From Pithys albifrons albifrons (Eukaryota; Chordata; Aves; Passeriformes; Thamnophilidae): a stretch of 64,000 nt of DNA. A program made the position numbers and the translations under genes. The DNA is taken from positions 15,157,733 to 15,221,732 of the forward strand of contig NC_092473.1 in assembly GCF_047495875.1 (NCBI RefSeq), given 5' to 3'. Under the pieces are notes generated by a model. It did no database searches, was not told the DNA's origin, and was given only the letters and a program-made list of their open reading frames with translations. Position 1 is the first letter of the stretch, and each line of letters begins with the position of its first letter. Below are positions 1 to 64,000 of this stretch, in pieces.

Positions 1-168
1 GGGGCACCTGTGGCACAGCAGACTGAGCTGCCCAGGAGGCTCTTCCCACTCCCACATGGCCAGGACATTCAGTGCTTCTTGTTTTATCTGCTTTCCATCT
101 CCCTCTCTCCCCAAGCCCCAGCCCAGCATCCATCCCATGCTCTCCAGCAGGAGCTGGGCTGGAGGCAC
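1..168. other. Unique-looking sequence, no gene seen
   Basis: Short flank before the first minisatellite. Reading frames here run straight into the array and resemble no known protein. Confidence 0.5.
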
Positions 169-903
169 CTCCAGGGACCAGGATTGGCTCCAGGGACCAG
201 GGACCAGGATTGGCTCCAGGGACCAGGACTGGCTCCAGGGACCAGGATTGGCTCCAAGGACCAGGATTGGCTCCAGGGACCAGGCTGGCTCCAAGGACCA
301 GGGACCAGGATTTGCTCTAAGAACCAGGCTGGCTCCAGGGTCCAAGATTGGCTTCAGGGACCAGGATTAGCTCCAGGGACCAGGATTGGTTCCAGGGACC
401 AGGCTGGCTCCAAGGACCAGGGACCAGGGTTGGCTCCAGGGACCAGGATTAACTCCAGGGACCAGGATTGGCTCCAGGGACCAGGATTAACTCCAGGGAC
501 CAGGATTGGCTCCAGGGACCAGGATTGGCTCCAAGGACCAGGGACCAGGGTTGGCTCCAGGGACCAGGATTGGCTCCAGGGACCAGGATTGGCTCCAGGG
601 ACCAGGATTAACTCCAGGGACCAGGGTTGGCTCCAGGAACCAGGATTAGCTCCAGGGACAAGGACTGGCTCCAGGGACCAGGATTGGCTCCAGGGACCAG
701 GATTAGCTCCAGGGACCAGGATTGGCTCCAAGGACCAGGATTGGCTCCAGGGACCAGAACTGGCTCCAGGGACCAGAACTGGCTCCAGGGACCAGGATTG
801 GCTCCAGGGACCAGGATTGGCTCCAGGGACCAGAACTGGCTCCAGGGACCAGGATTGGCTCCAGGGACCAGGGACCAGGATTGGCTCCAGGGACCAGGAT
901 TGC
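169..903 (+). repeat. 19-bp minisatellite
   Basis: Tandem array of GGCTCCAGGGACCAGGATT with point variants (AACTCC, AAGGACC) and some short 6-15 bp partial units, in total about 38 units. It is open in several frames on both strands because the unit lacks stops; this is not evidence of coding. Confidence 0.95.
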
Positions 904-1417
904 TGCTGGTGGGACACCCACAGCTTCCCCTTTGCTCAGGGATGTGTCAGCCTGGCCCAGGTGCCCAGGGAAGCTGTGGCTGTGCCAATGGATGTGTCTC
1001 CTCAGATTTAAAGTGACAGCTCATCCCTGTGTGTTAAACACCACCTGAGTTTATTGAAAACATCTATTGAGGCTTTTGTGGCATCCCTGGGGGGAAATAT
1101 CCATCAGTTCCAGCTTGTTGGGGCTCAAAAGAGCAGATACATTTTTAATAATCAATTGCCATTTAAGACCCCATAACACCCCAATTAGGCAGAAGTGAAA
1201 TGTCCCAATTAGGCAGAAATGGACTGGAATGTGGCCTTCAGTGTCCCTTCCCAAGCCATTCCAGGGGTTCCTGATGTTTGGGGATTGTATTTTTGGCAGG
1301 AGCTGCCTGGCTGTGACAATCCCACCCTCTCCATCCAAACTGGCCTTGGGATCCACACCCTTTTCCCAGTGGGAAAAGAACTCGGTGGGAGTTCAGGTCC
1401 CTTGGCAGCACCTCCAG
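904..1417. other. Unique-looking spacer, no gene seen
   Basis: It contains a short CR1-like snippet (GTGCCCAGGGAAGCTGTGGC near 960) and AT-richer DNA. No splice-flanked exon is recognised. Confidence 0.4.
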
Positions 1418-2045
1418 CTCCAACCATCCCAGGAGCTTCCAACCATCCCAGGAGCTTCCAACCATCCCAGGAAACCTGTCAGGAGCTTCCAACCATCCCA
1501 GGAAACATCCCAGGAGCTTCCAACCATCCCAGGAGCTTCCAACCATCCCAGGAAACATCCCAGGAGCTTCCAACCATCCCAGGAAACATCCCAGGAGCTT
1601 CCAACCATTCCAGGAGCTTCCAATCATCCCAGGAAACATCCCAGGAGCTTCCAACCATCCCAGGAACTTCCAACCATCCCAGAGAACATCCCAGAAGCTT
1701 CCAACCATCCCAGGAGCTTCCAACCATCCCAGGAAACATCCCAGGAGCTTTCAACCATCCCAGGAGCTTCCAACCATCCCAGGAAACATCCCAGGAGCTT
1801 TCAACCATCCCAGGAGCTTCCAACCATCCCAGGAAACTTGTCAGGAGCTTCCAACCATCCCAGGAGCTTCCAACCATCCCAGGAAACTTGTCAGGAGCTT
1901 CCAACCACCCCAGAGAACATCCCAGGAGCTTCCAACCATCCCAGGAGCTTCCAACCATCCCAGGAAACATCCCAGGAGCTTCCAACCACCCCAGAGAACA
2001 TCCCAGGAGCTTCCAACCATCCCAGGAGCTTCCAGCCACCCCAGG
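1418..2045 (+). repeat. Composite minisatellite, left arm of an inverted pair
   Basis: Two alternating modules are seen: a 19-mer GAGCTTCCAACCATCCCAG and a 12-mer GAAACATCCCAG (variants GAAACCTGTCAG, GAGAACATCCCAG). The same composite unit reappears in reverse complement at 2648-3296. Confidence 0.95.
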
Positions 2046-2647
2046 AATCTGGCAGGAGTGCCAGAGCACAGGAGAAGGGACAGACAGTCTGTTGGGTGCC
2101 ACCTGCTCCTCCCACGCTGTTCTGGGCAGGGGGCACGTGGGTGGCCACGATTCCCATCCTGGCAGGGATCTCTGTGCCCTTTCCATGCACCTTCCCAGGG
2201 CTTTTCCCTGCTCTCCTGCCACTGTGATGGGAGCTCCAAACCCCCCTCAGCACAGAGGGTGCAATTAAGAGCAGGAAACCGGAGGACTTTCCCTCCTGGA
2301 GGGGGCCAGGGAGGGATTTTTGTGGCTGTTGGTTCCCATCTGTGGGAGGGAGGAAAGCCAGGACCAGCTGGGGATGTTGCTTAGCAACGGAGCCAGCGCT
2401 TGGTACAGAGAAAAAAGACCAAAAGCAACAAAAAATCCTCATTTCAAACAGGTTTCCCCAGGCAGGGCTGGCAGGGGGCACGAGCAGCCCTGGCAGGGAA
2501 GGGATGCCGTGCCCATGGCACTGCTCTACAAGCAGGGCATGGCCCTCTTGCCCAGGATTTTATGCTTTGGAACTGTTGGGCTGCCACATGAAGTGCATTT
2601 AGAGCAGGAAAGCTCCTCCTGCCCCACTCAGCCCCCAAAGCAGCCAA
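2046..2647. other. 600-bp spacer between inverted arrays
   Basis: Unique-looking sequence with no recognised gene. It would form the loop of a hairpin between the flanking inverted arrays. Confidence 0.5.
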
Positions 2648-3296
2648 GAAGCTCCTGGGATGGTTGGAAGCTCCAAAGATGGTTGGAAGCTCCAAGGATG
2701 GTTGGAAGCTCCTGGGATGTTTCCTGGGATGGTTGGAAGCTCCTGGCAGGTTTCCTGGGATGGTTGGAAGCTCCTGGGATGGTTGGAAGCTCCTGAGATG
2801 TTCTCTGGGATGGCTGGAAGGTCCTGGCAGGTTTTCTGCGATGGTTGGAAGCTCCTGGGGTGGTTGGAAGCTCCTGGCAGGTTTTCTGGGATGGTTAGAA
2901 GCTCCTGGGATGTTTTCTGGGATGGTTGGAAGCTCCTGGGATGGTTGAAAGCTCCTGGGATGTTTCCTGGGATGGTTGGAAGCTCCTGGAATGGTTAGAA
3001 GCTCCTGGGATGTTCTCTGGGATGGTTGGAAGCTCCTGGGATGTTTTCTGGGATGGTTGGAAGCTCCTGGGGTGGTTGGAAGCTCCTGGCAGGTTTTCTG
3101 GAGTGGTTGGAAGCTTCTGGGATGTTTCCTGGGATGGCTGGAAGCTCCTGGGGTGGTTGGAAGCTCCTGGCAGGTTTCCTGGGATGGTTGGAAGCTCCTG
3201 GGGTGGTTGGAAGCTCCTGCCAAGTTTCCTGGAGTGGTTGGAAGCTCCCGGAGTGGTTGGAAGCTCCTGAGAGGTTTTCTGGGATGGTTGGAAGCT
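2648..3296 (-). repeat. Composite minisatellite, right arm of an inverted pair
   Basis: Units CTGGGATGGTTGGAAGCTC and CTGGGATGTTTC are reverse complements of the modules at 1418-2045. The CAGGTTTCC variant is also present in both arms, so both descend from one array. Confidence 0.95.
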
Positions 3297-3863
3297 CTGC
3301 TGAGCTCAGAGAGTCAACCCCTAATTACAAAGGGAATTAATTAGGGCAGGGCCAGCGCTGGCAGAGCTGAGAACCCCCAACCCCCCCCAGGCTGCTTTAT
3401 CTCCACTTCAGTCACTCAGACAATTTGCAACAGCCAGGCCTGACCTCCCCCAGTGCCAGCACTGGACAAAGGGGACATCAAAGGGGACATCAAAGGGGGC
3501 ATGTCCCCACCCTGAGGAATATCCTTGTTCAAAGAGCTGCCCGTTGATTCAGCCAGAAAACCAGAGCAAATGATTAACCTGCTCCTGGATTGGCACTTTA
3601 TTAGTCCTTATCTGCCTGGTGATGGGGTGGGTAAATTTGTTTGGGCCAAATTGTTATAGAAAAGCACTTTAAAGGGCTAATAAAACACGAGTTAATGTTA
3701 TGAACAGCTGGAAACCTTGGGAAGTGACTCCAGGGCAGAGGGAAGTGCTGCAGCTTTGCCTCTAAAACCTGCTGGAATTAAAGAGAATTCCAATTTGTCT
3801 GCAAGGCAGCCCTGGGTGTGGGAACAGCGAGAGGAGCTCGTGATTGAACCCCAGAGGGGTTTG
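3297..3863. other. Unique AT-richer sequence, no gene seen
   Basis: Non-repetitive stretch. 3540-3720 has several TAAT/ATTA motifs and could be a conserved noncoding element; that is only an impression from composition. Confidence 0.35.
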
Positions 3864-4256
3864 GGGTGAAAGGAACATTAAAGCCCACCCAGTGCCACCC
3901 CTGCCATGGACAGGGACACCTCCCACCAGCCCAGGGTGCTCCAAGCCCTGTCCAGCCTGGCCTGGGACACTCTCAGGGCTGGGGCAGCCACAGCTTCTCT
4001 GGGCACCTGTGCCAGGGCCTGCCCACCCTCCCAGCCAGAAATTCCTTCCCAATATCCCATCCATCCCTGCCCTCTGGCAGTGGGAAGCCATTCCCTGTGC
4101 CCTGTCCCTCCATCCCCTGTCCCTAGTCCCTCTCCAGCTCTCCTGGAGCCCCTTCAGGCCCTGCCAGGGCTCTCAGGTGTTCTTGGAGCCTTCTCTTCTC
4201 CAGGTGATGTCCCAGCTCTCCCAGCCTGGCTCCAGCCCAGAGGGATCCAGAATTCT
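3864..4256 (-). mobile_element. CR1 LINE 3' fragment
   Basis: 5'-truncated CR1 (avian LINE) on the minus strand. It is recognised by the conserved blocks CCATGGACAGGGACACCTCC, GGGCACCTGTGCCAGGGC and CTTCTCTTCTCCAGGTGA, the reverse complement of the CR1 3' UTR. No coding part remains. Confidence 0.85.
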
Positions 4257-4612
4257 GGAGTGGGTTGGGTTGGAAGGGGCATTAAAGCCCACCCAGTGCC
4301 ACCCCTGCCATGGGCAGGGACACCTCCCACCAGCCCAGGCTGCTCCAAGCCCTGTCCAACCTGGCCTGGGACACTCCCAGGGCTGGGGCAGCCACAGCTT
4401 CTCTGGGCACCTGTGCCAGGGCCTGCCCACCCTCCCAGCCTGCAATTCCTTCCCAATATCCCACCTAACCCTTCCTGGCAATGGGAAGCCATTCCCCTTG
4501 GCCTGTCCCACATCCCTCTCCAGCTCTCCTGGAGCCCCTTTAGGCTCTGGAAGGGGCTCTCAGCTCTCCCTTCTCCAGGTGAGCCCCCCCAGCTCTCCCA
4601 GCCTGGTCCAGC
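4257..4612 (-). mobile_element. CR1 LINE 3' fragment
   Basis: A second minus-strand CR1 directly follows the first. Together with the next 190 bases it is nearly identical to 27,713-28,256 in duplicon A, in the same orientation. Confidence 0.85.
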
Positions 4613-4800
4613 CCTTTCATTTGTGTCCATATTTTCCTATCCATCCCCATTCCTGGACAAGGCAGTTCCCTGGAGCTGCTTTTCCTGCTGTTTGCCCCAC
4701 ACCCCCTTTCCTGCTCTCCCCTTCAGCATTTTCTCTCTGCTGACACCACAGAGCAGCAGCTTCAGTGACCCTGTGACAGCTCCTGTGCCTCTGAGTCTCA
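4613..4800 (-). repeat. Non-CR1 segment shared with the duplicons
   Basis: This stretch (ATTTTCCTATCCATCCCCAT and following) recurs at about 28,075-28,256 and 51,271-51,452. It is always attached to the same CR1, so it travels as a composite dispersed repeat. Confidence 0.75.
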
Positions 4801-5110
4801 CAGGGAGGAATTTCTTCCCAATATCCCACCAAACCCTGCCCTCCTTCAGCCATTCCCTTGTCCTGTCCCTCCACCCCTTGTCCCACATCCCTCTCCACCC
4901 TCCTGGCAGACCTGAATCCTCCTGCCAGGGTGTTGGGGCTTTTCCCAAACCATCATTAACAATCCCACCAAACCCTGCCCTCCTTCAGCCATTCCCTTGT
5001 CCTGTCCCTCCATCCCTTGTCCCACATCCCTCTCCACCCTCCTGGCAGACCTAAATCCTCCTGCCAGGGTGTTGGGGCTTTTCCCAAACCATCCTTAACG
5101 ATCCCACCAC
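4801..5110 (-). repeat. Two tandem CR1-related pieces
   Basis: A roughly 145-base segment (CTTCCCAATATCCCACC at its first start, ending CAAACCATCATTAACAATCC) is repeated twice in tandem. Its first half matches the CR1 3' UTR on the minus strand. Confidence 0.7.
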
Positions 5111-5961
5111 CCCCTCGTGCTGGGAATCCTCCTCCCTCCATGGGGTGAGGGGGGCACAGGGTGGCAGGGGGGGCACCAGGGGAGCTGTGGCACAGGGCAC
5201 AGAGCTGGAGATGGGTGGCAGAGGCAGCAGGGAGACCCTTGGTGAGGTCAGGCTGGGAATCCTCCTGCTGCAGGGCCAGCCAGGGGTTTCCATGGAAACC
5301 CAGAGATGGGATCAGGCAGTGGGAACACAGAGAGGGAATCCTGCCCACGTGGGCACCCCGTGCCCACCCGCTGGCATTCAGACATTTTCAGGCTGGCAAA
5401 GCAAAGATAAATTTCCAGGTGCTGCTGAGATAAGAATGGAATTTGTCTGGAGAACTTGAGCAAGAAAAGAAGCTGCAGAAACTCCACGGAGTAACATTAA
5501 GAGAGCTCTTTTATAAAATGAAAATAAGTTGCATTGAGACTGTTTAGATCTAGCAAATTTTAGGAAATTTGTACTAATTAATAATGAGCTGTAGCTGTGT
5601 GAGGTTGGAGAGTTTGCAGGGTGTGTGCAGGTTTTAAGACTGTAACTGTGTGAAATGTGGTCCCTCCTGAAACTTAAATATTCTTGCACAAGATTAGATT
5701 AAATATTAATGTATTTTCCCCTTTCCCCTTTTTCCTTCTCTGCTCCTCTTCCCTTCTCTCCACAACTCCTGGAACTCACGACAAAGAGCAGTGAGAAATA
5801 AACTCCCAGAAACCCACAAAAAATGAGATGCAACCAAGTGATTTATTTAACCAGGGAGGTTGAAGCCCCTGAAAAGCCCCTAAAAGGCTCCACTGAGAAC
5901 TGTCTGTGGAGTTTGGGGGTTGTGACTCCTGCCCTGCTCTTGGATCCAGCACCAAACCCAA
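5111..5961. other. Unique-looking sequence, no gene seen
   Basis: Mixed composition; 5460-5720 is AT-rich and non-repetitive. No recognisable exon on either strand. Confidence 0.4.
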
Positions 5962-6125
5962 CCTGGGGCTGCCCCAGCCCTGGGAGTGTCCCAGGCCAGG
6001 CTGGACAGGGCTTGGAGCACCCTGGGCTGGTGGGAGGTGTCCCTGCCCATGGCAGGGGTGGCACTGGGTGGGCTTTGAGGTCCCTTCCAACCCAAACCAT
6101 TCTGGGATTCTGTGGCTCAGAAAAC
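5962..6125 (+). mobile_element. CR1 LINE 3' end
   Basis: Plus-strand CR1 terminus: CCCTGGGAGTGTCCCAGGCC through CCAACCCAAACCATTCTGGG and a final ATTCTGTGG-type tail. Confidence 0.85.
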
Positions 6126-6545
6126 ATCCTCCCATTTCACTGCCCCTTCCAGAATAACAGGAAATCCAGAGAGATCCAATTCCCTCTCCTTGATTTCACC
6201 CTGGAGAAGAGAAGGCTCCAGGGACACCTTGGAGCCCCTTTGAGTGCCTAAAGAGGCTCCAAAAGAACCAGAGAAAGATTTTGGACAAGACTCTGGAGGA
6301 ACAGGACAAGGGGAATGGCTTCCCACTGACACTGGGATATTGGGAAGGAATTGCTGGCTGGGAGGGTGGGCAGGCCCTGGCACAGGTGCCCAGAGAAGCT
6401 GTGGCTGCCCCAGCCCTGGGAGTGTCCCAGGCCAGGCTGGACAGGGCTTGGAGCACCCTGGGCTGGTGGGAGGTGTCCCTGCCATGGCAGGGGTGGCACT
6501 GGGTGGGTTTTGAGGTCCTTTCCACCCCAAACCATCCTGGAATTC
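6126..6545 (+). mobile_element. CR1 plus its 5' spacer (about 420-bp composite unit)
   Basis: A spacer starting GAAAACATCCTCCCATTTCA leads into CTGGAGAAGAGAAGGCTCC and a CR1 3' UTR ending near 6540. The same composite occurs at 27.3-27.7 kb (inverted), 36.3-37.1 kb, 50.5-50.9 kb (inverted) and 58.8-59.2 kb. Confidence 0.82.
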
Positions 6546-6589
6546 TGGATACCTCTGGGCTGGAGCCAGGCTGGGAGAGCTGGGGGTGT

Positions 6590-6940
6590 CACCTGGAGAA
6601 GAGAAGGCTCCAAGGACACCTGAGAGCCCCTGGCAGGGCCTGAAGGGGCTCCAGGAGAGCTGGAGAGGGACTGGGGACAAGGGATGGAGGGACAGGGCAC
6701 AGGGAATGGCTTCCCACTGCCAGAGGGCAGGGATGGATGGGATATTGGGAAGGAATTCCTGGCTGGGAGGGTGGGCAGGCCCTGGCACAGGTGCCCAGAG
6801 AAGCTGTGGCTGCCCCAGCCCTGGGAGTGTCCCAGGCCAGGCTGGACAGGGCTTGGAGCACCCTGGGCTGGTGGGAGGTGTCCCTGCCCATGGTAGGGGT
6901 GGCACTGGATGGGCTTTAATGCCCCTTCCAAACCATTCCA
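6590..6940 (+). mobile_element. CR1 LINE 3' fragment
   Basis: Third plus-strand CR1 in a row, from GAGAAGAGAAGGCTCC to the 3' end CCTTCCAAACCATTCCATTA. Confidence 0.85.
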
Positions 6941-7270
6941 TTACTTTTTCCCGTGGTTTGTGTCCATCCCTATAACATGACCTGTTTCCTTCTCACTGAT
7001 AACAAGAGACACCAAAAGCTCCACGTTGATTTGTTGCCTCCAGAAATGCAGCTGCAACGGGCTGTGAGACCCATGGGATGTGCTGACGGATATTCCAAGC
7101 CCTCCACAAGGAGCAAACAGAGAGGGCTGGGAATTAAGGACTTCCCTGAGCCCCAGCTTGGAGGAGTTAATCCAATAATCCATTGGAGCCTCTGGAAAGC
7201 AGCAAATTCCCTGCCTGAGCCTGGACCTACAAAGGAAAGGTGAGGAGAAGGAAAAGCAAAGAAGTCTTAG
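6941..7270. other. Unique-looking sequence, no gene seen
   Basis: No exon recognised. The last 45 bases (7225-7270, AGGTGAGGAGAAGGAAAAGC) are found inverted beside the copy B array at about 52,900-52,945. Confidence 0.45.
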
Positions 7271-7914
7271 GGCTGGGGAGGGAAGGGATGGAAAAGAGCA
7301 GGAGAGGGAAGGGATGGGAAGAACAGGAGATGGAAGGGATGGAAAGAGCAGGAGAGGGAAGGGATGGAAAGAACAGGGGAGGGAAGGGATGGGAAGAGCA
7401 GAGAGGGAAGGGATGGGAAGAGCAGGAGAGGGAAGGGATGGGAAGAGCAGGAGAGGGAAGGGATGGAAAGAACAGGAGAGGGAAGGGATGGGAAGAACAG
7501 GGGAGGGAAGGGATGGGAAGAACAGGAGAGGGAAGGGATGAGAAGAACAGGAGAGGGAAGGGATGGGAAGAACAGGAGAGGGAAGGGATGGGAAGAACAG
7601 GGGAGGGAAGGGATGGGAAGAACAGGAGAGGGAAGGGATGAGAAGAACAGGAGAGGGAAGGGATGGGAAGAACAGGGGAGGGAAGGGATGAGAAGAACAG
7701 GAGAGGGAAGGGATGGGAAGAACAGGAGAGGGAAGGGATGAGAAGAACAGGAGAGGGAAGGGATGGGAAGAACAGGAGAGGGAAGGGATGGGAAGAACAG
7801 GGGAGGGAAGGGATGGGAAGAACAGGAGAGGGAAGGGATGGGAAGAACAGGGGAGGGAAGGAGTGAAAAGAACAGGGGAGGGAAGGGATGGGAAGAACAG
7901 GGGAGGGAAGGATT
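7271..7914 (+). repeat. 25-bp G-rich minisatellite (inverted relative to 29.4 kb)
   Basis: About 26 units containing GAGAGGGAAGGGATGGGAAG plus GAAC. It is the reverse complement of the family at 29,409-30,362 and 52,607-52,896. Runs of GGG on the plus strand give G-quadruplex potential. Confidence 0.95.
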
Positions 7915-8847
7915 GCCACTGGGCAAAGCAGGCACGTGACTGGCAGTGCCAACCCTTCACCCTGCAGAAGAAGTTGGGGGCTGAGCTGGGCTTTGGGACC
8001 ACTCACTGCTGCTGTTTGGTGTCACTCAGAGCTCAGGAGAAGGGAAAGCTTCCCATGGTGGCCTCAGCCTGGAGTGTCCTCACCTCCCCAGCCACAGCCC
8101 TGGCCTTCTCCTGCCATCCCTGTGAGATTCCCACTGGCCTGACCCCTCAGAGTGCTCCAGCAGCCCCCCAGCCACTGCTGAGTGGGAATTCTGCTCCCTC
8201 ACAGCCCCCTCAGTCACTTCATTGCTCTACCAGAGCCCGACTAACCAGCTTGAAACTTCTTCTTTAAACTGGAATTGAAAACAAAAACAAACAAAAAAAA
8301 CCCCAACAAAAACAAAACAAAAAACAAAGGGAAGAAAAGAGGAAAGAAACTGGCTCAAATATTCCAGCTGCTTGAAAAGGAGGAGACTTTAGAAAGTACA
8401 TTCTATTTTTCATTTGAAGGCCAGGCAGTGCTTTGCTTTGCTTTGCTTTGCAGCCTCAAACCCCAGCGTGAGCCTCAGGTGGGGTCAAGGACTGACTCAT
8501 CCCTCCCTGTGGAATTTGCCTGAGCTGGGGCAGAGCTGCTGGCAGAGAGATCCTGTCCAGGCTGGAGCACTCCAGGAGCCTCCCCTGCCACTGCTCTGCC
8601 CACTGGAGGGGCACACTCTGCCTTTTTGGGGGCTTCCCAACAGGCTGCTCAGAAACTGGGCAAAAGCTGCCTCTGCAGAGGGCCAAGGGCTGGACACACA
8701 TCAGGGGGGCTGGGAATCCAACAGCATGGACTGGATTCAAAGCTCAGGATGTGGGGCTGGCCAGGAACTGGGAACAACACAGAGGGGTTTGCAGTAACAG
8801 AGCTGGGCTGCTCCAAGGAAAAGTCACTCCAAGTGTTGGGAATCAAC
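7915..8847. other. Unique-looking sequence with A-rich and TTTGC runs
   Basis: It includes an A-rich CAAAA-type stretch at 8278-8340 and a short (CTTTG)n at 8430-8452. No gene recognised. Confidence 0.4.
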
Positions 8848-9315
8848 CAGGAGAATCCCAGAGTGGTTTGGGTTGGGAGGGACTTTAAAACCCATCCAGT
8901 GCCACCCCTGCCATGGGCAGGGACACCTCCCACCAGCCCAGGGTGCTCCAAGCCCTGTCCAACCTTGGACACTCCCGGGGCTGGGGCAGCCACAGCTTCT
9001 CTGGGCACCCTGAGTCAGTTCCAAAATTCCTCCCCAATATCCCATCCATCCCTGCCCTCTGGCAGTGGGATGTCATTCCCTGTGTCTTGTCCCTCCATCC
9101 CTTGTCCCCAGTCCCTCTCCAGCTCTCCTGAAGCCCCTTAAGGCCCTGGAAGGGGCTCTCAGGTGTCCCTGGACCCTTCTCTTCTCCAGGTGACCCCCCA
9201 GCCTGTCCCAGAGCAGAGGGATCCAGCCCTGGAGCATCTCTGGGGCCTCCTCTGGACTCTCCAGCAGCTCCACATCCTCCTCTGGGTGTCCCAGAGCTGG
9301 ACTGAGCCCTTTGAT
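8848..9315 (-). mobile_element. CR1 LINE fragment
   Basis: Minus-strand CR1 from GTTTGGGTTGGGAGGGACTT to the upstream UTR part (GGGGCCTCCTCTGGACTCTC), longer than most copies here. Confidence 0.83.
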
Positions 9316-9739
9316 TTTGGCTTACACTCCTCTTTAATTAAAGGGCCTGACTTTCTAATCCAATCAATCTCGATAAATGCCAACCCTTCCTGCAGATAAA
9401 GCTGGAGCCTTATCAGGGCCCCACAGCCACGAGGCAGAGATGAGCCTAAAATGACACAGCAAAGCAGCTTGTGGAGCATCTGGCCAGCACAGCTGGGTGG
9501 GCACAGCTCTGCCCTTGTGCTGCCAAGGTGTGCTGGTGGCACTGAGCCCCCCTGGGCACTGCCCTGCCCTCTGCCCACCCAGTTAGTGCTGCCCCAGCAG
9601 GTTAAACTCTCTGCTGGTGCCACAAACCCCCTACCTGGGAGCTGCTGGAATTCCAGGGGGGAGGCTGCAGAGCTGGGGATGGAATGCAACACAATTCCAG
9701 GCAGGAATTGCCACAATTCCAGGTTGGCCACAAGCTCAT
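9316..9739. other. Unique-looking sequence, no gene seen
   Basis: No repeats or exons recognised apart from ordinary low complexity. Confidence 0.4.
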
Positions 9740-10633
9740 TCCAACCCTTTCCTGGCTGGTGGTGAACTCCCCATCCCAACCTTGTGGCCAGTCCAGGCTC
9801 GGGAGGGGTTTGGGATGCAGAGTCCCACCAGGGGGCAATTCTGGATGTGCAAAGAGCAACTTGGAGCCCCAAATGTGCCTGTGCCAACCTGTGTGACCCA
9901 GGCAGGTCCTTGTGCAGACCCCCAGGTCCTCCCTCCTCTATCCAGGTGGGAGCTGAATATTTGGGAGGACACCTGGGATGGGCTTGGGCATGTCCAGTGT
10001 GTGTAGGGAGGGTGTTCTCCCAACCCTTTCCTGGCTGGTGGTGAACTCCCCATCCCAACCTTGTGGCCAGTCCAGGCTCGGGAGGGGTTTGGGATGCAGA
10101 ATTCCACCAGGAGCTCAGCTGCAAATGTTTTATGGCAATTCTGGATGTGCAAAGAGCAACTTGGAGTCCCAAATGTGCCTGTGCCAACCTGTGTGACCCA
10201 GGCAGGTCCTTGTGCAGACCCCCTGGTCCTCCTTCCTCCGTCCAGGTGGGAATGGAGGTGAATATTTGGGAGGACACCTGGGATGGGCTTGGGCATGTCT
10301 AGTGTGTGTAGGGAGGGTGTTCTCCCAACCCTTTCCTGGCTGGTGGTGAACTCCCCATCCCAACCTTGTGGCCAGTCCAGGCTCGGGAGGGGTTTGGGAT
10401 GCAGAGTCCCACCAGGAGCTCAGCTGCAAATGTTTTATGGCAATTCTGGATGTGCAAAGAGCAACTTGGAGTCCCAAATGTGCCTGTGCCAACCTGTGTG
10501 ACCCAGGCAGGTCCTTGTGCAGACCCCCAGGTCCTCTTTCCTCCATCCAGGTGGGAATGGAGGTGAATATTTGGGAGGACACCTGGGATGGGCTTGGGCT
10601 TGGGCATGTCCAGTGTGTGTAGGGAGGGTGTTC
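9740..10633 (+). repeat. About 305-bp tandem repeat, three units
   Basis: Units begin near CCAACCCTTTCCTGGCTGGT at 9740, 10020 and 10325. The first unit lacks a 24-base segment (AGCTCAGCTGCAAATGTTTT region) present in the other two. The units are otherwise nearly identical. Confidence 0.92.
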
Positions 10634-11392
10634 TCTGTAAAATCAGGGAGTTCCTTCCCTTGTCAGGGCATTTTCTGTAGTAAATAATATTATTACAAGA
10701 TGTAAAATGTGCTAAAAAAGGTGAAGAGGTGAAAACAACCCCAAAGCAGAGGGGATAAAATGCAGACTTATCAGCCCTTTGGGGCAGTGCCAGGATGGTC
10801 TGATATTGGTGTTGGCACTGCAGAGCTTGAATTAACCCAGGAAAGAGGAATTTGGGAATATTTCTGGAATTCTGGCCCCTCCAGCAACCTGATCCCTCCA
10901 AATGTCTGGGAGAAAAGAGCTCTGGAGGATCTGTCTGAGCTTCTCCCCAAGGGTGTGTGGGCAGGTTAAATAATGCAGGAGCAGCTGTAATTACTCTGTG
11001 CAGTTTCTCTGGAAACATTGGGAAAATATTAGCACATTGTTCTCCTTTTGTTCTTTCCCTTTCCCTTTCCCTTGGCTGCTTTTTTTGCTTTTTCCAGGGT
11101 CTAGAACAATCTAATGGTTTAATGAGAGAAATGACAACACACGACACGAAAAGAGCCTTTTAGCGGCTCTCGTTACCCAAAGCCAATTAGAGCAGAGTAA
11201 TTAGTGACTCCCCTGCTGTGGGAAGTGCAGGATGAGACCTTGGCAGGATGGGCCTGATGGAGGGAGAGGGACTCAGTGCAGAACAAGGCTGAAGGTGGCC
11301 ACTGTGCCCCACAGAGCACCCAAAGAACAACTTCCCTCTGCTGTTCTCCTGCCCTGCTCTGTAGAGATTTGTTGCTCTGGCTCTTCCTCCAA
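10634..11392. other. Unique sequence, possible conserved noncoding DNA
   Basis: Non-repetitive. 11,130-11,215 (CGACACGAAAAGAGCC, CCAATTAGAGCAGAGTAATT) has an AT-rich, homeodomain-site-like look. No exon recognised. Confidence 0.35.
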
Positions 11393-12724
11393 GCTGGTTC
11401 CACCCCTCAGAGTTCCAGGGAAGTTTGGGAAGGATTGCAGAGATCCTTCTTGGTTCCAACAGCACTGGGACAATCCCAACCATCCTCTCAGAGTTCCAGG
11501 GAAGTTTGGGAAGGATTAGAGAGATCCCTCCTGGTTCCAACAGCACTGAGACAATCCCAGCCATCCTCTCAGAGTTCCAGGGAAGTTGGGGAAGGATTAG
11601 AGAGATCCCTCCTGGTTCCAACAGCACTGGGACAATCCCAGCCATCCTCTCAGAGTTCCAGGGAAGCTGGGGAAGGATTAGAGAGATCCCTCCTGGTTCC
11701 AACAGCACTGGGACAATCCCAGCCATCCTCTCAGGGTTCCAGGGAAGTTTGGGGAAGGATTGCAGAGATCCTTCCTGGTTCCAACAGCACTGGGACAATC
11801 CCAACCATCCACTCAGAGTTCCAGGGAAGTTTGGGAAGGAATGCAGAGATCCCTCCTGGTTCCAACAGCACTGAGACAATCCCAGCCATCCTCTCAGAGT
11901 TCCAGGGAAGTTGGGGAAGGATTAGAGAGATCCCTCCTGGTTCCAACAGCACTGGGACAATCCCAACCATCCACTCAGAGTTCCAGGGAAGTTTGGGAAG
12001 GATTAGAGAGATCCCTCCTGGTTCCAACAGCACTGGGACAATCCCAGCCATCCTCTCAGAGTTCCAGGGAAGTTTGGGAAGGAATGCAGAGATCCTTCTT
12101 GGTTCCAACAGCACTGGGACAATCCCAGCCATCCTCTCAGAGTTCCAGGGAAGTTTGGGGAAGGATTGCAGAGATCCCTCCAGTACTGGGACAATCCCAG
12201 CCATCCTCTCAGAGTTCCAGGGAAGTTGGGGAAGGATTAGAGAGATCCCTCCTGGTTCCAGCAGCACTGGGACAATCCCAGCCATCCTCTCAGAGTTCCA
12301 GGGCAGTTTGGGGAAGGATTAGAGAGATCCCTCCAGCACTGGGACAATCCCAACCATCCTCTCAGAGTTCCAGGGAAGTTTTTGGAAGGATTGCAGAGAT
12401 CCTTCCTGGTTCCAACAGCACTGGGACAATCCCAGCCATCCTCTCAGAGTTCCAGGGAAGTTGGGGAAGGATTAGAGAGATCCCTCCTGGTTCCAACAGC
12501 ACTGGGACAATCCCAACCATCCACTCAGAGTTCCAGGGAAGTTTGGGAAGGAATGCAGAGATCCCTCCTGGTTCCAACAGCACTGAGACAATCCCAGCCA
12601 TCCTCTCAGAGTTCCAGGGAAGTTGGGGAAGGATTAGAGAGATCCCTCCTGGTTCCAGCAGCACTGGGACAATCCCAGCCATCCTCTCAGAGTTCCAGGG
12701 CAGTTTGGGGAAGGATTAGAGAGG
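11393..12724 (+). repeat. 81-bp minisatellite
   Basis: About 16 units containing CTCTCAGAGTTCCAGGGAAG and CACTGGGACAATCCCAGCC, with two shortened units near 12,175 and 12,330. It ends abruptly inside a unit, where the 51-bp array begins. Confidence 0.94.
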
Positions 12725-13110
12725 GCTGGCAGGGCTTTGCCAAGGTGGGCACTGGGCACAGAATGGGCTCCAGGGGCTTGGGAGGGCTTTGCCAAGGTGG
12801 GCATCGGGCACAGGGTGGGCTCCAGGGGCTGGCAGGGCTTTGCCAAGGTGGGCACTGGGCACAGGGTGGGCTCCAGGGACTGGGAGGGCTTTGCCAAGGT
12901 GGGCACTGGGCACAGAGTGGGCTCCAGGGGCTGGCAGGGCTTTTCCAAGGTGGGCACTGGGCACAGAGTGGGCTCCATGGGCTGAGAGGGCTTTGCCAAG
13001 GTGGGCATCAGGCACAGGGTGGGCTCTGTGGGCTGTCAGGGCTTTGCCAAGTGGGGATCAGGCACGGAGTGGGCTCCAGGGGCTGGCAGGGCTTTGCCAA
13101 CCTCAGTGCT
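12725..13110 (+). repeat. 51-bp minisatellite derived from the CR1 3' end
   Basis: About 7.5 units containing GGGCTTTGCCAAGGTGGGCA and GGGCACAGGGTGGGCTCC. It is the same family and orientation as 34.67-35.63 kb and 57.62-58.13 kb. The last unit runs into CCAACCTCAGTGCTTCTTGG, resembling a CR1 terminus. Confidence 0.9.
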
Positions 13111-14224
13111 TCTTGGATTCTGAGGAAGAGCATGGTCAGTTTGGGCCATGCACACCCAGAAGGTTAAAGAACCCTCAGCTCTGTCCTGCAGGAGTGAGAG
13201 GGAACCTTTTTTATAAACCATTAATAAATTGAAAGACACGTTTTAATAAGTGGTAAATAAAGAGTATCAATTAAAAAATGACCTGTTCCTCCTCAGTGCT
13301 GGAGATGCCAAAGCATCCTGTAAAGGTGCAGACAAGCTGTGCCTTCAGAAGTGTGCACAGAGAGCTCTCCCTGATCAACTATTCATTAAACCATCTCTGA
13401 TTAGCATCTGATGAACTATTCATGAGAGCCCCTGCAAACACTCCTGCAATCCATTCGAATTTGCAATTATTTATCATTTGTAATGAGGGTTGTCATTCCT
13501 CTGCCACTCCCTCCTTTCCCAGTGCTCTGGGATTGCACAGACACTGGTAATGATCCCAATTATCCCTGGGAAAGCGGGAGAGATCCAAAGTCCTGCAAAG
13601 TTTGAGGGAGTAGCATTTTCCTGCTTTGGATTAAGATATTTATTTCCTATTAAAGAACCACATAGGAGGCTGGATTGTTGGGATGTGCTGCAGCACAGAG
13701 GGTTTATTAATTACACAACCTGATGTGGAGAAGGATTAAAGCACTAAATGAAGGCTCAGGTGAGGACGGTGCCCACTGAGATGCCAAGAGAATGGCTGAG
13801 CATGTCAGCCCTGGAGATCTCACTTTTCCTCCCAATATCTTCAGCAGAAATCCTATTTTATGTTTTCTTTCCATGGACTTGCAGAGAGTAGAGGGAGGAC
13901 CAAAGGCAGCAGCATTCCCAGCAGGGTGGGATTGATCCAGGTGGGATGATGAGGAGGGTCTTGTCAAGCCAATCCAGGAGAAATCTCCTGTTAGAGAATA
14001 AAATCCAGATCCTTTCAGGGCCTGAAGTTTTGGGGCTCTCAGAGCAGGTGATCAGGACTTGAGAGAGTGACCCAAGTTCTCCAGAGCCCTGAGGTGTGTC
14101 CTGCTCCCTCCCAGTGCTCAAGCTCAAGGTGGACCCTGACCTGTTAGTGCCCAACTCACTGTGGCCATTGACCAGTGGTGGCCCATCCTTGGCTGCTTTG
14201 GAGCCACATTCCAGACACAGCAAG
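13111..14224. other. Unique sequence, possible conserved noncoding DNA
   Basis: 13,360-13,490 is AT-rich and rich in ATTA/TAAT and ATTCATTA motifs; the rest is unremarkable. No exon recognised. Confidence 0.35.
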
Positions 14225-14480
14225 TGACAAGTGACAGGACAAGAGGAATCGGCCCCAAGTTGCCCCAGAGGAGGTTCAGGTTGGATATTAGGAAGAATTT
14301 CCCCATGGAAAGGGCTGTCCAGCCCTGGCACAGCTGCCCAGGGCAGGGTGGGGTCACCATGCCCAGGGGGGTTTGGGGGTGTGGGCCTTGGGTCAGTGGA
14401 GCCTTTGGCAGTGCTTGGCAATGGTTGGACTGGAGGAACTTGGGGGCCTTTTCCAGCCTTCCTGTGACTCTGAGCAACCC
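14225..14480 (+). mobile_element. Older CR1 3' fragment
   Basis: Plus strand: GACAGGACAAGAGGAATCGG, then GGATATTAGGAAGAATTTCC, then a 3' end GGGCCTTTTCCAGCCTTCCT. More diverged than the other CR1s, hence an older subfamily. Confidence 0.78.
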
Positions 14481-14662
14481 CCCAGTCAGTGAGTGGTGAC
14501 CCAAGTGTGACCTTCTCCAGGCAGCAGGGAAGTCACTGGTGTCCTCAGTGGCACCAGAAGTGCCCATGAGTCTCACCTGGTCTCAGGTGGGAGGGTTGGT
14601 GGGTCTGGAGCAGCCCCCAAGCTCTGGGTGCTCTCCTGGGCAGCCCCAGCACAAACAGCACT

Positions 14663-15265
14663 TAAAGACCCCTCTTGGGGCATTTGGAAAGCTCCAACAT
14701 GGGGTTCCAGCTGCTGGAGAGGGCTTTGGGAAGAGCCAGCATTCCATGGCCAGGTCTCTGCAGCTCTGGGCATTTGGAAAGCTCCAACATGGGGTTCCAG
14801 CTGCTCCTGCAGCTCTGGGCATTTGGAAAGCTCCAACATGGGGTTCCAGCTGCTCCTGCAGCTCTGGGCATTTGGAAAGCTCCCACATGGGGTTCTAGAG
14901 GTGTCCAGCTGTTGGAGGGGGGCTTTGGGAAGAGCCAGCATTCCATGGCCAGGTCTCTGCAGTTTGGAGCACTTGGAAAGCTCCAGCATGGGGTTCCAGC
15001 TCCTCCAGCTGCTGGAGAGGGCTTGGGAAGAGCCAGCATTCCATGGTCAGGCCCCTGCAGTTTGGAGCACTTGGAAAGCTCCAACATGGGGTTCCAGAGG
15101 TCTCCACCTGCTGGAGAGGGCTTTGGGAAGAGCCAGCATTCCATGGTCAAGTCTCTGCAGTTTGGAGCACTTGGAAAGCTCCAACATGGGGTTTCAGCTG
15201 CTCCAGCTGCTGGAGAGGGCTTGGGAAGAGCCAGCATTCCATGGCCAGGCCCCTGCAGCTCTGGG
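14663..15265 (+). repeat. Minisatellite, 49-bp and longer units
   Basis: Units share GGAAAGCTCCAACATGGGGT and GGGAAGAGCCAGCATTCC. Short (49-bp) and longer (about 85-100 bp) variants are interleaved, about 9 units. Confidence 0.9.
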
Positions 15266-15589
15266 TGTCCTGGGTGGGATCCGTCCCCAAGGCTGTTCCT
15301 TCTTCCCTCATTTCTTCTTCCATGGGATGCTTTTCCTCCTCACACTCCTTTCCCCCCCCTTCATTTAATGATATGTATTTTAAGGAAAACAAACCCCTGG
15401 AGTGACTGTAATTACCAGGAGTTTCTTGGCTCAGCAGCCTCCACCCCCCTCACCCCTGAGGTGCTGAGAACGTTTCTCCTCTTCTGAGACGCTCTGACCC
15501 CGATTTGATTTAATTGCTCTCCTGCAATAATTGAGCCCTTGCCACGAGCCAGTTTAAAGGGTCTGCCGTGTGATTTCCCCCCCCCAGCA
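15266..15589. other. Unique-looking sequence, no gene seen
   Basis: No recognised exon; some C-runs. Confidence 0.4.
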
Positions 15590-15668
15590 GGAGGATGAAC
15601 CCCATTAAGGATGAACCCCATCAAGGATTAACCCCATTAAGGATGAACCCCATTAAGGATGAACCCTG
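15590..15668 (+). repeat. Short tandem repeat, 18-bp units
   Basis: Five imperfect units of GGATGAACCCCATTAA and its variants. Confidence 0.85.
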
Positions 15669-16129
15669 AGCTGCACATCCACCACCTCCCCCAGGACACA
15701 ATCCCTGCTCTGCCACAAACCACCAGGAGTCTCCTCACCTTCCTCACACTTGGGACCTTTTTTTTTCCCAGGGCTGGGAATGTTTTCTGCTCTGTGCCTT
15801 CCTCTTCATCTTTGCCCCTCTCTGTCCCTCCCCAGCTCCTCCTGGGTGCCCACCCAACCATCTCCAGGGAAATATTTGGCAATCCATGGGATATTTTGGT
15901 CCGATGAACCTTCTTATTCAACTACTTCACAGTTAATTAAACCCCACAAAACCGAGGGGGTTGAATCCTTTGCTGTCTTAGTTTGGGTGGTGGGTAATTA
16001 GTCCTAAAGAAATATTGGGAGGCTGAGACTTAACCTGGGGCTAAGAAAAAGACCTTTAGATCTTGGGGCACGGCACTAACAAAGCCCTTTGGGGTCTGAA
16101 GGACATTGGAGAGGACCTGGATGTGCCAC
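15669..16129. other. Unique-looking sequence, no gene seen
   Basis: No exon or transposable element recognised. Confidence 0.4.
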
Positions 16130-17284
16130 AGACTTTTCTGGGGGAGCCCCAACACCTGGGGGAGCCCCAAGGTCTGGGGGAGCCTCAAGTTCTGGGGAAG
16201 TCTCAAGATCTGAGGGAGTCTCAAGTTCTAGGGGAGACCCAAGTCTGGGGGATCCTCAACATCTGGAGGAGCCTCAACATCTGGGAGAGCCCCAAGTTCT
16301 GGGAGACCCCCAAGATCTAAGGGAGCCCCAAGATCTGGAGGAACCCCAAATCTGAGAGACCCCCAAGATCTAAGGGAGCCCCAACATCTTGGGGAGCCCC
16401 AACATCTTGGGGAGCCCCAAGATCTAAAGGAGCCCCAACATCTGGGGGAGCTCCAACGTCTGGTGGAACCCAAGATGTGGAGGAGCCCCAAGATCTGGGG
16501 GAGCCTCAACATCTGGGGGAGCCCCAACATCTGAGGGAGCCTCAAGATCTGAGGGAGCCCCAACAACTGGATGAGCCCCAACATCTGGGGGAGCCCCAAC
16601 ATCTGGGGGAGCCACAAGATCTAAGAGATCCCCAAGATCTGGGGGAGCCCCAAGATCTGATGGAGCCTCGAAATCTGAGGGAGCCCCAAGGCCTGGGGGA
16701 GCCTCAACATCTGGGGGAGCCCCAACATCTGGGGGAGCCACAAGATCTAAGAGATCCCCAAGATCTGGGGGAGCCCCAAGATCTGATGGAGCCTTGAAAT
16801 CTGAGGGAGCCCCAAGGCCTGGGGGAGCCTCAAGATCTAGGGGAGCCCTAAGAACTAAGGAAGCTCCGAGATCTGGAGGAACCCCAAGATCTGGAGAAGC
16901 CCCAAATCTGGGAGGCCCCCAAGATCTAAGGGAGCCCCAAGATCTGAAGGAGCCCCAAGATCTGGGAGACACCCAAGATCTAAGGGAGCCCCAACATCTG
17001 GGGGAGCCCCAACATCTGAGGGAGCCTAAAGTTCTAGGGGAGCCCCAAATCTGGGGGAGCCTCAATATCTGGAGGAGCCCCAAGATCTAAGAGACCCCCA
17101 AGATCTAAGAGAGCCCCAAGATCTGTGGGAGCCTCGAAATCTGAGGGAGCCCCAAGGCCTGGGGGAGCCTCAATATCTAGGGGAGCCCTAAGATCTAAGG
17201 AAGCTCCGAGATCTGGAGGAACCCCAAGATCTGGAGAAGCCCCAAATCTGGGAGGCCCCCAAGATCTAAGGGAACCCCAAGATA
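16130..17284 (+). repeat. 18-bp minisatellite with higher-order structure
   Basis: About 64 units of GGGAGCCCCAAGATCTGG and variants (AACATCTGG). A block near 16,800-16,930 recurs almost unchanged near 17,150-17,275, and two shorter blocks also repeat, so units are arranged in higher-order repeats. Confidence 0.93.
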
Positions 17285-18365
17285 TCCTCCTGATCTCCCA
17301 TCTCAGCCTGTCCTGGTGCAGCCCAAGGCCATTTCCCCCGTGAGCTCCTACACGGATCCCTCCGGCCCTTTCCCAGCTGAGCTCCAGCTCCAGCTCTCTG
17401 AGGAAGGTTTTCCAGACTCCCTGGGAATTCAGATCTGTGGGTCAGATGTTCACCTTCAACCCACCTGGCAAGGAAAGAGCAGCAGCTTTAAAGAGATAAG
17501 GAAAAAAAAGGGGAAAGATGATCTTTGTTTGTCCGTGGGGAACCTCATCGAACTCAACGCTCGTTCAGCAGATCTCCCTGTCCCAGGAAAGTCGTCAAAG
17601 CTGTCAGATAATTTAGAGGTGAAAGATGTTGGGGACATCTTATTCCAAAGTTATTTCTCCATTTGGATTTAGTCCTTTGTCCCCCTTGTCCTCTGCAAAG
17701 AGCAAAGAGAGAAAATCCGGGAACAGGGAGGAGGGGGAGGAAATATCTGGAAGAGGAATCAGAAGATGAGAAAACATCCACCAGAACGGAGGTGGCTGAG
17801 CTCAGGAGGGACAAAAGAACCCTGAAAATTGGAAAATGGCTTTGCCAAACTTCCCCCTCCCAGAGGCAGTGCCTGAGGAAGGAGCTGGCAGGAAATCCTC
17901 TGCACGGAGGTGTGACATCAGTCAGGGCTGGTGGCCCTTCTCTGTGTGCTCCCCTGGGCTCCATCTGCTCAGGTCTGACCTTCCCTGAGGAGAAGACCTG
18001 GAGACACAGAGATTTTCTCCCCAGGTTTGTCCTCCTTTCATGGTCCAGAATGACTTTCCCAAATGGGGGTGAGAGGAGGAAGCCGTGCCAAGTGTTCTGT
18101 TCCACCACGGGGCACACCCAGGGCGGGCAGGGGAGGTCTTGCCTGTCACCACAGCAAGCCCAGCAAAGCCTCCCTGCCACCTCCAGCAGCTCCTGGGCTC
18201 AGGTGGGCCCAGCTGGAGAGGAGGGGAAAGCACAGAGGGGAAGGAGAAGTCCAGCTCTGAGCTGCAGATGGCAGTGCCCAGGATTCCTGGAAACCTGGGA
18301 CAATGAGAGCCAGCTGAAGGTCCTGGGAGCAGGATGGCATGGACAGCTGCCTCTGGGGTGGGATG
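17285..18365. other. Unique sequence, no gene recognised
   Basis: A long open frame exists around 17,663-18,580 plus strand, but its translation matches nothing I know and it runs into a CR1. I do not call it a gene. Confidence 0.4.
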
Positions 18366-19340
18366 GCACTGATGCACAGAATGTCCTGAGCTGGAAGGAC
18401 CCACAAGGACCATCCAGTCCAACCCTCAGCCCTCCACAGGCCCATCCCCAAGAGTCACCCCCTGTGCCCCAGAGCATCATCCAAACCCTCCTGGAGCTCT
18501 GGCAGCCTTGGGGCTGTGCCCACTGCCCTGGGGAGCCTGGGCAGTGCCCACCACCCTCTGGGGGAAGAACCTTGTCCTGAGATCCAACCTGACCCTGCCC
18601 TGGCACAGCTCCAGCCATTCCCTGTGCCCTGTCCCTGCCCTGGCACAGCTCCAGCCCTTCCCTGTGCCCTGTCCCTGCCCTGACACAGCTCCAGCCATTC
18701 CCTGGGTGCTGTCCCTGCCCTGGCACAGCTCCAGCCATTCCCTGTGCCCTGTCCCTGCCCTGGCACAGCTCCAGCCATTCCCTGGGTGCTGTCCCTGCCC
18801 TGGCACAGCTCCAGCCATTCCCTATGCCCTGTCCCTGCCCTGGCACAGCTCCAGCCCTTCCCTGTGCCCTGTCCCTGCCCTGGCACAGCTCCAGCCATTC
18901 CCTGGGTGCTGTCCCTGCCCTGACACAGCTCCAGCCATTCCCTGGGTGCTGTCCCTGCCCTGGCACAGCTCCAGCCATTCCCTGTGCCCTGTCCCTGCTC
19001 TGGCACAGCTCCAGCCATTCCCTGGGTGCTGTCCCTGCCCTGGCACAGCTCCAGCCCTTCCCTGTGCCCTGTCCCTGCCCTGGCACAGCTCCAGCCATTC
19101 CCTGGGTGCTGCCCCTGCCCTGGCACAGCTCCAGCCATTCCCTGCTCCCATCACTGACCCTCAGTGTCCTCTCCTCCAGCTGAGCCCACCTAGTGCCCTC
19201 AGCCTCTCCCCCCGTGGCCCCTCAGACCCTTCAGAGCCTTCCAACAGCTTTAACTCTTCCTGGCCTTGTGGGACATTCCCAGGAGCACAATGTCCTCCAG
19301 GGCTTTTGGCTCACTGTGTCCTCTGGAAGGTCTCTGTGTC
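18366..19340 (-). mobile_element. CR1 with an internal expanded array
   Basis: Minus-strand CR1. GAGCTGGAAGGACCCACAAG starts its 3' end at 18,390, it continues to 18,589, is interrupted by the 40-bp array, and resumes with CTGAGCCCACCTAGTGCCCT after 19,145. The array unit itself is CR1 sequence. Confidence 0.8.
18589..19145 (-). repeat. 40-bp minisatellite inside CR1
   Basis: About 14 units built on CTGGCACAGCTCCAGCCATT. Two endings alternate (CCCTGTGCCCTGTCC and CCCTGGGTGCTGTCC). The unit matches the CR1 UTR segment at the array edge. Confidence 0.93.
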
Positions 19341-19359
19341 ACCCCCCGAGGCCCCAGGT

Positions 19360-19806
19360 GGGGACAGCCCCACCTTGGGACAGCCCCACCTTGGGACAGC
19401 CCCATCTTGGGACAACCCCACCTTGGGACAGCCCCACCCTGGGACAGCCCCACCTTGGGACAGCCCCACCTTGGGACAGCCCCACCTTGGGACAACCCCA
19501 CCTTGGGACAGCCCCACCTTGGGACAACCCCATCCTGGGACAGCCCCATCTTGGGACAGCCCCACCTTGGGACAGCCCCACCTTGGGACAGCCCCACCCT
19601 GGGACAGCCCCACCTTGGGACCGCCCCACCTTGGGACAACCCCATCCTGGGACAGCCCCACCTTGGGACAGCCCCACCTTGGGACAGCCCCACTTTGGGA
19701 CAATCCTACCTTGGGACAGCCCCACTTTGGGACAACCCAATTTTGGGACAATCCCACCTTGGGACAACCCAATCTTGGGACAAGCCCACCTTGGGACAGC
19801 CCCACC
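19360..19806 (+). repeat. 16-bp minisatellite
   Basis: About 28 units of CCCCACCTTGGGACAG with variants (CCATCTTGG, ACAACC). Degenerate units (CCAATTTTGGGACAAT) cluster at the right end. Confidence 0.95.
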
Positions 19807-21829
19807 AACCATTGTCCTGCTGTTGCCCAAGCATGACTTTGCTACAACCAACAGTAAGACCACGGACCTGCAGACCCACGTGTGGGTTGAGTCAATGATT
19901 TTTCTGCTGTTAATTGAGGGAGTTGAAAGCCCGAGGAGCGGGAGCTGATTGATGAGGTGCTAATGAAGCCAAAGCTTGGCAGCCACTCTGGAGAGCTCAG
20001 CTCGGGTGTTTGGGAATGTGGAGCTTCTCTGCCAGCTGGAAAGACCCCAAGGGCAGGGCCCAAAGGCAAAGCTGGCCCCAGCCCTGCCAAGTGCCCCCCT
20101 GGCACATCTGGGCACACCAAGGCAGGTGGAACTTGGCCAAGGGGGGCTCCAACCCTGCACTGTTTCCATTCATTTGTCCACTCTTCTCATCTGTTGTGAA
20201 ATCCACGGTCACTCCAACCCCCTTCAGGTTCTCCGGGGCAATAACTGGGCAACACTCAGCATTTTTTCCCATTTTTTTTTAGGGAAATCTTCGTTGTTGT
20301 GGTTTCTCTGCCTTTAGAAAATCTCATTTATTAAAGCCCAGCCTGCTGAGAGGAGCTGATTGGACAAATCTCTCAGTTCCAAACCCTTCAGGGGGGGAAG
20401 GACCGAAGCTGTTGGAACAAGTCTGTGTTTTTTAAACACCAAATGGCTTTGGCTCGGGGTTCCAAATGAGTTGCAAACATGTAGGACAAAGCAAAGGGTC
20501 GATTTCACCTTAAATGAAGTGCCCGAAGCAGCCCCATCAAAGTGAAACGTGTTCTGCCATCACTTACCACGTTTTCACAGCCCCAGATTATTTATCTCAC
20601 ATTTGTTTTCATTCTCAGACCCTGCAAAGTCTCTGCTTTGGGGATCTGCCTTAATTGGAGGAGGATTTTTTGCAGCAGGTGCAATTGGGGTATTTTTCAA
20701 AGGTGCTGTTTGTTTTTAGTGCCAAGTCAATAAATCTGTTTTTTCTTCCCCTCTGTCTGCAGGATTGGCCTTTCCCAAATTCCCTCTTTGAGCTGGGAAG
20801 GGCTGAAAAGCCACTCTGGAGACTTTTTGGGGAGCAGAAGACAAGAAGTCACCAGTTTTGGGGACAGGGAGTGACAAATCAAGCTCTGGGGAGGTCAGGG
20901 CTGGTCGTCCCACCAGTCCCAGGAGGACACTGGGAGGTGACCTGGTTATATCCAGGAAGGGGTTTAGTTCAGGAACTCTGACTAAATTTCCTTCTAAATA
21001 TTACCTGAAATGTTACTTGACTCCAATTCACTGAGGACAACGTGTTGACCTTCTCAAGGTTAATGGCAAGATGGTTTACTTGATAAAAAATAATAAAAAA
21101 AATAAAGCAGCTGCAAGGCCAGATTGATTCTGGGGTTAATTATTTCTCTGGACAATACAAAATGTGTTTTGATGCATTTTCCAGGAGACCTGGGAAGGCA
21201 TTTCAGATGTTCCAGGCAGGGACCAGGAGCCTGAGCTGCTCCCAGCACATTTCTCACCCCTCAGCATTTCTTTCACTACAAAAACCTGCTACAAGAAGTC
21301 AATTTTCTGTGAAATTAGATGGGATCTGTTCCTTTTTCCCTGGGAAAAATCTTGGCAGCTGAGCCAAAACCTCACCCCAATCCAACGCCTGGAATCAGCT
21401 GTGCCAACTCCCTCAGCTCTGCCTGCCCTGAAACCCTTGGCAGGGGCCCCACAGCGCCTCATTAGCATATGCAAATGAACCTCTGCTTAATAATCACCGG
21501 GATTGCCTCGTAAAGACCCGGGGGAAGTCTGGGATAAGGAATGCAGATGATTTGGGTGGAAAAGAAGAGCCTGAGGTTGGTGGCTCAGCAGCTCAGGGGC
21601 AATCAAAGCTCATCTCGTTAATTCAGCTCCAAGGGTGGGCAGGGGCACCTCGGGGGGCACATCCAGACCTTCCCTGGGGCATCACCACACCTTGGAAATG
21701 CCCCCCAGGAGCAGATGATGCCTTTTCCAAGCAGGAATTCTCTGTTGCTGCAGGCTGGGGAAAACTGGGAGGAGAATTATCCTGGAGTGGTCCTGCAGCT
21801 CCTCCTGCTGCAGCTCAGGGAGGGCCTGG
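19807..21829. other. Longest unique stretch of the left half, no gene seen
   Basis: About 2 kb without tandem repeats. It includes an AT-rich block with an octamer ATGCAAAT at 21,469-21,476. No exon with splice signals and a recognisable product was found on either strand. Confidence 0.4.
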
Positions 21830-21915
21830 CACGGGGCACAGGGGTGGGCACGGGGTGGGCACAGGGGTGGGCACAGGGGTGGGCACAGGGGTGGGCACAG
21901 GGGTGGGCACAGGTC
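21830..21915 (+). repeat. 14-bp minisatellite
   Basis: Six units of GGGGTGGGCACAGG-type sequence; G-rich on the plus strand. Confidence 0.9.
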
Positions 21916-22075
21916 ATCCCAGGAAAGGGACTATCCAGTCCAGGTGGGAGAAATCCATCCCTGTCCAAGCAAGGCCCCAGGGGATGTGTCACCTCCACCC
22001 AACTCTTGGTGCTGAGCAGGACATGTTGGAGCCCAAACCCACCCGTTGCTCTCAAGTCAAGGGATTGCAAAGGAA

Positions 22076-22850
22076 ACTGTGGATGAGCTGCCACTAATCC
22101 ACAGGACCTCCTGGAAATCCATGGATTCCTGCTGGGATTGTGGATGAGCTGCCACCAGTCCATAGGACCTCATGGAAATCCATGGATTCCTGCTGGGATT
22201 GTGGATGAGCTGCCACCAATCCACAGGACCTCATGGAAATCCATGGATTTCTGCTGGGATTGCCCCCAATCCAGCTGGAGATTCCACCTCTTCTGACTGA
22301 TCCCAGCTCCTCATGGAAATCCCTGGATTCCTGCTGGGATTGCCCTCACCCAACTGGAGATTCCATGCCCTTCTGACTGGCCCCAGCTCCTCCTGGGAAT
22401 CCCTAGATTCCTGCTGGGATTGCCCCCACCCAACTGGAGATTCCACCTCTTCTGACTGATCCCAGCTTCTCCTGGGAATCCCTGGATTCCTGCTGGGATT
22501 GTCCCCAATCCAGCTGGAGATTCCACCCCTTCTGCCTGATCCCAGCTCCTCATATAAATCCCTGGATTCCTGCTGGGATTGTCCCCAATCCAGCTGGAGA
22601 TTCCACCCCTTCTGCCTGATCCCAGCTCCTCATATAAATCCCTGGATTCCTGCTGGGATTGTCCCCAATCCAGCTGGAGATTCCAGTCCCTTCTGCCTGG
22701 CCCCAGCTCCTCCTGGGAATCCCTGAATTCCTGCTGGGATTGCCCCCAATCCAGCTGGAGATTCCACCTCCTTCTGCCTGATCCCAGCTCCTCCTGGGAA
22801 TCCCTGGATTCCTGCTGGGATTGCCCCCAGTCCAGCCCCTTCTCACTGAC
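22076..22850 (+). repeat. 61-bp and 80-bp minisatellite
   Basis: The first three units are about 61 bp (GATGAGCTGCCACCAATCCA). Then about 8 units of about 70-80 bp share GGATTCCTGCTGGGATTG and CCAGCTGGAGATTCCACC. Two adjacent units carry the variant CTCATATAAATCC. Confidence 0.92.
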
Positions 22851-23880
22851 CCCAGCCCCTGTTTCCACTCCCAGTTTTCCAGGCTGTTTCTGGGCTCCAT
22901 CAGGAGCTTCCAGGAGCCAAAAGTGCTGTTTGTTTGGAGCTTGATCTCCGCCTGGCACCAGGACTGGCATTTCCAGCAGCAGCTCCAGCTTGAAGTGCAG
23001 GAAATGAGTTTATTTTTAGCCCAAGCACTCGCTGGGGGGTTGTTGGAAATGGATTTTTTTTGGCTGGGTGTTCTGTTGTTCAGGTAATGGAGGATGGAAT
23101 TTCCACTCTGCTTTTTAATACAGAACCTGAGCAGAGGGAACAGCCACTGAGTGGATCCAGGGAAGTTCATGCCCAGGTAAATCCCTCAGGCTGGGCAGGG
23201 TCCTGGGGATTGGAAAATTAAGATATCCAGGAGGTTTTCCAGCAGTAAATGAGTGTTGGGCTAAAGAGAAAAAACTCAGTTTTAATTTTGCCCCGTGGGA
23301 TTCGCCTTCTTTAGATCTTTCTGCTGAAAGCCTGAACAAAATTGAGGGAAAAGTCCAAATATTCTCATGGAAATGTTGGGTTTTCCAGCTTGAAAATCAA
23401 CCCCAGATCAGGATGACAGAAAAACACCACCCAGCCCTGAGCAACTCTGCCCTTGTCTCCAGAAATCTGGGGCTGGGCTGGGTCTAAGGATGAGCAGAAC
23501 TGACCAGCCAAGGGGTCTGGTCTTTCTTTCTCCTCTTTGGGACCAGGGTTTTGGTGGGTTGAAGCTGTTCCTGTCCTGCTGTCCCTGAGAAATTCCCACT
23601 CTCCCAGTGCCAGCAGCTCTGGGGACTGGGATGGGAAGGTCACCTGGGCACAACCAACACTCAGGAGTTTGTAAAGGTTTGTCATGAGGGTCCTTTTGGG
23701 GTGGAAAAGGGAGAGAGGACTTTGGGGGAGAGGGGACAGGATTTTTGGGGAGTGGGTTGGCAGAGAACTGGCAGGATTGGTAACAATGAGAGTTAAAGCT
23801 GGAACCCTCCTGCCCATCCCTCTGACAGCTCAGGGCAGGGGAAAGGACCCCCCTGTGCCCAGCTCTGTCCCCTGTCCCAG
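22851..23880. other. Unique-looking sequence, no gene seen
   Basis: No exon or transposable element recognised. Confidence 0.4.
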
Positions 23881-24945
23881 GTCACCCACAGCCCCTGCCC
23901 TCAGCCCCTGGCCCTGGCCCCAGACCCTGGCCCAGCCCACCCTCAGCCCTTGGCCCCAACCCACAGTCCTGTCCCCAAATCCTGTCCCCAAACCCTGTCC
24001 CCAAATCTTGTCCCCTGCCCACAGCCCCTGTCCCCAAGTCCTGTCCCCAACCCTTATCCCCAGCCCAGAGTCCCAGTCCTCAAATCCTGTCCCCAACCCA
24101 CAGTCCCTGTCCCCAAATCCTGTCCCCAACCCTTGACCCCAGCCCACAGTTCCTGTTCCCTGTCCTGTCCCCAAATCCTGTTCCCAAATTCTGTCCCCAA
24201 CCCACAGTTCCTGTCCCCAAATTCTGTCCCCAACCCACAGTCCCTGTCCCCAACTCCTGTCCCCAACCCACAGCCCCTGTCCCCACCTCCTGTGCCCCAC
24301 TCCTGCCCCACCTCCTGTGCCCCACTCCTGCCCCAGTCCCTGTGCCCCAATCCTGCCCCACTCCTGCCCCAGCCCCTGTGCCCCACTCCTGCCCCACCTC
24401 CTGTGCCCCACTCCTGCCCCCAGCCCCTGTGCCCCACTCCTGCCCCCAGCCCCTGTGCCCCACTCCTGCCCCACCTCCTGTGCCCCACTCCTGCCCCAGC
24501 CCCTGTGCCCCACTCCTGCCCCACCCGCTGGTGCCCCACTCCTGCCCCAGCCCCTGTGCCCCACTCCTGCCCCAGCCCCTGTGCCCCACTCCTGCCCCAG
24601 CCCTGTGCCCCACTCCTGCCCCACCTCCTGTGCCCCACTCCTGCCCCACCCGCTGGTGCCCCACTCCTGCCCCACCCGCTGGTGCCCCACTCCTGCCCCA
24701 CCCGCTGGTGCCCCACTCCTGCCCCACCCGCTGGTGCCCCACTCCTGCCCCCAGCCCCGTGCCCCACTCCTGCCCCACCCGCTGGTGCCCCACTCCTGCC
24801 CCACCTCCTGGTGCCCCACTCCTGCCCCACCTCCTGGTGCCCCACTCCTGCCCCAGCCCTGTGCCCCACTCCTGCCCCAGCCCTGTGCCCCACTCCTGCC
24901 CCAGCCCCTGTGCCCCACTCCTGCCCCAGCCCTGTGCCCCCTCCC
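23881..24945 (-). repeat. C-rich minisatellite (two sub-blocks), G-rich minus strand
   Basis: 23,881-24,290 repeats CCTGTCCCCAAATC and CCCAACCCACAGTC. 24,290-24,945 repeats CCCCACTCCTGCCCC followed by AGCCCCTGTG, CACCTCCTGTG or CACCCGCTGGTG, about 26 units of 25 bp. The minus strand has dense GGGG runs. Confidence 0.93.
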
Positions 24946-25299
24946 CGGGGCTGGCAGAGCCCCCTCCCCTCCCGCACAGCAATTCCAGCCTAACAAAGCG
25001 GAGCGGGGCTGGGTTTGACCCCGCCGGGAGGAGGAGGCGCCGCTGCCCCGTGTGCCCCTGGCACGTGTGTCCCCCTGGCACCCTCCATGTGAGCACAGCC
25101 CTGCAGGAGACACTCGCCCACGCTCGGCTCGGCATTGTCTGGAGCAGGGAAGGAGCGGGAGCTGCTGGAGAATGCCAGCCCTGCCCCTGGCCCTGCCCAG
25201 GGACGGAGGGAGGGAGGGAGGGAGGGAGGGAGGGAGAGGGGGCAGGGGCAGCTCGGAGGGGGCACGACCTGCCCTGAAGTGTGATTGGCACTTCGTGCC
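24946..25299. other. GC-rich sequence with a (GGGA)n run
   Basis: CpG-containing, with GGGAGGGAGGGA at 25,206-25,240. No gene recognised. Confidence 0.5.
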
Positions 25300-25945
25300 C
25301 AGGGGGTGTTTGGGTGTTTGCAGCTCTGGGTGCTCAGTTTGGGGGTTTTTTTATGGGTGTTTGCAGCTCTGGGTGCTCAGGGGGTTCTTTTTTAGGGGGT
25401 GTTTGCAGCTCTGGGTGCCCAGGGGGTTCTTTTTTCTGGTTGTTTGCAGCTCTGGGTGCCCAGGGGGTTCTTTTTTCTGGTTGTTTGCAGCTCTGGGTGC
25501 TCAATTTTTATTTTTATTTTGGTGTTTGCAGCTCTGGGTGCTCAGGGGGTTATTTTTTGGGGTGTTTGCAGCTCTGGGTGCTCAATTTTTTGGAGGAGTG
25601 TTTGCAGCTCTGGGTGCTCAGGGGGTTCTTTTTTGGGGGTGTTTGCAGCTCTGGGTGCTCAGGGGGTTCTTTTTGGGGGGTGTTTGCAGCTCTGGGTGCT
25701 CAGGAGGTTCTTTTTTTTGGTGTTTGCAGCTCTGAGTGCCCAGGGGGTTCTTTTTTGGGGTGTTTGCAGCTCTGGGTGCCCAGGGGGTTCTTTTTTGGGG
25801 TGTTTGCAGCTCTGGGTGCTCAGGGGGTTCTTTTTCTGGTTGTTTGCAGCTCTGGGTGCTCAAATTTTATTTTTTTTTTGGTGTTTGCAGCTCTGGGTGC
25901 CCAGGGGGTTCTTTTTTGGGGTGTTTGCAGCAGTTGTGGTTTCCC
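25300..25945 (+). repeat. About 40-bp minisatellite with repeated acceptor-like motifs
   Basis: About 15 units of TGTTTGCAGCTCTGGGTGCT followed by CAGGGGGTTCTTTTTT. Each unit has a T-run then TTTGCAG, which looks like a 3' splice site on the plus strand. Confidence 0.93.
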
Positions 25946-26139
25946 CATCCCTGGAAGTGTCCAGGGCTGGGTGCTTGGGGGGGTTTAATTTGATTTAATC
26001 CACATTACAGCCAAACCCCTGGAAATCCTGTTAAAAGCTCAGGGAGGATTTTCAGAGATGAGGGAAATGTTCCAGCTCAGCCAGGGAGTCCTTTGGCTCC
26101 AGGAGGCCACAACTGCTGCAAAAATCCCCCACAAAAGGC

Positions 26140-26800
26140 ACCTCCATCCCTGTCCTTGGCAGGGGCATCTCCATCCCTGTCCTTGGCAGGGCCATTTCCA
26201 TCCCTGTCCCCAACTGGCAGGGGCATCTCCATCCCTGTCCCCAGCTGGCAGGGCCATCTCCAGCCCTGTCCCCAGCTGGCAGGGCCATCTCCAGCCCTGT
26301 CCCCAGCTGGCAGGGCCATCTCCAGCCCTGTCCCCAGCTGGCAGGGCCATCTCCAGCCCTGTCCCCAGCTGGCAGGGCCATCTCCAGCCCTGTCCCCAGC
26401 TGGCAGGGCCATCTCCAGCCCTGTCCCCAGCTGGCAGGGCCATCTCCAGCCCTGTCCCCAGCTGGCAGGGCCATCTCCATCCCTGTCCTCAGCTGGCAGT
26501 GGCATCTCCAGCCCTGTCCCCAGCTGGCAGGGCCATCTCCAGCCCTGTCCCCAGCTGGCAGTGGCATCTCCAGCCCTGTCCCCAGCTGGCAGGGCCATCT
26601 CCAGCCCTGTCCCCAGCTGGCAGGGCCATCTCCAGCCCTGTCCCCAGCTGGCAGGGCCATCTCCAGCCCTGTCCCCAGCTGGCAGGGCCATCTCCAGCCC
26701 TGTCCATGGCAGGGGCATCTCCAGCCCTGTCCTCAGCTGGCAGGGGCATCTCCAGCCCTGTCCTCAGCTGGCAGGGCCATCTCCAGCCCTGTCCTTGGCT
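26140..26800 (+). repeat. 31-bp minisatellite
   Basis: About 21 units of GGGCCATCTCCAGCCCTGTC plus CCCAGCTGGCA, highly homogeneous in 26,270-26,460. Confidence 0.95.
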
Positions 26801-27296
26801 CCATGGTTGGCACCATCCCACATCTCCAGGACAGGCTGTTTTCCAGGTCATGGCACAGCCCCTGCTGTCCGATGGGAGCCAAAAGACTTTTCCCAGTTGT
26901 CCAGGGACATCCCTGGTTTCCCACACAGGGCAGGCTAAAATTAGCAGTGATTCCCTCTGCAAAGCAAGTCATTCTTTCAGGAGAGGGCACCAGGAGGAGC
27001 ACAGAGAGAATGGGAGCTCCCCTCATGAAATATTCACCTGCTCAGCCTCAGCAAAGGCCTCCTGAGGAATTTTGGAGATCACTCTAATTAGGCTCCGAGC
27101 TCTGCTGCTGTTTCTGCCTCTCCTGCCCCCTTTGCTCATCCTTTATTCATGGCCCTTTGCCTGCCAGAGCAGCAGGGCTGGTTCCTGAGGGGCTTTTATC
27201 CCTTTCTTCTTGCACAAGAAGGGAAAATACCATCACATGTGGCAGAGGGGAACCTGATTGAAATGTGTCCTTGGCACCCTGGAGGGGGTTGGGTTG
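26801..27296. other. Unique flank left of duplicon A, no gene seen
   Basis: This sequence is not found at the copy B boundary, so it marks the left edge of the duplication. Confidence 0.5.
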
Positions 27297-27625
27297 GAAG
27301 GGGCATTAAAGCCCACCCAGTGCCACCCCTGCCATGGGCAGGGACACCTCCCACCAGCCCAGGGTGCTCCAAGCCCTGTCCAGCCTGGCCTGGGACACTC
27401 CCAGGGCTGGGGCAGCCACAGCTTCTCTGGGCACCTGTGCCAGGGCCTGCCCACCCTCCCAGCCAGCAATTCCTTCCCAATATCCCAGTGTCAGTGGGAA
27501 GCCATTCCCCTTGGCCTGTTCCTCCAGAGTCTTGTCCAAAATCCTTCTCTGGTTCTTTTGGAGCCTCTTTAGGCACTCAAAGGGGCTCCAAGGTGTCCCT
27601 GGAGCCTTCTCTTCTCCAGGGTGAA
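27297..27625 (-). mobile_element. CR1 at the left edge of duplicon A
   Basis: Minus-strand CR1 with the CAGTGTCAGTGGGAAGCC variant, continued by the 90-bp spacer ending GGAAGGGGCAGTGAAATGGG. Its counterpart at 50.5 kb sits on the A/B junction. Confidence 0.85.
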
Positions 27626-27711
27626 ATCAAGGAGAGGGAATTGGATCCCTCTGGATTTCCTGTTATTCTGGAAGGGGCAGTGAAATGGGAGGATGTTTTC
27701 TGAGCCACAGA

Positions 27712-28045
27712 ATCACAGAATGGTTTGGGTTTGAAGGGACCTCAAAGCCCACCCAGTGCCACCCCTGCCATGGGCAGGGACACCTCCCACCAGCCCAGGG
27801 TGCTCCAAGCCCTGTCCAGCCTGGCCTGGGACACTCCCAGGGCTGGGGCAGCCACAGCTTCTCTGGGCACCTGTGCCAGGGCCTGCCCACCCTCCCAGCC
27901 AGCAATTCCTTCCCAATATCCCACCTAACCCTTCCTGGCAATGGGAAGCCATTCCCCTTGGCCTGTCCCACATCCCTCTCCAGCTCTCCTGGAGCCCCTT
28001 TAGGCTCTGGAAGGGGCTCTCAGCTCTCCCTTCTCCAGGTGAGCC
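27712..28045 (-). mobile_element. CR1 LINE 3' fragment
   Basis: Minus-strand CR1 with tail AATCACAGAATGGTTTGGGT, followed to 28,256 by the same non-CR1 segment seen at 4613-4800. Confidence 0.85.
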
Positions 28046-29112
28046 CCCCCAGCTCTCCCAGCCTGGTCCAGCCCTTTCATCTGTATCCATATTTTCCTAT
28101 CCATCCCCATTCCTGGAACAAGGCAGTTCCCTGGAGCTGCTTTCCCTGCTGTTTGCCCCACACCCCCTTTCCTGCTCTCCCCTTCAGCATTTTCTCTCTG
28201 CTGACACCACAGAGCAGCAGCTTCAGTGACCCTGTGACAGCTCCTGTGCCTCTGAGTCCTTCTGATGTCAGAATGGAGTAATTGTTTGACAAAACTCGAC
28301 TTTGCTGCGAGGCCTCAATGCATTTTTTAACAGTAAGAAAGTAATTGTGGATTTATTGGTGCTCTCAACACCTTGGGGAAGATCCAGAGTTCCACTTGGG
28401 ACCACTTAAGGATTTAGTGCTTTGCAGGGGATGATTGGGGAGCACAGATTAATTAACACTTACCCAAGGGTTGAGCCACCTCCCCTTTTTCTTTCCATTC
28501 CTGTGGATTTTGGGGACACTGGGGTGTCTCTCTCTGGGGACACAAACCTGGCTTGGCCCTCCCTGTGCCACCCCCCCAGCAGTGCCCTCCCCCTGCCCCT
28601 TGGCACTCCCTCACACACTTTTATCTGCAGCAAAGTGGAGCAAAAGGGCTGCTGTGAAATCCTTGGAAGCTGCTGAATTAATATTGCCTGGCAAGCTGTT
28701 ATGTATTTTTTATTACTGAGATAGTAAAATATTGAAATGGCTTCTGACAGAGAGAGAGGAGCAAAGGAAAACACCCAGGAGAAATTATTTTATCTCCGAG
28801 GCTTTAATTGAATGGTGTAAAACACTTTTATGGCAAAGAAAGATGATTTATTTGCCTCTTATGATCATCTGTACTGGAAGAGAAGCCTCTCTGGAAGAGC
28901 TTTCCCACCCTCTGCTTACCTGTGAGGTACCTGAGGGTTCTGCTCCAAGGATGGGTCTGTTTTCCCCTCTCCACCTTTTTTGTTGTCTTTCCACTGCCTA
29001 AAATCTCATTTTTTGCTGTGGTTGACTCTGCAATGGGTTTGTAACCCACAGAGAGCAGAGAAAGGTGGGGAGGAGGAGCCCAGGATGCTCCTCAGCACCT
29101 GCACCTTGTTGT
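28046..29112. other. Mostly unique sequence of duplicon A, no gene seen
   Basis: 28,260-29,090 is AT-rich and non-repetitive and is copied at 51,456-52,290. No exon recognised. Confidence 0.45.
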
Positions 29113-29262
29113 GAGAATAATCCCAGACTGTTCTGAGCTGGAAGGACCCACAAGGATCAGCGAGTCCAACTCTTCAGTCAGTGGCCCACAGAGGGGATTG
29201 AACCCCTGACCTTGGCATTGTTACAGCCAAGTTCTAACCAACTGAGCCAATCCTGGTGGGAT
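29113..29262 (-). mobile_element. TguSINE1-like SINE
   Basis: On the minus strand a tRNA-like head (GGCTCAGTTGGTTAGAACTT, B-box GGTCAGGGGTTCAATCCC) is followed by a CR1-type tail (AGAGTTGGACTCGCTGATCC). This arrangement is the passerine tRNA/CR1-tail SINE as I know it. It is decayed and not a working tRNA. Confidence 0.8.
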
Positions 29263-29408
29263 TGAACCCAACCTGGCCTTGGACACTCCCAGGGCTGGGG
29301 CAGCCAGAGCTTCTCTGGGCACCTGTGCCAGGTGATGCCTTCATGGAACTGGTGACTTTGATTCTGATCCAGGTTTTAACCCAGATTGACTCCCATTCTC
29401 CAGAAGGA

Positions 29409-30362
29409 GCTCTTTACATTCCTTCCCTCCCCTGCCCTTCCCATCCCTTCCCTCTCCTGCCCTTTCCATCCCTTCCCTCTCCTGCCCTTTCCATCCCTTC
29501 CCTCTCCTGCCCTTTCCATCCCTTCCCTCTCCTGCCCTTTCCATCCCTTCCCTCTCCTGCCCTTTCCATCCCTTCCCTCTCCTGCCCTTTCCATCCCTTC
29601 CCTCTCCTGCCCTTTCCATCCCTTCCCTCTCCTGCCCTTTCCATCCCTTCCCTCTCCTGCCCTTTCCATCCCTTCCCTCTCCTGCCCTTTCCATCCCTTC
29701 CCTCTCCTGCCCTTTCCATCCCTTCCCTCTCCTGCCCTTTCCATCCCTTCCCTCTCCTGCCCTTTCCATCCCTTCCCTCTCCTGCCCTTTCCATCCCTTC
29801 CCTCTCCTGCCCTTTCCATCCCTTCCCTCTCCTGCCCTTCCCATCCCTTCCCTCTCCTGCCCTTCCCATCCCTTCCCTCTCCTGCCCTTCCCATCCCTTC
29901 CCTCTCCTGCCCTTCCCATCCCTTCCCTCTCCTGCCCTTCCCATCCCTTCCCTCTCCTGCCCTTCCCATCCCTTCCCTCTCCTGCCCTTCCCATCCCTTC
30001 CCTCTCCTGCCCTTCCCATCCCTTCCCTCTCCTGCCCTTCCCATCCCTTCCCTCTCCTGCCCTTCCCATCCCTTCCCTCTCCTGCCCTTCCCATCCCTTC
30101 CCTCTCCTGCCCTTCCCATCCCTTCCCTCTCCTGCCCTTCCCATCCCTTCCCTCTCCTGCCCTTCCCATCCCTTCCCTCTCCTGCCCTTCCCATCCCTTC
30201 CCTCTCCTGCCCTTCCCATCCCTTCCCTCTCCTGCCCTTCCCATCCCTTCCCTCTCCTGCCCTTCCCATCCCTTCCCTCTCCTGCCTTTCCCATCCCTTC
30301 CCTCTCCTGCCTTTCCCATCCCTTCCCTCTCCTGCCCTTCCCATCCCTTCCCTCTCCTGCTC
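29409..30362 (-). repeat. 25-bp minisatellite, copy A (about 38 units)
   Basis: Perfectly regular CCTTCCCTCTCCTGCCCTT plus CCCATC. Units before about 29,830 have CCTTTCCATC and those after have CCTTCCCATC. Copy B holds only about 11 units and uses CCCGTCC. Same family, inverted, at 7271-7914. Confidence 0.96.
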
Positions 30363-30364
30363 TT

Positions 30365-30600
30365 AGTGAAGGGTTTTTAAGGATGAGGGTTTTTTTAGGG
30401 AATTCTGCCCAGGATCAGGAGGAACACCCTGTGCTCAAGGAAAGAACTTGTTAATGAGGGTTTTTTTTAGGGAATTCTGCACGGGATCAGGAGGAACATC
30501 CTGTGCTCAGGGAAACCACTTGTTAGTGAAGGGTTTTTTAGGGATGAGGGTTTTTTAGGGAATTCTGCACAGGATGAGGAGGAACATCCCGTGCTTGGTG
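30365..30600 (+). repeat. About 75-bp tandem repeat, copy A (three units)
   Basis: Units contain TTTTAGGGAATTCTGCACAGG, trimmed here to TTAGGGAATTCTGCACAGG, and AGGAGGAACATCCTGTGC. Copy B has about 11 units of this repeat. Confidence 0.88.
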
Positions 30601-32154
30601 TAGCCAAGGGCTCTCAAAGCAAAGGGATTTAAGGCAGCAAATGGTGGGCTGGGAGCAACTGGTGATGTCCTGGGAGAAGAGGAACTGAGATGGTCCAGGT
30701 GGGCTTCTGGACCAAGCCTGGAGAACATGAACTGACCTGGAAAAGGTCCTTGTCCCTCCCCAGTCCCGGGACAGGTTTTGGCCAAGGAGTGAAGCCCTCA
30801 GAGGGCTCTGAGTTGGTCCCTCCCTGTTCCCCTCTGGGTGTTGTTTGCCAGCCAAGAGCTTATTCCAGAGGGACATCCCGAGGAGCAGAGGGATGAAATG
30901 CCAGCTGGGATTGGTTTTCCTTTGCCCCTCAGCACCCCCAGGCTGTGACTGGATCACAGCCAGCAGCAGGAGGGGTGGAATTCTCTGGGACATCTCCAGA
31001 CCTCCCCACCAACCACGGAGGGTGTTGGGGGAAGAGCAGCCTCTCCTTGTGGAGCTGCTGGTGGTGGGAGGGAAGAAAAGCTCCAAGGAGTTGAGCAGGA
31101 TTGATTTTTAATTGATTTATTTCGCTTTTTAATTTTATTTTTTTTTTAATTTAACTCGTTCCACACATCCCTGCCAAGACAAGGAGATGAGACTGGGAAG
31201 TTTGGGATGAGATTCCAGCAGATGGTGGATGGAGAGGGAGGAAAAGCTGCCCCGAGTCGGGTTTGGTTCCCAATTTAAGCCCCAATCAAACAGAACCCCA
31301 AGAATTATAAAACTCCTCCTTCCCACATGCACCTGAGGAATCAAATTCCATCTCAGAGACAAGCCAAGCCCATTTTCCAATAAGGAATAAACCCAGGGCT
31401 TAGGAAATGCACACACACAAAGCAGAGGAAACTTAAAAGCATTTTCCCAGCACAGGAGTTGAAAATAAAAAGGTGACCTTTAAAGCAGGTGGGGAGAGTT
31501 CATTTGGAGGGTAAAATAAAGATAAAAAAAAGCAGCTGGGTTAATCCAAAAAGCCCTACCTGGCAGCCACTCCTTCTGCCATAGTTTAGTTCTCTTTTTA
31601 AGAGGGGTTTCAGCCTCAGGATTTCAAAAAATTCATTCCCTTTTAGTGCTGGAAGAGATGACAGAGCTGGAACAGGCTCTGCTTTCACATCCTGCTCGGG
31701 GAGCAGCCAGAGGTGGGGGCTGTTCCCTGTCCTGCCCTCACTCAGCCCTTTCATCCAGGACTTTCAGCTCCTGGGGGTGTCCAGGCAGGGAAAGGGAAGA
31801 GGTGGAACATCTCCCCCTCTTCTGTCCCCCAGAGGTCACCCCCAGAGCTGAGGGAAGTGTGTTAAACCCAGCCAGGATTGGCACAGAGATGCCCTCCTGG
31901 AGCTCTGCTGCCCACCAGGGGTGTGGGGGCTCTGCTTTAACCCTGGGCTGGCCATGAGGAGCTTTGGGCTCATCCCTTTCAGAGCTGGGTGTTGGTGGAG
32001 GAGCAACAGCCCCACCCTGGGGCAGCTCTTGGTGTTTGGAAGGACCTGGAGCTTTGCTGGACCCAACAGACCCATTTTCAATCTCCTTTTTCCCATCAGA
32101 GCTCCATCCCCATCCCCCAAACCCACAGCTGGGAGTTCAGTGCAGGAACAAGGT
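30601..32154. other. Unique sequence of duplicon A, no gene seen
   Basis: No tandem repeats apart from a T-rich run at 31,130-31,150. Translations on both strands match nothing I know. Confidence 0.45.
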
Positions 32155-33295
32155 GTGGACTCTCCATCCCTGGGGGTGTCCAAGGGATGTCCAGGTGACA
32201 CAAAGGGACACTTGGAGGTTGGGAATGATCAGTTCCAATCTCTGGGCTCTCCTCTCACCCCACCTGGAGCTGCCACCTGGAGCTCCTCTCACCCCACCTG
32301 GAGCTGTGGGTGGTTGGGAGGCAGGGCCATGGGGACATTCAGGGGCAGAGAGGGACCAAAACTGGCATTCCAAGGATTTCTCTGACTCTGCCTCATCAGG
32401 ATGGATTTCAGGAACTCCCCAAGCTCGTGGGAAGTGCAAGGAAAGAACCTCAAGAGCTGCCACTGCAGGTGCTGCCACCCCTGGGAGTGTCCAAGGGATG
32501 TCCAGGTGACACAGGGACACTTTGGAGTTGGGAATGATCAGCTCCAATCCCTGTGCTCTCCTCTCACCCCACCTGGAGCTGCCACATCCTCTGTGCTGTG
32601 GGTGGTTGGTAGGCAGGGCCAAGGGGACATTCAGGGGCAGAGAGGGACCAAAACTGGCATTCCAAGGATTTCTCTGAAAGAACCTCAAGAGCTGCAACTG
32701 CAGGTGCTGCCACCCATGGGAGTGTCCAAGGGATGTCCAGGTGACACACAGGAACACTTTGGAGTTGGGAATGATCAGCTCCAATATCTGGGCTCTCCTC
32801 TCACCCCACCTGGAGCTGTGGGTGGTTGGGAGGCAGGGCCATGGGGACATTCAGGGGCAGAGAGGCACCAAAACTGGCATTCCAAGGATTTCTCTGACTC
32901 TGCCTCATCAGGATGGATTTCAGGAACTCCCCAAGCTCGTGGGAAGTGCAAGGAAAGAACGTCAAGAGCTGCCACTGCAGGTGCTCCCACCCCTGGGAAT
33001 GTCCAAGGGATGTCCAGGTGACACAAAGGGACAGTTTGGAGTTGGGAATGATCAGCTCCAATCTCTGGGCTCTCCTCTCACCCCACCTGGAGCTGCCACA
33101 TCCTCTGTGCTGTGGGTGGTTGGGAGGCAGGGCCAAGGGGACATTCAGGGGCAGAGAGGGACCAAAACTGGCATTCCAAGGATTTCTCTGACTCTGCCTC
33201 ATCAGGATGGATTTCAGGAACTCCCCAAGCTCGTGGGAAATGCAAGGAAAGAACCTCAAGAGCTGCCACTGGAGGTGCTGCCACCCCTGGGGGGG
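32155..33295 (+). repeat. Long-unit tandem repeat, copy A (about four units of 240-320 bp)
   Basis: Units contain GTGTCCAAGGGATGTCCAGG, GGGAATGATCAGCTCCAATC, GTGGGTGGTTGGGAGGCAGG and CTCATCAGGATGGATTTCAG. One unit (near 32,600-32,700) lacks the CTCATCAGG segment. Confidence 0.92.
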
Positions 33296-33324
33296 TCTCA
33301 CCAAACACTCTCTGCTCCCAGATC

Positions 33325-33442
33325 CCAGCCTGGGAAATAAAGCTGGGAATTAATGCTGGGAAATAAAGCTGGGAATTAATGCTGGGAAATAAAGCTGGGA
33401 ATTAATGCTGGGAAATAAAGCTTGGAAATAAAGCTGGGAATG
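33325..33442 (+). repeat. 26-bp short array, copy A
   Basis: Four units of GGGAAATAAAGCTGGGAATT plus AATGCT; matched by a shorter version at 56,306-56,396. Confidence 0.9.
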
Positions 33443-34374
33443 GGGATTTAATCCAAGAGTGACTCCCCTTAGGCTTTGTTTCCCTTGTGAAATAACTGCT
33501 TTTTTAAAAAGAAATGCTAATAATGCTACCAATAATTAATGTTCTCTGAGTCTCTCAGTTCCAGGGAGGGGTGATTAGATCCAAACAGCAGAGATGTTTC
33601 TGATCTCAGCGCTGTGAGAAGATACAGAAACAAAGCCCATGTTCTCAGACGGCCTCTGCTCTCAGTCCTTTGCCAACCCTGGGAGCTCCTGAGGCTGAAA
33701 CGTTTATTGTGTGTTTATTTCTCAGGCTGAAACTGCAACACTTTGTTGGTGTCAAACCAAAACCTTCCCCTCCCGAACTCTTTAATCTCTTTCTTGCTGT
33801 GCCCTGTGGAGTTTGTCAGAACCAGGAGCTGCCTGATGGAAAATAAATGTCTGTATTTCCTCAGCTCTGAATGAATTCCCCACATTCCTCCCTGTCTGTC
33901 ACGTGGGTGAATGTCCTGGGTTGTTTTCTTTTCTCTCCATCACCCTGTTGAGGTGCTGCTGGGGTGTGAAGGCAGCAGATAAAACTGATAATGATGCTTA
34001 ATTAATAAAGCAATACGAAATAATGATTGAATTAAAACAAATTGATGGAGCCAAATTCTAACAGGTGGGTCCCCACGAGGAGAGTTTGTCCTTCTGTTCC
34101 AAAGAACTTCAGCTCAGGATTTCTTGTGCTGGTCCAGGTTGGATGTGGAGAAGCAGGAACTGCTCCAGGTGAGGGAAGTTTCCTGTTCCAAGGTTTGTAG
34201 CCAAGAGAATTCCCAATCTATTCCACGGCAAAGGGTCGGAGCCCAAAACATTCCTGTCCTTTCCTTCCTCTCTGTTTTCTCAGCTGAGCTTGAAGAGCTG
34301 TTAATAATTTAATATTTATTCAATTCCTTGAGTGGCAGGAGGGCTTTGAAACCAGGCCAGCCCTGGAGCAGGAA
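33443..34374. other. Unique sequence of duplicon A, no gene seen
   Basis: Non-repetitive and AT-rich; nearly unchanged in copy B (56,397-57,327). No exon recognised. Confidence 0.45.
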
Positions 34375-34468
34375 GGGAATTCCAGCCATTGACTGAAGAG
34401 CTGGACTCGATGATCCTTGTGGGTCCCTTCCAGCTCAGGATAGTCTGGGATTCTGGGATTCTGGGAAT
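34375..34468 (+). mobile_element. SINE/CR1 tail fragment, copy A
   Basis: CCATTGACTGAAGAGCTGGA, then GATGATCCTTGTGGGTCCC, ending in three GGGATTCT-type tail repeats. This is the TguSINE1-like 3' tail without its tRNA head. Confidence 0.7.
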
Positions 34469-34499
34469 GTGCCACGTGCCAGTGGATTGTGGATCTTTT

Positions 34500-35650
34500 T
34501 TGGGCAGAGTTTCCTTGTTGGAGAACATTTCAGGAAGAATTTCATCATGGGAAAGGTTGTGAAATGCTGGAAGGGGCTGCCCAGGGAGGTTTGGAGTGCC
34601 CAGCCCTGGAGGTGCCCAAGGAAGGACTGGTCGTGGCACTCAGAGCTCTGGGCTGGGGGACAAGGTGGGCATCAGGCACAGGGTGGGCTCTGGGGCCTGG
34701 GAGGGCTTTGCCAAGGTGGGCATCGGGCACAGGGTGGGCTCCATGGGCTGGAAGAGCTTTGCCAAGGTGGGCATCGGGCACAGGGTGGGCTCCATGGGCT
34801 GAGAGGGCTTTTCCAAGGTGGGCATCGGGCACAGGGTGGGCTCCAGGGGCTGTCAGGGCTTTGCCAAGGTGGGCATCGGGCACAGGGTGGGCTCCATGGG
34901 CTGAGAGGGCTTTGCCAAGGTGGGCATCGGGCACAGGGTGGGCTCCAGGGGCTGGGAGGGCTTTGCCAAGGTGGGCATCGGGCACAGGGTGGGCTCCAGG
35001 GGCTGGCAGGGCTTTGCCAAGGTGGGCATCGGCCACAGGGTGGGCTCTGTGGGCTGGGAGGGCTTTGTCAAGGTGGGCATCGGGCACAGGGTGGGCTCCA
35101 TGGGCTGGGAGGGCTTTGCCAAGGTGGGCATCGAGCACAGGGTGGGCTCCAGGGGCTGGCAGGGCTTTGCCAAGGTGGGCATCGGGCACAGGGTGGGCTC
35201 CATGGGCTGGAAGAGCTTTGCCAAGGTGGGCATCGGGCACAGGGTGGGCTCCATGGGCTGTCAGGGCTTTGCCAAGGTGGGCATCGGGCACAGGGTGGGT
35301 TCCAGGGGCTGGGAGGGCTTTTCCAAGGTGGGCATCGGGCACAGGGTGGGCTCCGTGGGCTGGCAGGGCTTTGCCAAGGTGGGCATCAGGCACAGGGTGG
35401 GCTGCATGGGCTGTCAGGGCTTTGCCAAGGTGGGCATCGGGCACAGGGTGGGCTCCATGGGCTGGGAGGGCTTTGCCAAGGTGGGCATCGGGCACAGGGT
35501 GGGCTCTGTGGGTTGGGAGAGCTTTGCCAAGGTGGGCATCGGGCACAGGGTGGGCTCCAGGAGCTGGCAGGGCTTTGCCAAGGTGGGCATCGGGCACAGG
35601 GTGGGCTCCAGGGGCTGGCAGGGCTTTGCCAACCTTCATAATTATAATTT
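34500..35650 (+). mobile_element. CR1 3' end enlarged by a 51-bp array, copy A
   Basis: The left part (CATTTCAGGAAGAATTTCAT, GGGGCTGCCCAGGGAGG, GGTGCCCAAGGAAGGACTGG) is normal CR1. The terminal GACAAGGTGG segment is then repeated about 19 times, and the last unit ends GGCTTTGCCAACCTTCATAA, like a CR1 terminus. Confidence 0.82.
34665..35632 (+). repeat. 51-bp minisatellite, copy A (about 19 units)
   Basis: Unit GGGCTTTGCCAAGGTGGGCA plus TCGGGCACAGGGTGGGCTCC; positions after CTCC vary (ATGGGCTGG, AGGGGCTGG, GTGGGCTG). Copy B has about 10 units. Confidence 0.95.
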
Positions 35651-35983
35651 CCCAGTCACCTTTAGGGCCCCAAACTTGAAGCCTTGGGCACGTCCCAGCG
35701 TTGCCCTCAGTGACCCACCTTCACACCTGAGTGGGCTGTGCCAAGATGTCACTAATAAAAGCTCTTTTGAAACCTTCAGACACCCCAAAAAAAAATTAAT
35801 AACAAATTGTTGGAGGCTTTATTTAAAAAAAAAAATAATTCTTTTCCACAGCAAGGACTTTCACTGTGAATGGCTCAGCAGGGCCTTTCCTGGAAATTTT
35901 ATTGTACTTTAAAATGAAATATTCGCACAGAGCAACGAGCAGAGAAGGGCACGGGCAGGACAAGGAGGAGGAGGAGGAGGATG
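35651..35983. other. Unique sequence of duplicon A, no gene seen
   Basis: It contains a T/A-rich run at 35,818-35,840 and a GGA-rich run at 35,955-35,985. Confidence 0.45.
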
Positions 35984-36280
35984 GGCTGGGGTGGCACAGG
36001 AAAGCTGAGAGACAGGACAGGGGAATGGCTCCCACTGGAATAGGGAAGGGTTAGGTGGGATATTGGGAAGGAATTGCTGGCTGGGAGGGTGGGCAGGGCC
36101 TGGCACAGGTGCCCAGAGAAGCTGTGGCTGCCCCAGCCCTGGGAGTGTCCCAGGCCAGGTTGAACAGGGCTTGGAGCACCCTGGGCTGGTGGGAGGTGTC
36201 CCTGCCCATGGCAGGGGTGGCACTGGATGGGCTTTGAGGTCCCTTCAAACCCAAACCATTCTGTGATTCTGTGGCTCAGA
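35984..36280 (+). mobile_element. CR1 3' end, copy A unit 1
   Basis: Plus-strand CR1 ending CCATTCTGTGATTCTGTGG; the first of three CR1s in tandem in duplicon A. Confidence 0.85.
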
Positions 36281-36706
36281 AAACATCCTCCCATTTCACT
36301 GCCCCTTCCAGAATAACAGGAAATCCAGAGGGATCCAATTCCCTCTCCTTGATTTCACCCTGGAGAAGAGAAGGCTCCAGGGACACCTTGGAGCCCCTTT
36401 GAGTGCCTAAAGAGGCTCCAAAAGAACCAGAGAAAGATTTTGGACAAGACTCTGGAGGAACAGGCCAAGGGGAATGGCTTCCCACTGACACTGGGATATT
36501 GGGAAGGAATTGCTGGCTGGGAGGGTGGGCAGGCCCTGGCACAGGTGCCCAGAGAAGCTGTGGCTGCCCCAGCCCTGGCAGGGCCAGGCTGGACAGGGCT
36601 TGGAGCACCCTGGGGTGGTGGGAGGTGTCCCTGCCCATGGCAGGGGTGGCACTGGGTGGGCTTTGTGGTCCCTTCAAACCCAAACCATTCTGTGATTCTG
36701 TGGCTC
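36281..36706 (+). mobile_element. CR1 composite unit 2, copy A (extra relative to B)
   Basis: A unit of about 426 bp: spacer GAAAACATCCTCCCATTTCA, then a CR1 body. Copy B has only two CR1s here, so one composite unit was gained in A or lost in B. This unit has a short deletion (CCAGCCCTGGCAGGGCCAGG). Confidence 0.83.
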
Positions 36707-37128
36707 AGAAAACATCCTCCCATTTCACTGCCCCTTCCAGAATAACAGGAAATCCAGAGGGATCCAATTCCCTCTCCTTGATTTCACCCTGGAGAAGAGA
36801 AGGCTCCAGGGACACCTTGGAGCCACTTTGAGTGCCTAAAGAGGCTCCAAAAGAACCAGAGAAAGATTTTGGACAAGACTCTGGAGGAACAGGCCAAGGG
36901 GAATGGCTCCCCACTGACACTGGGATATTGGGAAGGAATTGCTGGCTGGGAGGGTGGGCAGGGCCTGGCACAGGTGCCCAGAGAAGCTGTGGCTGCCCCA
37001 GCCCTGGGAGTGTCCCAGGCCAGGCTGGACAGGGCTTGGAGCACCCTGGGCTGGTGGGAGGTGTTGGGGTTAGAACTGGATCATCTTCAAGGTCCTTTCC
37101 AACCCAACCCATTCCACGATTCCATGAA
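36707..37128 (+). mobile_element. CR1 composite unit 3, copy A
   Basis: Same composite, ending with a CR1 3' terminus of a different type (GTTGGGGTTAGAACTGGATC, CCATTCCACGATTCCATG). Confidence 0.83.
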
Positions 37129-37331
37129 AGGACAGACAGGGCAGAGGGAGGCAAAGGCAGAGTGCCAGTCCAGTGGCTCCCCAGTGCCCCCCAGTGCCCC
37201 CAGTGCTGCTGTTTAACTGGGGGCCGCTGCAACATCTGCAGGAGGGAAAGGGAAGGGCCACAGTGCCCTCTGTTGGCACCAGCGCCATCCCTGCCGGAGG
37301 GCTCGGAACAGCAGCTGCGCCTCCAGCCTCT
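37129..37331. other. Unique sequence upstream of the pyrimidine array
   Basis: No gene recognised; the copy B counterpart is 59,186-59,396. Confidence 0.5.
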
Positions 37332-37563
37332 CCCTTTCCTTTTCCTTTTCCTTTTCCTTTTCCTTTTCCTTTTCCTTTTCCTTTTCCTTTTCCTTTTCTC
37401 CTTTTCCTTTTCCTTTTCCTTTTCTCCTTTTCCTTTCCCTTTTTCTTTTCCTTTCCCTCTTTTTCCTTTTTTTCTTTCCCCTTTTTCTTTTTCCCTTTCC
37501 CATTTCCCCTTTTCTTTTCCCTTTTTTTTCCTTCCCCTTTTCCTTTTTCCTTTCCCCTTTCTC
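37332..37563 (+). repeat. (CCTTTT)n pyrimidine tract, copy A
   Basis: A hexanucleotide CCTTTT array degenerates to mixed C/T tracts. It is purely pyrimidine over long runs, with triplex potential, and ends about 435 bases upstream of the TEKT4 ATG. Confidence 0.95.
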
Positions 37564-37589
37564 CTTGCCTTGCCTTCTCTTGACTTTCC

Positions 37590-37745
37590 TCCAGGATCTC
37601 ATGGCTCCAGGATCCTATAACTCCAGTATCCTATGATTCCAGGCTCCTGTTATTCCAGGATTCTATAATTCCAGTATCCTATGATTCCAGGATCCTGTTA
37701 TTCCAGGATCCTACAGTTCCAGGATCCTGTGATTCCCAGCCCCCT
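37590..37745 (+). repeat. 16-bp array near the TEKT4 promoter, copy A
   Basis: About nine units of ATGATTCCAGGATCCT-type sequence (variants TATAACTCCAGTATCC, TGTTATTCCAGGATCC). Confidence 0.88.
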
Positions 37746-37801
37746 ATGGCTCCAGGTCCCTGGGCCCTCCCGCCGCCATGACACCTCCACGTTGGCTTCC
37801 C

Positions 37802-37815
37802 GTTGCCATGGCAAC
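37802..37815 (+). promoter_or_regulatory. RFX X-box 1 (copy A)
   Basis: GTTGCCATGGCAAC is a perfect inverted repeat matching the X-box pattern (GTNRCC, short spacer, RGYAAC) bound by RFX2/RFX3, the regulators of cilia genes. It lies 183 bases upstream of the ATG. Confidence 0.8.
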
Positions 37816-37944
37816 AAGCCGCGTGGAGGCGGGCACGGGCGGCAGCATCCACCAATCAAAGACGGTCTTAGGGCAAACCCTCACTTTGATTGGTTGTTAT
37901 AGATGTCCGTTAACCGAGGAGCCGGCTCTCCATTGGTCGGCGCC

Positions 37945-37958
37945 GTTGCCGCGGTAAC
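37945..37958 (+). promoter_or_regulatory. RFX X-box 2 (copy A)
   Basis: GTTGCCGCGGTAAC matches the X-box pattern with both half-sites intact, 40 bases upstream of the ATG and next to an ATTGG box. The spacing between the two X-boxes is 143 bases and is the same in copy B. Confidence 0.75.
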
Positions 37959-37997
37959 GGGAGGACGCGGCGCAGCGGCGGCCGCGGAGGCTCCGCC

Positions 37998-38516
37998 ATG
38001 GCCCTGCCCGAGGAGCCGGTGCCGCCGGCCGTGCCCTCCTGCCCCCTGCCCGGCAAGATCTGCCATGTGGCCGGCCAGGAGCGTCCCGGCTCGTGCTGCG
38101 GCATGGCCATGGCCGGTTTCCGCACCTCCAAGTACCAGCTGCCCGAGTGGCACCGCCGCAACGCGCGGGTGTTCAACCAGGCCTGCACCGTGGGCGAGGA
38201 GGCGCAGCGCGGCCGGGCCGAGGCCGGGCACCTCCGCAGACACGCGGCCGCCTGTGCCCAGCGCGCCCAGCAGCACTCCAAGAGCACCCTCGGGCAGCGC
38301 CTGCAGGACATCCACTTCTGGAGGGTGGAGCTGCAGAAGGAGGTCATGGAGCTGGACGCAGAGACCAACCTGCTGGCGGCCCAGAAGCTGCGGCTGGAGC
38401 GGGCGCTCGATGCCACCGAGGTGCCCTACGGAGTGGTCACCGACAACCTGCAGTGCCGGGAGAGGAGGCAGCCCCCGGACCTGGTGATCGACGAGGTGGA
38501 GAGGCAGCTGCTGAAG
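37998..38516 (+). CDS. TEKT4: TEKT4 copy A exon 1 (codons 1-173)
   Basis: This exon begins at the ATG in GCCATGG and ends at codon AAG, followed by donor GTGGGT. It is CpG-rich. It encodes the proline-rich N-terminus and the first coiled-coil half up to EVERQLLK. Read-through would reach a TGA four codons past the donor, so this donor must be used for full-length protein. Confidence 0.95.
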
Positions 38517-41500
38517 GTGGGTGGGCACTGAGGGCTGGGGTGGGCACTGAGGGCTGGGGTGGGCACTGAGGGCTGGGGTGGGCACTGAGAGCTGGGGATG
38601 GAGATGGAGAGGCAGCTGCTGAAGGTGGGTGGGCACTGAGGGCTGGGGTGGGCACTGAGGGCTGGGGACGGCACTGAGGGCTGGGGTGGGCACTGAGGGC
38701 TGGGGATGGCACTGAGGGCTGGGGTGGGCACTGAGGGCTGGGGTGGGCACTGAGAGCTGGGGATGGAGATGGAGAGGCAGCTGCTGGAGGTGGGTGGGCA
38801 CTGAGGGCTGGGGTGGGCACTGAGAGCTGGGGATGGATGAGGTGGAGAGGCAGCTGCTGAAGGTGGGTGGGCACTGAGGGCTGGGGTGGGCACTGAGGGC
38901 TGGGGATGGCACTGAGAGCTGGGGATGGCACTGAGGGCTGCGGTGGGCACTGAGGGCTGGGGAATGGCACTGAGAGCTGGGGATGGCACTGAGAGCTGGG
39001 GATGGAGATGGAGAGGCAGCTGCTGAAGGTGGGTGGGCACTGAGAGCTGGGGTGGGCACTGAGGGCTGGGGATGGATGAGGTGGAGAGGCAGCTGCTGAA
39101 GGTGGGTGGGCACTGAGGGCTGGGGCGGGCACTGAGAGCTGGGGTGGGCACTGAGGGCTGGGGATGGATGAGGTGGAGAGGCAGCTGCTGAAGGTGGGTG
39201 GGCACTGAGGGCTGGGGTGGGCACTGAGGGCTGGGGCGGGCACTGAGGGCTGGGGTGGGCACTGAGAGCTGGGGTGGGCACTGAGGGCTGGGGATGGATG
39301 AGGTGGAGAGGCAGCTGCTGAAGGTGGGTGGGCACTGAGGGCTGGGGCGGGCACTGAGGGCTGGGGTGGGCACTGAGGACTGGGGTGGGCACTGAGGGCT
39401 GGGGATGGCACTGAGGGCTGGGGTGGGCACTGAGGGCTGGGGATGGCACTGAGAGCTGGGGATGGATGAGGTGGAGAGGCAGCTGCTGAAGGTGGGTGGG
39501 CACTGAGGGCTGGGGTGGGCACTGAGGGCTGGGGTGGGCACTGAGGGCTGGGGATGGCACTGAGAGCTGGGGATGGCACTGAGGGCTGCGGTGGGCACTG
39601 AGGGCTGGGGAATGGCACTGAGAGCTGGGGATGGCACTGAGAGCTGGGGATGGAGATGGAGAGGCAGCTGCTGAAGGTGGGTGGGCACTGAGGGCTGGGG
39701 ATGGAGCAGATGGAGAGGCAGCTGCTGAAAGTGGGTGGGCACTGAGGGATGGGGTGGGCACTGAGAGCTGGGGATGGCACTGAGGGCTGGGGATGGATGA
39801 GGTGGAGAGGCAGCTGCTGAAGGTGGGTAGGCACTGAGGGCTGGGGCGGGCACTGAGAGCTGGGGTGGGCACTGAGGGCTGGGGATGGATGAGGTGGAGA
39901 GGCAGCTGCTGAAGGTGGGTGGGCACTGAGGGCTGGGGCGGGCACTGAGGGCTGGGGTGGGCACTGAGGGCTGGATATCACAGGAGTCTCCCTGGGTTTG
40001 TTTTCCTTTAGGAAGCTGATCTCATCAGGAATATTCGGGATCTTCTGAAAAGGACTATAATTCAAGCCACCAACCAGATCCGGTAGGACATTTCCCAGGA
40101 TATTCCAGCAGCTCATTCCTGGTCTGTGGGAATAGAGGAGAAAAGATCTCACCAGGGCCAGGCTCAGATGGGAGTTCCATTCAAACTGAAAAGGTTAATG
40201 TTGGAACGGGAGGATTCTCCAGTGGAATAAAGTGGATTTAGGTTTCTAATCCTGGTTTTCCAGCATGTGTTTGATTTGGTTTCCAACCCAACCTCAGCAT
40301 TCCCTGGATACCTCCCTCCCTTCCTGCACCTTGGGAAAAGGAATTTCTCCTTTTCCAGTTGAGTTTTTGCCACCAGATGTCAGTGTGACCTTTAAACATG
40401 GACCTTCTGTGTCAACGTGGGCGTTCATTGCCTTTCCAGAGGGCTGTTGGCTGGAATTTCTTCCAAACCCTTTGGAAAGATGTTCCCTGTCTGCAAATAT
40501 AAAGGAGTTAATTGCTTGAAACCTTGATATTTTAATTTTATTTTTTTAAATCTCCTTCTATTCTACCAGATAGAATGAAAAGCTGTTTGTGGAAAGAATG
40601 GCTGTAAATGCAGAATAATGTCAAGTCGTTCTGTTGCATCAGTCAGAGTAGGAGAGGAGACTATTTTGCTTTTTATAATTGTTTTGGGATTATTTCAATC
40701 CTATTTAATCCCAATTTAATCCCATTGGCCAGTAAAGTATTGATTCCCTGGGTGAGAGTGACACCTGCTGTTACCAGCTGATAACACTCAAGTCCTGTCT
40801 AATTGAAATCATTTCAATTAATTGGGAGATGGGTGACTCTAATTGGAAACAAAGCAGGGATTTTAATCGGAATATCCCTGACCTTTTATCTTGCAAGGCC
40901 AGTTTGCACTCTCTGCATGGAAGGAGGGAGAGGAGGGCTCAGGGAATGTTGGGGCCACTTCATGGAGGTCTTCCATGTGAGATCTGCCCAACATTGTAGT
41001 GAAAGTGGAGGGTGATTCTTCTGGTGGCACTGCCTGATGTCCTCTGGTCGGCAAACCCACCTGCTGCTGCTGTGAAAAAATCCTCTCAATTTTAGGATTA
41101 TTGTGGGAAATCCAGAGTGCAGAAACTCCTCTGCCTCAGGTCATGGAGCTCTGAGCCTTCAGCAGGGGCAGCACTGGGCTGGAGGTCTGGGACAGTGGGA
41201 ATCATGGAATGGTTTGGGGTGGAAAGGACCATAAAGATCATCTATTCCATCCCCTCCCATGGGCAGGGACACCTCCCACCAGCCCAGGGTGCTCCAAGCC
41301 CTGTCCAGCCTGGCCTGGGACACTCCCAGGGCTGGGGCAGCCACAGCTTCTCTGGGCACCTGTGCCAGGCCCTGCCCACCCTCCCAGCCAGCAATTCCTT
41401 CCCAATATCCCACCTAACCCTGCCCTCTGGCAGTGGGAAGCCATTCCCTGTGCCCTGTCCCTCCATCCCTTGTCCCCAGTCCCTCTCCAGCTCTCCTGAA

Positions 41501-44500
41501 GCCCCTTCAGGCCCTGCCAGGGGCTCTCAGGTGTCCCTGGAGCCTTCTCTTCTCCAGGTGACACCCCAGCTCTCCCAGCCTGGCTCCAGCCCAGAGGGAT
41601 CCAGAATTCTGGAATGGTTTGGGTTGGAAGGGACCCCAAAGCCCACCCAGTGCCACCCCTCCATGGACAGGGACACCTCCCACCAGCCCAGGTTGCTCCA
41701 AGCCCTGTCCAGCCTGGCCTGGGACACTCCCAGGGCTGGGGCAGCCACAGCTTCTCTGGGCACCTGTGCCAGGGCCTGCCCACCCTCCCAGCCAAGAATT
41801 GCTTCCCAATATCCCACCTAAATCAGTCTTACTGTCCTTCCAGGAGATGGATGTGGGACAGAGGGGTTGGTGGGATTTTCCAGACAGAAGGGAATGTTTA
41901 TGGTGAAGACACAGGCCCAGACTGAGGTTCACACACCTGTGGTGGGGCTGTGGGTTGTCTGGTGTCCCTCTAACCGTGTGTGGATTCAACTTCCCAGCTC
42001 CAACCGGATTCAGAAGGAGTTCTGTGAGCTGGACTGGTCAGACAAGGTGGAGACCTATCACATCGATGACAAGTGTGTGAGCTACAACAACGACAGCACC
42101 AACATCCAGTCCCACCCCAGCTCTGTGAAGTTTGAGGAGAAGTGAGTAACTCTTGGGACCACCCTGGGACACACAGCTCAGCCTGGGAGAATCATAGAAT
42201 CATCCCTTGTCCCAACTCCCTCTCCAGCTCTCCTGGAGCCCCTTTAGCACTGGAAGGGGCTCTCAGGTCTCCCTGGAGCCTTCTCTTCTCCAGGCTGAAC
42301 ATCCCCAACACACTCAGCCTATCAAGATCTTGTATCTTTTTATTTCAAGGTAGACACAGACTGTAAATCCTGAATATACTGAAGTGTTTGCTATGACTGA
42401 ACTGCTGATTCTTGCACAAAAAGTGTGTGTGTCCTTATTGATCCTTGGCAGTGTTGGCTAAAGATGGAAGAGTTTTTCCTTATTTTTGGTCATTTATTGC
42501 TTTCCTCAGAAGCCACAGGAATGAGAGATTATGAATGTGTGAAAGGATTAATCTTCTTCCTTCATGCCAAGTCTACAGTGCAACAACAAGCAGAGCTCGG
42601 CGACACCTTTGCAGGACAGAACCAGCCTCAGGTTGTCTTCTCGAGGGCAAGATTCCCATTTTCTTCCATTCCCCTCTTCCTCCAGTGCCTCCACACCGAA
42701 GACCTGGGCCCAGTTCAGCCATGACAACATTTCCAGTGCAGAGCAGGAGAAACTGGCCTCGGTGCAGCTCCGTTCCCTCATCCAGAACATCATCCACGAC
42801 GCGGCCGAGGACCTGCGGCTGCAGCGCGCCGCCGTCAACCAGGCCTTCCACAACCACTGCAGGGAGCTGGATGATGCCAAGCTCAAGCTGGAGCAGCACC
42901 TGGAGCAGGTGAGCTCTCTGGGGGAGGTCACTCTGTGTGTCTTAGTCCAAGGTGGGTGTCCAATGCTGGTTTGGGGCAGCTCAGGGGGTGGGAAGAGACT
43001 TCGGAGCTGGGTTGGGGCTCCAGTTGGGCAGTTTGGTTGTGATGGGCTGTGGTGGGTTAAAGGTGAACCAGCAGGAGAAATGAACCCAACACACAAAAAA
43101 TTATAAGTCAGAGTTATGATTTAATAACAGTATTACAAAGCAGAGAAATCAGAATTAAGTGTAAGATGCAGGAGATGTCCTTGGAGCAGAGAATCCCAAC
43201 CATCTCTCCCAGGGCCAAACCAGATCTCAGCACAACCAAAAGCTCCTGTTGCCCCCACCTCTGCCCCAAGGGGTGGGCTCATGGTCAGGCCATGGAGTTC
43301 CACTGTTGGATGTGGAGCATCAGCACCACGAGCTTGGTGGAGCTTTGTGATGGGTTAAAGATGAACCAGCAGGAGAAATAAACCCCACACACAAAAAATT
43401 ATAAGTCAGAGTTATGATTTAATAACAGTATTACAAAGCAGAGAAATCAGAATTAAGTGTAAGATGCAGGAGATGTCCTTGGAGTCCTTGGAGCAGAGAA
43501 TCCCAACCATCTCTCCCAGGGCCAAACCAGAACTCAGCACAACCAAAAGCTCCTGTTGCCCCCACCTCTGCCCCAAGGGGTGGGCTCATGGTCAGGCCAT
43601 GGAGTTCCACTGTTGGATGTGGAGCATCAGCACCACAAGCTTGGTGGAGCTTTGTGATGGGTTAAAGGTAAAAGCAGGAAGAGAAATGGACCCAACATGA
43701 AAGAGATTATAAGTCAGAGTTATAATTTAATAACAACATTACAATAAATGCAGTGGCACAAAGAGAAATTGGGTTTAACCCCCAAGCCCAGCAGTGTAAC
43801 CCACCCCCTGGGGCACAAACACAGGGGGGTTTGGTGGCCCCTGTGCTGAGCCCCACGTGGTTCCTCCGAGGCCAAAGGAAAAGGAAGGGACAAACCTGTT
43901 GGTGCAGATGATGGCACAGTCTGGGCAGAGTGGTGGGCTCCTCCTGTCCAGGGTCTGCTCCTCCTCTGGATCCAATGAGTGGTTCCCCAAGTCCCCAAAC
44001 CCCTGAGATTCCATCCCCTCAGGTTTGGGTGGGAGCCCCCAGTGCCTCCCCCAGGGCAGGGAGTTCCACACTGGGGGATCTGACTCTGGCAGTCAGGGGG
44101 GATTTTGGAATTGTTGCTGGCCCATGGGCAGAGCTGAGCCCTCAGGTGGGTGTGGAGGTGCCAAGGACTCCCTGCAGGGCAGTTCTCCCAGCTCCTCTGC
44201 CAGGCTTCTTTCCCAGCCAGCTCCCAGCCTGAGGGCTCAGCTGTGCCCTGGGCAGCTGCTGCCAATGGGCCATTGGGAACAGTTCCTGGGAAATGGCACA
44301 GAGGGTGGACAATCCACAGCTTTGGTCACACCCACACAGGAACAAACTGGTCCCAGTTTGCTGAATTAGGACATGGACTAAGTTAAGAACAGCTAAGTGG
44401 GCTTTAATTTCTGTCTGTGTCAGTGGTTAGGAGGGAGAAGCAATTCAGGATTTCCTGTCTTTCCATTTCCTTCAGAAATCCATGGATTTCCAAGCTGATC

Positions 44501-47081
44501 AGCATCTCTCCATGTGATTTGAAATACCCTTTTTTTTTCTTGGATAAAATTTCCAATTAAAATCAAAGAAAGCTGAAATTTACAATTGAAAGCACTTCCT
44601 GGAGGTGGGAAGTGTTGTGGGACATGGAAGGGGTTTGGAACAGGCTGCAGAATATTTTCTGCTGCTTTTCAGACCCAGCATTGACTGTCAGAGCAACAGT
44701 GAAAATGCAGAAGTCCAAACCCCCTCTTTGTCATTCCATTTCTCCTGAATTCTGGTCAAACAGGAGGACAAACCCACCCCAACTTCAGCAGGTCCATGAG
44801 CAGATGTTCAGAGGGGCAGAGGGAAAGACCTTTTGGGAACAGAGAAGGACCTTTTGGAGACAGGGAAAGACCTTTTGGAGACAGGGAAAGACCTTTTGGA
44901 GACAGGGAAAGACCTTTTGGAAACAGGGAAGGACCTTTTGGAAACAGGGAAAGACCTTTTGGAAACAGGGAAAGACCTTTTGGAAACAGGGAAATACCTT
45001 TTGAAACAGATCCTGAGATCAGCTCAGTTGATTAAAACTTGGTTGTAACAATGCCAAGGTCATGGGTTCAATCCCCTCTGTGGGCCATTGACTGAAGAGT
45101 TGGACTGAATGATCCTTGGGGGTCCTTCCAACTCAGAACAGTCTGTGAGTCTCTGAGTTCTTGCTCTTGGGTGTCCTCCCCAGACCCTCAAGGACATTGG
45201 AGAGGAGGAAGCCAACATTGTTGCTCTCAAACAAGCCATCAGGGACAAGGAGACCTACCTGAAGGTGGCCCAGACCAGGCTCTACGACAGGTCCTTCAGG
45301 CCCAACGTGGAGCTGTGCAAGGACGAGCCCCAGTTCAGGTGATGCCACCACTTCTCCAAGGGACACTGTCCCACCTGTGTGGGGACTCCCAGCCCTGAGC
45401 TTTGGCTGCTCGTTAGGTGGGGTGTGAGTCACAAATGAGGCTGAAATCACTGCCAGGAGTAGTTTAGTATAAATATTATTGTTATTATAGTTCATTTTTC
45501 ATATTTTATATTGTGTAAAGGATTATTAATATAACATAAAATATATGAAATATAATTAATATACTTAATAGAGTCTCCCTAAATCAGTTCTTGAGGCTCC
45601 CTAAATCAGTTCTTGGGACTCCCTAAATCAGTTCTTGGGACTCCCTAAATCAGTTCTTGGGACTCCCTAAAGCAGTTCTGGGGACTCCCTAAATTAATCC
45701 TTGGGACTTCCTAAATCAATTATTGGATCTCCCTAAATCAGTTCCTGGGACTCCCTAAATCAGTTCCTGGGGCTTCCTAACCCATGGAAGGGTAGGAAAG
45801 TTGACTTTGCTTTTCCTGACCTTCTCTGAGACCTTCCTGACCTTCCCTGAGCTCCTTCCTCCACCTTCCCTGAGCTCCTTCCTCCACCTTCCCTGAGCTC
45901 CTTCCTCCACCTTCCCTGAGCTCCTTCCTCCACCTTCCCTGAGCTCCTTCCTCCACCTTCCCTGAGCTCCTTCCTGACCTTCCCTGAGCTCCTTCCTCAC
46001 CTTCCCTGAGCTCCTTCCTCACCTTCCCTGAGCTCCTTCCTCACCTTCCCTGAGCTCCTTCCTGGCCTTCCCTGAGCTCCTTCCTGACCTTCTCTGAGCT
46101 CCTTCCTGACCTTCCCTGAGCTGCTTCCTGACCTTCCCCTGAGCTGCTTCCTGACCTTCCCCTGAGCTGCTTCCTGACCTTCTCTGAGTCCTTCCTGACC
46201 TTCTCTGTGTCCTTCCTGACCTTCTCTGTGTCCTTCCTGACCTTCTCTGAGCTCCTTCCTGACCTTCTCTGAGCTCCTTCCTGACCTTCTCTGAGCTCCT
46301 TCCTGACCTTCTCTGAGCTCCTTCCTGACCTTCTCTGTGTCCTTCCTGACCTTCCCTGAGCTCCTTCCTGACCTTCTCTGAGCTCCTTCCTGACCTTCTC
46401 TGAGCTCCTTCCTGACCTTCTCTGAGCTCCTTCCTCCACCTTCCCTGAGCTCCTTCCTCCACCTTCCCTGAGCTCCTTCCTCCACCTTCCCTGAGCTCCT
46501 TCCTCCACCTTCCCTGAGCTCCTTCCTCCACCTTCCCTGAGCTCCTTCCTCCACCTTCCCTGAGCTCCTTCCTCCACCTTCCCTGAGCTCCTTCCTCCAC
46601 CTTCCCTGAGCTCCTTCCTCCACCTTCCCTGAGCTCCTTCCTCCACCTTCCCTGAGCTCCTTCCTCCACCTTCCCTGAGCTCCTTCCTCCACCTTCCCTG
46701 AGCTCCTTCCTCCACCTTCCCTGAGCTCCTTCCTCCACCTTCCCTGAGCTCCTCCTGAACAAAGTCCTGATCCTGCAGCTGCTGCTCTTTGTCCTCATTC
46801 CTGTTCACGTCTCTTTGTGCCTCTCCTGCTCTTCCTCATCCCTTCCTGTCATCCCCTTCAGGTTGGTGAGCGAAGTTGAAGAGCTCACAGTGTTCCTGGA
46901 AGCCCTGAAGAGAAAACTGATGGAGTCAGAGCAGTGCCTGAAGCACCTGGAGGAGACCAGGATGAAGCTGGAGAAGGAGATCGCGGTGAAGGCCAACAGC
47001 ATCTCCATCGACAGGGAGAAGTGCTTGCCCTTCCGCATCCACTACCCCGTGGATCTGGAACTGGCCAGCTACAAACAGTGA
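37998..47081 (+). CDS. TEKT4: Tektin-4, copy A, complete six-exon gene
   Basis: Tektins are coiled-coil filament proteins that run inside the A-tubule of axonemal doublet microtubules. Tektin-4 is a ciliary and sperm-flagellar member (family knowledge). I assembled six coding exons: 37998-38516, 40012-40082, 41998-42141, 42686-42908, 45184-45338 and 46862-47081. All introns are GT-AG and the frame stays open to TGA at 47079. The product is 443 residues, close to the ~435 of mammalian tektin-4. Seen in the protein: the N-terminal block FRTSKY at about residues 41-46, the block [10 protein letters not shown] followed by [10 protein letters not shown] near 141-160, and the tektin signature RPNVELCKD at 358-366 (usual form ends CRD). 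Heptad-rich helices fill the rest and there is no signal peptide or membrane segment. The start codon has a strong Kozak context (G at -3, G at +4). Introns 1 and 5 are filled by minisatellites, intron 4 by an LTR-like repeat, a minisatellite and a SINE. Identification as tektin-4 rather than another tektin rests on remembered similarity along the whole length. Confidence 0.95.
38517..39975 (+). repeat. TEKT4 intron 1 array, copy A (amplified exon end plus 20-mer)
   Basis: Nearly all of intron 1 is made of GGGCACTGAGGGCTGGGGTG (variants GGGATGGCACTGAG). Interspersed are about 12 copies of GGTGGAGAGGCAGCTGCTG followed by AAGGTGGGT, the last exon 1 codons with the 5' splice site. Confidence 0.95.
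40012..40082 (+). CDS. TEKT4: TEKT4 copy A exon 2 (codons 174-197)
   Basis: This is a 71-base exon after acceptor TTTTCCTTTAG, encoding [19 protein letters not shown] and following residues. It ends two bases into codon 197, at donor GTAGGA. Confidence 0.93.
40083..41202. other. TEKT4 intron 2, unique part
   Basis: About 1.1 kb of intron without tandem repeats, about 1% different from copy B by eye. Confidence 0.7.
41203..41590 (-). mobile_element. CR1 in TEKT4 intron 2
   Basis: Minus-strand CR1, tail GAATGGTTTGGGGTGGAAAG, through CTTCTCTTCTCCAGGTGACA. Antisense to the gene. Confidence 0.86.
41598..41830 (-). mobile_element. Second CR1 in TEKT4 intron 2
   Basis: Minus-strand CR1 3' fragment ending near ATATCCCACCTAAATCAGTC, about 170 bases before exon 3. 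Confidence 0.85.
41998..42141 (+). CDS. TEKT4: TEKT4 copy A exon 3 (codons 197-245)
   Basis: This 144-base exon follows acceptor TTCCCAG and completes the split Arg codon as CGC. It encodes the block with [16 protein letters not shown], matching the conserved DWSDK region of tektin-4. It ends with two bases of an Asn codon at donor GTGAGT. Confidence 0.94.
42188..42325 (-). mobile_element. CR1 fragment in TEKT4 intron 3
   Basis: Tail AATCATAGAATC, then CTCCCTCTCCAGCTCTCCTG and CTTCTCCAGGCTGAACATCC. The window's final bases (about 63,988-64,000) are the start of its copy B counterpart. Confidence 0.78.
42326..42685. other. Rest of TEKT4 intron 3
   Basis: Unique AT-rich intron sequence; nothing recognised apart from the exon 4 acceptor at its end. 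Confidence 0.6.
42686..42908 (+). CDS. TEKT4: TEKT4 copy A exon 4 (codons 245-319)
   Basis: This is a 223-base exon after acceptor CTTCCTCCAG. It completes codon 245 and encodes [14 protein letters not shown], then a coiled coil ending LEQHLEQ, with donor GTGAGC. Only copy A supplies this exon in the window. Confidence 0.94.
43036..43775 (-). repeat. About 305-bp tandem repeat in TEKT4 intron 4, LTR-like
   Basis: Two full units and a partial one share GTTAAAGGTGAACCAGCAGG, AAAATTATAAGTCAGAGTTA and ATGGAGTTCCACTGTTGGAT. The minus-strand reading ends with an ATTAAA signal, then a short stretch ending near CA, which resembles the 3' end of an avian endogenous retroviral LTR. I see no retroviral genes. 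Confidence 0.6.
43776..44820. other. TEKT4 intron 4, middle part
   Basis: 43,776-44,345 may belong to the same LTR-like element, since composition and context continue. 44,345-44,820 is unique AT-rich intron. No gene recognised. Confidence 0.4.
44821..45008 (+). repeat. 21-bp array in TEKT4 intron 4
   Basis: About nine units of GACCTTTTGGAAACAGGGAA (variant GGAGACAGG). Confidence 0.93.
45020..45160 (+). mobile_element. TguSINE1-like SINE in TEKT4 intron 4
   Basis: Plus strand: head AGCTCAGTTGATTAAAACTT, B-box GGTCATGGGTTCAATCCC, tail AGAGTTGGACTGAATGATCC and CAGTCTGTGAGTCTCTGAG. It ends about 23 bases before exon 5. Confidence 0.8.
45184..45338 (+). CDS. TEKT4: TEKT4 copy A exon 5 with tektin signature (codons 320-371)
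   Basis: This is a 155-base exon after acceptor GTCCTCCCCAG. It encodes [19 protein letters not shown] and then the tektin signature nonapeptide RPNVELCKD (residues 358-366). It ends two bases into an Arg codon at donor GTGATG. A SINE ends only about 20 bases upstream of the exon. Confidence 0.95.
45339..45570. other. TEKT4 intron 5, AT-rich start
   Basis: Includes a TATAAATATT-rich stretch at 45,465-45,560; nothing else recognised. Confidence 0.5.
45571..45782 (+). repeat. 22-bp array in TEKT4 intron 5
   Basis: About nine units of CTCCCTAAATCAGTTCTTGG plus GA, with variants near the right end. Confidence 0.93.
45815..46755 (+). repeat. 22/23-bp array in TEKT4 intron 5
   Basis: About 42 units of ACCTTCCCTGAGCTCCTTCC plus TCC or TG. 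TCTCTGAG variants are confined to the middle (46,080-46,440), flanked by homogeneous CCCTGAG blocks. Confidence 0.95.
46862..47081 (+). CDS. TEKT4: TEKT4 copy A exon 6 and stop (codons 371-443)
   Basis: This is the final coding exon, after acceptor ATCCCCTTCAG. It encodes a leucine-heptad coiled coil ([15 protein letters not shown]), then the C-terminus ending ELASYKQ, with TGA at 47079-47081. The 940-bp intron 5 minisatellite stops about 105 bases upstream. Confidence 0.95.
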
Positions 47082-47182
47082 CTTTCTGCAGACCTGGGGG
47101 GGGATGGAGCTGCTTCTTTTCTGTTCACCATTGGCAAGGGTGCAAAAAAAGGTTAGGAAAAATCTAGAATCTTTGATACAAA

Positions 47183-47188
47183 AATAAA
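47183..47188 (+). terminator. Probable TEKT4 poly(A) signal
   Basis: AATAAA lies 102 bases after the TEKT4 stop codon, a usual distance for a short 3' UTR. No transcript data are available here to confirm use. Confidence 0.65.
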
Positions 47189-47214
47189 TGGATTTTATTT
47201 ACGGAATTGCGGCG

Positions 47215-48190
47215 TCCGTTGGGGTTTGTTCCGCTTGAAGTCAAGTGGGAACTGAAATCCTGCCTGAAAATGAACATGGCCTTGAGTCTCACCTTAACAC
47301 TTCTGGAGAACCTGTAATATTTGTGCATAATGTGTCACATTTGGGGGGTTTCACCCCAATAATTAAATACTGTGAGTGAATATTGAGTGGGAATAATAAT
47401 GTATTCCACTTAAACTTAAGTGGGAACTGAAATCCTGCCTGAAAATGAACATGGCTTTGAGTCTCACCTTAAAACTTCTGGAGAACCTCTATATGGTGAG
47501 TTTGAAACAGGTTAAAGAGAGTTCATTATATCTGCAATGTATCATTTGTGCATAATCTGTTATATTTGGGGGGTTTACCCCAATAATTAAATACTGTGAG
47601 TGAATATTGAGTGGGAATAATAATTTGTTCTGCTTAAATTTAAGTGGGAACTGAAATCCTGCCTTAAAATGAACATGGCTTTGAGTCTGACCTTAAGACT
47701 TCTGGAGAATCTCTATATGGTGAGTTTAAACCAGCTTAAAGGTAGTTTATTATCTCTGCAATGTATCATTTGTGCATAATGTGTCATATTTGGGGGTTTC
47801 ACCTCAATAATGTGAGTATTTAGTGGGAATAATAACAATTTGTTCCACTTAAACTTAAGTGGGAACTGAAATCCTGCCTTAAAATGATCATGGCTTTGAG
47901 TCTGACCTTAAGACTTCTTGACAACCTTTATATGGTGAGTTTAAACCAGCTTAAAGGTACTTCATTATCTCTGCAATGTATCATTTGTGCATAATGTGTC
48001 ATATTTGGGGGTTTCACCTTAATAATGTGAGTATTTAGTGGGATTAATAACAATATTCACTGTGTTTTATTCTACTTAAATTTAAGTGGAAACTTAAGTC
48101 CTGCCTTAAAATGAACATGGCTTTGAGTCTTCCCTTAAAACTTCTGGAGAACCTCTACATGGTGAGTTTGAAACCCCTTAAAGGTACTTC
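47215..48190 (+). repeat. Five-unit tandem repeat downstream of TEKT4
   Basis: Units of about 175-227 bp start near 47,229, 47,404, 47,626, 47,843 and 48,070. They share GGGAACTGAAATCCTGCCT and GTATCATTTGTGCATAATGT. Two units carry the perfect palindrome CCACTTAAACTTAAGTGG. Confidence 0.92.
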
Positions 48191-48214
48191 ATGGCATCTG
48201 TTTTGATGCTTCCA

Positions 48215-49030
48215 GCAGAGGATTCCTGGTTGGCAGGGTGGGATCCTCCTGGCCCAGGGAGCAGCCCTGCCCTCCACGGGGTCTGCAGGATCCAGGCCAA
48301 GATCCCCTTGGCCTTCTTGGCCACCTGGGCACACTGGTGGCTCCTGTTGAGCTTCCTGTCCCTCAGTCCCCCCAGGTCCCTCTGCCTGGCTGCTCTCCAG
48401 CCACTCTGTGCCCAGCCTGGAGCGCTGCAGGGGTTGGGGTGGCCAAAGGGCAGGACCTGCACTTGGCCTTGGTGAACTTCATCCCATTGGAATCAGCCCA
48501 TCCCTCCAGCCTGTCCAGGTCCCTCTGCAGAGCCCTCCAGCCTGTCCAGGTCCCTCTGCAGAGCCCTCCAGCCTGTCCAGGTCCCTCTGCAGAGCCCTCC
48601 AGCCTGTCCAGGTCCCTCTGCAGAGCCCTCCTGCCTGTCCAGGTCCCTCTGCAGGTCCCTCCTGCCTTCCAGCAGGTCGACACTCCCTCCCAACTTGGTG
48701 TCATCAGCAAATTTGCTGCTGATGGACTCAATCCCCTCATCCAAATCATCACTAAAGATGTTAAACAGGACAGGACCCAACACAGACCCCTGGGGACACC
48801 ACTGGTGACCAGCTGGATGCAGCTCCATTCACCAGCACTCTCTGGGCCCTCCAGGCAGCTCCTGACCCAGCAGAGGGGACACCTGTCCAGGCCATGGGCC
48901 ACCAGCTTTGCCAGGACTATGTTATGGGAGATGGTGTCAAAGGCCTTGCTGAAGTCCAGGCAGACACACCCAGAGCCTTCCCCTCATCCACCAGGTGGGT
49001 CACCTGATGGTAAAGAGAGATCAGGTTGGT
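48215..49030 (-). mobile_element. CR1 with decayed reverse-transcriptase end
   Basis: The minus-strand translation contains [12 protein letters not shown] and FADDTKLGG, hallmarks of the CR1 ORF2 reverse transcriptase (the F/YADD catalytic motif). It then runs downstream with frameshifts into MKFTKAKCR. A 31-bp tandem expansion breaks the frame. It is a dead LINE fragment; no intact ORF2 remains. Confidence 0.85.
48505..48652 (-). repeat. 31-bp array inside the CR1 coding remnant
   Basis: About five units of CCTGTCCAGGTCCCTCTGCA plus GAGCCCTCCAG. Because 31 is not a multiple of three, it shifts the RT reading frame at each unit. Confidence 0.92.
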
Positions 49031-49615
49031 AAATATGTTTATTATAAAGAAATATAATAAATTATTATATATCAATATATTATATTTATAATATAATAGT
49101 TCTTATAATTATTATATTATTTATTATTATTTATTATAATTTGTTATTTATTATATATTATTTATTATATTTAATATATTTATTTGTTTACTTATTTATA
49201 TATACATACATATAAATATATATATGAATATATATATATATAAATATAAATATAAGTATAATATAAATATAAATGTAAGTATAATATAAATATAAATATA
49301 AATATAAGTATAAATGTAAGTATAAATATAAATATAAATATGAATTTAGATAGGAATATAAATATAAATATAAGTATAATATAAATACAAGTATAAATAT
49401 AAATATAGATATGAATATAAATATATATATGAATATAAATATAAGTATAAATATAAGTATAATTAAAATATAAATATAAATATAAGTATAAATATAAATA
49501 TAAATATAAACATAATATAAATATAAATATAAATATAAATATAATATAAATATAAATATAATATAAATATAAATATAATATAAATATAAACATATATACA
49601 CACATAAATATAACT
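49031..49615. repeat. AT-only microsatellite block
   Basis: About 580 bases of nearly pure A/T, mostly TATAAATATAAG-type repeats with alternating TA runs. Tyr/Ile-rich translations of it are not genes. Confidence 0.93.
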
Positions 49616-50067
49616 AAAATCTGAGGCCTCAGCCACTGCTGGAACAGAATCCATTGAGCTGCTGGAGGTTTAAACCCTTTTTCTTCAGCTCCACGTTGTA
49701 TGAACAGATCATGACATTGAAAAGAGGCTGAGGAATGACTGAAAAGGGAAAATCAGCCCCAATCCCTCTTTGCAGCGAGAGGAAAGTGCCAGCACTGCCC
49801 CCACTGACATTCCTGTCAGGGAATGCTTTAATTGTTCTCCTCTGACACTTCAATTACATGTTTTCTGTAAATAAATGGCAGTTTGGGGATCCTCCTGAAT
49901 TGGGATTTTGCCTTCAGAGCCTCATTTTCCCCCTTGTTGATGCTCCAGCTCTGCTTCCACCCCCCTGTGCTGCCACTCAGGCTTTGCCAGAGGCAAAGGA
50001 GACTCCAGGGTTTCTTCCAGCTTCCATTTGGCAGCAAAAAGAAATATTTATTTATATCCAAACCAGA
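49616..50067. other. Unique sequence at the right end of duplicon A
   Basis: No gene recognised. Not seen again in the window. Confidence 0.45.
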
Positions 50068-50450
50068 ATCCTGGAATGGTTTGGGTTGGAAGGGACCACA
50101 AAGCCCACCCAGTGCCAGCCCTGCCCTGGGCAGGGACACCTCCCACCAGCCCAGGCTGCTCCAAGCCCTGTCCAGCCTGGCCTGGGACACTCCCAGGGCT
50201 GGGGCAGCCACAGCTTCTCTGGGCACCTGTGCCAGGGCCTGCCCACCCTCCCAGTGGGGAATTCCTTCCCAATATCCCATCCATCCCTGCCCTCTGGCAG
50301 TGGGAAGCCATTCCCTGTGCCCTGTCCCTCCAACCCTTGTCCCCAGTCCCTCTCCAGCTCTCCTGGAGCCCCTTCAGGCCCTGCCAGGGGCTCTCAGGTG
50401 TCCTTGGAGCCTTCTCTTCTCCAGGTGATGCCCCAGCTCTCCCAGCCTGG
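50068..50450 (-). mobile_element. CR1 LINE 3' fragment
   Basis: Minus-strand CR1 with tail AATGGTTTGGGTTGGAAGGG; belongs to the right end of duplicon A. Confidence 0.85.
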
Positions 50451-50467
50451 CTTCAGACCAGAGGGAT

Positions 50468-50820
50468 CCAGAATTCTGGAATGGTTTGGGGTGGAAAGGA
50501 CCTCAAAGCCCACCCAGTGCCACCCCTGCCATGGGCAGGGACACCTCCCACCAGCCCAGGGTGCTCCAAGCCCTGTCCAGCCTGGTCTGGGACACTCCCA
50601 GGGCTGGGGCAGCCACAGCTTCTCTGGGCACCTGTGCCAGGGCCTGCCCACCCTCCCAGTCAGCAATTCCTTCCCAATATCCCAGTGTCAGTGGGAAGCC
50701 ATTCCCCTTGGCCTGTTCCTCCACAGTCTTGTCCAAAATCTTTCTCTGGTTCTTTTGGAGCCTCTTTAGGCACTCAAAGGGGCTCCAAGGTGTCCCTGGA
50801 GCCTTCTCTTCTCCAGGGTG
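50468..50820 (-). mobile_element. CR1 at the A/B junction
   Basis: Its left end (GTTTGGGGTGGAAAGGACCT) differs from the left edge of duplicon A. From about 50,508 onward it matches 27,311 onward, including CAGTGTCAGTGGGAAGCC. It is therefore the likely hybrid element at the duplication breakpoint. Confidence 0.83.
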
Positions 50821-50907
50821 AAATCAAGGAGAGGGAATTGGATCCCTCTGGATTTCCTGTTATTCTGGAAGGGGCAGTGAAATGGGAGGATGTTTGTGAG
50901 CCACAGA

Positions 50908-51452
50908 GTCACAGAATGGTTTGGGTTTGAAGGGACCTCAAAGCCCACCCAGTGCCACCCCTGCCATGGGCAGGGACACCTCCCACCAGCCCAGGGTGCT
51001 CCAAGCCCTGTCCAACCTGGCCTGGGACACTCCCAGGGCTGGGGCAGCCACAGCTTCTCTGGGCACCTGTGCCAGGGCCTGCCCACCCTCCCAGCCAGCA
51101 ATTCCTTCCCAATATCCCACCTAACCCTTCCTGGCAATGGGAAGCCATTCCCCTTGGCCTGTCCCACATCCCTCTCCAGCTCTCCTGGAGCCCCTTTAGG
51201 CTCTGGAAGGGGCTCTCAGCTCTCCCTTCTCCAGGTGAGCCCCCCCAGCTCTCCCAGCCTGGTCCAGCCCTTTCATCTGTATCCATATTTTCCTATCCAT
51301 CCCCATTCCTGGAACAAGGCAGTTCCCTGGAGCTGCTTTCCCTGCTGTTTGCCCCACACCCCCTTTCCTGCTCTCCCCTTCAGCATTTTCTCTCTGCTGA
51401 CACCACAGAGCAGCAGCTTCAGTGACCCTGGGACAGCTCCTGTGCCTCTGAG
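50908..51452 (-). mobile_element. CR1 plus attached segment, copy B
   Basis: Counterpart of 27,712-28,256, with GGGACAGCTCCTG instead of GTGACAGCTCCTG near the end. Confidence 0.84.
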
Positions 51453-52306
51453 TCCTTCTGATGTCAGAATGGAGTAATTGTTTGACAAAACTCGACTTTG
51501 CTGCGAGGCCTCAATGAATTTTTTAACAGTAAGAAAGTAATTGTGGATTTATTGGTGCTCTCAACACCTTGGGGAAGATCCAGAGTTCCACTTGGGACCA
51601 CTTAAGGATTTAGTGCTTTGCAGGGGATGATTGGGGAGCACAGATTAATTAACACTTACCCAAGGGTTGAGCCACCTCCCCTTTTTCTTTCCATTCCTGT
51701 GGATTTTGGGGACACTGGGGTGTCTCTCTCTGGGGACACAAACCTGGCTTGGCCCTCCCTGTGCCACCCTCCCAGCAGTGCCCTCCCCCTGCCCCTTGGC
51801 ACTCCCTCACACACTTTTATCTGCAGCAAAGTGGAGCAAAAGGGCTGCTGTGAAATCCTTGGAAGCTGCTGAATTAATATTGCCTGGCAAGCTGTTATGT
51901 ATTTTTTATTACTGAGATAGTAAAATATTGAAATGGCTTCTGACAGAGAGAGAGGAGCAAAGGAAAACACCCAGGAGAAATTATTTTATCTCCGAGGCTT
52001 TAATTGAATGGTGTAAAACACTTTTATGGCAAAGAAAGATGATTTATTTGCCTCTATGATCATCTGTACTGGAAGAGAAGCCTCTCTGGAAGAGCTTTCC
52101 CACCCTCTGTTTACCTGTGAGGTACCTGAGGGTTCTGCTCCAAGGATGGGTGTGTTTTCCCCTCTCCACCTTTTTTGTTGTCTTTCCACTGCCTAAAATC
52201 TCATTTTTGACTCTGCAATGGGTTTGTAACCCACAGGGAGCAGAGGAAGGTGGGGAGGAGGAGCCCAGGATGCTCCTCAGCACCTGCACCTTGTTGTGAG
52301 AATAAT
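51453..52306. other. Unique sequence of duplicon B, no gene seen
   Basis: Copy of 28,257-29,112 with a few substitutions and a small deletion (GCTGTGGTT missing near 52,207). Confidence 0.5.
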
Positions 52307-52443
52307 CCCAGACTGTTCTGAGCTGGAAGGACCCACAAGGATCAGCGAGTCCAACTCTTCAGTCAGTGGCCCACAGAGGGGATTGAACCCCTGACCTTGG
52401 CATTGTTACAGCCAAGTTCTAACCAACTGAGCCAATCCTGGTG
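52307..52443 (-). mobile_element. TguSINE1-like SINE, copy B
   Basis: Counterpart of 29,113-29,262, including the minus-strand B-box and CR1-like tail. Confidence 0.8.
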
Positions 52444-52606
52444 GGATTGAACCCAACCTGGCCTTGGACACTCCCAGGGCTGGGGCAGCCAGAGCTTCTC
52501 TGGGCACCTGTGCCAGGTGATGCCTTCATGGAACTGGTGATTTTGATGCTGATCCAGGTTTTAACCCAGATTGACTCCCATTCTCCAGAAGGAGCTCTTT
52601 GCATTC

Positions 52607-52896
52607 CTTCCCTCCCCTGCTTTTCCCATCCCTTCCCTCTCCTGCCCTTTCCGTCCCTTCCCTCTCCTGCCCTTTCCGTCCCTTCCCTCTCCTGCCCTTC
52701 CCGTCCCTTCCCTCTCCTGCCCTTCCCGTCCCTTCCCTCTCCTGCCCTTCCCGTCCCTTCCCTCTCCTGCCCTTCCCGTCCCTTCCCTCTCCTGCCCTTC
52801 CCGTCCCTTCCCTCTCCTGCCCTTCCCGTCCCTTCCCTCTCCTGCCCTTCCCGTCCCTTCCCTCTCCTGCCCTTCCCGTCCCTTCCCTCTCCAGCC
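52607..52896 (-). repeat. 25-bp minisatellite, copy B (about 11 units)
   Basis: Same array as 29,409-30,362 but 3.3 times shorter. Nearly every unit reads CCCGTCC where copy A reads CCCATCC. The right flank keeps AAGACGTGTTTGCTTTTCC, lost in A. Confidence 0.95.
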
Positions 52897-52939
52897 CTAA
52901 GACGTGTTTGCTTTTCCTTCTCCTCACCTTTTCTTTGTA

Positions 52940-53765
52940 GGGAAACCACTGGTTAGTGAGGGGATTTTTAGGGATGAGGGTTTTTTAGGGAATTCTCCAC
53001 AGGGTGAGGAGGAACATCCTCTGTTCAAGGAAACTACTTGTTAGTGGACTTTTTTTTAGGGAATTCTACACAGGATCAGGAGGAACATCCTGTGCTCAGG
53101 GAAACCACTTGTTAGTGAGGGGGGTTTTAGGGATGAGGGTTTTTTAGGGAATTCTGCACAGGATGAGGAGGAACATCCTTTGTCCAAGGAAACCACTTGT
53201 TAGTGAGGGGTTTTTTTAGGGAATTCTGTGCAGGATCGGAAGGAACATCCTGTGCTCAGGGAGACCACTTGTTAGTGGTGCTTTTTTTAGGGAATTCTGC
53301 CCAGGATCAGGAGGAACACCCTGTATTCAAGGAAAGAACTTGTTAATGAGGGGTTTTTTAGGGAATTCTGCACAGGATGAGGAGGAACATCCATTGTTGA
53401 AGGAAATCACTTGTTAATGGATTTTTTTTTTTTAGGGAATTCTGCACAGGATGAGGAGGAACATCCTGTGCTCAGGGAAACCACTGGCTAGTGGATTTTT
53501 TAGGGAATTCTGCACAGGATCAGGAGGAACATCCTGTGCTCAGGGAAACCACTTTGTAGTGAGGGGGTTTTAGGGATGAGGGTTTTTTAGGGAATTCTGC
53601 ACAGGATGAGGAGGAACATCCTCTGTTCAAGGAAAGCACTTGTTAATGAGGGTTTTTTAGGGAATTCTGCACAGGATCAGGGGGAACATACTGTGCTCAG
53701 GGAAACCACTTGTTAATGGATTTTTTTTTTTTAGGGAATTCTGCACAGGATGAGGAGGAACATCC
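52940..53765 (+). repeat. About 75-bp tandem repeat, copy B (about 11 units)
   Basis: Units with TTAGGGAATTCTGCACAGG, AGGAGGAACATCCTGTGC and GGGAAACCACTTGTTAGTG, against three units in copy A. Confidence 0.92.
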
Positions 53766-55331
53766 CGTGCTTGGTGTAGCCAAGGGCTCTCAAAGCAAAG
53801 GGATTTAAGGCAGCAAATGGTGGGCTGGGAGCAACTGGTGATGTCCTGGGAGAAGAGGAACTGAGATGGTCCAGGTGGGCTTCTGGACCAAGCCTGGAGA
53901 ACATGAACTGACCTGGAAAAGGTCCTTGTCCCTCCCCAGTCCCAGGACAGGTTTTGGCCAAGGAGTGAAGCCCTCAGAGGGCTCTGAGTTGGTCCCTCCC
54001 TGTTCCCCTCTGGGTGTTGTTTGCCAGCCAAGAGCTTTTTCCAGAGGGACATCCCGAGGAGCAGAGGGATGAAATGCCAGCTGGGATTGGTTTTCCTTTG
54101 CCCCTCAGCACCCCCAGGCTGTGACTGGATCACAGCCAGCAGCAGGAGGGGTGGAATTCTCTGGGACATCTCCAGACCTCCCCACCAACCACGGAGGGTG
54201 TTGGGGGAAGAGCAGCCTCTCCTTGTGGAGCTGCTGGTGGTGGGAGGGAAGAAAAGCTCCAAGGAGTTGAGCAGGATTGATTTTTAATTGATTTATTTCG
54301 CTTTTTAATTATTTTTTTTTAAATTTAACTCGTTCCATACATCCACTGCCAAGACAAGGAGATGAGACTGGGAAGTTTGGGATGAGATTCCAGCAGATGG
54401 TGGATGGAGAGGGAGGAAAAGCTGCCCCGAGTCGGGTTTGGTTCCCAATTTAAGCCCCAATCAAACAGAACTCCAAGAGTTATAAAACTCCTCCTTCCCA
54501 CATGCACCTGAGGAATCAAATTCCATCTCAGAGACAAGCCAAGCCCATTTTCCAATAAGGAATAAACCCAGGGCTTAGGAAATGCACACACACAAAGCAG
54601 AGGAAACTTAAAAGCATTTTCCCAGCACAGGAGTTGAAAATAAAAAGGTGACCTTTAAAGCAGGTGGGGAGAGTTCATTTGGAGGGTAAAATAAAGATAA
54701 AAAAAAGCAGCTGGGTTAATCCAAAAAGCCCTACCTGGCAGCCACTCCTTCTGCCATAGTTTACTTCTCTTTTTAAGAGGGGTTTCAGCCTCAGGATTTC
54801 AAAAATTCATTCCCTTTTAGTGCTGGAAGAGATGACAGAGCTGGAACAGGCTCTGCTTTCACATCCTGCTCAGGGAGCAGCCAGAGGTGGGGGCTGTTCC
54901 CTGTCCTGCCCTCACTCAGCCCTTTCATCCAGGACTTTCAGCTCCTGGGGGTGTCCAGGCAGGGAAAGGGAAGAGGTGGAACATCTCCCCCTCTTCTGTC
55001 CCCCAGAGGTCACCCCCAGAGCTGAGGGAAGTGTGTTAAACCCAGCCAGGATTGGCACAGAGATGCCCTCCTGGAGCTCTGCTGCCCACCAGGGGTGTGG
55101 GGGGGCTCTGCTTTAACCCTGGGCTGGCCATGAGGAGCTTTGGGCTCATCCCTTTCAGAGCTGGGTGTTGGTGGAGGAGCAACAGCCCCACCCTGGGGCA
55201 GCTCTTGGTGTTTGGAAGGACCTGGAGCTTTGCTGGACCCAACAGACCCATTTTCAATCTCCTTTTTCCCATCAGAGCTCCATCCCCATCCCCCAAACCC
55301 ACAGCTGGGAGTTCAGTGCAGGAACAAGGTG
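53766..55331. other. Unique sequence of duplicon B, no gene seen
   Basis: Copy of 30,601-32,154 with scattered substitutions and small indels (for example GGGGGG for GGGG near 55,100). Confidence 0.5.
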
Positions 55332-56275
55332 TGGACTCTCCATCCCTGGGGGTGTCCAAGGGATGTCCAGGTGACACAAAGGGACACTTGGAGGTTGGGA
55401 ATGATCAGCTCCAATCTCTGGGCTCTCCTCTCACCCCACCTGGAGCTGCCACCTGGAGCTCCTCTCACCCCACCTGGAGCTGCCACCTGGAGCTCCTCTC
55501 ACCCCACCTGGAGCTGTGGGTGGTTGGGAGGCAGGGCCATGGGGACATTCAGGGGCAGAGAGGGACCAAAACTGGCATTCCAAGGATTTCTCCGACTCTG
55601 CCTCATCAGGATGGATTTCAGGAACTCCCCAAGCTCGTGGGAAGTGCAAGGAAAGAACCTCAAGAGCTGCCACTGCAGGTGCTGCCACCCCTGGGAGTGT
55701 CCAAGGGATGTCCAGGTGACACAGGGACACTTTGGAGTTGGGAATGATCAGCTCCAATCTCTGGGCTCTCCTCTCACCCCACCTGGAGCTGCCACATCCT
55801 CTGTGCTGTGGGTGGTTGGGAGGCAGGGCCAAGGGGACATTCAGGGGCAGAGAGGGACCAAAACTGGCATTCCAAGGATTTCTCCAACTCTGCCTCATCA
55901 GGATGGATTTCAGGAGGGAGAAACATCCCGAGCTGGTGGGAAGTGCAAGGAAAGAACCTCAAGAGCTGCCACTGCAGGTGCTGCCACCCCTGGGAGTGTC
56001 CAAGGGATGTCCAGGGGACACACAGGGACAGCTGGAGGTTGGGAATGATCAGCTCCAATCTCTGGGCTCTCCTCTCACCCCACCTGGAGCTGTGGGTGGT
56101 TGGGAGGCAGGGCCATGGGGACATTCTGGGGCAGAGAGGGACCAAAACTGGCATTCCAAGGATTTCTCTGACTCTGCCTCATCAGGATGGATTTCAGGAA
56201 CTCCCCAGAGCTGGTGGGAAATGCAAGGAAAGAACCTCAAGAGCTGCCACTGCAGGTGCTGCCACCCCTGGGGGG
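55332..56275 (+). repeat. Long-unit tandem repeat, copy B
   Basis: Counterpart of 32,155-33,295 with about three and a half units and a different unit order. It has an extra CACCTGGAGCTGCCACCTGG duplication near 55,440-55,500. Confidence 0.9.
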
Positions 56276-56305
56276 GTCTCACCAAACACTCTCTGCTCCC
56301 AGATC

Positions 56306-56396
56306 CCAGCCTGGGAAATAAAGCTGGGAATTAATGCTGGGAAATAAAGCTGGGAAATAAAGCTGGGAATTAATGCTGGGAAATAAAGCTGGAAAT
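56306..56396 (+). repeat. 26-bp short array, copy B
   Basis: GGGAAATAAAGCTGGGAATT units, fewer than in copy A. Confidence 0.88.
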
Positions 56397-57327
56397 GGGG
56401 ATTTAATCCAAGAGTGACTCCCCTTAGGCTTTGTTTCCCTTGTGAAATAACTGCTTTTTTAAAAGAAATGCTAATAATGCTACCAATAATTAATGTTCTC
56501 TGAGTCTCTCAGTTCCAGGGAGGGGTGATTAGGTCCAAACAGCAGAGATGTTTCTGATCTCAGCGCTGTGAGAAGATACAGAAACAAAGCCCATGTTCTC
56601 AGACGGCCTCTGCTCTCAGTCCTTTGCCAACCCTGGGAGCTCCTGAGGCTGAAACGTTTATTGTGTGTTTATTTCTCAGGCTGAAACTGCAACACTTTGT
56701 TGGTGTCAAACCAAAACCTTCCCCTCCCGAACTCTTTAATCTCTTTCTTGCTGTGCCCTGTGGAGTTTGTCAGAACCAGGAGCTGCCTGATGGAAAATAA
56801 ATGTCTGTATTTCCTCAGCTCTGAATGAATTCCCCACATTCCTCCCTGTCTGTCACGTGGGTGAATGTCCTGGGTTGTTTTCTTTTCTCTCCATCACCCT
56901 GTTGAGGTGCTGCTGGGGTGTGAAGGCAGCAGATAAAACTGATAATGATGCTTAATTAATAAAGCAATACGAAATAATGATTGAATTAAAACAAATTGAT
57001 GGAGCCAAATTCTAACAGGTGGGTCCCCACGAGGAGAGTTTGTCCTTCTGTTCCAAAGAACTTCAGCTCAGGATTTCTTGTGCTGGTCCAGGTTGGATGT
57101 GGAGAAGCAGGAACTGCTCCAGGTGAGGGAAGTTTCCTGTTCCAAGGTTTGTAGCCAAGAGAATTCCCAATCTATTCCACGGCAAAGGGTCGGAGCCCAA
57201 AACATTCCTGTCCTTTCCTTCCTCTCTGTTTTCTCAGCTGAGCTTGAAGAGCTGTTAATAATTTAATATTTATTCAATTCCTTGAGTGGCAGGAGGGCTT
57301 TGAAACCAGGCCAGCCCTGGAGCAGGA
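56397..57327. other. Unique sequence of duplicon B, no gene seen
   Basis: Copy of 33,443-34,374 with very few differences. Confidence 0.5.
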
Positions 57328-57422
57328 AGGGAATTCCAGCCATTGACTGAAGAGCTGGACTCGATGATCCTTGTGGGTCCCTTCCAGCTCAGGATAGTCT
57401 GGGATTCTGGGATTCTGGGAAT
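57328..57422 (+). mobile_element. SINE/CR1 tail fragment, copy B
   Basis: Counterpart of 34,375-34,468; headless SINE tail. Confidence 0.7.
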
Positions 57423-57453
57423 GTGCCACGTGCCAGTGGATTGTGGATCTTTT

Positions 57454-58155
57454 TTGGGCAGAGTTTCCTTGTTGGAGAACATTTCAGGAAGAATTTCATC
57501 ATGGGAAAGGTTGTGAAATGCTGGAAGGGGCTGCCCAGGGAGGGTTGGAGTGCCCAGCCCTGGAGGTGCCCAAGGAAGGACTGGCCGTGGCACTCAGAGC
57601 TCTGGGTTGGGGGACAAGGTGGGCATCGGGCACAGGGTGGGCTCCATGGGCTGGGAGGGCTTTGCCAAGGTGGGCACTGGGCACAGGGTGGGCTCCAGGG
57701 GTTGGGAGGGCTTTGCCAAGGTGGGCACCGGGCACAGGGTGGGCTCCAGGGGTTGGGAGGGCTTTTCCAAGGTGGGCATCGGGCACAGGGTGGGCTCCAG
57801 AGGCTGGGAGGGCTTTGCCAAGGTGGGCATCGGGCACAGGGTGGGCTCCAAAGACTGGGAGGGCTTTGCCAAGGTGGGCATCGGGCACAGGGTGGGCTCC
57901 AGGGGCTGGCAGGGCTTTGACAAGGTGGGCATCGGGCACAGGGTGGGCTCCATGGGCTGGGAGGGCTTTGCCAAGGTGGGCATCGGGCACAGGGTGGGCT
58001 CTGTGGGTTGGGAGAGCTTTGCCAAGGTGGGCATCGGGCACAGGGTGGGCTCCATGGGCTGGGAGGGCTTTGCCAAGGTGGGCATCAGGCACAGGGTGGG
58101 CTCCAGGGGCTGGCAGGGCTTTGCCAACCTTCATAATTATCATTTCCCAGTCACC
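57454..58155 (+). mobile_element. CR1 3' end enlarged by a 51-bp array, copy B
   Basis: Same CR1 as 34,500-35,650 but with about 10 array units. Confidence 0.82.
57617..58130 (+). repeat. 51-bp minisatellite, copy B (about 10 units)
   Basis: The last units match copy A in order (CTGTGGGTTGGGAGAGC); the first and central units differ and carry copy-specific variants (GGGGTTGGGAGG, AAAGACTGGG). Confidence 0.94.
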
Positions 58156-58485
58156 TTTAGGGCCCCAAACTCGAAGCCTTGGGCACGTCCCAGGGTTGCC
58201 CTCAGTGACCCACCTTCACACCTGAGTGGGCTGTGCCAAGATGTCACTAATAAAAGCTCTTTTGAAACCTTCAGACACCCCCCAAAAAAAATTAATAACA
58301 AATTGTTGGAGGCTTTATTTAAAAAAAAAAATAATTCTTTTCCACAGCAAGGACTTTCACTGTGAGTGGCTCAGCAGGGCCTTTCCTGGAAATTTTATTG
58401 TACTTTAAAATGAAATATTCGCACAGAGCAACGAGCAGAGAAGGGCACGGGCAGGGCAAGGAGGAGGAGGAGGAGGATGGGCTGG
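58156..58485. other. Unique sequence of duplicon B, no gene seen
   Basis: Copy of 35,651-35,983. Confidence 0.5.
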
Positions 58486-58775
58486 GGTGGCACAGGAGAG
58501 CTGAGAGACAGGACAGGGGAATGGCTCCCACTGGCATAGGGAAGGGTTAGGTGGGATATTGGGAAGGAATTGCTGGCTGGGAGGGTGGGCAGGCCCTGGC
58601 ACAGGTGCCCAGAGAAGCTGTGGCTGCCTCAGCCCTGGGAGTGTCCCAGGCCAGGTTGAACAGGGCTTGGAGCACCCTGGGCTGGTGGGAGGTGTCCCTG
58701 CCCATGGCAGGGGTGGCACTGGGTGGGCTTTGTGGTCCCTTCCAACCCAAACCATTCTATGATTCTGTGGCTCAG
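58486..58775 (+). mobile_element. CR1 3' end, copy B unit 1
   Basis: Counterpart of 35,984-36,280, tail CCATTCTATGATTCTGTGG. Confidence 0.85.
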
Positions 58776-59190
58776 AAAACATCCTCCCATTTCACTGCCC
58801 CTTCCAGAATAACAGGAAATCCAGAGGGATCCAATTCCCTCTCCTTGATTTCACCCTGGAGAAGAGAAGGCTCCAGGGACACCTTGGAGCCCCTTTGAGT
58901 GCCTAAAGAGGCTCCAAAAGAAGCAGAGAAAGATTTTGGACAAGACTCTGGAGGAACAGGACAAGGGGAATGGCTTCCCACTGACACTGGGATATTGGGA
59001 AGGAATTGCTGGCTGGGAGGGTGGGCAGGCCTGGCACAGGTGCCCAGAGAAGCTGTGGCTGCCCCAGCCCTGGGAGTGTCCCAGGCCAGGCTGGACAGGG
59101 CTTGGAGCACCCTGGGCTGGTGGGAGGTGTTGGGGTTGGAACTGGATCATCTTCAAGGTCCTTTCCAACCCAACCCATTCCACGATTCCA
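58776..59190 (+). mobile_element. CR1 composite unit, copy B
   Basis: Matches the third unit of copy A (36,707-37,128); the middle unit of A has no counterpart here. Confidence 0.83.
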
Positions 59191-59396
59191 TGAAAGGACA
59201 GACAGGGCAGAGGGAGGCAAAGGCAGAGTGCCAGTCCAGTGGCTCCCCAGTGCCCCCCAGTGCCCCCAGTGCTGCTGTTTAACTGGGGGCCGCTGCAACA
59301 TCTGCAGGAGGGAAAGGGAAGGGCCACAGTGCCCTCTGTTGGCACCAGCGCCATCCCTGCCGGAGGGCTCGGAACAGCAGCTGCGTCTCCAGCCTC

Positions 59397-59643
59397 TCCC
59401 TTTCCTTTTCCTTTTCCTTTTCCTTTTCCTTTTCCTTTTCCTTTTCCTTTTCCTTTTCCTTTTCCTTTTCCTTTTCCTTTTCTCCTTTTCCTTTTCCTTT
59501 TCCTTTTCTCCTTTTCCTTTCCCTTTTTCTTTTCCTTTCCCTCTTTTTCCTTTTTTTCTTTCCCCTTTTTCCCTTTCCCATTTCCCCTTTTCTTTTCCCT
59601 TTTTTTCCTTCCCCTTTTCCTTTTTCCTTTCCCCTTTCTCCTT
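59397..59643 (+). repeat. (CCTTTT)n pyrimidine tract, copy B
   Basis: Same tract as 37,332-37,563, with a few more pure CCTTTT hexamers at the start and a shorter mixed part. Confidence 0.95.
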
Positions 59644-59666
59644 GCCTTGCCTTCTCTTGACTTTCC

Positions 59667-59822
59667 TCCAGGACCCCATGGCTCCAGGATCCCATAACTC
59701 CAGTATCCTATGATTCCAGGCTCCTGTTATTCCAGGATTCTATAATTCCAGTATCCTATGATTCCAGGATCCTGTTATTCCAGGATCCTACAGTTCCAGG
59801 ATCCTGTGATTCCCAGCCCCCT
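59667..59822 (+). repeat. 16-bp array near the TEKT4 promoter, copy B
   Basis: Counterpart of 37,590-37,745, about nine ATGATTCCAGGATCCT-type units. Confidence 0.88.
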
Positions 59823-59878
59823 ATGGCTCCAGGTCCCTGGGCCCTCCCGCCGCCATGACACCTCCACGTTGGCTTCCC

Positions 59879-59892
59879 GTTGCCATGGCAAC
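59879..59892 (+). promoter_or_regulatory. RFX X-box 1 (copy B)
   Basis: GTTGCCATGGCAAC, identical to the copy A site and at the same distance from the ATG. Confidence 0.78.
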
Positions 59893-60021
59893 AAGCCGCG
59901 TGGAGGCGGGCACGGGCGGCAGCATCCACCAATCAAAGACGGTCTTAGGGCAAACCCTCACTTTGATTGGTTGTTATAGATGTCCGTTAACCGAGGAGCC
60001 GGCTCCCCATTGGTCGGCGCC

Positions 60022-60035
60022 GTTGCCGCGGTAAC
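60022..60035 (+). promoter_or_regulatory. RFX X-box 2 (copy B)
   Basis: GTTGCCGCGGTAAC, identical to the copy A site, 40 bases upstream of the ATG. Confidence 0.74.
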
Positions 60036-60074
60036 GGAAGGACGCGGCGCAGCGGCGGCCGCGGAGGCTCCGCC

Positions 60075-60593
60075 ATGGCCCTGCCCGAGGAGCCGGTGCC
60101 GCCGGCCGTGCCCTCCTGCCCCCTGCCCGGCAAGATCTGCCATGTGGCCGGCCAGGAGCGCCCCGGCTCGTGCTGCGGCATGGCCATGGCCGGTTTCCGC
60201 ACCTCCAAGTACCAGCTGCCCGAGTGGCACCGCCGCAACGCGCGGGTGTTCAACCAGGCCTGCACCGTGGGCGAGGAGGCGCAGCGTGGCCGGGCCGAGG
60301 CCGGGCACCTCCGCAGACACGCGGCCGCCTGTGCCCAGCGCGCCCAGCAGCACTCCAAGAGCACCCTCGGGCAGCGCCTGCAGGACATCCACTTCTGGAG
60401 GGTGGAGCTGCAGAAGGAGGTCATGGAGCTGGACGCAGAGACCAACCTGCTGGCGGCCCAGAAGCTGCGGCTGGAGCGGGCGCTCGATGCCACCGAGGTG
60501 CCCTACGGAGTGGTCACCGACAACCTGCAGTGCCGGGAGAGGAGGCAGCCCCCGGACCTGGTGATCGACGAGGTGGAGAGGCAGCTGCTGAAG
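60075..60593 (+). CDS. TEKT4: TEKT4 copy B exon 1
   Basis: It has the same 173 codons as copy A, with donor GTGGGT at 60594. The two nucleotide differences are both synonymous: an Arg CGC instead of CGT, and an Arg CGT instead of CGC. Confidence 0.92.
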
Positions 60594-63500
60594 GTGGGTG
60601 GGCACTGAGGGCTGGGGTGGGCACTGAGGGCTGGGGTGGGCACTGAGAGCTGGGGTGGGCACTGAGGGCTGGGGATGGCACTGAGGGCTGGGGTGGGCAC
60701 TGAGGGCTGGGGTGGGCACTGAGGGCTGGGGTGGGCACTGAGGGCTGGGGATGGCACTGAGGGCTGGGGTGGGCACTGAGGGCTGGGGATGGGGGAGATG
60801 GAGAGGCAGCTGCTGAAGGTGGGTGGGCACTGAGGGCTGGGGATGGCACTGAGAGCTGGGGATGGAGATGGAGAGGCAGCTGCTGGAGGTGGGTGGGCAC
60901 TGAGGGCTGGGGATGGCACTGAGGGCTGGGGTGGGCACTGAGAGCTGGGGATGGCACTGAGGGCTGGGGATGGGGGAGATGGAGAGGCAGCTGCTGAAGG
61001 TGGGTGGGCACTGAGGGCTGGGGTGGGCACTGAGGGCTGGGGTGGGCACTGAGAGCTGGGGATGGAGATGGAGAGGCAGCTGCTGGAGGTGGGTGGGCAC
61101 TGAGAGCTGGGGATGGCACTGAGGGCTGGGGATGGCACTGAGGGCTGGGGTGGGCACTGAGGGCTAGGGTGGGCACTGAGGGCTGGGGATGGCACTGAGG
61201 GCTGGGGTGGGCACTGAGAGCTGGGGATGGAGATGGAGAGGCAGCTGCTGAAGGTGGGTGGGCACTGAGAGCTGGGGTGGGCACTGAGGGCTGGGGATGG
61301 AGCAGATGGAGAGGCAGCTGCTGAAAGTGGGTGGGCACTGAGGGCTGGGGTGGGCACTGAGGGCTGGGGATGGCACTGAGAGCTGGGGTGGGCACTGAGG
61401 GCTGGGGTGGGCACTGAGGGCTGGGGATGGCACTGAGAGCTGGGGTGGGCACTGAGGGCTGGGGTGGGCACTTGAGGGCTGGGGTGGGCACTGAGAGCTG
61501 GGGATGGCACTGAGGGCTGGGGATGGGGGAGATGGAGAGGCAGCTGCTGAAGGTGGGTGGGCACTGAGAGCTGGGGATGGCACTGAGGGCTGGGGATGGG
61601 GGAGATGGAGAGGCAGCTGCTGAAGGTGGGTGGGCACTGAGAGCTGGGGTGGGCACTGAGGGCTGGGGTGGGCACTGAGGGCTGGGGTGGGCACTGAGGG
61701 CTGGGGATGGATGAGGTGGAGAGGCAGCTGCTGAAGGTGGGTGGGCACTGAGGACTGGGGTGGGCACTGAGGGCTGGATATCACAGGAGTCTCCCTGGGT
61801 TTGTTTTCCTTTAGGAAGCTGATCTCATCAGGAATATTCGGGATCTTCTGAAAAGGACTATAATTCAAGCCACCAACCAGATCCGGTAGGACATTTCCCA
61901 GGATATTCCAGCAGCTCATTCCTGGTCTGTGGGAATAGTGGAGAAAAGATCTCACCAGGGCCAGGCTCAGATGGGAGTTCCATTCAAACTGAAAAGGTTA
62001 ATGTTGGAACGGGAGGATTTTCCAGTGGAATAAAGTGGATTTAGGTTTCTAATCCTGGTTTTCCAGCATGTGTTTGATTTGGTTTCCAACCCAACCTCAG
62101 CATTCCCTGGATACCTCCCTCCCTTCCTGCACCTTGGGAAAAGGAATTTCTCCTTTTCCAGTTGAGTTTTTGCCACCAGATGTCAGTGTGACCTTTAAAC
62201 ATGGACCTTCTGTGTCAACGTGGGCGTTCATTGCCTTTCCAAAGGGCTGTTGGCTGGAATTTCTTCCAAACCCTTTGGAAAGATGTTCCCTGTCTGCAAA
62301 TATAAAGGAGTTAATTGCTGGAAACCTTGATATTTTAATTTTATTTTTTTAAATCTGTTTCTATTCTACCAGATAGAATGAAAAGCTGTTTGTGGAAAGA
62401 ATGGCTGTAAATGCAGAATAATGTCAAGTCGTTCTGTTGCATCAATCAGAGTAGGAGAGGAGACTATTTTGCTTTTTATAATTGTTTTGGGATTATTTCA
62501 ATCCCGTTTAATCCCAATTTAATCCCATTGGCCAGTAAAGTATTGATTCCCTGGGTGAGAGTGACACCTGCTGTTACCAGCTGATAACACTCACAGTCCT
62601 GTCTAATTGAAATCATTTCAATTAATTGGGAGATGGGTGACTCTAATTGGAAACAAAGCAGGGATTTTAATCGGAATATCCCTGACCTTTTATCTTGCAA
62701 GGCCAGTTTGCACTGTCTGCATGGAAGGAGGGAGAGGAGGGCTCAGGGAATGTTGGGGCCACTTCATGGAGGTCTTCCATGTGAGATCTGCCCAACATTG
62801 TAGTGAAAGTGGAGGGTGATTCTTCTGGTGGCACTGCCTGATGTCCTCTGCTGGGCAAACCCACCTGCTGCTGCTGGGAAAAAAATCCTCTCAATTTTAG
62901 GATTATTGTGGGAAATCCAGAGTGCAGAAACTCCTCTGCCTCAGGTCATGGAGCTCTGAGCCTTCAGCAGGGGCAGCACTGGGCTGGAGGTCTGGGACAG
63001 TGGGAATCATGGAATGGTTTGGGGTGGAAAGGACCATAAAGATCATCTATTCCATCCCCTCCCATGGGCAGGGACACCTCCCACCAGCCCAGGGTGCTCC
63101 AAGCCCTGTCCAGCCTGGCCTGGGACACTCCCAGGGCTGGGGCAGCCACAGCTTCTCTGGGCACCTGTGCCAGGCCCTGCCCACCCTCCCAGCCAGCAAT
63201 TCCTTCCCAATATCCCACCTAACCCTGCCCTCTGGCAGTGGGAAGCCATTCCCTGTGCCCTGTCCCTCCATCCCTTGTCCCCAGTCCCTCTCCAGCTCTC
63301 CTGAAGCCCCTTCAGGCCCTGCCAGGGGCTCTCAGGTGTCCCTGGAGCCTTCTCTTCTCCAGGTGACACCCCAGCTCTCCCAGCCTGGCTCCAGCCCAGA
63401 GGGATCCAGAATTCTGGAATGGTTTGGGTTGGAAGGGACCCCAAAGCCCACCCAGTGCCACCCCTCCATGGACAGGGACACCTCCCACCAGCCCAGGTTG

Positions 63501-63940
63501 CTCCTAGCCCTGTCCAACCTGGCCTGGGACACTCCCAGGGCTGGGGCAGCCACAGCTTCTCTGGGCACCTGTGCCAGGGCCTGCCCACCCTCCCAGCCAA
63601 GAATTGTTTCCCAATATCCCACCTAAATCAGTCTTACTGTCCTTCCAGGGTGTGGGACAGAGGGATTGGTGGGATTTTCCAGACAGAAGGGAATGTTTAT
63701 GGTAAAGACACAGGCCCAGACTGAGGTTCACACACCTGTGGTGGGGCTGTGGGTTGTCTGGTGTCCCTCTAACCATGTGTGGATTCAACTTCCCAGCTCC
63801 AACCGGATTCAGAAGGAGTTCTGTGAGCTGGACTGGTCAGACAAGGTGGAGACCTATCACATCGATGACAAGTGTGTGAGCTACAACAACGACAGCACCA
63901 ACATCCAGTCCCACCCCAGCTCTGTGAAGTTTGAGGAGAA
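60075..63940 (+). CDS. TEKT4: Tektin-4, copy B, exons 1-3 (3' part outside the window)
   Basis: This second TEKT4 copy lies about 13 kb downstream of copy A in the same orientation. Exons 60075-60593, 61815-61885 and 63797-63940 keep the same lengths, phases and splice sites as copy A. The encoded 244 residues plus the start of the next codon are identical to copy A; exon 1 differs by two silent changes (60161 and 60287). The promoter with both X-boxes is also intact. The window stops in intron 3, so exons 4-6, and therefore whether this copy is functional, cannot be judged. It is either a recent tandem paralog or the second allele misplaced by assembly. Confidence 0.88.
60594..61785 (+). repeat. 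TEKT4 intron 1 array, copy B
   Basis: Same structure as in copy A, but about 265 bp shorter, with about 9 extra copies of the exon-end/donor module and a different module order. Many modules here read GGGGGAGATGGAGAGGCAGC rather than GATGAGGTGG. Confidence 0.95.
61815..61885 (+). CDS. TEKT4: TEKT4 copy B exon 2
   Basis: This 71-base exon is identical to exon 2 of copy A, with acceptor CCTTTAG and donor GTAGGA preserved. Confidence 0.92.
61886..63005. other. TEKT4 copy B intron 2, unique part
   Basis: Copy of 40,083-41,202 with about a dozen substitutions by eye. Confidence 0.7.
63006..63395 (-). mobile_element. CR1 in TEKT4 copy B intron 2
   Basis: Counterpart of 41,203-41,590, essentially identical. 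Confidence 0.86.
63400..63635 (-). mobile_element. Second CR1 in TEKT4 copy B intron 2
   Basis: Counterpart of 41,598-41,830; just downstream, copy B lacks six bases (AGATGG) present in A. Confidence 0.85.
63797..63940 (+). CDS. TEKT4: TEKT4 copy B exon 3
   Basis: This 144-base exon is identical to exon 3 of copy A by eye, with donor GTGAGT at 63941. The following intron runs off the window and ends at the start of the same CR1 fragment seen in copy A. Confidence 0.92.
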
Positions 63941-64000
63941 GTGAGTAACTCTTGGGACCACCCTGGGACACACAGCTCAGCCTGGGAGAATCACAGAATC

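What the first reader, a model, noticed from the sequence alone, without database searches (positions are those of the whole stretch)
38517..39975. TEKT4 intron 1 is an array of amplified exon-1 ends with 5' splice sites
The last codons of exon 1 (GAGGTGGAGAGGCAGCTGCTG, trimmed here to GGTGGAGAGGCAGCTGCTG, then AAG) and the donor GTGGGT are repeated about 12 times through intron 1. They are separated by GGGCACTGAGGGCTGGGGTG units; most copies keep the donor, a few have GGAGG or AAAGTG. A real splice site is thus followed by a ladder of near-identical decoys. The unit seems to have been born from the exon/intron boundary itself. Use of any decoy would read through VGGH and a TGA just past the true donor, truncating the protein, so selection should act on donor choice or on exon-end splicing enhancers.
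Basis: partly seen in the sequence, partly recalled or inferred. Interest (0 to 1): 0.78.

Follow-up and report, generated by a model that had tools for sequence, protein, structure and literature searches.

The report
Repeated splice-site copies in TEKT4
In a South American antbird, the end of the first exon of a cilia and sperm-tail gene has been copied again and again into the neighbouring intron, splice signal included, making a natural test of how cells pick the right splice site; this kind of copying was recently reported in chicken, so it is a new example of a known thing.

Summary
TEKT4 intron 1 (38517-40011) contains 12 copies of the exon-1 end plus donor; all 12 keep GTGGGT. A second intact TEKT4, 22 kb downstream, has its own ladder of 9 (true donor at 60594). 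The genome matches Pithys albifrons, an antbird. The array reduces to a 54-bp tandem duplication of the last 36 nt of exon 1 plus the first 18 nt of intron 1 (51/54 identical); the commonest 19-bp spacer is that unit minus one 35-bp deletion.

This is "exon stuttering", described in chicken in 2026 (PMC12954441). It passes that paper's screen, but on a 17.5-Mb contig, not a dot-sized chromosome. Amphioxus "mirages" and human F7 intron 7 are older parallels; in F7 the first donor wins.

The decoys show no decay: by computed U1 pairing, 11 of 12 and 8 of 9 equal or exceed the true donor. All 120 TEKT4 proteins aligned (of 450 found) join exons 1 and 2 without insert; no decoy product was found among 40 hits. 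Most likely: a fast-turning, neutral minisatellite spliced from its first donor. No RNA was available. Whether the two copies are paralogues or unpurged haplotypes is open.

The parts
37998..38516 (+). TEKT4 exon 1, first copy (173 codons, phase 0)
   Evidence: homology to solved TEKT4
38517..39974 (+). Array in intron 1, first copy: 54 units between the first and last GGCACT, 12 of them long (54 or 51 nt) with the exon-1 end and a donor, 42 of 19-20 nt; begins at the true donor
38517..38522 (+). True donor GTGGGT of exon 1, first copy
38605..38630 (+). Decoy 1 (51-nt type), AAG|GTGGGT
38770..38795 (+). Decoy 2 (51-nt type), GAG|GTGGGT
38843..38868 (+). Decoy 3 (54-nt type)
39009..39034 (+). 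Decoy 4 (51-nt type)
39082..39107 (+). Decoy 5 (54-nt type)
39174..39199 (+). Decoy 6 (54-nt type)
39304..39329 (+). Decoy 7 (54-nt type)
39472..39497 (+). Decoy 8 (54-nt type)
39657..39682 (+). Decoy 9 (51-nt type)
39711..39736 (+). Decoy 10 (54-nt type), AAA|GTGGGT, weak U1 pairing
39803..39828 (+). Decoy 11 (54-nt type), followed by AGG
39895..39920 (+). Decoy 12 (54-nt type)
40010..40011 (+). Acceptor of intron 1; the only AG in intron 1 preceded by at least 9 of 14 pyrimidines
40012..40082 (+). TEKT4 exon 2, first copy
41998..42141 (+). TEKT4 exon 3, first copy
42686..42908 (+). TEKT4 exon 4, first copy
45184..45338 (+). TEKT4 exon 5, first copy
46862..47081 (+). TEKT4 exon 6 with stop, first copy
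60075..60593 (+). TEKT4 exon 1, second copy (2 synonymous differences from the first)
60594..61777 (+). Array in intron 1, second copy: 45 units, 9 long; decoy donors +1 at 60819, 60889, 61000, 61089, 61254, 61327, 61553, 61626, 61737
61815..61885 (+). TEKT4 exon 2, second copy
63797..63940 (+). TEKT4 exon 3, second copy; exons 4-6 lie past the window end (64485-68935 in extended coordinates)
27279..50250 (+). First block of a ~23-kb tandem duplication holding TEKT4
50476..64000 (+). Second block of the duplication (runs on to ~73524 beyond the window)

Best explanation
This is an exon-stuttering minisatellite. A 54-bp segment spanning the exon-1/intron-1 junction of TEKT4 (36 nt of exon, 18 nt of intron) was tandemly duplicated. 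A derivative lost 35 bp between GGG repeats and gave the 19-bp spacer. Both forms then expanded and reshuffled by slippage, unequal exchange or conversion in a G-rich, G-quadruplex-prone strand. The array starts at the true donor, so the true donor is unit 0 of the repeat. In RNA the first (cap-proximal) donor most likely wins, because it is met first and sits next to the real exon body. The downstream copies are then silent spares removed with the intron, and occasional decoy use would give a stop four codons on. Shown here: anatomy, unit relationship, computed U1 pairing, the second copy with a differently ordered array. Inferred: the amplification process, neutrality and the choice of the first donor.
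For: 54-nt unit 51/54 identical to exon-36 + intron-18; the commonest 19-mer equals that unit minus one 35-nt deletion. The exon-side 15-mer of the unit matches exon 1 at 12/15; in the 124-kb region 12 positions reach 12/15 or better: the 2 exons, 7 in the first array, 1 in the second array, 2 elsewhere. All 16 exon-intron hits (10 first copy, 6 second) end exactly at the exon border. Intron 1 is 97% tandem repeat. 26 G4 motifs on the + strand and 0 on the other in the first array; shuffles mean 9.6, max 17. Arrays differ between copies: 12 vs 9 decoys, and unit order is no more alike than shuffled (300 of 300 shuffles reach the observed score), while the flank after the array is 98.7% identical. 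Chicken precedent with the same geometry, median exon part 36 bp (PMC12954441). First-donor choice in the closest tested case, F7 intron 7 (PMC6627357 passage). Protein P0001, equal to the second copy, uses the canonical junction.
Against: No RNA data. The record name 'isoform X1' implies at least one other predicted isoform, which I could not see. GGCACTGAGGG arrays without the exon module exist elsewhere in the genome (31, 19, 37 and 5 copies in L003, L004, L005 and L007, both strands counted), so the short motif alone is not proof of a junction origin. The GGAT-ending 19-mer needs a different 35-nt deletion. C16 is not dot-sized (17.46 Mb against 2.5-6.8 Mb in chicken). The unit-order comparison needs exact unit identity and may miss diverged shared blocks.
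Confidence: 0.74

Rival explanations
1. The ladder is functional. Decoy donors compete for U1 or are spliced at a set rate, and the resulting early-stop transcripts are degraded, so array length tunes TEKT4 output in sperm or cilia.
For: 19 of 21 decoys pair with U1 as well as or better than the true donor (computed). Every decoy product would stop after VGGH. Array length differs between copies (intron 1 of 1495 and 1221 bp). A record name with 'isoform X1'. Some public models elsewhere do not join exon 1 to exon 2: P0127 (Lonchura) and P0147 join it to other sequence, and P0135 and P0148 read through the donor.
Against: No decoy product among 40 hits to the 177-aa query. No insert at the junction in the 120 proteins aligned, of 450 found. 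No selective decay or conservation pattern seen. Published parallels report normal splicing.
Confidence: 0.1
2. A G-rich minisatellite of the GGGCACTGAGGGCTGGGG kind already lay in intron 1, and later captured the exon end.
For: Array-like matches on other contigs: 50 match places listed, 47 of them outside the two TEKT4 arrays; GGCACTGAGGG repeats in 4 of the 6 loci inspected.
Against: None of the six loci inspected (L003-L008) carries the exon module GGAGAGGCAGCTGCTG on either strand; AAGGTGGGT and CAGCTGCTG occur once each, in different loci (which corrects the one-strand count). The commonest spacer is exactly the 54-mer minus one deletion, and its CTGGGG matches exon CTGGTG.
Confidence: 0.12
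3. Assembly artefact: the ladder or the second TEKT4 copy is not real; the two copies are two haplotypes left in tandem.
For: 17 of 31 500-bp pieces of the two blocks are at least 97% identical (recounted; several of the lower ones overlap tandem repeats or indels), which overlaps heterozygosity in birds (recalled). One amino-acid difference in 443.
Against: For the ladder: it is present in both copies with different unit order, and the sequence has no N. For the duplication: the block ends lie in copies of one dispersed repeat (from 27279, 50064-50684, 73338-73524), as unequal exchange would leave. The record name 'tektin-4-like' suggests annotators saw two loci (inference).
Confidence: 0.04

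Closest known systems
Exon stuttering (sequence stuttering) of chicken genes, Hron et al. 2026, PMC12954441
   Same: Edge of a coding exon with its splice site copied many times into the adjacent intron; source at the exon border; exon part about 36 nt; repeat-filled intron; exon intact; GC- and G4-rich setting
   Different: Described mainly on chicken dot chromosomes (190 of 236 introns); here an antbird, a 17.46-Mb contig, a gene not named in that paper's main text, and two tandem copies with separate arrays
Human factor VII intron 7 repeats (37 bp, each homologous to the one with the 5' splice site), reviewed in PMC6627357 citing Borensztajn et al. 2006
   Same: [quoted passage not shown] downstream cryptic donors exist
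   Different: Repeat is 37 bp in an internal intron of an unrelated gene; splicing there was measured, here it was not; here 54/51/19-bp mixed units follow exon 1
Amphioxus 'mirages' (Adh3, globin genes), PMC3087553
   Same: Minisatellite-like tandem duplications spanning an exon-intron boundary, many with intact AG/GT signals, length-unstable
   Different: Cephalochordates; units of 10-72 bp (Adh3) and 150-160 bp (globins); donor or acceptor side; 6 and 3 units in the BflGb6 haplotypes

Membership tests
Exon stuttering (Hron et al. [quoted passage not shown]
   12 and 9 copies in intron 1 of the two TEKT4 copies
Exon stuttering (Hron et al. 2026) | Published screen: blastn-short hit of at least 20 nt and at least 42.1 bits in a neighbouring intron | tested here: met
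   First copy 10 hits of >=20 nt, 7 at 48.1 bits and 3 at 40.1; second copy 6 hits, 1 at 48.1 bits, 5 at 40.1. No other exon-intron pair hit. Shuffles: 0 of 100 and 1 of 100 with any hit, max 34.2 bits. BLAST 2.17 and plus strand here, 2.12 in the paper
Exon stuttering (Hron et al. 2026) | Source sequence within 1 base of the exon border (over 90% of their cases) | tested here: met
   16 of 16 hits at distance 0
Exon stuttering (Hron et al. 2026) | Intron heavily covered by simple repeats, coding exon intact | tested here: met
   97.4% and 96.8% coverage; both frames open, 443 aa
Exon stuttering (Hron et al. 2026) | Intron length variable among individuals | tested here: inconclusive
   1495 and 1221 bp in the two copies, but these may be paralogues or alleles
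Exon stuttering (Hron et al. 2026) | Dot-chromosome location (a strong preference, not a requirement: 46 of 236 introns lie elsewhere) | tested here: not met
   Contig of 17.46 Mb against 2.5-6.8 Mb for chicken dots; local repeat coverage is high (25-51% per 10 kb from -19999 to 90000) while 12 sampled 10-kb pieces of C16 range from 0.3% to 53%. Epigenetic marks that define dots were not testable
F7-type donor-repeat intron with first-site choice | Repeats each carry a 5' splice site nearly identical to the true one, true one first | tested here: met
F7-type donor-repeat intron with first-site choice | Only the most upstream site is used | not testable with these tools
   No RNA reads; only indirect protein evidence
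[quoted passage not shown]
   Architecture met, but the organism is a bird: it works like a mirage and is not one by lineage

The most novel reading that the evidence does not exclude
A minisatellite has swallowed a working splice site. The true exon-1 donor is unit 0 of the array and has been pulled to the array's own consensus (GTGGGT, where most related read-through frames continue V-S, most simply GTNAGY), so array turnover writes to, and could buffer or break, TEKT4 splicing; with two gene copies whose ladders differ, this is a running natural experiment on first-donor choice.
Probability: 0.22. Interest if true: 0.68.

Novelty: new member of a known kind. Interest (0 to 1): 0.42.

Why it matters
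It extends exon stuttering, reported mainly for chicken dot chromosomes, to an antbird on a larger chromosome, and the unit can be resolved to base level: a 54-bp junction duplication and a 35-bp deletion. It also gives a ready test of how the spliceosome picks a 5' splice site: 21 downstream donors, 19 of them computed to be as strong as the true one, in two near-identical genes. If decoys prove silent, first-site choice holds under an extreme load. If not, a repeat-length variant would set output of a sperm and cilia gene.

Tried and rejected
The 51-bp arrays at 34661-35632 (and the related arrays at 57615 and 12723) carry AAGGTGGGCA motifs and looked like a second donor ladder. Reading 34300-35800 showed the first one starting in what looks like the tail of a dispersed repeat (recalled resemblance, no search made), with no coding exon recognised by eye, so they were dropped.

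Related arrays on other contigs (L003-L008) were tested as a possible source; none carries the exon module. One search counted one strand only; one search repeated it on both.

Dating the array across passerines by DNA was not possible: I had no other bird genome. As a stand-in I read open frames that run past the exon-1 donor in other species' records. Of 40 hits, 34 run on with LLKV, 4 are joined to exon 2 as usual, and 2 (P0127, P0147) are joined to other sequence. None of the 34 is seen to continue VGGH (three end right after V). I picked the 13 most bird-like by hand (P0121, P0123, P0125, P0126, P0128-P0135, at least 59% identity, and P0148): 11 continue VS, 1 VR and 1 VG. Only P0135 and P0148 carry a species name, so this shows only that the Pithys intron start is not shared in that set.

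A free U1 duplex fold was replaced by a fixed-register score, because the former may shift register.

I ran no further search on isoform X2.

Literature: 9 searches. 'Exon stuttering'/'sequence stuttering' gave one paper, PMC12954441; I read its outline and abstract, sections 7, 9 and 16 in full, section 8 part 1 of 2, and passages. PMC6627357, PMC2423196 and PMC3087553: passages only. All other papers: search listings. Borensztajn et al. 2006: not held, known through the citing passages and recall. The PMC12954441 main text does not name TEKT4; its supplementary list of 115 genes was not seen, so TEKT4 may be in it for chicken.

Full report
Where it is. The window is 64 kb of a 17.46-Mb contig (C16) in a 1.144-Gb genome of 53 contigs. 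A public protein labelled tektin-4-like isoform X1 of Pithys albifrons albifrons, from a contig of the same length, equals the translation of the second TEKT4 copy letter for letter. Pithys albifrons is a passerine of the family Thamnophilidae, a suboscine (recalled).

The gene. TEKT4 has six exons: 37998-38516, 40012-40082, 41998-42141, 42686-42908, 45184-45338 and 46862-47081. They give 443 residues with no break, and all five introns are GT-AG. Solved tektin-4 chains are the best matches for exons 1+2, and the alignment crosses the exon 1/2 junction without a gap. A second complete copy begins at 60075 and ends at 68935 in extended coordinates. It differs by 5 of 1332 coding bases, 4 of them synonymous. 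A genome search with the exon 1+2 peptide listed 5 matches: exon 1 and exon 2 of these two copies, and one other tektin-like match on C19.

The array. Intron 1 of the first copy is 1495 bp, 97.4% of it tandem repeat. Cut at GGCACT it holds 54 units: 12 long ones (54 or 51 nt) and 42 short ones (19-20 nt). The second copy holds 45 units, 9 of them long. Each long unit contains the end of exon 1 and a donor. The 9-mer across the donor is identical to the true one in 10 of 12 and 6 of 9 decoys; the rest are GAG|GTGGGT (1 and 2) and AAA|GTGGGT (1 and 1). Decoy 39492 is identical to the true site over 24 nt upstream and 62 nt downstream of the junction; the other decoys match over less.

How it arose. 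The commonest long type of the first copy is 51/54 identical to the last 36 nt of exon 1 plus the first 18 nt of intron 1. Removing one 35-nt block, bounded by GGG on both sides, turns that 54-mer into the commonest 19-mer; the GGAT-ending 19-mer needs a different 35-nt block. One junction duplication plus deletions of that size therefore account for the main unit types. The exon-side homology beyond the obvious GAGGTGGAG is not chance: 12/15 matches or better occur at 12 positions of the 124-kb region, namely the two exons, 7 in the first array, 1 in the second array and 2 elsewhere. Against this, short GGCACTGAGGG arrays occur elsewhere in the genome (4 of 6 loci inspected), so a pre-existing spacer repeat is kept as a rival. 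The G-rich strand carries 26 non-overlapping G4 motifs in the first array and 19 in the second, with none on the other strand, above composition shuffles (means 9.6 and 8.5, maxima 17 and 13). This fits the replication-trouble idea that the chicken paper offers as speculation.

Turnover. The sequence after the array is 98.7% identical between copies over 2236 columns, yet the unit order of the two arrays is no more alike than after shuffling one of them (300 of 300 shuffles reach the observed score). This used exact unit identity, so it is a coarse test. Variants have spread copy by copy: GATGAGG modules number 7 and 1, GGGGGAG modules 0 and 4, 51-nt modules 4 and 3, and the AAA|GTGGGT module occurs once in each. 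The shared rare modules suggest that the ladder predates the split of the two copies, or of the two haplotypes. Introns 4 and 5, also repeat-rich (39% and 75% in the first copy), differ in length too (2275/2484 and 1523/1369), while introns 2 and 3 hardly differ (1915/1911, 544/544).

Splicing. In fixed-register pairing to U1, the true donor scores -9.3 kcal/mol; the gene's other donors score -5.4, -5.5, -10.0 and -7.4. Of 59 GT dinucleotides in the rest of intron 1 of the first copy, 11 score at least as well as the true donor, and 46 at least as well as the gene's own intron-3 donor (-5.5). In the second copy these are 8 and 42 of 47. The array offers no competing acceptor: the only AG in intron 1 with at least 9 of 14 pyrimidines before it is the true one, in both copies. 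Any decoy would add VGGH and a TGA at 38529 (60606), upstream of five more exons, so nonsense-mediated decay is expected (established knowledge). In protein records, none of the 120 aligned TEKT4 proteins (of 450 found) has an insert at the junction. A search with the 177-aa decoy product found 40 proteins: 34 read through the donor in other species and none is seen to continue VGGH, 4 are joined to exon 2, and 2 (P0127, P0147) are joined to other sequence. This argues weakly for silence; transcripts that decay leave few protein models, and an unseen isoform X2 is implied by the name of P0001. The paper-based parallel is direct: in human F7 intron 7, only the most upstream donor of a run of 37-bp repeats is used normally, and a mutation of the first leads to exon skipping and use of downstream cryptic donors (PMC6627357 passage). 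In amphioxus, the authors report that boundary-spanning repeats do not seem to disturb regular splicing (PMC3087553 passages).

What kind of thing. Hron et al. 2026 (PMC12954441; outline and abstract, sections 7, 9 and 16 in full, section 8 part 1 of 2, plus passages; [quoted passage not shown] copies 1-44, median 4; exon part 20-187 bp, median 36. They state that the copies include the splice donor or acceptor and could create alternative transcripts; the word 'splicing' does not occur in the main text, and I saw no splicing measurement in the parts I read. My rerun of their screen on TEKT4 gives 7 qualifying hits in the first copy and 1 in the second, all at the exon border; five hits in the second copy and three in the first fall just under their bit-score line (40.1 against 42.1). 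So TEKT4 is a member by their criteria. It differs in species and chromosome size.

The duplication. Blocks 27279-50250 and 50476-73524 are near-identical. Copies of one dispersed repeat lie at all three ends, as unequal exchange would leave. Divergence in unique parts is low enough that two unmerged haplotypes cannot be excluded; I put that at 0.35. The main reading does not depend on it.

What is shown and what is not. Shown: anatomy, unit derivation, donor equivalence by computed pairing, family membership by the published screen. Inferred: the amplification mechanism, first-donor choice, neutrality. Not tested: RNA, allele lengths, other suboscines' DNA.

Noticed in passing
27279-50250 and 50476-64000 (to ~73524): ~23-kb tandem duplication carrying two intact TEKT4 genes; block ends lie in copies of one dispersed repeat. 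True duplication or unpurged haplotype not settled.
   Followed up: partly
45575-46753: Intron 5 of TEKT4 (first copy) is 75% tandem repeat (22-23-bp units) and differs in length from the second copy (1523 vs 1369 bp); no exon-derived module found by the screen.
   Followed up: partly
34661-35632, 57615-58127, 12723-13100: 51-bp G-rich arrays containing AAGGTGGGCA-like motifs; the first appears to start in the tail of a dispersed element (34540-34660, recalled resemblance), so perhaps repeats born from a transposon end rather than an exon.
   Followed up: partly
48363-48983 (- strand): Open frame with reverse-transcriptase-like wording (FSKAFDTISHN), probably a LINE fragment (recalled), containing a 31-bp array at 48502-48672.
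   Followed up: no
L003 (C40:642886), L004 (C1:126630910), L005 (C8:2277347): Other arrays with 31, 19 and 37 copies of GGCACTGAGGG but no TEKT4 exon module; this short G-rich motif seems to recur in the genome.
   Followed up: partly
protein P0046 (Chamaea fasciata tektin-4): The end of exon 1 departs sharply from other passerines (LPVHPGQRRLLP for LVIDEVERQLLK); a shifted donor, a mis-model or a decaying gene.
   Followed up: no
proteins P0148 (Cyanistes caeruleus) and P0135 (Callipepla squamata): Public gene models that read through the exon-1 donor of TEKT4 into intron 1.
   Followed up: no
window and flanks: 38.6% of the 64-kb window is tandem repeat by TRF; coverage stays at 25-51% per 10 kb from -19999 to 90000 and falls to 14% over 90001-100000 and 0% in the last 4 kb fetched.
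   Followed up: partly
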